Positions 1 to 42,040 of a stretch of 42,040 nt of DNA are shown here, piece after piece; the stretch's first letter is position 1, and each line of letters opens with the position of its first letter. The notes below the pieces were generated by a model. The model was not told the origin of the DNA and searched no databases. It worked only from the letters and a program-made list of their open reading frames with translations. Source of the DNA: Chrysophaeum taylorii (lineage: Eukaryota > Sar > Pelagophyceae > Pelagomonadales > Pelagomonadaceae). Both the position numbers and the translations under genes were made by a program. The stretch is from positions 1 through 42,040 of the forward strand of contig JAQMWT010000462.1 in NCBI GenBank assembly GCA_029834535.1, in the 5' to 3' direction.

Positions 1-2
1 TT

Positions 3-424
3 TTTCGATTTGCTTGGTTTGCGGATCGCATCATGGTGAGCATTTGCAACAGCATTGAAGAGGGAGGTGAGGTTCAGGTCCTCCTCTGCTAAGAGGCGGC
101 TGGAGATGGCCGTGAGGAATTCTGCAACCTGGTTGATGTCTCCGGGGCTGGGGGTGCCATGGCGTATCGTGGCCCATTCGATGTGAAGGTTCACGTGATG
201 GTGTGATTCGTGGAGTGCGATGACAGCACTGTACTTTGCCTGCAGCATGTGGTGCGGGATAGCGTTGGCCAGTGCCTTGAACGCGAAGTACAGCGGGTGC
301 TGTTGGAAGAGCCGAAGCAATTCCGGGTCCGAGCGGTGTCCAAATTTTACGATTTCGTTGAGGGTCGCATAGCGGATTTGGTATGGGGAGATCAGCAGCA
401 AGGCGTTGGAGTAGCTCGTGTTGG
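3..424 (-). pseudogene. C5-cytosine methyltransferase, motifs IX and X, continuing past the window edge
   Basis: An open frame with no stop from 424 to the left edge. The segment IRYATLNEIVKFGH (about 383-342) fits motif IX, which orders the target-recognition domain. KALANAIPHHML (278-242) fits motif X, the C-terminal helix and Asn of the cofactor pocket, with Ala for the usual Gly before Asn. The frame is the exact continuation of 8633-9966 once the inserted element and one copy of TTGGG are ignored: Ser-Tyr-Pro on one side is followed by Thr-Asn-Thr-Ser on the other. After motif X about 60 further residues lead on towards the expected reverse transcriptase. Confidence 0.75.
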
Positions 425-429
425 TTGGG
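425..429. other. Target-site duplication TTGGG (left)
   Basis: TTGGG lies directly before the LTR start at 430 and is matched by TTGGG directly after the LTR end at 8627. Confidence 0.85.
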
Positions 430-614
430 TAGAGATATAAATTTCCATTTAGGGTTAGGACCCCCCCCCCTTAACCTCACACTCAGATTACAACCACAAA
501 ATCGCTGTGTCGTACACCGTGCTGCTATTTGTGTCGTTAGAGGACAGGACGAAAGGCAGCACTACCACTGCCACCATTCTCTACCAGAGGCACAGTGATT
601 TTTACTGTTCTCTA
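430..614 (+). repeat. 5' LTR of the plus-strand element
   Basis: It begins TAGAGATATAAA and ends GTTCTCTA, giving the short inverted ends TAGAGA/TCTCTA instead of TG/CA. It contains TTTAGGGTTAGGAC followed by a C10 tract. The leader from 615 resembles the leader after the LTR at 13530. Confidence 0.85.
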
Positions 615-792
615 GGTTTGGACCCAGTCCGGTACTGGTAGAGAAACGTCCTCCGAAAGACATCGATCTCGATCGACGTCTCGGACAAAGGCTCGGGATT
701 TCCAGGCAAGAGCAATCTCCTGAAGTTCCTGAAAGTTTTAAGACCGTAGTCAAGTCTCATCGCTTGCTACTGGTGAAAAAGTGTGAAAAAGT

Positions 793-1401
793 GTGAAAGG
801 CAACCAACAACGCGCAAAACGCAACCCGAAAACGATGGCGACTCACGACCCACAAGTCCCGAGTCTGGAATCAGCGAAGCCATTCGCTACACCACAAGAC
901 CCACAAGCTTTCTGGCAACCGCTCAAACAGCGCCTAGATGATATATTAAATCGGATCGCCGCTGATCACGCTGCCTTAAGAGCCAAACACGCTGCCGAAA
1001 GAGCTGCGCTCGCCGAAAAATTCGCTGCCGCAATCGAAGCTCAAGACGACCAACTCGATCAAGACGAGCAACTCGATCAAGACGTGCAGCTCGATCAAGA
1101 CGAGCAACTTGAACAAGCTCCCCAACCAGCTGTTCATACGGCAACTCCCCTTAAGCACAAGCAAACTTCTCACGAAGTCGCGACCCAAGACCCGATCATC
1201 TCGATGGTCACCCCCCCTCATGCCGACAACCCCACCGGATGTCAAACACCCCACGGCAAAGTCTCAGACCCCACTGCCTTCCCTCCGGACCCAGGCATAG
1301 CCAAGGTTACTCCACAACCTGGCACACCCCACATTCACGAGGACACTCCACCTTGTTCGAATATCGCACCAGCAATGTTGAACACACCACCACACCACTA
1401 A
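793..1401 (+). CDS. First ORF of the plus-strand element, coiled coil with QLDQDE repeats
   Basis: A 202-residue frame that starts after the leader; an alternative start is the internal ATG at 835 (MATHDPQVPS). Residues about 45-80 form an Ala-rich helix (RIAADHAALRAKHAAERAAL). Four tandem copies of a QLDQDE-type hexapeptide follow (1046-1113), encoded by 15-18-bp repeats. The tail is rich in Pro, Thr and His. Position corresponds to gag, but there is no zinc knuckle or known domain. The truncated relative at 14880-19818 has a different start here, so the 5' end of the family is variable. Confidence 0.45.
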   Translation: MKGNQQRAKRNPKTMATHDPQVPSLESAKPFATPQDPQAFWQPLKQRLDDILNRIAADHAALRAKHAAERAALAEKFAAAIEAQDDQLDQDEQLDQDVQLDQDEQLEQAPQPAVHTATPLKHKQTSHEVATQDPIISMVTPPHADNPTGCQTPHGKVSDPTAFPPDPGIAKVTPQPGTPHIHEDTPPCSNIAPAMLNTPPHH

Positions 1402-1550
1402 ACATTACTCCCTTCACTCCACCAACCCCACCGGAGCCTCCACCTCCTTCACTGGAGCCTAACTCCCCACTATCGGCGACTCCCGCTACACCACCTATAC
1501 AAGTTCCCCAACATCCTCGTCAACCCCCTCGCCGCACCACTCATCTCCTT

Positions 1551-1866
1551 GATGATCATGCCACCTACGGCCATGACGGCCCCGGCACCTTCATCCCTGA
1601 CCAAGCCCCACCGCGGCTCAAGCTCCTGCCGCCCCACTGTCGGATTCCCTTGTCCGATATCCATCATCTTCCGCAAGTCACTCTCCTCAGGACTTTCCTC
1701 TCCATCCACAAGACCATGCCACCTACGGCCACGACGGCCCCGGCACTTCCATTTCTACCACAGCTCCTTCCGCGGCTCAAGTTCCTGCCGCCCAACCATC
1801 GGACCCTCCTGACAGACCTTCATCACCTTTCGAAAGTCGCGGTTCCCCCGATTTGCCCTCCACCCG
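1551..1866 (+). repeat. Tandem duplication of about 159 bp with a GHDGPGT-type peptide
   Basis: The block starting CCACCTACGGCC at 1561 recurs at 1719. The block CCGCGGCTCAAG at 1611 recurs at 1770. Both copies encode TYGHDGPGT in one frame and PRLKLLPP / PRLKFLPP in another. The peptide resembles the GCNGPGTETSLIDGG protease site of the methyltransferase element. Confidence 0.7.
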
Positions 1867-1970
1867 CGTGACTATGCATTCCACGACTACGACCATTCCT
1901 CCGTCTCCACTCAAGCACCACCCACCTCCTCCGAAGTTCCAATGCACCTCCGTCTGAGCTCCAACGCGAG

Positions 1971-2753
1971 TTGGCCACAACTAAGGCTGCATTCCGCTCC
2001 CAAACCGCTGAATTGGCCGCAACCAAGGCCATGCTCATTCGCAAGGATGACGCTTTGTCCTCCACAGCCAACAAACTCACCACCACCGACGCCGCCCTGG
2101 CTTTCGCCACTGCCCAGCTCGCCATCCAAGCCGACGAACTGGTCTCCACCCACGCTGAACTCCATCTCACCCACACCCAGCTCAAGGCACTCGAAACTGC
2201 CCACGCTGACATCCGCAGCTCCCACCTTGAAACCAACGCCGTCCTCCAAACCATTCTCACCTCCTTGGATGCCACAAACCCCACCCAGGATGCTGCATCG
2301 CATCTTTCACCCTCATCCCCTTCCGAACCAACCTCCAATGCCTCTCCCCCGATTCTCCCCGAGTATCATCACCACCTCCACGGATGCCCCGGACCTGGTT
2401 CTCCTGGTTCACCACCCACTCCGTCTCTCTGTTCTCAACCCCCCGCCATCTCTGGCCCCTCCTCCTCTACCCACTCACTCTTCGCCTCTTTGGCACCCCC
2501 TGAACCCCTTTGCACCCGCTCGCCTTATCAGCTACCTGGTTCATTCCAACTCGACCACATCCCCGCGTCCGAGTTGCGAGGGCGTACATTCAACACCGGC
2601 GACCTTACCCTACCACCAGCGACGATCACCACGTGCAAAGTCCCACCAAGAATCAAGACCACCCACATCAAGAGTCGACAAGTCCCGAACTATCAAAAGA
2701 CAGCTCTTTGCCAGATGGTCATGCTCACCATCATGCTGCCAAGACATGCATAA
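1971..2753 (+). CDS. Coiled-coil ORF of the plus-strand element
   Basis: A 260-residue frame. Residues 1-100 are a regular Ala/Thr/Leu helix with repeating units such as TAELAATKAM, TTTDAALAFATAQLA and LKALETAHADI, a convincing coiled coil. The second half is Pro/Ser-rich and carries HGCPGPGSPGS, another form of the recurring Gly-Pro-Gly peptide, and then SELRGRTFNTGDLT. Overlapping frames (1942-2898, 2510-3025) are also open, so the true frame after 2400 is unclear. The relative on the minus strand keeps the part from about 2450 on, not the coiled coil. Confidence 0.4.
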   Translation: MATTKAAFRSQTAELAATKAMLIRKDDALSSTANKLTTTDAALAFATAQLAIQADELVSTHAELHLTHTQLKALETAHADIRSSHLETNAVLQTILTSLDATNPTQDAASHLSPSSPSEPTSNASPPILPEYHHHLHGCPGPGSPGSPPTPSLCSQPPAISGPSSSTHSLFASLAPPEPLCTRSPYQLPGSFQLDHIPASELRGRTFNTGDLTLPPATITTCKVPPRIKTTHIKSRQVPNYQKTALCQMVMLTIMLPRHA

Positions 2754-3025
2754 GGCCTTCTTCTCTCTTCGGGCACAACGGCCCAGGAAGCAATCTTGTC
2801 GAAGAAACACCAAGCCACCTCGTTCCCACTTTCGACAAGTCCAAGACCAAGACACCTCGAGATGTTCCCGAGTATTATGCCTACATCGACTATGGTAACC
2901 ACCAAGAACCTAAGGCTCCGCCGTATTCCATGCACAGCAAGAGCCGCAGGCCACTGACAACGTCCCCTCTGATTCAGCCCCCTGGTATGATGCACACAGC
3001 GAAGAAACAAGACCCACTTCACTAG
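2740..3025 (+). pseudogene. Decayed protease-like segment in the plus-strand element
   Basis: The frame of 2510-3025 contains RPSSLFGHNGPGSNLVEETP then SHLVPTFDKSK and VPEYYAYIDYGNH. The same order, Gly-Pro-Gly, then an acidic active-site-like residue, then a conserved HxVP and a Tyr/Gly flap-like stretch, is seen around IDGGAS in the methyltransferase element. Here the catalytic Asp is replaced by Glu-Glu-Thr; in the relative at 18.9 kb it is LADGTPSH. I infer a decayed retropepsin domain. Confidence 0.4.
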
Positions 3026-3033
3026 TCTCGAAT

Positions 3034-4584
3034 ATGGTCTCCTCGACCATTCCAGATCACCCGCCTGATCCAAGCACCACCAATGACCCCGCAATGCCGA
3101 ATCCTCAAGGACAAGACACGCTGTCGACGGTCCCACGGTCAACATACTCGCAGGCACTCACCGCACCTGCAGGTATCATCCCAGATTCACCAGGCACTCC
3201 CGCCTTGTTCGATATCTCTCGATCAGCAGCTCCCGATCATTTCGAAGCTGGTTCCGCCTCGCCGCCTCCCCTCCTCGAAGACAGGCGCGCACTGCCGCTC
3301 ACCGGCGCTTGCTGCTGCACCCACCATCCATCTTATCGGTCGGATGCACTGGATGACACTGTTCAGCAGGTTGCATGGACCCATCTGCGACCACCGTGTA
3401 ACGATTTGATGGATGTCCTCGCACGAGCACCAGCCGCAACACCTGATCACCCGCTCCCCAACTTTCGGTCAGAAGACGCAATCCTTTCGGCTGCCGATCC
3501 TTATGTCTCACCGCGACCAAGCCCCAGGAAAGTTCCCCCCATGGCTGCAGTAACAGACACAGATTTCGAGAGTTCTGAACGACCCGATCAGCCGCAAACT
3601 ATGGACGATTCCATTGCGACCACTTCGGTCATGTGTGCACCCTTGCATAGCTCACTTCTGGACGCCACACGCTTGCGCTGCCTCCTGAAAATCGACGTTG
3701 CGCTCTCAGGAAACATTCTCCGCGCACTATGCATAGACTCGCTCCAACTAAACCAATTCCGTACGCATTTTCGCACCACTGGAATGCACGACAAACGTTC
3801 CACGCCAGCTGCCGGCTCCACCACAAACATGCACCCAAGTCACGTACGTTGCCTCCCTCAAAAGCGTCTTATCGCTCAGCATGTCACTCCTCATTTGAGG
3901 ACGCATGTCGCATGCCCGCACCTTCGAATGCTCTACGCGCCTAAGGGCAACCCTGGTCACTACGGCACTCACTGCTCTGGTCCCAGCATCTCCGCTATTG
4001 AGGATGCACCCAGCAGGACTGACCCTTACATTGCCTTTGGTTCTACTGCACTCTCCTTCGGCGACCCCTCTTTTCGAATTCCCGCACTGGACCCCAAGCA
4101 TTTCAGGCCGGATACTCTCCACCACGGGATCTCAGCTCACGCGCCCATCTGCCCTACCTTGCATACAGGTCAGCCGCGAGCCACACTCCTTTTGGTGCTG
4201 ACTTCGGACCACCCGCATCACGCGCTTTTGCTCTTGGAGCATGACACGCTTTTTGATGCTCACCGCGTCACCGCCTCTAACACCACGACACTCGTCATTT
4301 CCACCGACACTCCGCGCCGCAACGTATCTCACGACCTTCAGATCACCAACATAAGTCGCTCGCGCCCGCACCACGTCGCGCACGCCTTACGAGGGCGCAT
4401 TTCAATTGGTGACCTCACAGGTCTTTCGATGCATTTTCCGACGTCCGACATTGAACATACGAGTTACTTTGTGGCAATCCCCGATGCCAAGACGTCTGAA
4501 GCTGCGCAATCATGTCTCCAGAGCAACAGAAACTGCCAGACAATAAAGCACTCAACTCTCAACAGCTGCTCAACAGCTACTTAA
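3034..4584 (+). CDS. Unrecognised 516-residue Ser/Pro/His-rich ORF
   Basis: A long open frame without a known domain. The minus-strand relative encodes a clearly homologous protein, split by a frameshift, at 19178-17994 and 17944-17177. Many amino-acid replacements separate them, no fewer than expected from the nucleotide differences, so I see little sign of purifying selection. It ends with HALRGRISIGDLTGL, one of four related LRGR peptides in the element. It may be coding once under selection, or a structurally conserved non-coding interior that happens to be open. Confidence 0.35.
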   Translation: MVSSTIPDHPPDPSTTNDPAMPNPQGQDTLSTVPRSTYSQALTAPAGIIPDSPGTPALFDISRSAAPDHFEAGSASPPPLLEDRRALPLTGACCCTHHPSYRSDALDDTVQQVAWTHLRPPCNDLMDVLARAPAATPDHPLPNFRSEDAILSAADPYVSPRPSPRKVPPMAAVTDTDFESSERPDQPQTMDDSIATTSVMCAPLHSSLLDATRLRCLLKIDVALSGNILRALCIDSLQLNQFRTHFRTTGMHDKRSTPAAGSTTNMHPSHVRCLPQKRLIAQHVTPHLRTHVACPHLRMLYAPKGNPGHYGTHCSGPSISAIEDAPSRTDPYIAFGSTALSFGDPSFRIPALDPKHFRPDTLHHGISAHAPICPTLHTGQPRATLLLVLTSDHPHHALLLLEHDTLFDAHRVTASNTTTLVISTDTPRRNVSHDLQITNISRSRPHHVAHALRGRISIGDLTGLSMHFPTSDIEHTSYFVAIPDAKTSEAAQSCLQSNRNCQTIKHSTLNSCSTAT

Positions 4585-4624
4585 GGTCTCGCACATAGCA
4601 ACCATTACCATCTCGCAGTCTCTA

Positions 4625-5452
4625 TTGGACGACAAGACGAAAGATAAGACCACAACGGCCAGCTACACCAGCCAGCTCATTGATGTAGCAGACGAGACAA
4701 CGCAAACCAACTGCACAGCACAGTTCCAGACTACGCAGACGATGCTCAGGTCCAACGCTCAATTACTCGACCACGCAAACGTTCTGTCACCTGACCTTGC
4801 ACTGCTACTAGCTCCTGTCTCATCCATAACTGATGCACCCCATCCGATGGACCAATCCCTAAGAAATGTCCCGCTCGCAGAAGCACCACCACAGGACACA
4901 AAGGTACATCATGAAGACACAGGTAAGTGCACCACGATCATGCGCACAAGCTCATTGCGCCTATCCGATCACGACGAGACGAAGCTACAGCTTTGCTTGT
5001 TCCCTTCGCTTCTGGAAGACAAAGGCCGCCTCTCAGCCCCCCAGGCACATGACCCTCCCCTGTCGCTGCAATCCATATTAGCACAAACGATCTCGCCTCC
5101 ATGCACGACTGCAGATCAGACACAAGCCAATGTCAGCATTCTGCAGAGTTATGCGCACCTGCTGGGATCTTACCAGCACGGCTACCTCAGCCAGTCAGGT
5201 CACTGCACCACCTCGGTCTCCCCTGACACCAGGTCGACGTATCGCTCATTCGCGACCACCCCAAGTCTTCTAATGGACGACTATGATCTCGAGCATGAAA
5301 CCATCGCAGCGCTTGAGTCATACCCAAAAAGGAATCCTACTTTGGAGTCACCTCAACCAATCCCACAGGAGCTTAATCCCACAGGAGCTTTGGCCACCAG
5401 ACGCCACCCATGTGTTCGTGGTTTCTCCATTGGTTTCCTCCAAAGCATTTGA
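4625..5452 (+). CDS. Unrecognised 275-residue ORF, conserved in the minus-strand relative
   Basis: The frame corresponds to 16861-16067 on the other strand; shared peptides include SDHDETKLQL and TISPPC. The listed start is not an obvious ATG context, and the frame overlaps the next ORF by 170 bp. No motif, membrane segment or zinc finger is visible. Function is unknown. Confidence 0.3.
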   Translation: MDDKTKDKTTTASYTSQLIDVADETTQTNCTAQFQTTQTMLRSNAQLLDHANVLSPDLALLLAPVSSITDAPHPMDQSLRNVPLAEAPPQDTKVHHEDTGKCTTIMRTSSLRLSDHDETKLQLCLFPSLLEDKGRLSAPQAHDPPLSLQSILAQTISPPCTTADQTQANVSILQSYAHLLGSYQHGYLSQSGHCTTSVSPDTRSTYRSFATTPSLLMDDYDLEHETIAALESYPKRNPTLESPQPIPQELNPTGALATRRHPCVRGFSIGFLQSI

Positions 5453-7553
5453 CTGCAGCAGAGACAAAATGAAACCACCCCATGCGACTATAACCGCATT
5501 CTCGTTTGGGACACACGCATTTACTTCATGTCATTTGTTTACGCCCATAGTACCGCGACACACGGCAACCAAGATAGAAGCGGACTGCGCTCCACCCTCA
5601 TCTCTGAGCGCCACCCCCGACATGCTGCTCCCGGTACTACTAGCCAGTCCCACCACGTCTGATTCAGCCCCCATCGCTTTGTATGACGTCATATGTCATA
5701 TTCCGATTAAAGCCCAGACACCGCACAGGCTACACCGCACTCGCGACGGCACGCTCACCGCCCCTCTCGGTTTAGACTACAAACATTGCGCCATACCCAT
5801 GGTACACCCACAGTCAACTGAGACGCACGCTCGCTTGTCGCACAGTACGATGCCCAAACACCCTTCGATTCATGATACGCAGAACACTGTCGTCTCAGCC
5901 ACCGCGGAAGCGCCTCCTCCGAACGCCGCCCGGCTCTGCGCTCGTTTCGCAATCATGGTCTCTCGGTCTCACCGGCAATTCGAAGATCTCACCCAGTTCG
6001 AAGTACGAGGGCGCATTAGTCGCCCACCGACGACAATATTCGTTTCGATTCGTATCAGTCATGCCTCCTATGGCTACTCTGGCTACATCGGAACACAATT
6101 CAAGGCACGTACCGAAGTCCCTCTTTCTAAGGACCTCCGTCAAACGCCAAGACCTGATGAGTATTCGTCGTTCCTCCCTGCTTCGACGCGACTCCCGACG
6201 ACCAAATCCCCGACGATTTGTGATGACACTAAGTTCCGTCATCAATGCAATTCAGAGCCACCCACGCTCCTCCGTCAGTCTCCCGCAGGTCACACCTCTC
6301 AAGTTTCAGCATTCCACCCTCCCTCGATTTTATCCAGCATACTGCCATATGCAAACGAAGTTCAGTCACGCCAACGCCATACTTCGCATTTATCGCTAGT
6401 CTCGCGCAATAAATGCCCGCCACCAAATGATAGCCGCACGCAGCGTCCTTTACTCACCTCTCTTCACGTCCCTCCCAGCACTATGCTTGACGTTGAAGCT
6501 CTGCACCACTATGGTTCGGTTACCACACAACTTCGCGCGAAATCCTCGTCCAGTTCTGATCATATTTCGCATCTGTCGACATTATTATCGGAATCATGCT
6601 TCGGATGCAGCTCAGACTGCACTAGCGTATTACGCTCTTATGACGCACTCGGTTCGCTCCTCTCCGTTCGCACTGCAGGTTCCATCTTGCAGAACTCTGA
6701 GCCCAACAGCCGCCATTGCGATTCGCACCCAGCCGACGCTTTCCGTAGCACCCGCGAGGATAACCCCCAATCTCCACAGGTTGGACACGCGCTCTGCTCT
6801 AAGCATTCCACCGAATCTCACTGCCGCACACCGCTAGCCCCACCCAGTTGTGTTACGAATCAAGGAAAGTTAACTGCCATGACTATTTACTTCTGCATTC
6901 CCATACACTCGCTGCTAGCCACAGTCTCGCATGACTCGTTGTCGGACAGTTCTCGAATTATGGACAGGACCTCACATCATGTTCATTCTTCGGACATCCC
7001 CCGTCCACAGATCAATCCTCTCTTGAAACATACGCTCCCCACACGTTGTAAACTGTACAGCTCTCGCATATCGACAACACCCTTCTGTCGAATGTGTTCC
7101 CTTTCAGTCACTGCACGATTCACCAGGGATGCACCACGCTCCCTCGCGCTTGTACATCAAGGGAAGTTTGATTCTGGTGAAAACGTTTCGTATGATTCTG
7201 ATGAAAACGACTCCGGTCGTGAAATGAATAGATCAGTCGATTGTCACAGTTCAGGATTACTTTATCGAACAGAACACAAAAGATGCGACTTTGACCATAT
7301 CTTCGAAGTCAACTCTCCCCCTGGCACGGGCACTATCTTCAAGCAGTCCATCGCCTTCAGGCATTCTCTTCTGTCGCCCGACTCTTCTGCATTTTATGAA
7401 CAGGTTGCCGACTCGCCAGCACAGGACACACACCTGTATCCACCATCATACGCGATACACTCGCAAACCTCAGTCTCCGCCCAATCATCTTTCGATGATA
7501 GCCACTGGCGACTTACACGTGACTACGAACCCAAACCTACAGCAAATTTATAG
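5283..7553 (+). CDS. Unrecognised 756-residue ORF, longest frame of the plus-strand element
   Basis: Rich in Ser, His, Thr, Cys and Pro. The part up to about 6850 is matched by 16149-15601 and 15941-14880 on the minus strand (for example LLSVRTAGSILQNSE), where one frameshift divides it. FEVRGRISRPPTT near 6001 is another LRGR-type peptide. The last third has no counterpart in this window. No reverse transcriptase, integrase, protease or methyltransferase motif is present, although this is where pol would lie in a complete element. Confidence 0.35.
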   Translation: MISSMKPSQRLSHTQKGILLWSHLNQSHRSLIPQELWPPDATHVFVVSPLVSSKAFDCSRDKMKPPHATITAFSFGTHAFTSCHLFTPIVPRHTATKIEADCAPPSSLSATPDMLLPVLLASPTTSDSAPIALYDVICHIPIKAQTPHRLHRTRDGTLTAPLGLDYKHCAIPMVHPQSTETHARLSHSTMPKHPSIHDTQNTVVSATAEAPPPNAARLCARFAIMVSRSHRQFEDLTQFEVRGRISRPPTTIFVSIRISHASYGYSGYIGTQFKARTEVPLSKDLRQTPRPDEYSSFLPASTRLPTTKSPTICDDTKFRHQCNSEPPTLLRQSPAGHTSQVSAFHPPSILSSILPYANEVQSRQRHTSHLSLVSRNKCPPPNDSRTQRPLLTSLHVPPSTMLDVEALHHYGSVTTQLRAKSSSSSDHISHLSTLLSESCFGCSSDCTSVLRSYDALGSLLSVRTAGSILQNSEPNSRHCDSHPADAFRSTREDNPQSPQVGHALCSKHSTESHCRTPLAPPSCVTNQGKLTAMTIYFCIPIHSLLATVSHDSLSDSSRIMDRTSHHVHSSDIPRPQINPLLKHTLPTRCKLYSSRISTTPFCRMCSLSVTARFTRDAPRSLALVHQGKFDSGENVSYDSDENDSGREMNRSVDCHSSGLLYRTEHKRCDFDHIFEVNSPPGTGTIFKQSIAFRHSLLSPDSSAFYEQVADSPAQDTHLYPPSYAIHSQTSVSAQSSFDDSHWRLTRDYEPKPTANL

Positions 7554-7694
7554 TTTCCATATTTATGGCCACCCCCAGACAACTTTATCCCGATATCCTC
7601 ATCGCGCTACGATTATCCGCATATTATTTTAGACGCTCATAGCCTAGCTTCCGCTGTCCCACGCTACACTCGGGACGACAGCTTTGACACGTAT

Positions 7695-8440
7695 GTGACA
7701 GACAATTCTGGTTCCCTCATCTTCCAGAAACAGCTCCGCCTTACTCGCTCTCATTACGACGATTACCTTACCATGTCGAAACCGATTTGGTTAAATGGTC
7801 ATATCTATTCATGGGATCACGCTGGCGCTCCGTCACATCGTCACATCTTTAATAGCAAAACTTTAGTCACGATAGAATCACATCCCTACGACCACTTTCA
7901 CTATTCGCCTTTCGATCAACCATTGGTCTGCTGCACAATTCCCGAGTGCCTGACCCATGATCCCTCCTGTTGTTGTTCGTTGGACAGCCCGCTCTACTCC
8001 GATGCTCCCCCAGCCACTTAGGATTTATCCACTGGTACGCACCGTCCCCTATCTCATTCGCCACTGAGCAAGATGATGATCGGATCTCTCGCACAACACT
8101 CGCCACACTTCATCGTTAGCCTACCTAGCATCTTCCTCCACTTTTCTTCTTACTCACTATCGATGCTTTTTCCTTTCTTTGATCACCCACCTCTTCTTGC
8201 AATACCCTCTTTCTTTTGCTTCCCATCTCAACCGACTCTACACTCGACTTCGCGCTCTTTCCGCTCTTTCTCCTTTCTCACACACACCTACCTGCGTTTC
8301 GTTTTCCTCTATCTCTTTCATGCACATCGCACACTTTCCTTCAACGCCACCTCGCGACTCGACATCCATTTGTCCTTGGCCAGACATTTGTTTGGTTTGT
8401 CCCAGATTTCGCTCATCACCGAGTTCAATCTGCGAGGGCG
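7695..8440 (+). other. 3' untranslated part of the plus-strand element
   Basis: It holds small frames (7695-8021, 8073-8645) with no recognised domain, a pyrimidine-rich stretch at 8150-8330 and, just before the LTR, the TTCAATCTGCGAGGGCG motif that also occurs at 2571, 4387 and 6001. Confidence 0.4.
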
Positions 8441-8627
8441 TAGAGATAGAAAGTTCCATTTAGGGTTAGGACCCCCCCTCCCCTTAACCTCACACTCACA
8501 TTACTACCACAAAATCGCTGTGTCGTACACCGTGCTGCTCTTTGTGTCGTTAGAGGACAGGACGAAAGGCAGCACTACCACTGCCACCATTCTCTACCAG
8601 AGGCACAGTGATTTTTACTGTTCTCTA
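8441..8627 (+). repeat. 3' LTR of the plus-strand element
   Basis: About 97 percent identical to 430-614 by eye, with the same TAGAGA/TCTCTA ends and an interrupted C tract. It is preceded by CTGCGAGGGCG, the only purine-rich stretch at the place where a polypurine tract is expected. Confidence 0.85.
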
Positions 8628-8632
8628 TTGGG
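8628..8632. other. Target-site duplication TTGGG (right)
   Basis: Partner of 425-429. The flanking coding sequence rejoins in frame across one copy. Confidence 0.85.
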
Positions 8633-9966
8633 TACGAGCCAGTGACCGAGTAACACTTGATGCTTTTCTGAAGCGTGTCTCCGATGTGGCCGACATAGTC
8701 CGCGTAAGTGGGACGTGCTTTGGACATAATGTGTCCCTTGGGGTCATCGAGAGTAATTCGCCCTCGTGAGTCGATCGCGGCAAAGCCAGTATGCGAACGA
8801 TTCATGTAGTGGACCCAAGTGGACGGGCGCGAGCAGCTGTGAGCGGCGGCAAGGAGGTGGTGTAGGCGACGACCAGAAAGGCGGTGCCCTTGGGAACATC
8901 CAGCAGGGAAAAGGCGTGCGTTGGGGAGGAGACTGCGGGTTGATGGGAACAGTCCAATATCTGAGTGGGCCTGGAATGTAGGGTGAGGGAGGCGCGCGGG
9001 AAGTAGCCACATGCGACGGCAGTAGCGGCGGTGCCGGTGATGGCTCCATCCAAATGGTAAGCACATTGAGACTCTGCGGCACGAAAACAGCGGAGGGTGT
9101 TCCATGTGGCGAGAGTGGGGTGTTGCGACAAATTGTTTTGGGAATGTGAAAAGCAGAAGGTGGGAAATGGACGCCATGGTGGCGTAGGGGGTGCCGTCGG
9201 CGTCTAGACCGAGATCCGCGAAGGGCTTGGTGAAGCGTGCGAGCATTTGGCAGATGCGGGCATTCTCGGAAATCGAGAGTTTCGAGGCGTCGGCGGGCTT
9301 GTAGGAGTAGGTGGCCTTGTGCTGGTAGTAGTCCAAGGTGGAGCGGGGCACTGTACCACGAAGGGCGGGTTTGGCGATCCAGCGATCGTCAGGGATGGCG
9401 TGACTGGGGTCCAGGAGAGGAACCATGCTCGGAGGCGATGTTAACCAAGTATAAGCGGTTTGCTCGAGGTTGTAGCCGGTGAGCGGGTGTCGGGTATACA
9501 CAGCGCGATAGCGTGTCTTGCTGATGACGTCACCAAAAGCAGAGGCATTGTAGACACTGGAGTGTCGGAAGTAGCCCAGGCGCTGATAGCCTTTTGCGAG
9601 TCGATGATACTCGTGATGAGTTCGGGGGTTGGGAGGTACGTTCTCGACAATGGCGTAGGTCGGGAGCGTGCAACGAACAAAGCGGATTTGTTCTTGGACA
9701 AAAAGGCCGGCGGTGACCGGAGTGGCATAGCCGTCGTATTCTTGCATTACACTCAGATGTTGACAGGGCAATGTAAAAACTGCCAAGTCGAATGGAGGTA
9801 GTCGTATTTTGCCGGTTTGGAGTGCGGCATTGAGTTTCCTTAGGTCCGCATAGTGCTGAGCGTGCGGAAAGAGTTGTTGCGCACGGGTGCGCATAATATG
9901 GTTAATTTCGCAGGTGACCACGACAGTAAGGCGTTTGTCGGATCGTTTGCGAAAAGTGTCAAAACC
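8633..9966 (-). pseudogene. C5-cytosine DNA methyltransferase, motifs I to VIII and target-recognition region
   Basis: This part transfers methyl from S-adenosylmethionine to cytosine C5 in DNA. In order: motif I straddles the TAA at 9967 (AIIAGGLHQ, stop, GFDTF), motif II is VVTCEINH, motif IV is LPCQHLS with the catalytic Cys codon at 9763-9765, motif VI is ENVP near 9645, and motif VIII is TRYRAVYTR near 9510. A long target-recognition region follows; between about 9130 and 8810 a shifted frame looks more protein-like, implying two compensating indels. The sequence stops at the insertion of the plus-strand element, and motifs IX and X lie at 3-424. One stop, probable frameshifts and the insertion make this copy dead, but all key residues are still readable. 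Confidence 0.8.
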
Positions 9967-9969
9967 TTA

Positions 9970-10893
9970 TTGGTGAAGTCCACCTGCAATAATGGCTGTT
10001 TTGAGCGGAGGGGGTTGTGCTTGCACAGAGAGGTCTGCGGAGCCATTAAAGGCGTAGTGGACGACAGTATGTTGGAGGTTGAGCAGTTCATTTAAATACA
10101 GGGAATGATTCTGTAGCTTGGCGAAATCAAGCGTGTGCGATTTAGAGCGTGTCTTGGCGACATGCTGTGTGATGTGTGCAATCTCATCCTTGAGTGACAT
10201 TCGTTTTCTTGTGTGGAAACTAAGCACAGTTGTGAATGTTTGCTTTGGATGGGACGGCAGGGACAACAGGCCGTTAGGTTTGCGAGTGGCGAGTACGACG
10301 GCGGTTTTTCCTATAAGAGTCTTATAATCGTGCGGATCGAAGGTGGAGGAAATCGCAAGTTCGTACAGATATGGCTCGTGGGGCAGTGGCGGATCGGTGG
10401 CTTGTACATGCAGAGCTTTGAGCTGAGATGTTGCAATAACTTGGAGACCTTGCCTGAATTGCGGGACGACCATAAATCCGAGATATAAAGCGCACCCGGT
10501 TGAGTCTTTTGTATCCTTTGAGGAGAGACCTGCAGCCTGCAAATACAACTGTTTAACACCGATGAAGTGGCTGGTAAGGGTGCCTCGTCCCATATGAATG
10601 GTGTGTTCGGGAATCCGGCGTATGGACTCAGGAACAAAGTGTTGTATTGTGCGCGTAAAGCAAAAAGATGCGCCACCGTCAATCAATGAAGTTTCAGTGC
10701 CGGGTCCATTGCATCCGTGCAGCGAGGTAGTCTTCTTTGAGGTCTTTTCTGGAGTATAAGCTGCACAAAGAAAATCTGCGACTCTGGGTGAGATGGTCGA
10801 TGATGTCGGGAAATTCGTCATCTTGAGGTTTGGTGCCTGATTGAGTAAGATGTGGTTGGCGGCACAGGCGTCGTCGGCGCCCATCAGCGACAA
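9970..10893 (-). CDS. Retropepsin-like region, N-terminal to the methyltransferase
   Basis: The first 308 residues of the pol frame. The centre carries GCNGPGTETSLIDGGASFCF, which fits an aspartic-protease active site with D-G-G in place of the usual D-S/T-G. It is followed about 25 residues later by a His-Met-Gly-Arg-Gly flap-like stretch. The remainder has no recognised motif. The last residues, KTAIIAGGLHQ, are methyltransferase motif I, so protease and methyltransferase form one polyprotein. The frame is the same as that of the downstream part; only a TAA at 9967-9969 separates them. The overlap with the upstream ORF suggests translation by frameshift. Confidence 0.6.
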
Positions 10894-12134
10894 AGCCGAC
10901 TCTGGTGGAGAGCACGCATATAGTCACTGTGACGTTGTGCGTAGTCTTCGGCGGAGTCATCTTCATCATTGATTTCGGGAATGGTGTCGTCGTAGAGGTC
11001 TAGCTGACCGTTGTCGTCATAGAAACCGAGGTGTCCTTTTTCGTCTTGTTCATCGGTTTCGGCTTCGCCCTCATCCGGCGGATCGTCCTGGGGATCGGAC
11101 GTTAACATCTGGAGAAAGTCTGCGGCATCGTTTTCGGCTTCGGAGAGAGGTATCTCGTCGGAGATGGTGGTGATGAGGTTGATTAGCCTGCTCATGCGCT
11201 CGGAGCTGGACGTATGTTGGCGACCGGCTTGACTAAGATTCCGCATGGTTTGGAGCTTGCGACGGACTTCACGAAGGGGGACCTTGAAGCGTTGGTCAGG
11301 AGTATATGGTTTGGGTGGATGCGGTTGAGTGGGAAAGGTGACCTTGCGAAGGTGCGGGTGCTCGCGTTTGTCAGGGGCGACAGGAGTAGCACGGGGATGT
11401 TGCTTGTTCTTCGTTGGTGTGACAGGGGTGGCCTTGGGCTTACGACTGTCATTGATGTCGTAGTAAGACGGGGAGCGAGGATTTGGAGGCTTTTTGTTAG
11501 GAGGGGGCTTCTTGGGGTGCCGCGCAATTTGCTTCTTGCGGTAGGCGTGGAGTTGGTGAATGAGGTCATTGTCTTCGTCGTGGTCAAGGTTGGCGTCCGT
11601 GAGAAAAACAGCGACGGGGTCGGAGTCTTCATCGGGATCCGGTGGGGTGTCATCTTCAGAGGGAGAGGTGTCATCATCGTCATCGGTGAGGTGGAGACCA
11701 TGACGGCGGGAGCGAAAACGGGGGTTGTCTTTGTCCTTTGTTGGCAGACGACCAAAGTCAGTGACGAAGCGCAAAGGCCTGAAGTTGAGGGTTGGGTGAG
11801 GCTTGAGGTGAGCCCAAAAGTTGCGCTCAAACGTGGAGATGACTGTGATGCGAGCGATGAGCTTGGGAAGGTGGTTGATGGCTTCCTTGTCTTCGTCGAG
11901 TAACAGCGAGTCGTTGGGAGTGCGCAGACAGTTAGCAAGACGCGCGAAGCCCTTGATGTGTGTTGGGGCGCGCGAGTCAAGTAAACTCGGAGGGTGCTTA
12001 AAGCGAAGCAGCTGGTGGATTTCCTCGAGAATCTTATCGGAAATGATCGCCGACCGCATGGTTGCGATGGAGGACGGTGCCTCATGAATCCTGAGCCTTG
12101 CGAGGGCATCCGCCCTCCCGGCGTAGGTTGGCAC
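10884..12134 (-). CDS. Acidic/basic linker ORF between gag and protease
   Basis: A 416-residue open frame. Residues 1-130 form a leucine-rich, helical-looking region that may be the end of capsid. Residues about 145-190 are strongly acidic (TDDDDDTSPSEDDTPPDPDE). A Lys/Pro-rich basic section follows, and then a second acidic tail ending DYAQRHSDYMRALHQ. The frame overlaps the start of the protease ORF by 10 bp, as expected for a gag-to-pol frame change. A different frame opening at 12367 gives a plausible N-terminal extension through module 1. No enzymatic motif is seen. Function is unknown; it is probably a structural or nucleic-acid-binding part of Gag. Confidence 0.55.
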   Translation of the reverse strand: MPTYAGRADALARLRIHEAPSSIATMRSAIISDKILEEIHQLLRFKHPPSLLDSRAPTHIKGFARLANCLRTPNDSLLLDEDKEAINHLPKLIARITVISTFERNFWAHLKPHPTLNFRPLRFVTDFGRLPTKDKDNPRFRSRRHGLHLTDDDDDTSPSEDDTPPDPDEDSDPVAVFLTDANLDHDEDNDLIHQLHAYRKKQIARHPKKPPPNKKPPNPRSPSYYDINDSRKPKATPVTPTKNKQHPRATPVAPDKREHPHLRKVTFPTQPHPPKPYTPDQRFKVPLREVRRKLQTMRNLSQAGRQHTSSSERMSRLINLITTISDEIPLSEAENDAADFLQMLTSDPQDDPPDEGEAETDEQDEKGHLGFYDDNGQLDLYDDTIPEINDEDDSAEDYAQRHSDYMRALHQSRLCR

Positions 12135-12218
12135 CTATTCGCCTCTCGGGCGGGCCGGTTGGCAGCCGGAACGTTCGCAGTGGGACGGGGTATGGCCGGG
12201 GGCGCAGACGGAAGGTTA
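12060..12218 (-). repeat. Module 2, shared with 37859-38013 and 40150-40312
   Basis: About 140 bp, from CCCGTCCCACTGCGAACG through ATTCATGAGGCACCGTCC to CCTCCATCGC, are nearly identical in three places: here and once in each copy of the tandem unit at the right end. In the two other copies the homology ends at GATCAGG followed by GTAAGG, a good 5' splice-site consensus. Here the reading frame instead continues into the linker ORF. Confidence 0.7.
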
Positions 12219-12380
12219 TCGACGAGTTGGTTGTCAGTCACATCGCGGTCTCCTCGTCGCATGGCGACAAGCTTGATGATCACTCTCCGCCGACCCACCT
12301 TTCGGCGCCCCTCGTCTACAGGCCCGTGATTCCGGACTGGCTCCTGTCGGTCCGGCCTGGCTCCCATGCTCGGGAGAGGT
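12208..12380 (-). repeat. Exon-like module 1, also present at 21358-21536
   Basis: On the minus strand the module begins just after CTAACTTCAG, which looks like a branch point and 3' splice site, and ends with AACCTTCCGTC. The same block, near identical, occurs on the plus strand at 21358-21531, again preceded by CTAACTAACTTCAG and followed by GTCGTAAGG. The peptide frame beginning MGARPDRQEPVRNHG is shared. It lies between gag and the acidic linker ORF. Confidence 0.6.
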
Positions 12381-12432
12381 CTGAAGTTAGTTTAGTTAGT
12401 CTTTTCGGAAAGTTGGAGAGAAGCATCGTTTG

Positions 12433-13444
12433 TTATCTGGCGCAGTTGCTGCTGGACATGGCGCATGTAGTCAATGTAGTGAGCAGGCCGTGCATTTCCG
12501 GGTTGAACGGCGTGTCCAGAAAGGCATTATAGACGTAATGCGCATGGTGGACGTGGTTCTGGCCCGTGTGCTTGTCGAGTGCTAGGCGAACTTGAAGCAC
12601 AAATTCGAGTCCTGTCGGATAGGAAGATCCGAGTGCATCGATGTCGTCGTATGCTGGGTGCTTGACGGAGTCGCTACCGGCATGTAGGAAACGGCGAAAG
12701 AGGGGGTGCACAGTCTCGCGGAGATATACGATGAAGTCGGCTTCTTTTCCTTGGAGGTGAGGTTGGGTGATCGGATACAACTTGCCTTTTGTCATGTCGG
12801 TCGGGTCCTTGTCTTTATCTTTAAGTTCTTGGAGCTTGGCTCGTAGACCTTCTCCAGGAAGTGTTTGCCGAACTTGCGGTAGACACCCTTGTGGTAGACG
12901 CAACGGGCTTGGAAATCTTGCGTGTTCCCGGCGGTAGAGTGGTGGTCGGGGTCCTTGTCGTATTCGTCGATACAGTGCCTTAGGGGAGTGGTGAGCGAGA
13001 TCATTAGATCCGCGCAAGACGGATTCCCACGTGTAGGAGCCCTGTACAAAGTATTGAGTTATGCCTGTTTCAGACATCAGATGTTCGACGAACAACTGCA
13101 CGACGCGAAACGAAATCATTTGGGGCGTGACTTGAGCCGAGTCCATCGACTTGAGAACGGCGCTAGGTGGGTCACTAACAGTGTTAGGTTTGTGCTTGGG
13201 GTCTTGTTGAGCTGGAGGGGGGGGGTGGGGCCGCAGCAGCGACGGCAGGTGGTGGTGCTAGGGTTGCTTGCATTTGGTTCAGCATGGCGCGAAGGTCTTG
13301 AGTGTCGTGTTTTTGGGCTGCCATCTCCCTTCGATGCCGAGCTTCGTACACTTGAGCTTGTTATTGCATGTCTCGTTGGTACTTGGCTTCTAGGCGAGCT
13401 TCTTGTTCTCGCATCTCCCTTTGGAGTTCTTGATTGGCTGGCAT
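12433..13444 (-). pseudogene. gag-like structural protein, frameshifted
   Basis: Starting at the ATG at 13444, the first part is a charged coiled coil rich in Glu, Arg and Gln. It is broken by an in-frame TAA at 13361-13363, followed by a Pro/Ala stretch. A nine-C run (13217-13225 on the plus strand) then shifts the frame into a segment opening with MDSAQVTPQM at 13146. A short excursion into a third frame around 13015-12810 gives a much more protein-like middle (HKGVYRKFGKHFLEKVYEP) before the frame returns to DKDPTDMTKGK and runs to the stop at 12433. Position behind the LTR and overall composition suggest capsid. No zinc knuckle is visible. At least three frame changes make this copy non-functional unless some are assembly errors. 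Confidence 0.6.
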
Positions 13445-13529
13445 TTTGCTTGGGTTCAGGAACGTCAGTGAGCGGGACTCGTCTGGAAATACGGAGGATC
13501 TGCTGATACCGGGACTGGTGCCCAATACC

Positions 13530-13696
13530 TAGAGAACAGTAATCACAACTGTGTTACCTTTCAGCAGAGCGTGAGAACAGTGGTAGTCTGTCCTCGAATC
13601 TGTCTCCTAAACGAGGACAGCCGGTGTGAATAACACAGCGTTTTTCTTTAATCAAAAGGTGGCAAAGTTAAGGGAACTAACCCTAGAATAGGGGGT
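13530..13696 (-). repeat. 5' LTR (partial) of the methyltransferase element
   Basis: Read on the minus strand, this stretch ends in GATTACTGTTCTCTA. It aligns along its length with the LTR at 430-614, sharing the TAGGGTTAG segment, the CGCTGTGT segment and the GAGGACAG segment. The following leader (13529-13495) resembles the leader after 614: both have a TTGG core, then an ACC...AGTCC segment, then CGGTA. A CGGTATCAG stretch in this leader resembles an initiator-Met primer binding site, but I do not assign it firmly. The outer end of the LTR is lost where the array at 13697 begins. Confidence 0.7.
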
Positions 13697-14072
13697 ACAA
13701 GTGCAGGCCAGTAAGTTCACCTAGTCCCAATCTCTAACCCCAGTAAGTTCACCTGGTCCCAGTAAGTTCACCTGGTCCCAATCTCTAACCCCAGCAAATT
13801 CGGCGTAAACCCAATCTCTAACCCCAGTAAGTTGGGCGTAAACCCACACCCACGCTCCTTTGAGCTCGTCGCTCTCACCCCCGCCAATCTAAGCTGCTTT
13901 GATCCGCACACGCCGCTAAGCTTTGAGTTTACTCTAAAAGCCCCAGTAAGTTCGCACTTGGTCTCAGTAAGTTCACCTGGTCACTAAGTTCACCTAGTCC
14001 CAATCTCTAACCCCAGTAAGTTCGCCTGGTTCCAGTAAGTTCACCTGGTCCCAGTAAGTTAACCTATAGTGC
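13697..14072. repeat. AGTAAGTTCACC array, copy 1
   Basis: About a dozen units of CAGTAAGTTCACCTGGTCCC and of AATCTCTAACCCC alternate, broken by a conserved spacer (GAGCTCGTCGCTCTCACCCC to CTTTGATCCGC). The outer end, ACAAGTGCAGG, is identical in other copies with different flanks, so it is an element terminus. Here it has cut the LTR ending at 13696. Confidence 0.8.
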
Positions 14073-14702
14073 GCGTGTAGACGCCGGGAGGGGGCTTATC
14101 GGTATTGCGCAGCACGTGTGGGGTAGGGTGGAGTCGTCGACCCAGAAGAGGATATCCTCGGGTTTGCCGATCGACAGAGAGCCACGTAGAGCTGGACGTG
14201 ACAGAAGACGGGCTTGTGGGCAAGAGGACGCCGACCTCGCGGGGCGTCTGGCCCTGGCCCTTGTTGGTCGTTTGGCGTAGGCGGGCCTTAAGGGATACAG
14301 GTTGGAGGAGCCTCGGCGACAACGACACGATCAATGATGTATCTGGTACCGTTGCAGTGGCCGTGCGACGGGTCGAGGTTGCGAAGACTTTAAGCCCGCG
14401 ATCAAAGTCAGCATCCCGTTGGTTGTCAGGGAGTTGAAAACTCGACTGTAAAGAGCGAGGCGTCGGCTTCCGACCCAACCTAGTCGGCTGAAAAAAACTC
14501 CGACGCCTCGTCTCCGGGAAAAAAAGGGCGCGGTCACGCGCGCGTTGTCAGCATCGACAACATCGTTTCGACGGGGCGTGAGAATGGCGCGCTGAAAGAG
14601 CCGCCGCGGGTCGTGGAAATAGTCTGAGAGGTCGCCGTAGGGGGCTTGGAGGATCAATGCCTGGCTCGCGGGCCTACCTGATCCTTACCCTAAATCGGGG
14701 GA
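14073..14702 (-). pseudogene. Helitron-like PIF1 helicase C-terminal relic, copy 1
   Basis: On the minus strand the relic starts at the GATTTAGGGTAAGGATCAGG border and encodes, with frame changes, the C-terminal third of a PIF1-type helicase: RAILTPRRNDVVDADNAR, then FNSLTTNGM, then the motif region (K)GQGQTPREVGVLL. A TAG within CCGACTAGGTTGGG and a one-base frame change are shared with the other copies. The AGTAAGTTCACC array follows as the 3' terminal region. It is too short and broken to act. Confidence 0.7.
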
Positions 14703-14850
14703 CAAACAGACAAACAGACAGATGTTTGCGGGCCTACCTGATCCTTACCCTAAATCGGGGGACAAACAGACAACACCCCCCTCTTAGCAGTCGACATTTA
14801 AAGACAAACAGACAAACAGACAGACAAACATCTGTCGATTAGTAGTAAGG
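14679..14850. repeat. Duplicated helicase border plus CAAACAGAC microsatellite with LINE tail
   Basis: The stretch GCGGGCCTACCTGATCCTTACCC to GGGGGACAAACAGACAA is present twice in tandem. It leads into (CAAACAGA)n. At 14773-14802, ACCCCCCTCTTAGCAGTCGA and the following ATTTAAAG match the very 3' end of the LINE at 31.8 kb: a remnant of about 30 bp sitting in the microsatellite. Confidence 0.65.
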
Positions 14851-14880
14851 ACTATCGCTAATTCGGATTTTCTATCTCTA

Positions 14881-16149
14881 GTAACGCAACTGGGTGGGGC
14901 TACTAGCGGTGTGCGGCAGTGACATCCGGTATAATGCCGGGAGCAGAGCGCGTGTCCAACCTGTGGAGATTGGGGGTTAGCCTCGCGGGTGCGACGGAAA
15001 ATGTCGACTGGGTGCGAATCGCAATGGCAGCTGTTGAGCTCAGAGTTCTGCAAGATGGAACCTGCAGTGCGAACGGAGAGGAGCGAACCGGGTGCGTCAT
15101 AAGAGCGTAATACGCGAGTGCAGTCTGGGCTGTGTCCGAAGCAGAATTCCGACAGTAATGTCGACAGATGCGAAACGTGAACAGAACTGGGCGAGGATGT
15201 CGCGTGAAGTCGTGTTGTAACCGAACCATAGTGGTGCAGAGCTTCAACGTCAAGCATAGTGCTGGGAGGGACGTTAAAAGAGGCGAGCAAAGGACACTGC
15301 GTGCGGCTATCATTTAGTGGCGGGCATTTGTTGCCCGAGACTGGTGATAACTGCGACATGTGACGTTGGCGTGACAAAACTTGGTTTGAATATGGCAGCA
15401 TGCAGGATAAAATCGAGCGAGCTGAAACTTGAGAGGTGTGACCTGCAAGAGACTGACGGAAGAGCGTGAGAGGCTCAGAAATGCATTGATGATGGAGCTT
15501 AGTGTCATCACAACTCGTCGGGAATTGGGTCGTCGGGAGTCGCGTCGAAGCGGGGAGGAACGACGAGTGCTCATCAGGTCTTGTCGCGTGACAGAGGTCC
15601 TTAGGAAGATGGACTTCGGTACGTGCCTTGCAGTGAGTTCCGATGTAGCCAGAGTACCCATAGGAGACGTGACTGATACATTCGAAACAGATCTTGTCGG
15701 CTGTGGAAAACGAATGCGCCCTCGTAATTCGAACTGGGTGAATCTTCGAATTGCCGGTGAGGCGGAGGGACCGTGGTTGCGGAACGAGCGCAGAGCCGGG
15801 AGGCGTTCGGAGGGGGCGCGTAAGCGGTGACCGAGGCCACGGTGTTGTGCTTATCCTGAACCAAAAGGTGTTCGGGCATCGTACTGTGCGACAAGCGAGC
15901 GTGCGTCTCAGTTGACTGTGAGTGTACCATGAGGATGGCACAATGTTGGTAGTCTAAACCGAGTGGGGCGGCGAACGTGCCGTCGCGAGTGCATAGGAGC
16001 CTGTGCGGTGTCTGGGCTGTAATCGGAATATGACGTATGACGCCATACAAGGCGATGGGAGCTGAATCAGACGTAATGGGACTGGCTAGTAGTGCCGGGA
16101 GCAGCATGTCGGGGGTGACGCTCACAGATGAGGGTGGATCGCAGTCCAC
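14881..16149 (-). pseudogene. Homologue of the 5283-7553 ORF, 3' truncated
   Basis: Two overlapping frames (16149-15601 and 15941-14880) together match residues about 100-520 of the plus-strand ORF. Homology ends at CCCACCCAGTTG, where the LTR-like TAGAGATAGAAA begins. Confidence 0.4.
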
Positions 16150-16861
16150 GTCTTGGTTGCCGTATGTGGCGGTAGTATGAGCGTGAACATCGGGCGTGAA
16201 GGAAATGCTTGTGTCCCAAACGAGAATGCGGGAAAAGTCGCATGGGATGATCGCGTCTTGTCTCTGCTGTAGTCAAAGCTCTGGAGGAAGCCGATGAAGA
16301 AACTATGAGCACATGGGTGGCGTCTGGTGGCCAAAGTTTCTGTGGGATTGGCGGAGGTGGCTCCAAAGTAGGATTCCTTGTTGGGTGTGACTCAAGCGTT
16401 GCGACGAGTTCGTGCTCGAGATCATAGTCGTCCAATAGATGACCGGAGGTGGTCGCGAATGAGCGATGCGTTGACCTGGTGTCAGGGGAGACCGAAGTGG
16501 TGCAGTGACCTGTATGGCTGAGGTAGCCGTGCTGGTAAGATTCCAGCGGGTGAGCATAACTCTGGCGAGTGCTGACATTGCCTAGTGCCTGATCTGCAGT
16601 CATACAGGGAGGCGAGATCGTCTGTGCTGATGCGGATTGCAGCGACAGGGGCGGGTCAGGTGCCTGGGAGGCTAGAAGGCGGCCTTTGTCTTCTAGAGGC
16701 GAAGGGAGCAAGCGAAGCTGTAGCTTCATCTCATCGTGATCAGATATGCTCAATGAGCTAGTGCGCGTATTCGTGGTGCGCTTACCTGTATCTTCATGAT
16801 GGACCTGTGCGTCCTGCGGTGGTGCTTCTGCGAGCGGGACATGTCTTAAGGACTGATCCAT
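16067..16861 (-). pseudogene. Homologue of the 4625-5452 ORF
   Basis: A 264-residue frame whose first two thirds match the plus-strand ORF (for example TSVSPDTRSTHRSFATTS). It continues in the frame that is the next ORF in the other copy, showing that indels separate the two. Confidence 0.35.
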
Positions 16862-17176
16862 CGGATGGGGTGCATCAGCTATGAATGAGACAGGAGCCAG
16901 TAGCAGTACAAGGTCGGGTGACAGAACGTGTGCGTGGTCGAGCGATTAAGCGTTGGACCTGGGCATTGTCTGCTTAGTCTGGAACCGTGCTGTGCAGCTG
17001 GTTTGCATTGTCTCGTCTGCTACATCAATGGGCTGACTGGTGTATCTAGCTTTTGTGGTCTTATGTTTCGTTTTGTCGTCCAAGAGAGACTGCGAGATAG
17101 TACTCGTTGCTATGTGCGAGACTAGGAGTAGCTGTTGAGCAGCTGTGGGGAGCTGAGTGCTTTCTTGTCTGGCAGT

Positions 17177-17944
17177 TTATGTGGCTGTGGAGTTCCAGAG
17201 ACATGGTTGCGCAGCGTCATACGTCTTGGCATTTGGGATTGCCATAAAGTGACTCGTAAGTTCGAAGTCGGACGTCGGAGAATGCGTCGAAAGACCTGTG
17301 AGATGACCAATTGAAATACGCCCTCGTAAGGCGTGCGCGACTTGGTTCCGGTGCGAGCGAATTATGTTGGTGATCGGAAGGTCGTGAGACACGTGGCGGC
17401 GCGGAGCGTCGGTGGAACTGACGAGTGTCCTGGTGTTAAAGGCGGTGACGCGGAGAGCATCGAGAAGCGTGTCATGCTCCAAGAGCAACATCGCGTGATG
17501 CGAGTGTTCCGAAATCAGTGCCAAATCGGGTGTGGCGCGCGGCTGACCTGTCTGCGAGGTAGTGCAGATGGGTGCGTGAGCTGAGATCCCGTGGTGGAGA
17601 ATATCCGGCCTGGAATGCGTGGGGTCCAGTGCGGGAAATCGAAAAGGGGGATCGCCGAAGCAGAGTGCAAGTTCGTTGGGGTCATAGTACATGAGTGCAG
17701 TAGAACCAAGGGCGATGGAAGGGTCAGTCATGCAGGGTGCATCCTCAATGGCGGAGATGCGGGGACCAGAGCAGCGAGTGCCGTAGTGACCAGGGTTGCC
17801 CATAGGCGTGTAGTGCATGCGAAGGTGCGGGCATGTGACATGCTTCCTCGAACGAGGAGTGACGTGCCGAGCGATAAGACGCTTTTGAGGGAGGCATCGT
17901 GCGTGACTAGGGTGCATGTTTGCGGTGGAGCCGGCAGCTGGCAT
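17177..17944 (-). pseudogene. Second part of the homologue of 3034-4584
   Basis: It carries NMHPSHARCLPQKRLIARHV and HALRGRISIGHLTG, matching the end of the plus-strand ORF, with an insertion (YYDPNEL) relative to it. The stop falls at a place equivalent to 4584. Confidence 0.4.
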
Positions 17945-17993
17945 GGAACATCGTCGTACATTCCTGTTATGCGAAAATGCTGACAGAAGCGGT

Positions 17994-19178
17994 TCAGGTG
18001 GAGCGAGTCTGTGCAGTGCGCGCGGAGAATGTCTCCTGAGAGTGCAACATCGATTTTCCGGAGGCAGCGCAAGGGTGTGGCGTCCAGAAGCGAGCTAAGC
18101 ATGGGGACATAAGGACCGAAGTGGTCGCAATATAAGCGTGCATAGTTTGCGGCTGATCGGGGCGTTCATAACTCTCGAAATCTATGTCTGTTACTGCGGC
18201 CATGGGGAAGGCTTGCCAGAAGCTTGGTCGCGGTGAGACATAAGGGTCGGCATCCAAAAGGAGCGCGTCCTCTGACTGGGAGTTGAAGAGCGGGTGATCA
18301 TGTGCTGTGGCTGTTGCTCGTGCGGTGGCATCCATCGAATCGTGAAATGGTGATCGCAGATGGTCCTTTGCAACCTGCTGAGCAGTGTCATCCAGTGCAT
18401 CCGGCCGAGAAGGTGGGTGGTGGGTGCAGCAGCGAGCGCCGGTGAGCGGCAGTGCGCGCCCGTCTTCGGGGAGAGAAGGCAGCGAGGTGGAACCAGCGTC
18501 GAAGTGATCGGGAGCGGCTGATCGAGAGATATCGAACAAGGCGGGAGTGCCTGGCGAATCTGAGTTGACACCTGCAGGTGCGGTGAGTTCCTGCGAGTAT
18601 GGTGACCGTGGGACCGTTGACAGCGTGTCTTGTCCTTGTGGATACGGCATTGCGGGGGCATTGGTGATGGCGCTTGGATCAGGCGGCTGATCTGGAATGG
18701 TCGGGGAGACCATCTTCGAGGCTAGTGAAGTTGGTCTTGATTCTTCGCTATATGCATCAGACCGGGGGGCTGAATCCGAGAGGATGTTGTCAGTAGCCTG
18801 CGGCTCTGTTGCCTGGGGCATTGAATACGGTGGGGCCATGGATCCTTGAGTGTGGTTGCCATAGTCGATGTAGGCGTAATACTCGGGAACATCTCGAGGT
18901 GTCTTGTTCTTTGACTTGTCGAACGTGGGAACGAGGTGGCTTGGCGTTCCGTCGGCAAGACTGCTTCCTGGGCCGTTGTGCCCGAAGAGAGAAGAAGCCC
19001 TTGTGCATATCTTGGCAGCATGATGGTGATCATGACCATCCGGCAGAGAGCTGTCTGTTGATAATTCGGAATTTGTCGACTCTTGATCTACGTTGTTGTG
19101 CTTCTTGGTTTCGCTTTGCACGTCGGCAGGGCTGCTGTCTGGACCGTTGTCCCAAGGAGAGAGGCAGCCTTTATGCAT
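17994..19178 (-). pseudogene. Homologue of the 3034-4584 ORF with two protease-like repeats
   Basis: A 394-residue frame. Two tandem segments, CLSPWDNGPDSSPADVQSET and RASSLFGHNGPGSSLADGTP followed by SHLVPTF, are copies of the peptide resembling the IDGGAS protease site; the second keeps Asp-Gly. VPEYYAYIDYGNH follows at a flap-like distance. The remainder matches the first half of 3034-4584. A frameshift near 17990 throws the rest into 17944-17177. Confidence 0.45.
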
Positions 19179-19818
19179 GCCGTGGCAGCTTGATGGTGTT
19201 CGTTACCATCGTAGATGGAGCTGTCTGTTGCTGATTCCGAAGTTGTCGAATCTTGATGTTGGTGGTCTTGTTTCTTGGTGTGACTTTGCACGTGGTGAAC
19301 GTCGCCGGTGGTAGGGGTACGGTCGCCGGTGTTGGATGTACGCCCTCGCAACTCGAACGCGGGGATGTGGTCGAGTTGGTATGAACCAGGCAGCCGAGAA
19401 GGCGAGCGAGTGCAAAAGGGTTCGGGGGGTGCCAGAGAGGCGAAGAGTGATTTGGCAGAGGAGGAGGGGCCAGTGATTCTGGCGCATTACGGGTGAATGC
19501 CTCATACGAATCAAAAGAGAACAGAGCATCGGCGTGTGCAAACGTCAGGTGCCTGCGAAGCATTTCGAATTGAAGACGGACCTTAGTGGAGTTATCTTGA
19601 AAACGCAGACAGTCAGCCAATTTGTCGACTACCTGACTTTCGAGTTTGAGAATATCCGTCGTAGAAACGGGCTTGGACTTTGCCATACTACTTTGAGGGT
19701 TGTGGTGGACTTGGTTTTGATGGGTAACCTGTGGAGATAGGTTATAGAGGATTGATAAACAAAAATGACACATATGAAAGAAGGGTTCGAATGTGTGCGA
19801 GTAATACGAACAATACAC
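19171..19818 (-). CDS. N-terminal ORF of the minus-strand element
   Basis: A 215-residue frame. The likely true start is the ATG at about 19686 (MAKSKPVSTTDILKLESQVV). About 60 residues of well-formed helix follow (DKLADCLRFQDNSTKVRLQF). After SLAPPPLPNHSSPLWHP the sequence joins the part shared with the plus-strand element. The helix could be a capsid or coiled-coil domain. It is not present in the plus-strand copy, which has a different N-terminal module. Confidence 0.4.
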   Translation of the reverse strand: MYCSYYSHTFEPFFHMCHFCLSILYNLSPQVTHQNQVHHNPQSSMAKSKPVSTTDILKLESQVVDKLADCLRFQDNSTKVRLQFEMLRRHLTFAHADALFSFDSYEAFTRNAPESLAPPPLPNHSSPLWHPPNPFALARLLGCLVHTNSTTSPRSSCEGVHPTPATVPLPPATFTTCKVTPRNKTTNIKIRQLRNQQQTAPSTMVTNTIKLPRHA

Positions 19819-20638
19819 GATCGTTATAGCGTGGACTTATGTACAAGACCAAACAGTTCATCATGCCAGTTAAACATGGTGACCTGAGACTGATAAGAAA
19901 TATTTTAATTCCTTGTCAGACAGTCTTTGATTGTAAATGTAGGAAAAAACCCGCGCATATTTCCGCAGTATGCGATGGGAAATTTTAGTTTTATTGTATC
20001 ATACGAGTGCACGTGTCCAGCGACCGACCCAACTCGGTCGCATGCCAATTAACTGGTGGGCACGCACCGTCGCATGAAAAGTATGTACAGTAGACCAACG
20101 CCAGCTCATTTTCGTCTTCTACTCGTAATCAGTCGTGAGCTGATCACTTCATTAGACGCACAAGACAATTGGACTAGCACACCTTAGCGCCCTGGGCCCA
20201 TAACCTGGAGAGATTCGACCCTCTCCGGGTGTACGGTAGAGACCGCGTGCGGTCTTGGGTGCGACTAGACCATTCCACATGTCGCGTGTTACTACAAAAG
20301 GCGGGAGTTAGCTCCTCACTTCCCCAGGGACATTAAGTCCCGGAGAAGCTTTCAGACTGACAACGAGGCACAGAGCTACTGCTGTTTATGCAACAGACTC
20401 GGGACCCTATGGCACGCAAGGATGGATTTCTCCTAGTGTGAAGAAAAAATCGGACTTGTTCTCATAGTCATGATAAGTTGAAAGCAGAAGGGAAGAAGGG
20501 GAAAGGATGAGGGAAAGCCGTATTAGTTCGGAGAGAAAACCCTCATGAGAAATAGAGGTATGGTGGAGAAGGTGCGAAGAGCACCAGAGCGTCGTACATG
20601 TTATGAGTCAGCTCTATGGAGAAACGTAAGCAAGTTTT
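19819..20638. other. Intergenic, AT-richer stretch without a gene
   Basis: I see no coding frame. An 80-bp segment at 20208-20290 (GAGAGATTCGACCCTCTCCGG to GACCATTCC) is repeated at 21190-21263, so the gag-like relic between is flanked by direct repeats of unknown nature. Confidence 0.5.
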
Positions 20639-21282
20639 ATGAGCGCCCTCTTTAATCTCGAAGCCGACGACAAGCCAGCTCTTGCCCTATGGGCAGAGTT
20701 GAAGAAATTGTACTCCATGAATGCACATCACAATAAAACTCGTGCTATTCTTCTGTTGGCATTGATTCACTATGAATCAATCAGTTCAACCGATGTGTAT
20801 GAATTAAAACAGCAGCTTAACCGCATGTCGCTTAATTTGGATTGGTACGCCCACGCATGTGTGGAACAGCTTCTTGCCTTTCAGACACAGGCCAATCGTA
20901 TTAAGGTTGACGAGCCAAGACCCAGTTCTCTAATTCTGCAATTGCCCAAGAGGCTCGCGAGGAGTTGTATCGAAATTACTCGAATCCGACCGATCATGGT
21001 CGGTACACTCAATCGCTGCTTGACTGGTGTAAGTTATTCGAGACGCGATCTTCCAGCAACCAAACTAACAAGGATGCTGGAAAGCTTACTGATCCAAACG
21101 ACGTGCGTCCGTTATTGGAGTACTTACTTCGGATCTATAATGAAACGAAGTACACGTCTCAACGTCGCTTGGATAAGCCCTCTTCATGGTGGAGAGATTG
21201 GACCCTCTCCGGGTACATGGTAGAGACCGCGTGCGGTCTTAGGCGTGTACAGACCATTCCGCTTATCACGTGTTATAAGTAA
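20639..21282 (+). pseudogene. Gag-like retrotransposon relic
   Basis: The first frame (MSALFNLEADDKPALALWAE) gives a helical, Leu-rich protein through YHELKQQ-like and LAFQTQANR segments. Near 20935 it shifts to another frame with AQEAREELYRNYSNPTD, QSLLDWCKLFETRSS and LLEYLLRIYNETKY. Helical composition and small size fit a capsid domain, but no family is recognised. Its end overlaps the 80-bp direct repeat described for the preceding region. Confidence 0.4.
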
Positions 21283-21327
21283 GTCAATGTCGTTGCTCTA
21301 ATTGCGACGACCCCTTTATAATTCGTC

Positions 21328-21357
21328 GTAAGGATCTAACTAACTAACTAACTTCAG
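21328..21357 (+). other. Candidate 30-nt intron upstream of module 1
   Basis: GTAAGGATCTAAC leads directly to CTAACTAACTTCAG: a consensus-like 5' splice site, several CTAAC branch-point matches and a TTCAG acceptor within 30 bases, immediately before module 1. The acceptor half is also present before module 1 at 12381-12395. Confidence 0.3.
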
Positions 21358-21536
21358 ACCTCTCCCGAGCATGGGAGCCAGGCCGGACCGACAGGAGCCA
21401 GTCCGGAATCACGGGCCTGTAGACGAGGAGCGCCGAAAGGTCGGTCGGCGGAGAGTGACCATCAAGCTTGTCGCCATGCGACGAGGAGACCGCGATGTGA
21501 CTGACAACCAACTCGTCGATAACCTTCCGTCGTCGT
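21358..21536 (+). repeat. Copy of exon-like module 1
   Basis: Near-identical reverse-complement copy of 12208-12380, ending at AACCTTCCGTC and followed by GTCGTAAGG. It encodes the same MGARPDRQEPVRNHG peptide. Confidence 0.7.
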
Positions 21537-21739
21537 AAGGATCAGCGTTATCAATCCTGTTGATGGAATCAACAGCTACAAATCGAATAATCCGACAGTC
21601 CGTCCGACGTCCGACGACCGACCACTAAGCTTAAGACTTAAGCTTTAAAGTAGAAACGCCTCATGGGACCAGCCACGGCGTGTCGTGCGCAAAGAGCGCC
21701 GCGAGACCGAGAGACACGCGCGGCTTGCGCGACTTCGCA

Positions 21740-22075
21740 CCACCGCAGCACCGCGACCTCGACGCGGATCAAAAACGACAGCGTCGTGCTATCGTGCGGC
21801 CGCGAGACTAGGAAAAGGCGCGCGAGCGGGCGCGACGGCGTCGTGCTACCGCGCGACCGCAACACGAGCAAAAGCAACGCGACCAAGCGCGAGAGCGTCC
21901 GTGCTACAGGGCAGCCGCAACACTACGAAAAGGACCTCGAGCGGGCGCGACGGCGTCGTGCTACCGCGCGGCCGCAACACTGCGAAATGGAACGGCCGTC
22001 CGTCCGACCGTTCGTCTGTCCGTCGTCCGTCCTTCTTTTGTAGACAACGTCGAGCTACCGCGCGGCCGCAACACG
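21740..22075. repeat. GC-rich minisatellite, period about 57 bp
   Basis: CGTCGTGCTACCGCGCGGCC-type blocks begin near 21783, 21840, 21897 and 21955, with a partial copy near 22047. The Arg-rich frames across it arise from the repeats. A 28-bp duplication (TGTTTGAGCAAAGGTTGA) follows at 22086-22140. Confidence 0.7.
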
Positions 22076-22170
22076 CACACACTCGTGTTTGAGCAAAGGT
22101 TGAAGAATTAAACATGTTTGAGCAAGGGTTGAGGAATTAATTGTCAACGAAGCCAAGCGGCCGTCCGTCC

Positions 22171-22266
22171 TGTGAGGAAGCTATGGCACTTACCCCTGCA
22201 CCACGTACCTAGTATCCCTACGTCATTCCCTTATCGCTAGAGTAACGCCCCATTCCAGTTGTCACA
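22171..22266 (+). repeat. 5' LTR of the copia element
   Basis: TGTGAGGAAGC to CAGTTGTCACA; it differs from the 3' LTR at only a few bases. The flank CGTCC matches the far side. Confidence 0.85.
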
Positions 22267-22791
22267 TGGCAGCAGTGTTCGTTCGTTTCGATCGAACCTG
22301 TGCTTGCCTTCGCGGCGACTCCTCCTCGGCTTCAGTTCATTGCTACGTGTTCGGTTCGTTGTCGTCTATCATGTCCTCGATCGAAATTCAAGCTAGCAAA
22401 CTTTCGCACAAACTTGATGCCTTCAGCGGTGAGCGACATTCCCCCCCCCCCACCAATGGCACGTCGTCTTGAGAACATGATCATCTCCACCGGCGATCAC
22501 ATTATCTCGACCAACGATCCTTGGACTAGCATATCAGCATCTCGCTGCTCTGAAGAAGAATTTCTCAGCATCTCGCTGCTCTGAAGGCGAATTTCGCGTC
22601 AAGCAACAACGTTGATATCCATGAAAACCGCGACATGAACTTCACGCGACTTTACAAGCGCATTACCGATGTCTACATGGGCCGTGGGGATCGCGTAGCG
22701 AACTTCCTCAACAAGTTCATCATCGGAGTATACAAGTTGCTCGGCATTGTGCCTATCACCGGCGTTCAAGTTGCTCGGCATTGTACCTGAT
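22267..22791 (+). pseudogene. Copia gag remnants
   Basis: A short N-terminal piece (MSSIEIQASKLSHKLDAF) is broken by a C11 tract at 22441. From 22566 another frame reads QHLAALKANF and NVDIHENRDMNFTRLYKRIT, then GDRVANFLNKF, a plausible capsid helix set. A 22-bp unit (TCAGCATCTCGCTGCTCTGA...) is duplicated at 22534 and 22565. It stops at 22791. Confidence 0.45.
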
Positions 22792-23460
22792 CCGACGCAC
22801 CCTCGAGTGTGTCCTCGCATTTGACTACGTGCATCGTGGTTCAAGCCTTACTGGCCTTGTTTTATCGTCTCGCGTTTCGTACCGATGAATGTGGTTGTAC
22901 CCTTGAGAAGTTCAACAACAATCAATTTCGATGGCATGCACAGCCATTTCCGCCGCGCTATCCGCCGCGTCGTCAGCCACGACTTCAGACTCTTCCAACT
23001 GACCTACCCTAGACGCTCCCCTTTCCCAACAACCTGGCTCTACTCGACTCTGACGCACTACCCGATGTCCTTTTGGCGGCTGCAAGGATCACTTTAAGGG
23101 GGACTGCCGCAAGTTTCAAAGTTCCTAGCTATTCCACGACAACGCCCTACCCACCATCGCCGTTCTTCTCAACAGCGCGACACTCCCAATGACTCCAACA
23201 ACACCCAACAACACCCACCCACCAACACCAACACCAGTAACACTACCTTTTCTGCTCCTATGCCTACTCCAACCTTGACTGATTCTAGTTCCACTCCGCC
23301 GCTTTTCTTAATACCACCACCTATTACACATCTTTGCACCGTTCTGCCAATCAAGATAATTCCAAGTCAGCGTGTGTACCGCCGAATGTCTGATGCAAGC
23401 ACATCAACAACCCCATCCCACGGAAGCCCCTCGTTTTTGTTTTTAGCTCCCATTGCACAG

Positions 23461-23725
23461 GCGCCTCGTTCTGTATTTTCCGCTATTCGTTGCTCAGCCC
23501 CTCGTTCTGTATTTTCCCCTCGTCGTTGCTCCTCTCCTCGTTCTGTCTTTTCACCTCGTCGTTGCTCCCCTCCTCGGTCTTTTCACCTCGTCGTTGCTCC
23601 CCTCCTCGTTCTGTATTTCGCCTATTCGTTGCTCCACTCCCCGTTGTGCATTTTCTGCTATTCGTTGATCCACTCCCCGTTCTACATTTTCTGCTATTCG
23701 TTGATCCACTCCTCGTTGTGCTTGT
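23461..23725. repeat. Minisatellite in the copia interior
   Basis: Seven or eight degenerate units of about 36 bp built on CCTCGTTCTGTATTTTCC and CTCGTCGTTGCTCC. The Pro/Ser-rich frame over it (23260-23883) is a by-product. A 30-bp duplication follows at 23985-24050. Confidence 0.65.
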
Positions 23726-24455
23726 CGGTTTTGGTAAAACCAGCGCATCACGTTCCATCGCGCATTTCACCTGCCACAACTAAGCTGTGCCTGTCAATTT
23801 TTCGCGTGCGCAGTTTTCGTGCTTCCTATGTGGTTGGATCGCTCATCTTCGGGATCCTGGACAGACGCTTCTTTGCTGTGTGATTTGTGGTTCTCCTTCG
23901 CGCACTCTCGCCTTTTCGCCGTTTTTCTGACCTTCAAAATCCGGTTTTGCTATCGCAGTGAATTCCGTGCTCAGCACCCGCGACGCTATCTGCAATGTTC
24001 GTACGTGCCACTGCGACGCTATCTGCAACGTTCTTACGTGCCACAACTGTTTTGCCACTGTCGCCAACTTCTACCGCAGTCTATTCGAGTATGACGCGAA
24101 GCTCGCCGCTTGCTCCTCCAACGTTGGCCCATATGGCAACTTCGTTCTTGCGAATGCGAAAACGGGCCACTTTCTTATCTGCCACAGCAGGCTGGCATAC
24201 AGCAGCCTGGTCTACCCGTGTTCGTTCCTTACACCGCTGGCGCGTCCGAAGTCTTCCATTTTCGCGTACAGGACGCGGTCGTGCCCATGGCAACTTGCTC
24301 GCGCCACAACAACCAAACACCCAACGTTCGCATCAACCCTGTTTACGCCTGTTTTTTGCTTCAGTCGCCTCCGACCATCGTCATAACCTGGTCACCATAC
24401 AACATATCTGCCCAAAGGCAACGTTCTCATCAGACGTCTGGTACACCGCCATCAT

Positions 24456-26027
24456 ATGTACCAGCCTGTGTTTCCGCTATCTTTGCCCCGCTGCGATTCT
24501 CAGTGGCCACAATCGTCTAACGCACGTCATCCCAGGCACTTTTGTCGCTATTGTTCTTCAGACCTCGATTTTGCTGACAGTTTCGATTATCAGATTTCCT
24601 GCAATGTCAACCACCGAAGGAACTTCAACGTTGTTCTGACTCGAATCACGCTTCCCAGCTCTCGTCTACTGTTGCCCCATTGTCACCTGTTCCTGCTGTT
24701 GCCCGATTGTCACCTGTTCTTCCGCTGTTCTTCCGCTGTTGCCCCCTTGCCCCCTGTGTTTGATGAGAATGCGCCGGTTTCACTGGGACTGATCACCCCA
24801 TCACGTGAACCGACCATTCTACGAGCTCAAGAACTCCGACGCACCAAAGAGAGAAAACAACAGAAAGTGCAAAAGAGAGAAAACAACAGAAAGTGCAAAA
24901 CAAAGTCGAGCAAACCAGAGCCGACAAAACCAAAGAGCCCAAAACCTCCTGAGGAAAGTGCAAAACAAAGTCGAGCCAAACGGAGCCGACCACGCAAAGT
25001 CGACCAAAGCGCACTACAACAACCAACAAACTTTCATACTGGCGTTTGTCAACAACGCAATGTCGGTTCTGTTTCCTCTGTCGCTTCTGTTTCCTCCTGT
25101 AACTCTTTGTATGTCTCTTATGTTAGCTTTCGTTTGTTAGTTCATTATGTCGTCCTTCCCCTTTGTTTAGCTAACACCCTTGTTGATCCCCATGCACATG
25201 TTTATTACTCTGCTTCCGAAGAAACCTCTCAGTATTCATACATTGACGAAACTACCGTTACTTCCACCCATTTACGTAGAGCTATAGCTCAGACCAATCC
25301 TGAGCGTCCTGGCTGGTTGCAAGCCATCGCCAAAGAGTATCGCTCCCTTGGTCAGCTTGGTTGCTGGGATGTTGTTCGCCTTCCTTCGACTTTTTCTGGC
25401 AACATTTGTACCCTCAAGTGGATCCTCCGCAAGAAGTATGACTCTGGCCGCTTCAAATCGTACAAGGCTCGCCTCGTTGTCCGCGGTTACACCCAGGTTC
25501 ACGGCATTGATTATCACGACACCTACTCGCCGGTTGCTAACATCGTCACGATCCGTTTCTTTCTAACCTTTGTCGCTGTTCATGACTGGGATTTGCACAA
25601 GTTGGATGTCAGCTCCGCTTTTATCCAAGCTCCCATTGACGAAGACATCTATGTCTGGCCACCCGAAGGCTATGCTCCTCGCCAACCCACCGAAGGTTCC
25701 AAAATCGTTTACAAGCTCCGTCGCTCTTGGTATGGTTGCAAACAAGCTTGTCGCAATTGGTGGCTTTATTTGGAACGCTTCCTTCTCAATGATTGTGGCT
25801 TCGTCCGCGGATCTGGTGACACTTGCAATTACAAGCTCGTGCTCAATTCTACCGTTGTCCTACGTCTCGTTCTTGTCGTTGATGATCTTCTTGTGGCGCA
25901 CCCTCGTCATTGCATTGGCCATTACCAAGCCTTTTTCTCCGTTTCAGAACCTTCACTGACGTCAATGAGCTTGATCTCACCACTTACGTTGGTCTCCGCA
26001 TTACGCGTGATCGCGCACAACCAGACT
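24456..26027 (+). pseudogene. Copia reverse transcriptase with Lys-rich linker
   Basis: From about 25260 a typical copia reverse transcriptase is readable: RPGWLQAIAKEYRSL, then YKARLVVRGYTQ, HKLDVSSAFIQAPIDEDIYV with the first catalytic Asp, and VVDDLLVA (25881-25886) with the catalytic Asp pair. Upstream, 24835-25015 is a charged linker made of duplicated KERKQQKVQK/KRENNRKCK units. The integrase that should precede it is not recognisable. After the DD motif the frame slips into 25910-26060 (RTFTDVNELDLTTYVGLRIT), so one indel lies near 25940. Confidence 0.85.
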
Positions 26028-26100
26028 TGACTCCCGCTCCCAAGTTCTTCCTCTTTCTGCGGCTGATTGTCCTGCTCCTGGTTCTCCAGATCACATCTTC

Positions 26101-26769
26101 ATGGCGCGCATCCCTTTTCGTCGTATTCTCCGTTGTGTCTTGTTTCCTTCTGTTATGCCTCGCCCTGATATCACTTGGTCCGTCAATCAGTGTGCGCGTT
26201 TCCCCCATAATCCTGGTAAACCCTACTGGCACGCTTTATCCCACACTCTTCGTTACCTCAATGGTTCTCACGATCTTGCCTTTGTTCTTGGTCGCGATTC
26301 TACCCTTCGTCTCTGTGGTTATTCCGACTCCAGCTGGGCCGACGACCCTGATGACCGCCACTCCACAACTGGTTTTTGTTTTCTCCTTGCTGGCTCTATG
26401 ATAGCCTACTGCTCCCGCTCGCAGTACTTACTTGCTCGCTCTTCTTTTGAAGCTGAATTGCTCGCTCTTTACGCCGCTACTGCTGAGCTCTCTTGGCTTC
26501 TCAAACTTTTTGATGACTTTGATCTCCCTCGTCACACGGTACCAATGTATGTCGATAATAGCACCACCGTCACCCAAGTCCGTCTCCAATGTCTCACACG
26601 GCGCACCCGCCATATTGACATTCGCTTTTACAGCACCGCCGAATATCATCGCAACCACATCATTAATCTCCAACACATTGCTCGTCTTGACAACCGTAGC
26701 GATATTTTCACCCGCCGTACGGAAGCTCCTTCCTTCCTCCGGCTTCGTGCTCGTTACCTCACCTCGTGA
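26101..26769 (+). pseudogene. Copia RNase H
   Basis: It removes the RNA strand during reverse transcription. Visible in order: PDITWSVNQCARFPHNP (connection), GYSDSSWADD, SFEAELLALYAAT, YVDNSTTV, RHIDIRFYS and DIFTRR, the complete copia RNase H signature with all acidic residues. It is in a third frame relative to the polymerase part, so a second indel lies between about 26030 and 26140. The stop is 12 bases from the expected end. Confidence 0.85.
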
Positions 26770-26840
26770 CTTCGCCCTGATCTCTCCTGTTTCTTTCTGC
26801 CACAATGCCTCTATTGACGTCTTCCTCAAAGCTTCTCCTA

Positions 26841-26942
26841 TGTGAGCGTCTCACTTACCCCTTTTTCCTTTTCTTTCTTTTCCAGCACCTGTGTGAGGAC
26901 CTCACTTACCCCTTTCCCCTTTTCTTTCTTTTCCAGCACCTG
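26841..26942 (+). repeat. Two 51-bp copies preceding the 3' LTR
   Basis: TGTGAG starts at 26841, 26892 and 26943 (the LTR itself), exactly 51 bp apart. Each unit is TGTGAG, a small palindrome to CTCAC, TTACCCC, a pyrimidine run (TTTTCTTTCTTTTCCAG) and CACC. The expected plus-strand polypurine tract is absent; the run is pyrimidine. Confidence 0.7.
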
Positions 26943-27038
26943 TGTGAGGAAGCTATGACACTTACCCCAGCACCACGTATCTAGTATCCCTACGTCATTC
27001 CCTTATCGCTAGAGCAACGCCCCATTCCAGTTGTCACA
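26943..27038 (+). repeat. 3' LTR of the copia element
   Basis: Same sequence as 22171-22266 with about four changes, followed by CGTCC. Confidence 0.85.
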
Positions 27039-27120
27039 CGTCCGTTCGTCCGTCTACAATTGTACTAAAGAAAAACCAAATTAGGGCCGGCGCGGCAGGG
27101 CTTTGGTTGGGGAAAAAAAG

Positions 27121-27720
27121 TTAGAGGGGGGGGGGGGGAGCGTGCTGGTGACGACGACGAGCTCGTTTAGCTTCCCTGCGACTCTTGCGGCATACGGCGT
27201 GGCGCAGACAATCACTCTCGCGTTCGTTCTCGAGCGCGCGCATCGCGTCCTCGTCGCCGGCGTGCGCTTCTTCTAAACGTTTGTCGCGCCTTGCGACGTG
27301 GCGCAGACGATCAGCCTCGCGATCGTCCTCGAGCGCGCGCATTGGGTCCTCGTCGCCGGCGTGCGCTTCTTCTATACGATCATCACGCCGCTCTGCAATT
27401 GCAATACGCTTGGCCTCGCGTTGACGCTCAAGCAGCATCGCCGCATCCTCGTCGCCGGCGGCAAGAGCTTCACGACGAGCGGCTCGCAATCGCCCCATCT
27501 TGTCGCGACGGACCACACGTTCGCGCTCGAGAAAGCGATCGTCTCGAACACGCCACAAGCGCTTCCACGCATCAACAGCGCGCTTGTACACTTCTCTTCG
27601 CCATTCCACTCCTGGGCGAGGACACTCGAGTACCAGTTCCTTTTCAAAGGAACTTGCGCCTCTTCCGTTTTCCCGCACGATCACCCGCCTCGCCGAGCGC
27701 CGGACGGTTTGTCTCGTCAT
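27121..27720 (-). CDS. Charged protein with three 33-residue repeats
   Basis: A 199-residue frame, start ATG at 27720. The N-terminal third is basic (MTRQTVRRSARRVIVRENGR). Residues about 83-180 comprise three repeats of the type RLEEAHAGDEDAMRALE followed by READRLRHVARR, predicted long helices with alternating charge. The C-terminus is Arg/Lys-rich and ends HQHAPPPPL beside a G12 tract. I do not recognise the family. Repeat style and position among transposons suggest a transposon accessory or nucleic-acid-binding protein, but that is only inference. Confidence 0.45.
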   Translation of the reverse strand: MTRQTVRRSARRVIVRENGRGASSFEKELVLECPRPGVEWRREVYKRAVDAWKRLWRVRDDRFLERERVVRRDKMGRLRAARREALAAGDEDAAMLLERQREAKRIAIAERRDDRIEEAHAGDEDPMRALEDDREADRLRHVARRDKRLEEAHAGDEDAMRALENERESDCLRHAVCRKSRREAKRARRRHQHAPPPPL

Positions 27721-27810
27721 CCCGGGCCGCGCGGCGGTCCGCCGTCGCTCTCCACGATGGGGCGAGCCACGACAGGGTTTACCGCGAGAAAAACCGGAAG
27801 GCGTCCTAAG

Positions 27811-27936
27811 CAGTCTTGCGTCCTATAGGTAATTTCTCTTTCTAGCAAGTTACTTACGGCTTATATTTTTCTTTATCTTTTTTCTTTCCTGGTTTGGAGG
27901 CAGTCTTGCGTCCTATAGGTAATTTCTCTTTATAGC
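27811..27936. repeat. 36-bp direct repeats 90 bp apart
   Basis: CAGTCTTGCGTCCTATAGGT continuing to AATTTCTCTTT.TAGCA occurs at 27811-27846 and 27901-27936. The nature is unknown. Confidence 0.6.
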
Positions 27937-28028
27937 ACGTAAAAAGAAAATACGGAAGACTGACAGGACACAGGGACTGACGTGACGCACATTGAACTTC
28001 CCGTTTCTTGCGATCCGTTTAGTATGCA

Positions 28029-28372
28029 ACAAGTACAGGCAAGTAAGTTCACCTACTCCCAATCTCTAACCCCAGTAAGTTCACCTAGTCCCAGTAAGTT
28101 CACCTGGTCAGTAAGTTCACCTAGTCCAAATCTCTAACCCCAGTAAGTTCGGCGTAAACCCACTCGTGCTCACACCCACTCCTTCGAGCTCGTCGCTCTC
28201 GCCCCCGCCAATCTAAGGTGCTTTGATCCGCACACCCCGCTAACCTTTGAGTTTACTCTAAAACCCCCAGTAAGTTCACCTGGTCCCAGTAAGTTCACCT
28301 GGTCACTATATTCACCTAGTCCCAATCTCTAACCCCAGTAAGTTCACCTGGTCCCAGCAAGCTCACCTACAG
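28029..28372. repeat. AGTAAGTTCACC array, copy 2
   Basis: Same structure as at 13697-14072, with outer end ACAAGTACAGG. Confidence 0.75.
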
Positions 28373-29004
28373 TGCGCGTGTAGACGCCGGGAGGGGGCTT
28401 ATCGGTATTGCGCAGCACGTGTGGGGTAGGGTGGAGTCGTCGACTCAGAAGAGTATATCCTCGGGGTTGCCGATCGACAGAGAGCCACGTAGAGCTGGAC
28501 GTGACAGAAGACGGGCTTGTGGGCAAGAGGACGCGGACCTCGCGGGGCGTCTGGCCCTGGCTCTTGTTGATCGTTTGGCGTCGGCGGGCCTTAGGGGATA
28601 CAGGTTGGATGTGCCTCGGTGACAGGACACGATCGATTATGTATCTGGCACCGTTGCAGTGCCCGTGCGACGGGTCGAGGTTGCGAAGACATAAAGCTCG
28701 CGATCAAAGCCAGCATGCCGTTGGTTGTCAGGGAGTCGAAAACTCGACTGTAAAGAGCGAGGCGTCGTCTTCCGACCCAACCTAGTCGGCCGAAAAGAAC
28801 TCTGACGCGTCGTCTCCGGGAAAAAAAGGCCACGGTCATGCGCGCGTTGTCAGCATCGACAACATCGTTTCGACGGGGCGTGAGAATGGCGCGCTAAAAG
28901 AGCCGCCGCGGGTCGTGGAAATAGTCTGCGAGGTCGCCGTAGACGGCTTGGAGGATCAATGCCTGGCTCGCGGGCCTACCTGATCCTTACCCTAAATCGA
29001 GGGA
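28373..29004 (-). pseudogene. Helitron-like helicase relic, copy 2
   Basis: About 630 bp homologous to 14073-14702 with additional point changes. It carries the same shared TAG (CCGACTAGGTTGGG reversed) and ends at the GATTTAGGG border. Beyond it, at 29011-29052, lies a 40-bp LINE 3' end. Confidence 0.7.
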
Positions 29005-29010
29005 CAAACA

Positions 29011-29052
29011 ATCCCCACACACACCCCCCCTCTTAGCAGTCGACATTTAAAG
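29011..29052 (+). mobile_element. LINE 3'-end remnant
   Basis: CCCCCCTCTTAGCAGTCGAC and ATTTAAAGACAAAC match the last bases of the LINE at 31800-31845; everything upstream is missing. It lies in the CAAACA microsatellite beside the helicase relic. Confidence 0.6.
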
Positions 29053-29056
29053 ACAA

Positions 29057-29417
29057 ACAAGTGCAGGCCAGTAAGTTCACCTTGTCCCAATCTCCAACCC
29101 CAGTAAGTTCACCTGGTCCCGTTAAGTTCACCTAGTCCCAATCTCCAACCCCAGTAAATTCGGCGTAAACCCAATCTCTAACCCCAGTAAGTTCGGCGTA
29201 AACCCGCACCCACTCACCCCACTTTCCTTCGAGCTCGTCGCTCTCACCCCCGCCAATCTAAGCTGCTTTGATCCGCACACGCCGCTAAGCTTTGAGTTTA
29301 CTCTAAAAGCCCCAGTAAGTTCACACTTGGTCTCAGTAAGTTCACCTGGTCACTAAGTTCACCTAGTCCCAATCTCTAACCCCAGTAAGTTCACCTGGTC
29401 CCAGTAAGTTCACTTAC
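29057..29417. repeat. AGTAAGTTCACC array, copy 3
   Basis: Starts with ACAAGTGCAGG; same alternating units and same spacer as copy 1. Confidence 0.8.
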
Positions 29418-30069
29418 AGTGCGCGTGTAGACGCCGGGAGGGGCTTATCGGTATTGCGCAGCACGTGTGGGTAGGGTGGAGTCGTCGACCAGAAGAGGAT
29501 ATCCTCGGGGTTGCCGATCGACAGAGAGCCACGTAGAGCTGGACGTGGCAGAAGACGGGCTTCGCCAAGAGGACGCCGACCTCGCGGGGCGTCTGGCCCT
29601 GGCTCTTGGTGATCGTTTGGCGTCGGCGGGCCTTAAGGGATACAGGTTGGAGGAGCCTCGGTGACAACGACACGATCGATCATGTATCTGGTACCGTTGC
29701 AGTGGCCGTGCGACGGGTCGAGGTTGCGAAGACTTTAAGCTCGCGATCAAAGTCAGCATGCCGTTGGTTGTCAGGGAGTTGAAAACTCGACTGTAAAGAG
29801 CGAGGCGTCGTCTTCCGACCCAACCTAGTCGGCCGAAAAGAACTCCGACGCCTCGTCTCCGGGAAAAAAAGGCCGCGGTCATGCGCGCGTTGTCAGCATC
29901 GACAACATCGTTTCGACGGGGCGAGAGAATGGCGCGCTGAAAGAGCCGCCGCGGGTCGTGGAAATAGTCTGCGAGGTCGCCGTAGACGGCTTGGAGGATC
30001 ACTTCTGGCTCTCGCGCCTACCTGATCCTTACTCTCGCGCCTACCTGATCCTTACCCTAAATCGAGGGA
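29418..30069 (-). pseudogene. Helitron-like helicase relic, copy 3 (best preserved)
   Basis: The minus-strand frames give RAILSPRRNDVVDADNARM, FNSLTTNGM, RRRQTITKSQGQTPREVGVL and FCHVQLYVAL. These correspond to the last helicase motifs of PIF1/Helitron proteins (consensus TINKSQGQT and HGQLYVALSR). A TAG and two frame changes interrupt it. The border region is duplicated at 30014-30056. The LINE joins directly at 30070. Confidence 0.75.
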
Positions 30070-31727
30070 CTGAGCGCGCTCCGCCGCTTCGACGTGTCCT
30101 CAGCTTCGTCGCCACAGCACTTGGCGCAGATCCGCGTCAGGTTTTTGACTCCACCGGCATCGTCCTCCGACGCCTCCGTCTTCCTGCTCGAAGTGGGGGT
30201 GGCGGCATTCGCTCCTGCGCCGACCTCAGCCCCGCCGCCTTTGTTGGCACGGCGGCCCAGGCCCTCCCACACCTCGTCGACCTTCGCGATCCTACGGGTG
30301 CCGTGGAGGTCCCTGGCTACCTCCCCCGCCTCGCCTCGGTCCTGGGTGCCACTTCTTTTCGCACAGGTAACGAGTTGCACCGTTGGCACCACCTCCTCGC
30401 AACCGGTTGCCGCCTGGGGCGAGCACTCGAGACTGCGTGGGACGGACATCGGGCTGATCTCCGTACCACGCTGGCTTCCCACGGCGGCGCTGGTTCCGGC
30501 GACCCCGCCAACGTTCATCTCGTCGACGGTCCTCTCTCCCACGAATTCGTCTCCATGGGCGTCCTCGTCGACCCCACCATCTCGACACCCGTGCTCATAC
30601 CCCAACTCCAGCGTGCTCTAACCTCCCAGCGCGAGACAGCTCGGGCCACTGCACTCCAGCGCCTTGCGGCCACCCTTCCCATCACCGAAGCACTTCGAGT
30701 AGCGGCGTCCTCATGGGATCGCTTCTCGACCACGTTCATCAGCTCGTGGCCCAGCTCTGGCCTTCAAATCCCCAACCGCTGCTGGGCTGAGATGTGTGCC
30801 CAGTACTTTGGCTACCCCTCTCCAGCTTGTTTGGGCCTCGTGGGCACTCGCATCCTGGGCACTGACGTCGTTCTCGACGCTCACGGCAAGGTGCTTCTCA
30901 CGCAGGCCAACCTTGTCAACCGCGGAGGAGCGCGGACCACCTGGCATGACGGCCAGCTCGACTGCGTCCACTGCAGCGTCAAAGAGGCCGGCATCCCAGC
31001 CCCGTCCGAGGTTTTCGGCATCTTTGCTGACGTCGTCGCCCCTACCATTCGCACGCGCCTCTACGGCCGGTACCGAGGCAATCTCGCCCGACGTCAAGTC
31101 GTCCCAGACATCCTCACCACGCTCGACAACAAGGAGCAACTCTACGACATCAAAACCCTCGCTTGGGGTTCGTTCTACACCGCCCACGCCCTCCATCCCT
31201 CCCACCCGTCGCCTGTCGATCGGCGCGCAGCGCAAGTCCACTCCGAATACCTCGCTCACGCCCGCGGCATCGACGCCATCATCCCCCAGCCGGGTACAAC
31301 ACCACCGCCTGGCTTCTTGGGCCCTGTCGAACAGCGGCTACGTAGCGACGGCACCGTCGCCGGCCTCGTCTTTGGTGCCTTCGGTGAGGCCAGCGCGGCG
31401 TGCCACGCTCTCGCCCAAACATGCGCAGAGCGCATCGCTGCGCGAACCTGGGTGACAAGCGGCTGCGCCAACTTCACAGAGGCAAAGGCGGCCCAAACTC
31501 GCCGCATCTACCGTGAGTGGGGGATCGCCAACGCATTAGGCCGGGCTCGCTGTGCCCTCACCGCCCTCACCCATGTCGCCGCCTCGGGGAACCCCACCCA
31601 GGCCGCCCGATCCCAGCAGGACGTCACCCTTCGTCGCACATACGTCCGGCGGCAGCATGCGTACGACCTACGGGCGGGGCCCGTCCTCTCTTCGCCTGCC
31701 CCACGCCTCGGCGATGACCCCGACTAG
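30070..31727 (+). CDS. LINE polyprotein C-terminus with PD-(D/E)XK endonuclease
   Basis: The open frame formally starts at 29958 in the helicase relic; the LINE part begins around TERAPPLRRVLSF. LPARSGGGGIRSCADLSPAA is the typical region after a LINE reverse transcriptase. Further on, VVPDILTTLDNKEQLYDIKT (about 31095-31160) gives the PD...D-I-K catalytic signature of a restriction-like endonuclease, which nicks the target to prime reverse transcription. GLVFGAFGEASAACHAL follows, as in related protist LINEs (my recollection of the family, not a search). There is no frameshift over 550 codons, so the insertion is probably recent. The polymerase itself is lost by truncation. Confidence 0.75.
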
Positions 31728-31862
31728 GTCCCGCGTACTTATCTCCGCCCGTCAGGCACATCCCTCATACCCCACAAACCCACCTACATCCTTCATGCTC
31801 CCCACACAAACCCCCCTCTTAGCAGTCGACATTTAAAGACAGACAGACAGACAAACAGACAA
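30070..31862 (+). mobile_element. 5'-truncated LINE with restriction-like endonuclease
   Basis: Begins abruptly after ATCGAGGGA inside the helicase-relic border. The ORF ends at 31727. A short 3' UTR ends in CTCTTAGCAGTCGACATTTAAA, followed by an AGAC/AAAC microsatellite tail at 31834-31862. At 36380-36420 the same border is seen without a LINE, continuing directly into CAGACAAACAGAC, which is the empty target. Confidence 0.75.
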
Positions 31863-31977
31863 TGTCATGTGTGTATGAAGTGAACGTGGCATGTGACCTA
31901 GTGCCAGGACAGGCGACGTGGCGCGTGCGTGGCGCGTGCGTGGTGTGTCAGTGGCGTGTCACTGGGACAGGCTGGTG
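31863..31977 (-). repeat. 3' LTR of the integrase-less element
   Basis: Plus-strand sequence TGTCATGTGTGTATGAAG to GGGACAGGCTGGTG. TGTC...GACA inverted ends lie at its core (31863-31969). Confidence 0.8.
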
Positions 31978-32107
31978 CCTCCCCATCCAGCGAAGCGATC
32001 AGGTGCGAAGAGAGGGCTGCAGGAGGCACGTGAAAGGAGCGAAGCGCACCAGAAGGGCGCGAAAAAGAAAGAACAAGAGCAGAGCGAGGTAGGACCTCCC
32101 CAGGAGT

Positions 32108-35100
32108 CTAGGAGATGTCAGGGGTGACACGACCGGCGAGGAAGGCAGTATCGCGGTCGAAGAGGTCGGCGTCCTTGATGGAAACGAAGACGTTGGCGTA
32201 ATTGAGCTTGGTCTTGACGTACTTGTAGGCAAAGTCGTACGTATCAACTGCGCAAATGAGGGAATTGAGGGCGATACGCAGATGGCGCAAGTTAGGCGAC
32301 AGAAGACGGCGACGAACGATCTTCAGTGCCGGTTGGTTATCACACCAGACCGTGGTGCGAGGCGGCCGGACCCCTTCGAGGGTCTGGATGAGGTGGCGCA
32401 CGCCAAGAAGGCGACGGACAGTGTGAGACAGGGCTAAGATGGCAATCTCCGGCGTGCTGTGGCATGTCGCAGAGACGCGCCGACTGGCCCCGGAGACGCA
32501 GGCCCCCTGGAGGAGAACGGCACCACCGAGGCGCGAGAGGGCAGAGCCGTGCGCACCGCGAGCGAGCTCACAGCCAAAACTCTCGTCCGCATAAGCAGAG
32601 AGGTGGAAGGCGCCTCGGTAGGCAGCAGAAACCAGGATGCCAAGGTCTCGGTGAGCCGCGAGCCAGCGCAGGGCACGGTCGAGGGCCCGAGCGTGGCGCT
32701 CGGACCACACGTTTACGGCGGTGGCCAGGACGTGAACCGTGCGCGCGAAGGTGGGCAACGTCGCCCGCGTGAACATGAGCAGACCAAGGGCCTCGCGTGG
32801 GTTGATGGCGAGCGCGGCACGGACGTCGCCGTTGTCGGCCGTCTTGTCGGGTACGTGGGGGTCGACGTTGAAGTCCAGGTGCATCGGTGTGGCAGGCCCG
32901 ACCGTGATCGAGCCGTAGCCGAGGTGACCGAGGACCTTGTCGATGTACGGGCGCTGGTGGGCGAAGACAGAGCCATCGGCACGGTAGTCGAGGGTGATGC
33001 CGCAGATGTCGTGAGCGACGTCTTCCCACGTCATGACAAAACGGTCGCTGAGCGCAGCGCGTACTTCAGCCACGGCGTCCGGTTGGCCCGCGAGCGGAAT
33101 GTTGTCAACAACGCTGATGAGTACCGTCGGCGGCCCAGTATCTTCATAGCGGTAGAAGAAGCAGGGGTGGTACGGCGATTCGAGGAAGCCAAGAAGGCCG
33201 AGGTACCCGACGAACGTCGCATACCACTTGCGGCCCGCATGGGGCTGGTCGTAGACAGGCTTGAGCGTGAGCCACAGCGACCGAGCCGGGTCGTATCGTT
33301 GGTCTGGAGGAAGGTCGGCCATGTAGTCGCCGATGTGGCGAGGTGGGCGCATGTGGCGGCGCGCATGAGGCAGGAGTGGGTGAGATTGGAGGTAGGCGCA
33401 CCGTGCGTCCCCAGCGCAGGCGACATAGTCGTAGCGGTTGCAGACGGCCACGAAGACGAGCACGGCATTGTTGTCAGCGCATGGCGACGCGTACGAGGGT
33501 GAAACCGCAGTGACGGTACAAGGCGCATCGTCGTGGTCCTCCGGGACGGCGAGCGCATGCGCAGTCTCGGTCCGTTTGGCTTGAGCCCCGTCGTAGCAGA
33601 AGCGAACCTTCTGCGTGCCATCGCGCTTGACGGCGAGGGCGGTAATGCAGCCGACGACAACGGCGTCATCAGAGACGTCGCGGGCGGCTACAACGCGGAT
33701 GGCCTCGAATTGGAAGAAGGCGCCGTGTTCCGTGAGGACGGCCGCCGTCCAGCCAGGCGCGTCCGGGCGGCCACGGGCCTCCCGAAGGGATCGGGGGGCC
33801 GTCAGGTCGTGGGGTCCGTAGTCGAAGACGAAGGTCGAGGGCGGCGTCTCGTGCCAAAGGGCAGGGTCCTGATCGTCGTCGAACAAGCCCGGGCCCGGTA
33901 GCGGGGCGTCCCGGCGATCAGCGCGGGCGTGGCCGAGCATCTGATGGGCGCTGACGTCGTCGAGGCGGAGGCCCGGCATGAGGACCGGGTCGACCGGCCG
34001 TGCGCGCAGGTGCTGCAGGAGGCCCGGCATGAGGACCGGGTCGACCGGCCGTGCGCTCGGGTGCTGCAGCATTGCCGCCCCAACGGCATGGCTCGACGCC
34101 ACAGCAGCCATAGCGCCGGCCAAGACCGCGGTCGCGACGAGGGAGGAGACGAAAGCCGAGCCATAGACAGCGCGCGGCGCGAGCCGGCGACCGGCAGCGG
34201 CGGCGGCGGCGGCGGGGGCCGCGGCGGGGGCCGCGGCGGTGACGGCCGCAGTGCCGGCCGTCGCCGGTTCGGTCCCCGTGCGCCGGGTGATGAGCACGTA
34301 GTCCTGTCCTCGCTTGATGAGGGGGATGATCTTGCCGTCGCTCGTCCCGAGGCGAGGGCGCGACCCGCTGATGAAGCGCCCCCCGCTCTTGTCGAACTGG
34401 TCGACCGAGAAGAGCCGCGGGCGCGAGGGCGTAATGGCTGCAGCGATGGTGACGTCGATGTGTCCGTCCGTAGTCTGGAGCGTGACGTTCTCGATGACGT
34501 GTCCACTGACAGCGTGGCTGTGGCGTCCACCGTCGAAGAAGCCGCCCGGGAGCCAGGACAGCCGCGTCTTCGTGTAGGAGACCACCGTGCTGTACTCGGG
34601 CCGCGTGTGGTTGTCGCAGGCGGAGTCGACGAGCCACTCCTCGTAGTCGTCTGGTGGCGCCGCGCGGGCACGGGCTGCCCGCGCCGTGGTGCTGCACAGG
34701 GTCGGGAATGAGACAGTGTGGAGGACGCAGGCAAGGCCGGGGACGAGGAGGAGAGCGGGCAGCGCAACACGGCCGTCGAGGCAGAGACCGAGCAAAGCCC
34801 CGGCGGTCACGAAGAGCAACGTCAACGGCAGGTGAAGGGCGCTGAGAGAGACCAACGGTGGCTCGATGCCGCGCGCCATAAAGGCGCGCGCGCCGATGGT
34901 GTAACCGGTCCGACAGGCGTCGGTGGTGCGGCGGGCGGCCGCGGCAGCGGTCGGCGCAGGCTCAGGTGCCTGCGGGGCCGGCGGGGGCGCCGGATGGGGC
35001 GGCGCGGCCGGGCCGGCGGGTGGTGTCCGGGAGCGGAAAGTCCTCAACTTGCGGAGGGCGCGGATCGAGAGGACGTCTCCGGGCTGCCAGCCGGGAGTCT

Positions 35101-35442
35101 TGAGCGCGCAGTTGTCGGTGGTGTGGGTGGGGAGGCGGCAGATTCCGCACGGCATAAGGCCCGTGATGTCGGCAGGGCATATGCGGGCGGTGTGATAGAG
35201 CCCGTGGCACTTGCTGCAGAACGGGACTGGGGTCCAGTCCGGACGGAAGTCGTAGTTGAGCGTGGTGCGGCCGGGCGGGGCAGCGGGTTGCGCGGCGGTC
35301 TGGCGGGCGCGTGCGCGAGAGCTGCCGCGACTGATATCGGCGTTGCGGCAGTACATGGTGAAGACCTTAATGAAGGTGTCGTACGAGGTGCCTGTCCGGG
35401 CGGACTCAATCGCGAGAAGACGGTGGGCCTCCGCCAGGTCAT
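32108..35442 (-). CDS. Gag-Pol: zinc knuckles, protease-like, reverse transcriptase and RNase H, no integrase
   Basis: Numbered from the Met at 35356, 1082 residues. Two CCHC knuckles (C47-C60 and C70-C83) bind RNA. Hydrophobic segments lie at about 167-215 and 395-430. WLVDSACDNH (241-250) is a copia protease site with Ala for Gly. HQMLGH (471-476) recalls the pre-integrase motif, but reverse transcriptase follows at once (about 525). GDARCAYLQ holds the first polymerase Asp. ISVVDNIPLAG (D751, N752) replaces the YVDD pair. RNase H keeps D924, E970 and D1006 but has HLR for HID and ANVF for ADIF. The frame is unbroken over 1,080 codons despite these losses. A 19-residue duplication occupies 431-463. 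Confidence 0.8.
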
Positions 35443-35955
35443 CCCCCCCTTTGGGTCCTTGAGGCCCTCGAGGAAGTAGAGCATGCGATCCGTGTCGGTG
35501 AATGTGTCGCCCAGTGCCTCAAGGGCCGTGATGTTACGTTCGAAGGCCGCGAGGTAAAGGTCGGGCGTGCCGAACGAGACGAAGGACAGATCGTGCAGAT
35601 GCTGGCGGAGTTCGGTCTTGCTGTTGAAGGCGAAGCGCTGGCGTAGGCGGTCCAAAGCGTCGGCACCAGTCTGGCAGCGGTCGACAATGCGCTGCGCCTC
35701 CGCCGCGGTGCCGCGGCGCAGGAGGCAGAGCAGGAACAGGTCGGCTTCGGGCGTCAACGGCGGGAGCCTGATGGAGCCGGTGGCGTCAGCCAGGAACTGG
35801 GCGTAGTCCACGACGTCCTGTTCGAGGTGTCGCAGGTGCGTCGCGTCCTCCACCGCATCTCCGTCGGGGTTGAAAGTGCGGAGCTGGTTGACGATTTCCG
35901 GCAGGCGCTTCCGTGCGTCCTTGAGCTCGGTGGCCGACATGACACTCGTGCGCAA
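35443..35955 (-). CDS. Gag of the integrase-less element
   Basis: The frame starts MRTSVMSATELKDARKRLPE; the second Met at 35940 is an alternative start. About 170 residues of helical, Leu-rich capsid follow, including LYLAAFERNITALEALGDTF and DRMLYFLEGLKDPKG. The family-typical capsid end is followed by a G7 run (C7 at 35443-35449 on the plus strand), where the pol frame takes over with DDLAEAHRLLAIESARTGT. The frame itself continues to 35044, but as Pro/Arg-rich shadow. This is either programmed -1 frameshifting on the G run or a one-base deletion. Confidence 0.65.
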
Positions 35956-36007
35956 GTGGTAGCGTCGTGCTAGAACACGAACAACATGGGCCTCATAACC
36001 GCATGAG

Positions 36008-36122
36008 TGTCATGTGTGTATGAAGTGAACGTGGCATGTGACCTAGTGTCAGGACAGGCGACGTGGCGCGTGCGTGGCGCGTGCGTGGTGTGTCAGTGGC
36101 GTGTCACTGGGACAGGCTGGTG
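36008..36122 (-). repeat. 5' LTR of the integrase-less element
   Basis: Nearly identical to 31863-31977 (CTAGTGTC versus CTAGTGCC). Confidence 0.8.
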
Positions 36123-36416
36123 GTTAGGACAAGTGCAGGCCAGTAAGCTCGCCAGTAAGTTCACCTAGTCCCAATCTCTAACCCCAGTAAGTTCGCCTGG
36201 TCCCAGTAAGTTCACATGGTCAGTAAGCTCACCTAGTCCAAATCTCTAACCCCAGTAAGTTCGGCGTAAACCCACTCGTGCTCACGCACACTCCTTTGAG
36301 CTCGTCGCTCTCACCCCCGCCAATCCAAGCTGCTTTGATCCGCTCGCGCCGCCAACCCTTGTCACCTTGAGTTTCCTAACTACTAATCGACAGATGTTTG
36401 TTTGTCTGTTTGTCTG

Positions 36417-37060
36417 TCCCTCGATTTAGGGTAAGGATCAGGTAGGCGCGCGAGCCAGGCAGTGATCCTCCAAGCCGTCTACGGCGACCTCGCAGACTGT
36501 TTCCACGACCCGCGGCGGCTCTTTCAGCGCGCCATTCTCACGCCCCGTCGAAACGATGTTGTCGATGCTGACAACGCGCGCATGACCGCGGCCTTTTTTT
36601 CCCGAAGACGAGGCGTCGGAGTTCTTTTCGGCCGACTAGGTTGGGTCGGAAGCCGACGCCTCGCTCTTTACAGTCGAGTTTTAAACTCCCTGACAACCAA
36701 CGGCATGCTGACTTTGATCGCGAGCTTAAAGTCTTCGCAACCTCGACCCGTCGCACGGCCACTGCAACGGTACCAGATACATGATCGATCGTGTCGTTGT
36801 CACTGAGGCTCCTCCAACCTGTATCCCGTAAGGCCCGCCGACGCCAAACGATCACCAAGAGCCAGGGCCAGACGCCCCGCGAGGTCGGCGTCCTCTTGGC
36901 GAAGCCCGTCTTCTGCCACGTCCAGCTCTACGTGGCTATCTGTCGATCGGCAACCCCGAGGATATCCTCTTCTGAGTCGACGACTCCACCCTACCCCACA
37001 CGTGCTGCGCAATACCGATAAGCCCCCTCCCGGCGTCTACACGCGCACTGTAGGTGAACT
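36417..37060 (+). pseudogene. Helitron-like helicase relic, copy 4 (inverted)
   Basis: Plus-strand frames read MILQAVYGDLADCFHDPRRL, RAILTPRRNDVVDADNARM, SLTTNGM and then ARRRQTITKSQGQTPREVGV and FCHVQLYVAI. It contains the same TAG (GACTAGGTTGGG at about 36634) as the other copies, so the family spread after this stop arose. It is preceded by TGTTTGTCTGTTTGTCTGTC, the uninterrupted LINE target. Confidence 0.75.
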
Positions 37061-37343
37061 TACTGGGGCCAGGTGAACTTACTGGGGTTAGAGATTGGGA
37101 CTAGGTGAACTTAGTGACCAGGTGAACTTACTGGGACCAGGTGAACTTACTGGGGTTTTTAGAGTAAACTCAAAGGCTAGCGGCGTGTGCGGATAAAAGC
37201 AGCTTGGCGGGGGTGAGAGCGACGAGCTCAAAGGAGAGTGGGTGTGAGTTTACGCCGAACTTACTGAGGTTAGAGATTGGGTTTGCGCCGAATTTGCTGG
37301 GGTTAGAGATTGGGACTAGGTGAACTTACTGGCCTGCACTTGT
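37061..37343. repeat. AGTAAGTTCACC array, copy 4 (reversed)
   Basis: Reads AGGTGAACTTACTGGG in repeated form, spacer included, and ends CCTGCACTTGT at 37343. Confidence 0.75.
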
Positions 37344-37858
37344 CCACAATAATTAATTGGGAGATGTCAGTCCGTCACAGGACATTAACGGAACTCTACT
37401 TTCTGTTCTTTTGAGAATGTATGCTCGAAACGGGCCGACAAAATCTGCGTTTTGTAAAGCCGATTCATTTCAAAACGCTTCACCCGCGGCCTACTTTCTG
37501 TTCTTTGCTAAATGTATGAGCCAAAAGCCTTGCTATTTATAAAATGTTTTCTTCTTGCCATCTGCGGCGAGCCTTGTAGTATCGGAGACACCGTAGAAGT
37601 TTGAGCGAGAATATGGGGTGGTTGCTGTACGTACGTCTCGAGTTCGGATCCTGTTAGTACTTCGAAGGAGAAAACCCTTAGTCGTGAGTATTTCGAACAA
37701 GAAAACCCGTAGTATTCGTTTAAAAGAAAACCCTCTCGGATGGTCGATTTGTGTGCTGGTAGTCGTAGATCGAGAGTATTCGATGAAGAAATCGGACGCT
37801 GGTAGTCGTAAAAATCGAGAGTATTTCGAAGAAGAAAACCCTTAGTATTTGTTAAGAA

Positions 37859-38013
37859 GACCATACCCCGTCCCACTGCGAACGTTCCGGCTGCCAACCG
37901 GCCCGCCCGGGAGGCGAATAGGTGCCAACCTACGCCGGGAGGGCGGGGATGCCCTCGCAAAGCTCAGGATTCATGAGGCACCGTCCTCCATCGCAACCGC
38001 GTCAGCGATCAGG
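37859..38013 (+). repeat. Module 2 copy in tandem unit 1
   Basis: Reverse-complement relation to 12060-12218. It ends GCGATCAGG followed by GTAAGG. Confidence 0.75.
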
Positions 38014-38149
38014 GTAAGGTTGTAGTCGTAAAAATCGAGAGTATTTCGAAGAAGAAAACCCTTAGTATTTCTAAAAAGAAAATCCTTACACTTCTTCCTC
38101 TTTTTTTGCTATGCAAACCCTCGGCCGATCTTTTTTGAAGTAAGGTTGA

Positions 38150-39220
38150 CGCGTGCGACGGCGATGGAGCCTTCGCCCGGCAAACGGGACGACGCGCTCG
38201 AGCCAGGGACGCTACGCGAGCCTCGACGCCGGCATGGCATGCCGGGGTGTTTCTTTCGATGTTCTTTCGGGGTTCTGGCGCGCGCAAAAATGCGACGCGA
38301 TTTCGCCTTTATTCCGCGCGAACTCTTCGGTACGCGCGATGATGCCCGGTCGACGGGCGGCGCGCCGGCGCTCGACGCGTCTGCCAGCGCTTCGATACGA
38401 TGCGTGCGGGCGTCTTCGTCGCCGCTGCGAGCGGCCACCGCCGGGGTTTTTCTTTCGATGTTCTTTCGGGGTTCTGGCGCGCGCAAAAATGCGACGCGAT
38501 TTCGCCTTTTTTTCGCGCGCGAACTCTTCGGGTACGCGCGCGATGCGTGCCGGCGTCTTCGTCGCCGCTGCGAGACCGGCCACCGAAATCGAGAAGGGCT
38601 TGCCGCGCTCGCGTCTGCGGTCGAAGCCCGCTTCCACGGCCACGACTCGCTCTTCCGACGGGACGTCCTCGAAAATGCGCGAGAACGAACGAGACTCGAC
38701 CGTCGACTCGGTGGATCGAACATCGTTTGACCTTCGATACGATGCGTGCCGCCGGCTTCGTCTTCGAGCGGCCACCGCCGTCGCGATCGCGGACTCGGAC
38801 TCGCCCGCGGGTTGACGTCCAGTCGACCAACCCGAAAAAAAACTCCGCGGCGCGGCGCGCCGCCGATCGTCGAGCTCGACGCGTCCGCCAGCGCTTCGAT
38901 ACGATGCGTGCCGGCGTCTTCGTCGCCGCTGCGAGCGGCCACCGCCGTCGCGACCGCGGCCTCGGACTCTCCCCCGCTGGAGCGCCTACGGATCCAAGAC
39001 CAGGAACAACGCGGCGACGAGCGCGCCGCGCGCCCCCGCGCCGACGACCGGCCGCGCGCCCGCGCGCGTCCACGACGACCGCCCGTGGCCGCGCTCTGGC
39101 CAGCGCCCACGGACACGAAGACCTCCCCGCTCGCGTCTACGGCGAAGTCACGCCTCGCTCTTCCCGCTGCGGCCGTCCTCGCCGCGAGAACCTCTGGACC
39201 GTCGACCGCGACGGCGCGTC
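38150..39220. repeat. GC-rich minisatellite field in unit 1
   Basis: Units of GATGCGTGCCGGCGTCTTCG / TCGCCGCTGCGAGCGGCC and of CGGGTTGACGTCCAGTCGAC alternate with TTCTTTCGGGGTTCTGGCGC blocks (two copies, near 38260 and 38465). Confidence 0.65.
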
Positions 39221-39539
39221 CGCTATCTATGGATTATGCGCCACGCCCTCCTTCTCACTACGCCCGCCGCCACCCCGGCGCCTACACCAAAAATATTGTC
39301 TATAAGGAAATACTCCAATAAAAGCGGCCCTCGGCCATCACATAGTCCATCCGCAAAAAACGCAAAGCCGAAAATAAAGAGGCATAACGCTAACCCCCAG
39401 AACGCTTCGCGCAACGGAAAGCAAGGAAAAGGGTACCCACTCTAACCCAAGAACGGAGAATTGCGCAGAAATCTTCAGAAAAGACAGAATTTCCACGGCG
39501 TGCGACGGCGTTTTTCGTCGGCTCCCGAGACGCGACGGC

Positions 39540-39655
39540 CGTCGAGGCCGTGGGGGGTCCGGGGGTGTCCCCGGCGGGGGTGTGGGGCAGAGCCCCCCAA
39601 TTCCCGGGGGGTTCGGGGGGCTTGCCCCCCGAGAAAAAGGCCGAAAAAAACCCGA
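39540..39655. repeat. G/C-run hairpin block
   Basis: GGGGGGCTTGCCCCCC (39614-39629) is a perfect 6-bp stem with a 4-base loop, preceded by further paired G and C runs, such as the GGGG...CCCC pairings between 39553 and 39600. It is followed by GAGAAAAAGGCCGAAAAAAA. Confidence 0.6.
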
Positions 39656-39670
39656 CTTGGCCTTACTAGT

Positions 39671-42040
39671 CCACAATAATTAATTGGGAAACGTGTGTCT
39701 GTGAGTGACAAACACTTACCGGACCTCTACTTTCTGTTCGAATCCCTATGTATGCTCGAAACGGGCCGACAAAATCTGCGTTTTGTAAAGCCGATTCATT
39801 TCAAAACGCTTCACTCGCGGCCTACTTTCTGTTCTTTGCTAAATGTATGAGCCAAAAGCCTTAATATTTATAAAATGTTTTCTTCTTGCTATCTACGGCG
39901 ACCCTTGTAGTATCGGAGAGACCGTAGAAGTTTGAACGAGAATCTGGGTGGTTGCTGTACGTACGTCTCGAGTTCGGATCCTGTTAGTATTTCGAAGGAG
40001 AAAACCCTTAGTCGTGAGTATTAGTCGTGAGTATTTCGAAGAAGAAAACCCGTAGTATTCGTTGAAAAGAAAACCCTCTCGGATGGTCGATTTGTATGCT
40101 GTATGCTGGTGTAGCCGTAGATCGAGAGTATTTCGAGGAAGAAAACCCTAACCTTCCGTCTTCGCCCCCCGTCCCACTGCGAACGTTCCGGCTGCCAACC
40201 GGCACGCCCGGGAGGCGAATAGGTGCCAACCTACGCCGGGAGGGCGGATGGCCCTCGCAAGGCTCAGGATTCGTGAGGCACCGTCCTCCATCGCCCGCAG
40301 TCAGCGATCAGGGTAAGGTTGTAGTCGTAAAAATCGAGACTATTTCGAAGAAGAAAACCCTTTCGGCCGATCTTTTTTTGAAGTAAGGTTGTCGCGTGCG
40401 ACGGCGATGGAGCCTTCGCCCGGCAAACGGGACGACGCGCTCGAGCCAGGGACGCTACGCGAGCCTCGACGCCGGCATCGCATGCCGGCGTTTTACGTTC
40501 GGGGTTCTTTCGGGGTTCTGGCGCGCGCAAAAATGCGACGCGATTTCGCCTTTATTCCGCGCGAACTCTTCGGTACGCCTACGTGACCGCGGTCTCGGAC
40601 TCGCCCGCGGGTTGACGTCCAGTCGACAAACCCGAAAAAAAACTCGGCGGCGCGCTCGACGGGCGGCGCTCCGCGCCGCCGGGCCCGGCGCTTCGATACG
40701 ATGCGTGCCGGCGTCTTCGTCGCCGCTGCCAGCGGCCACCGCCGTCGCGACCGCGGCCTCGGACTCTCCCCCGCTACGGATCGAAGACCACGAAAAACGC
40801 GGCGACGACCGCGACAGGCGTGCCGCGCGCGCGCCGCGCCGCCGACGACCCGGCCGCGCGCGCCCGACGACCGCGGCCGCTCTGGCCATCGCCGACGGAG
40901 AAGAAGAAGACAGACCGCCTCGACGCCGGCATGGCGTGCGGATTTTTTCGTTCGATGTTCTTTGCGGTCAAAGCCCGCTTCCACGGCTACGACTCGCTCT
41001 TCCGACGGGCCGTCCTCGAGAACGCGCGAGACCGATCGACCGTCGACTCGGTGGATCGACCACCGTTTAACCTCCGTTACGATGCGTGCCGGCGGCTTCG
41101 TCGCCGCGAGCGGCCACCGCCGTCGCGACCGCGGACTCGGACTCGCCCGCGGGTTGACGTCCAGTCGACCAACCCGAAAATAAACTCCGCGGCTCGCTCG
41201 ACGGGCGGCGCACCGCCGCCGGGCAGCTTCGATTGTTGTCGGCGTCTTCGTCGCCGCCGTCGCGACCGCGGGTTGACGTCCAGTCGACCAACCCGAAACT
41301 CGACGGCGCGTCGAGCTCGACGCGTGCGCCAGCGGATACGTGCGTGCCGGCGTCTTCGTCGCCGCTGCGAGCGGCCACCGCCGTCGCGGACTCGGACTCG
41401 GACTCGCCCGCGGACTCGGACTCGCCCGCGGACTCGGACTCGCCCGCGGTGTCCAGTCGACCAACCCGAATAAAAACTCCGCGGCGCGGCGCGCCGGCGC
41501 TCGACGCGTCTGCCAGCGCTTCGATACGTGCGTGCCGGCGTTCGTCGCGCCGCTTCGATACGATGCGTGCCGGCGTCTTCATCGCCGCTGCGAGCGGCCA
41601 CCGCCTTCGACCGCGGCCTCGGACTCTACAGCGCGCCGCGCCCGCGCGCCGACGACCGGCCGCGCACGACCGCCCGTGGCCACCACGACCGCCCGTGGCC
41701 ATCGGCCATCGCCCACGGAGACGAAGACCTCCCCGCTCGCGTCTACGGCGAAGCCCGCTTCCGCGGCCACGCCTCGCTCTTCCCGCTGCGGCCGTCCTCG
41801 CCGCGAGAACCTCTGGACCGTCGACCGCGACGGCGCGTCCGCTATCTATGGATTATGCGCGACGCCCTCCTTCTCACTACGCCCGCCGCCACCCCGGCGC
41901 CTATTGTCTATAATGAAATACTCCATTAAACAAAGCGGCCATCCGCCATCTCATAGTCCATCTCATAGTCCATCCGCAAAAAACGCAAAGCCGAAAATAA
42001 ACAGGCATAACGCTAACCCCAGAACGCTTCGCGCAACGGA
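39671..42040. repeat. Tandem unit 2, cut by the window edge
   Basis: Repeats unit 1 from CCACAATAATTAATTGGG on. By the conserved GGATTATGCG point it is about 290 bp longer, because the GC-rich field has more copies of the GCGGACTCGGACTCGCCC block (for example three in a row at 41395-41450). It is not closed within the window. Confidence 0.7.
40150..40312 (+). repeat. Module 2 copy in tandem unit 2
   Basis: Begins AACCTTCCGTC, the sequence at which module 1 ends at 21531, and ends GCGATCAGG/GTAAGG. Confidence 0.75.

Follow-up and report, generated by a model that had tools for sequence, protein, structure and literature searches.

Does the C5 cytosine methyltransferase (MTase) that can be read near the left end of contig JAQMWT010000462.1 belong to the LTR retrotransposon around it, and what could such an enzyme do for a mobile element? 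The window, i.e. the whole stretch of 42,040 nt analysed here, is this entire contig of Chrysophaeum taylorii. As there is consequently no sequence to the left of it, the reverse transcriptase (RT) expected beyond this edge was looked for in other copies, for which 70.8 Mb of genome were searched.

A dead and interrupted copy in the window

With high confidence as to the identity of the element, the copy, which extends on the minus strand from position 13698 down to position 6, is a dead Ty1/copia LTR retrotransposon whose pol carries a C5-MTase behind a protease-like site. The original prediction had taken positions 1 to 10893 for one element. This span has to be revised on two counts, since positions 430 to 8627 are occupied by a different LTR element and the 5' LTR remnant reaches further right. 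The predicted presence of LTR and gag upstream was borne out by comparison with two other copies, L027 and L014. The LTR remnant (13530-13698, minus) matches the L027 LTR with 97% identity along 169 nt, which corresponds to positions 33-200 of the query (200 nt) taken from that LTR, and abuts another repeat. The gag region (11523-13528, minus) is frame-broken; tblastn with the gag frame of L014 aligns it in four pieces (56-88% identical), colinear with 541 amino acids of that frame. Foreign sequence of about 375 bp has been inserted into it (12036-12409), parts of which recur elsewhere in the window, and none of the three window frames analysed from this region matches a Pfam family.

The protease-like segment (10411-10686, minus; LIDGGASFCF to VIATSQLKAL) was assigned by eye. 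The predicted protease-like site itself, LIDGGASFCF, can indeed be read in this way at 10657-10686, but Pfam finds no match in the frame concerned. Behind it follows the MTase domain (9142-9996, minus), comprising motifs I to VIII and the start of the variable region, which is 91% identical to the domain of copy L012 over residues 1-306 of the latter. The profile check against the DNA_methylase family turned out positive, as PF00145 matches the minus-strand frame 8575-9966 with 36.7 bits versus a cut-off of 22 (E=4.2e-9). Motifs I (9970-9996), II (9901-9924), IV (9751-9768), VI (9634-9648) and VIII (9499-9519), all on the minus strand and named by eye, are present as predicted. They do not, however, share a single open polyprotein frame, since a TAA at 9967-9969 interrupts motif I and the frame changes after about 9142. 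The remaining variable, target-recognition-like region (8617-9141, minus), traced by tblastn, is out of frame up to the insertion point. Beyond the insertion pol resumes (431-6, minus; 85% identity to amino acids 763-905 of L014 pol) with the end of the MTase region and a linker towards the integrase and then runs off the contig end, before the RT is reached. Stretches resembling motifs IX and X were seen by eye in this part at 354-377 and 255-275 (255-377 overall, minus), as had been proposed, but they lie beyond the insertion and profile comparison lends them no statistical support, the hhalign score falling inside the range of shuffles. The MTase fold may therefore be incomplete.

Besides the stop in motif I and the frame change, the damage to the copy consists of the 8.2-kb plus-strand element at 430-8627, which differs in identity from the element it has entered. 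Its terminal repeats (429-614 and 8440-8627) are 96% identical over 188 columns and it is bordered by a duplicated 5-bp target site, TTGGG (425-429 and 8628-8632). Apparently it is non-autonomous; in the nine of its frames given, Pfam detects no family. The ends of its LTRs resemble those of the MTase element. Comparison of the LTR plus 45 nt with L027 yields a global score of 26 and a local score of 50, for which the highest values in 500 shuffles are -94 and 30, respectively.

A high-copy family with the MTase inside pol

Copies elsewhere in the genome, whose existence had been left for checking, are numerous (134 MTase matches, 125 places after merging). They reveal a Ty1/copia family in which the C5-MTase is inserted in the pol polyprotein between the protease-like site and the integrase. 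In L014 the MTase (PF00145) and RVT_2 (PF07727, E=9.5e-28) are found in a single pol frame of 1868 amino acids. A frame of at least 1801 amino acids in L012, which reaches the end of the sequence fetched, comprises PF00145, a weak rve match (amino acids 1016-1110) and RVT_2 (from 1686), which places the integrase upstream of the RT. The rve match scores 17.4 bits versus the Pfam cut-off of 32.6, and the integrase matches obtained stay below this cut-off; this part of the frame nevertheless aligns colinearly with the integrase region in P0042, a database protein described below. In L021, RVT_2 is recognised with E=6.7e-40 and the frame runs on beyond it. A conserved stretch directly follows the LTR, and a gag-like frame is present in all 15 copies for which this part was fetched, no Pfam family exceeding its cut-off in these frames. 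LTR-to-LTR length amounts to 8.8-9.4 kb in three copies, with LTRs of about 196 bp. Paired LTRs are 93.9-96.5% identical in L016, L027 and L030, while L012/L013 are weaker (89%). A 5-bp target duplication is seen in L027; L016 was visible only in part, and none was found at L030, a copy which also lacks motifs I-II.

Had a host or viral MTase gene merely come to lie beside, or been swept into, one retrotransposon copy, the window copy alone, cut as it is by the insertion and the contig end, would look much the same. The number of MTase places and the common frame with the RT in two fetched copies render this exceedingly improbable, and so does the linkage. Of the 47 merged RT places of the MTase-bearing lineage, 39 are preceded by the MTase at no more than 5 kb, while for eight no MTase was found. 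In contrast, the best 150 copia RVT_2 places genome-wide, counted with 125 of the 134 MTase matches, have it within 7 kb in two cases and within 5 kb in one, the latter belonging to the MTase-bearing lineage itself.

Identity of the MTase

PF00145 is found in each of the 13 copies chosen for alignment (best E 2.2e-12). TIGR00675 (dcm) matches the same 13, the one score shown being 35.4 bits versus a curated cut-off of 100.65. Judged by eye, the FxGxG spacing typical of motif I is missing, as is the glutamine normally found in motif VIII. Compared with a profile of six phage C5-MTases, the domain reaches a probability of 97.3 (E=2.7e-11) over motifs I-VIII. Its best matches in tblastn and profile searches are the phage vir335 enzyme (L031) and the PDB entries 8c56 and 4dkj, the latter two of which we take to be bacterial C5-MTases. 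At E=10 or below the PDB yields four matches, three of them entries named 'Cytosine-specific methyltransferase' and one an unrelated chain; none bears the name DNMT3. From its sequence the MTase looks like an orphan, bacterial-type C5-MTase. It is not recognisably that of the host, hhalign giving probabilities of 0.4 for the host Dnmt2 and 0.1 for the host Dnmt5; this single-sequence comparison is a weak test, as the six phage enzymes, used singly, ranged from 96.1, 86.1, 85.1 and 76.8 to 4.2 and 3.5.

In the protein database no relative of the MTase region was found, neither among 7990 candidates scored at E<=0.001 nor among 7996 at E<=0.01. Viral contigs gave no match to the MTase or the RT alignment, prokaryote genomes none to the MTase alignment, and plasmids only weak ones (best E 8e-3 among the matches listed). 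An AlphaFold single-sequence model of the MTase piece from the window provided no usable structure (pLDDT 32.6). With regard to the host itself, its genome encodes a Dnmt5-like gene with SNF2 as well as a Dnmt2-like gene, and a light-harvesting protein has its best PDB matches in chains named PCPI-8, VCPI-6 and chlorophyll a-chlorophyll c-peridinin-protein complex.

When the protein database was searched with the RT, 7979 candidates were scored and 3327 of them passed E<=0.001; the analysis covered the 120 of these that were listed. Only candidates of 0.55-1.75 times the query length (about 537-1708 amino acids) were admitted, which kept out any full-length relative of about 1900 amino acids. 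P0042 (source 'ena'), whose RT is 48% identical over 145 amino acids to that of the family, contains a segment colinear with the MTase in which the PCQ and ENV residues are replaced. Its Smith-Waterman score is 100, whereas 1000 shuffles reach 58 at most and the other 119 database proteins 53, so that in this heuristic-free control P0042 alone stood out of 120. The segment was detected by pairwise blastp at E<=10 and by hhalign (probability 87); a profile search with A1 over 125 proteins at E<=10 and two blastp runs (E<=1 and E<=1e-3) returned no match to it, and P0042 alone versus the phage enzymes gave a probability of 0.5. Since P0042 keeps the segment without these residues, an MTase domain can be retained without catalysis.

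Conservation, selection and CpG content

Across the family the catalytic residues are conserved and the MTase is under purifying selection. Of 22 copies, 21 retain the motif IV Cys and all have the motif VI Glu and the motif VIII Arg, and the motif II Glu is present in 21 of 21; these copies diverge to about 66-68% identity to L014 in the MTase domain. For motifs I-VIII the median dN/dS is 0.138 (116 pairs of 16 stop-free copies, four of 20 having been dropped for stops), compared with 0.081 for the integrase and 0.147 for gag. A stop in motif I is present in three of the 21 copies which cover this motif.

The idea that the enzyme methylates its own or competing copies received no support from a CpG decay signature. 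No CpG depletion peculiar to MTase copies is seen: observed/expected values are 1.02-1.07 in six of them, 1.02 in the inserted element and 1.08 in another copia element. C-T differences per C site amount to 0.079 before G, 0.079 before T, 0.058 before C and 0.047 before A.

Possible function

We consider it fairly probable, taken as a whole, that this is an MTase-bearing copia family which marks its own cDNA. The MTase would travel with pol inside the virus-like particle and methylate cytosines of the element's new cDNA before or at integration, such that the new copy would arrive pre-marked. In this way the copy could escape an attack directed against unmethylated foreign DNA; alternatively, the mark might set the chromatin state of the copy and limit damage to the host. 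The MTase is quite probably active in live copies. That the element's own cDNA is the main target of this predicted activity we hold to be slightly less than an even matter.

Instead, the captured MTase might have lost, or be losing, catalysis and be retained for a structural or nucleic-acid-binding role within pol. P0042 with its replaced PCQ and ENV is in line with this, as are the residues of motifs I, VIII and X differing from those of the phage enzymes and the motif I stops in three copies. The almost invariant Cys and the two Glu residues, maintained down to about 66-68% identity, and a dN/dS of about 0.14 nevertheless make this reading unlikely. Even less probable, in our estimation, is a DNMT2-like enzyme which methylates RNA rather than DNA, be it the packaged genomic RNA or the tRNA primer. 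LTR elements in general carry packaged RNA and pol together in the particle, so that such RNA would be within reach. De Mendoza et al. consider RNA methylation for a LINE enzyme inactive on DNA in yeast (PMC5890265). Against this, the phage C5-MTase profile matches the domain while host Dnmt2 does not, which, as a single-sequence comparison, is a weak test.

Extending the proposal that the family marks its own cDNA, one may imagine that an old copia clade of several microbial eukaryotes captured a bacterial-type MTase independently of the Dnmt3 captures and methylates its own cDNA, that non-autonomous elements with related LTRs, of which the one inserted in the window copy is an example, share its particles and might receive the mark in trans, and that the P0042 domain is a remnant of the same capture; in its entirety this scenario is rather doubtful.

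Comparison with known systems

Stand-alone C5-MTases such as the vir335 enzyme, 8c56 and 4dkj display the same motif order I, II, IV, VI, VIII. The vir335 enzyme differs in standing alone, in an identity of only about 25% and in possessing the usual motifs I, VIII and X.

Retrotransposon-borne MTases are already known from LINE, DIRS and Gypsy elements, and DNMT3 of 'LTR Copia' elements was named in 2025. De novo CG methylation by retrotransposon DNMTs has a precedent (PMC5890265). KnitGypsy-Dnmt3 of Klebsormidium nitens (de Mendoza et al. 2018, PMC5890265) shares with the present family the LTR element, the C5-MTase within the pol polyprotein, the lack of introns, the expansion and the purifying selection. 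As described there, it is a Gypsy element with a Dnmt3 and has fewer copies than its Symbiodinium counterparts; the present family has an RT of the RVT_2 (copia) type, and its MTase is matched best by enzymes of phages and of bacterial type. SymbioDIRS-Dnmt3 and SymbioLINE-Dnmt of Symbiodinium (PMC5890265) likewise are high-copy elements with C5-MTases, an orphan one in the LINE case, but as DIRS (tyrosine recombinase) and LINE they possess no copia integrase. DIRS elements with a Dam-like methyltransferase (PMC5890265) share a retrotransposon-borne methyltransferase, which, however, is a structurally unrelated N6-adenine enzyme in another element class. PMC12344493 (2025) mentions DNMT3 in 'LTR Copia and DIRS' retrotransposons and thereby names the same superfamily. 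The sentence cites the 2018 paper, whose LTR element is Gypsy, and the passage concerns DNMT3 without describing how the element is built; it is nevertheless an earlier mention of a copia-borne DNMT. It is the one such mention in the literature covered by our search, in which we came across no copia element whose MTase lies between protease and integrase.

Few lineages have been reported in which retrotransposons carry the type of enzyme that hosts use to silence them. The position of the MTase next to the integrase raises the testable question of whether the element's own cDNA is marked before integration. Set beside the systems above, the present copia family, with its many copies and an orphan, bacterial-like enzyme located between protease and integrase, points to one more capture, which may have been independent.

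A broken methyltransferase-bearing retrotransposon and its surroundings

The window, which is the complete contig C462 of a 70.8 Mb genome, carries a broken LTR retrotransposon on the minus strand (13698 to 6) whose pol contains a C5 cytosine methyltransferase (MTase element). An LTR remnant at 13530-13698 (minus), 97% identical to the LTR of L027, another copy of the family, is followed by a frame-broken gag region (13528-11523, minus). An insertion of about 375 bp is present within gag (12036-12409), one half of which recurs at 37861-38011 and 40167-40294 and the other at 21339-21531. Pol, which runs from 10923 (minus), contains a protease-like site identified by eye at 10657-10686 (minus). 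Behind this site the minus-strand frame matches the methyltransferase family PF00145 with 36.7 bits (E=4.2e-9), which confirms the original prediction of a C5 methyltransferase following the protease-like site of an LTR retrotransposon. That motifs I to X share one polyprotein frame holds in part: motifs I, II, IV (PCQ), VI (ENV) and VIII are found between 9996 and 9499 (minus), but an in-frame TAA at 9967-9969 (minus) cuts motif I, the frame changes past about 9142, and the motif IX/X-like stretches picked by eye at 354-377 and 255-275 (minus) score within the range of shuffled sequences (10.3 compared to 15.8 for the best shuffle). Likewise, the predicted span of 1..10893 does harbour the MTase element, which, however, reaches to 13698, while 430-8627 belongs to another element. 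Beyond this insertion pol resumes at 431-6 (minus; 85% identical to amino acids 763-905 of pol in the copy L014) and leaves the contig end.

A distinct element on the plus strand occupies 430-8627, inside the methyltransferase frame; its terminal repeats are 96% identical over 188 columns, and it has a 5-bp target duplication (TTGGG). Its LTR together with the 45 following bases aligns with the LTR of the MTase element beyond chance (global score 26 versus -94 for the best of 500 shuffles; local score 50 versus 30 for shuffles). Since no Pfam family was recognised in nine frames tested, the inserted element seems to be non-autonomous. Pro, Ser and Thr abound in its frames, and the strand it lies on is C-rich. 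Part of its interior (2448-6856, plus) has an inverted second copy at 14881-19477 (minus; 85-87% identical), whose long frames gave no Pfam match among those tested. The window further contains a different Ty1/copia element (22171-27038, plus) with 96-nt terminal repeats 96% identical to each other (TGTGAGG...GTCACA), an RVT_2 match of E=2.7e-35 and a reverse transcriptase about 31-32% identical to that of the methyltransferase lineage. Members of an approximately 1 kb repeat family lie in both orientations at 13697-14720, 28028-30035 and 36141-37332 (89-95% identical over long pairs), one of them adjoining the LTR remnant at 13698. Duplicated and tandem segments fill 37330-42040, with a CpG observed/expected ratio of 1.60 over 37400-42040.

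Other copies of the family in the genome

Searched with PF00145, the genome yielded 57 matches, of which two are host genes. One is a Dnmt5-like frame of 2086 amino acids on contig C621 (locus L009:6968 to L010:3225) that matches PF00145, SNF2-related families and, weakly, helicase C, the other a Dnmt2-like frame (L022:4822-5901) covered by PF00145 over nearly its full length; a light-harvesting protein match lies near the latter on the opposite strand. The remaining 21 fetched copies, as well as that of the window, are retrotransposon. In L014 a single frame of 1868 amino acids comprises PF00145 (355-492) and RVT_2 (1686-1848), the latter being the Ty1/copia type of reverse transcriptase. In L012, a weak rve match accompanies PF00145 and RVT_2 within 1801 amino acids, the frame being cut off where the fetched sequence ends, and in L021 PF00145 and RVT_2 (E=6.7e-40) occupy overlapping neighbour frames. 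The integrase lies upstream of the reverse transcriptase. From LTR to LTR the element measures about 9.44 kb in L027 (5-bp duplication AGGAG), about 9.1 kb in L016 and about 8.8 kb in the internally deleted L030, at which no target duplication was found. The deletion in pol of L030 amounts to about 200 amino acids and removes motifs I-II, motif IV onwards being kept. Directly upstream of its main copy, L021 holds a partial, inverted second methyltransferase copy (411-1459; 82% identical).

Using the methyltransferase domain of L012 as query, 134 matches (125 after merging) were obtained, a lower bound because the best candidates alone get scored; near-identical matches on C25/C521 and C10/C297 indicate that these contig pairs may be duplicated sequence. 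The reverse transcriptase of the lineage occurs at 47 merged places (55 matches), 39 of which have a same-strand methyltransferase place upstream within 5 kb; for the other eight none was found at that distance. Among the best 150 RVT_2 places genome-wide, compared with the 125 strongest of the 134 methyltransferase matches, two have one within 7 kb, at 3.2 kb on C58, itself a lineage member, and at 5.9 kb on C613. The domain therefore belongs to one copia lineage. Both a reverse transcriptase beside the methyltransferase and further copies, including the long single frame of L014, are present in the genome, and the MTase element is real, high-copy and lineage-specific.

Kind and origin of the methyltransferase

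All 13 copies chosen for alignment match PF00145 and also TIGR00675; the single TIGR00675 score given lies far under the curated threshold. A profile of seven copies matches a profile built from six phage C5 methyltransferases over motifs I-VIII (probability 97.3, E=2.7e-11), and single phage enzymes reach probabilities of 96.1, 86.1, 85.1, 76.8, 4.2 and 3.5. The host Dnmt2 and Dnmt5, as single sequences, obtain 0.4 and 0.1, which would speak weakly against a host origin, weakly because two of the phage enzymes score low too. Three PDB matches are named cytosine-specific methyltransferase (E 0.02-0.04), and the best tblastn match in phages (E=4e-6) is to an archaeal virus protein annotated as a DNA methyltransferase. 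The motif I-II stretch scores 17.8 versus 13.2 for the best of 100 shuffles. Against the assignment as C5 methyltransferase count a motif I deviating from the usual FxGxG, a motif VIII devoid of glutamine and the shuffle-level score of the motif IX/X-like stretches.

A protein search with the reverse transcriptase scored 7979 candidates, of which 3327 reached E<=0.001; identity is 32-48% in the first 32 of the list, among which are a MMETSP transcript, a "Bacteroidota" bin and a Populus protein. P0042, a database protein among the 120 listed of the 3327, carries, ahead of integrase and reverse transcriptase, a segment that is colinear with the MTase domain at 22% identity. Scored without heuristics, this segment reaches 100, whereas the highest of 1000 shuffles is 58 and the other 119 proteins get no further than 53; some faster searches missed it, and P0042 alone found no support against the phage enzymes. 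Its motif IX/X-like stretch scores 17.4 (best shuffle 18.3) and the joint stretch 19.5. PCQ and ENV are replaced in the colinear segment of P0042, which suggests that the domain is older than the Chrysophaeum taylorii family and can lose catalysis.

Selection and mutation signature

The methyltransferase of the element is under selection. Over motifs I-VIII, 116 usable pairs from 16 stop-free copies of 20 give a median dN/dS of 0.138 (interquartile 0.114-0.170). Values amount to 0.143 from motif I to halfway through the variable region, 0.150 in the protease region, 0.209 in the stretch following the methyltransferase, 0.081 in the integrase, 0.264 in its C-terminal part and 0.147 in gag; those for the reverse transcriptase (0.39, 2 pairs) and the frame end of L021 (0.27, 3 pairs) rest on too few pairs for use. 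The GG of motif I is kept in 20/20 copies, the Glu of motif II in 21/21, the Cys of motif IV in 21/22 (Arg in L026) and its Gln in 21/22, the Glu of motif VI and the Arg of motif VIII each in 22/22, and the Asn of the motif X-like site in 19/21. A stop at or adjoining the same motif I codon occurs in three of 21 covering copies, namely the window copy (9967-9969), L025 and L026.

Six methyltransferase copies have CpG observed/expected ratios of 1.02-1.07; three of the window's other repeat stretches give 1.02-1.08, and the six remaining stretches measured give 1.12-1.60. When copies are compared, C-T differences per C site are as frequent before G as before T (0.079 each) and less frequent before C (0.058) and A (0.047). 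By these ratios and differences, CG methylation by the element is neither shown nor excluded; enzymatic activity, a target and a benefit are what we infer for this methyltransferase.

Comparison with known systems

In the part of the literature searched, no copia element with a methyltransferase between protease and integrase was found. De Mendoza et al. 2018 (PMC5890265) described C5 methyltransferases from Symbiodinium, where LINE and DIRS elements carry them, and from Klebsormidium, where the carrier is a Gypsy element; these enzymes are under purifying selection and some can methylate CG de novo. With the 2018 paper as source, a paper of 2025 (PMC12344493) assigns DNMT3 to "LTR Copia and DIRS" elements, so that the superfamily name of the LTR element differs between the two (Gypsy versus Copia). 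In contrast to the KnitGypsy and Symbiodinium systems, which PMC5890265 assigns to Gypsy, LINE and DIRS, the element described here is a copia element with RVT_2.
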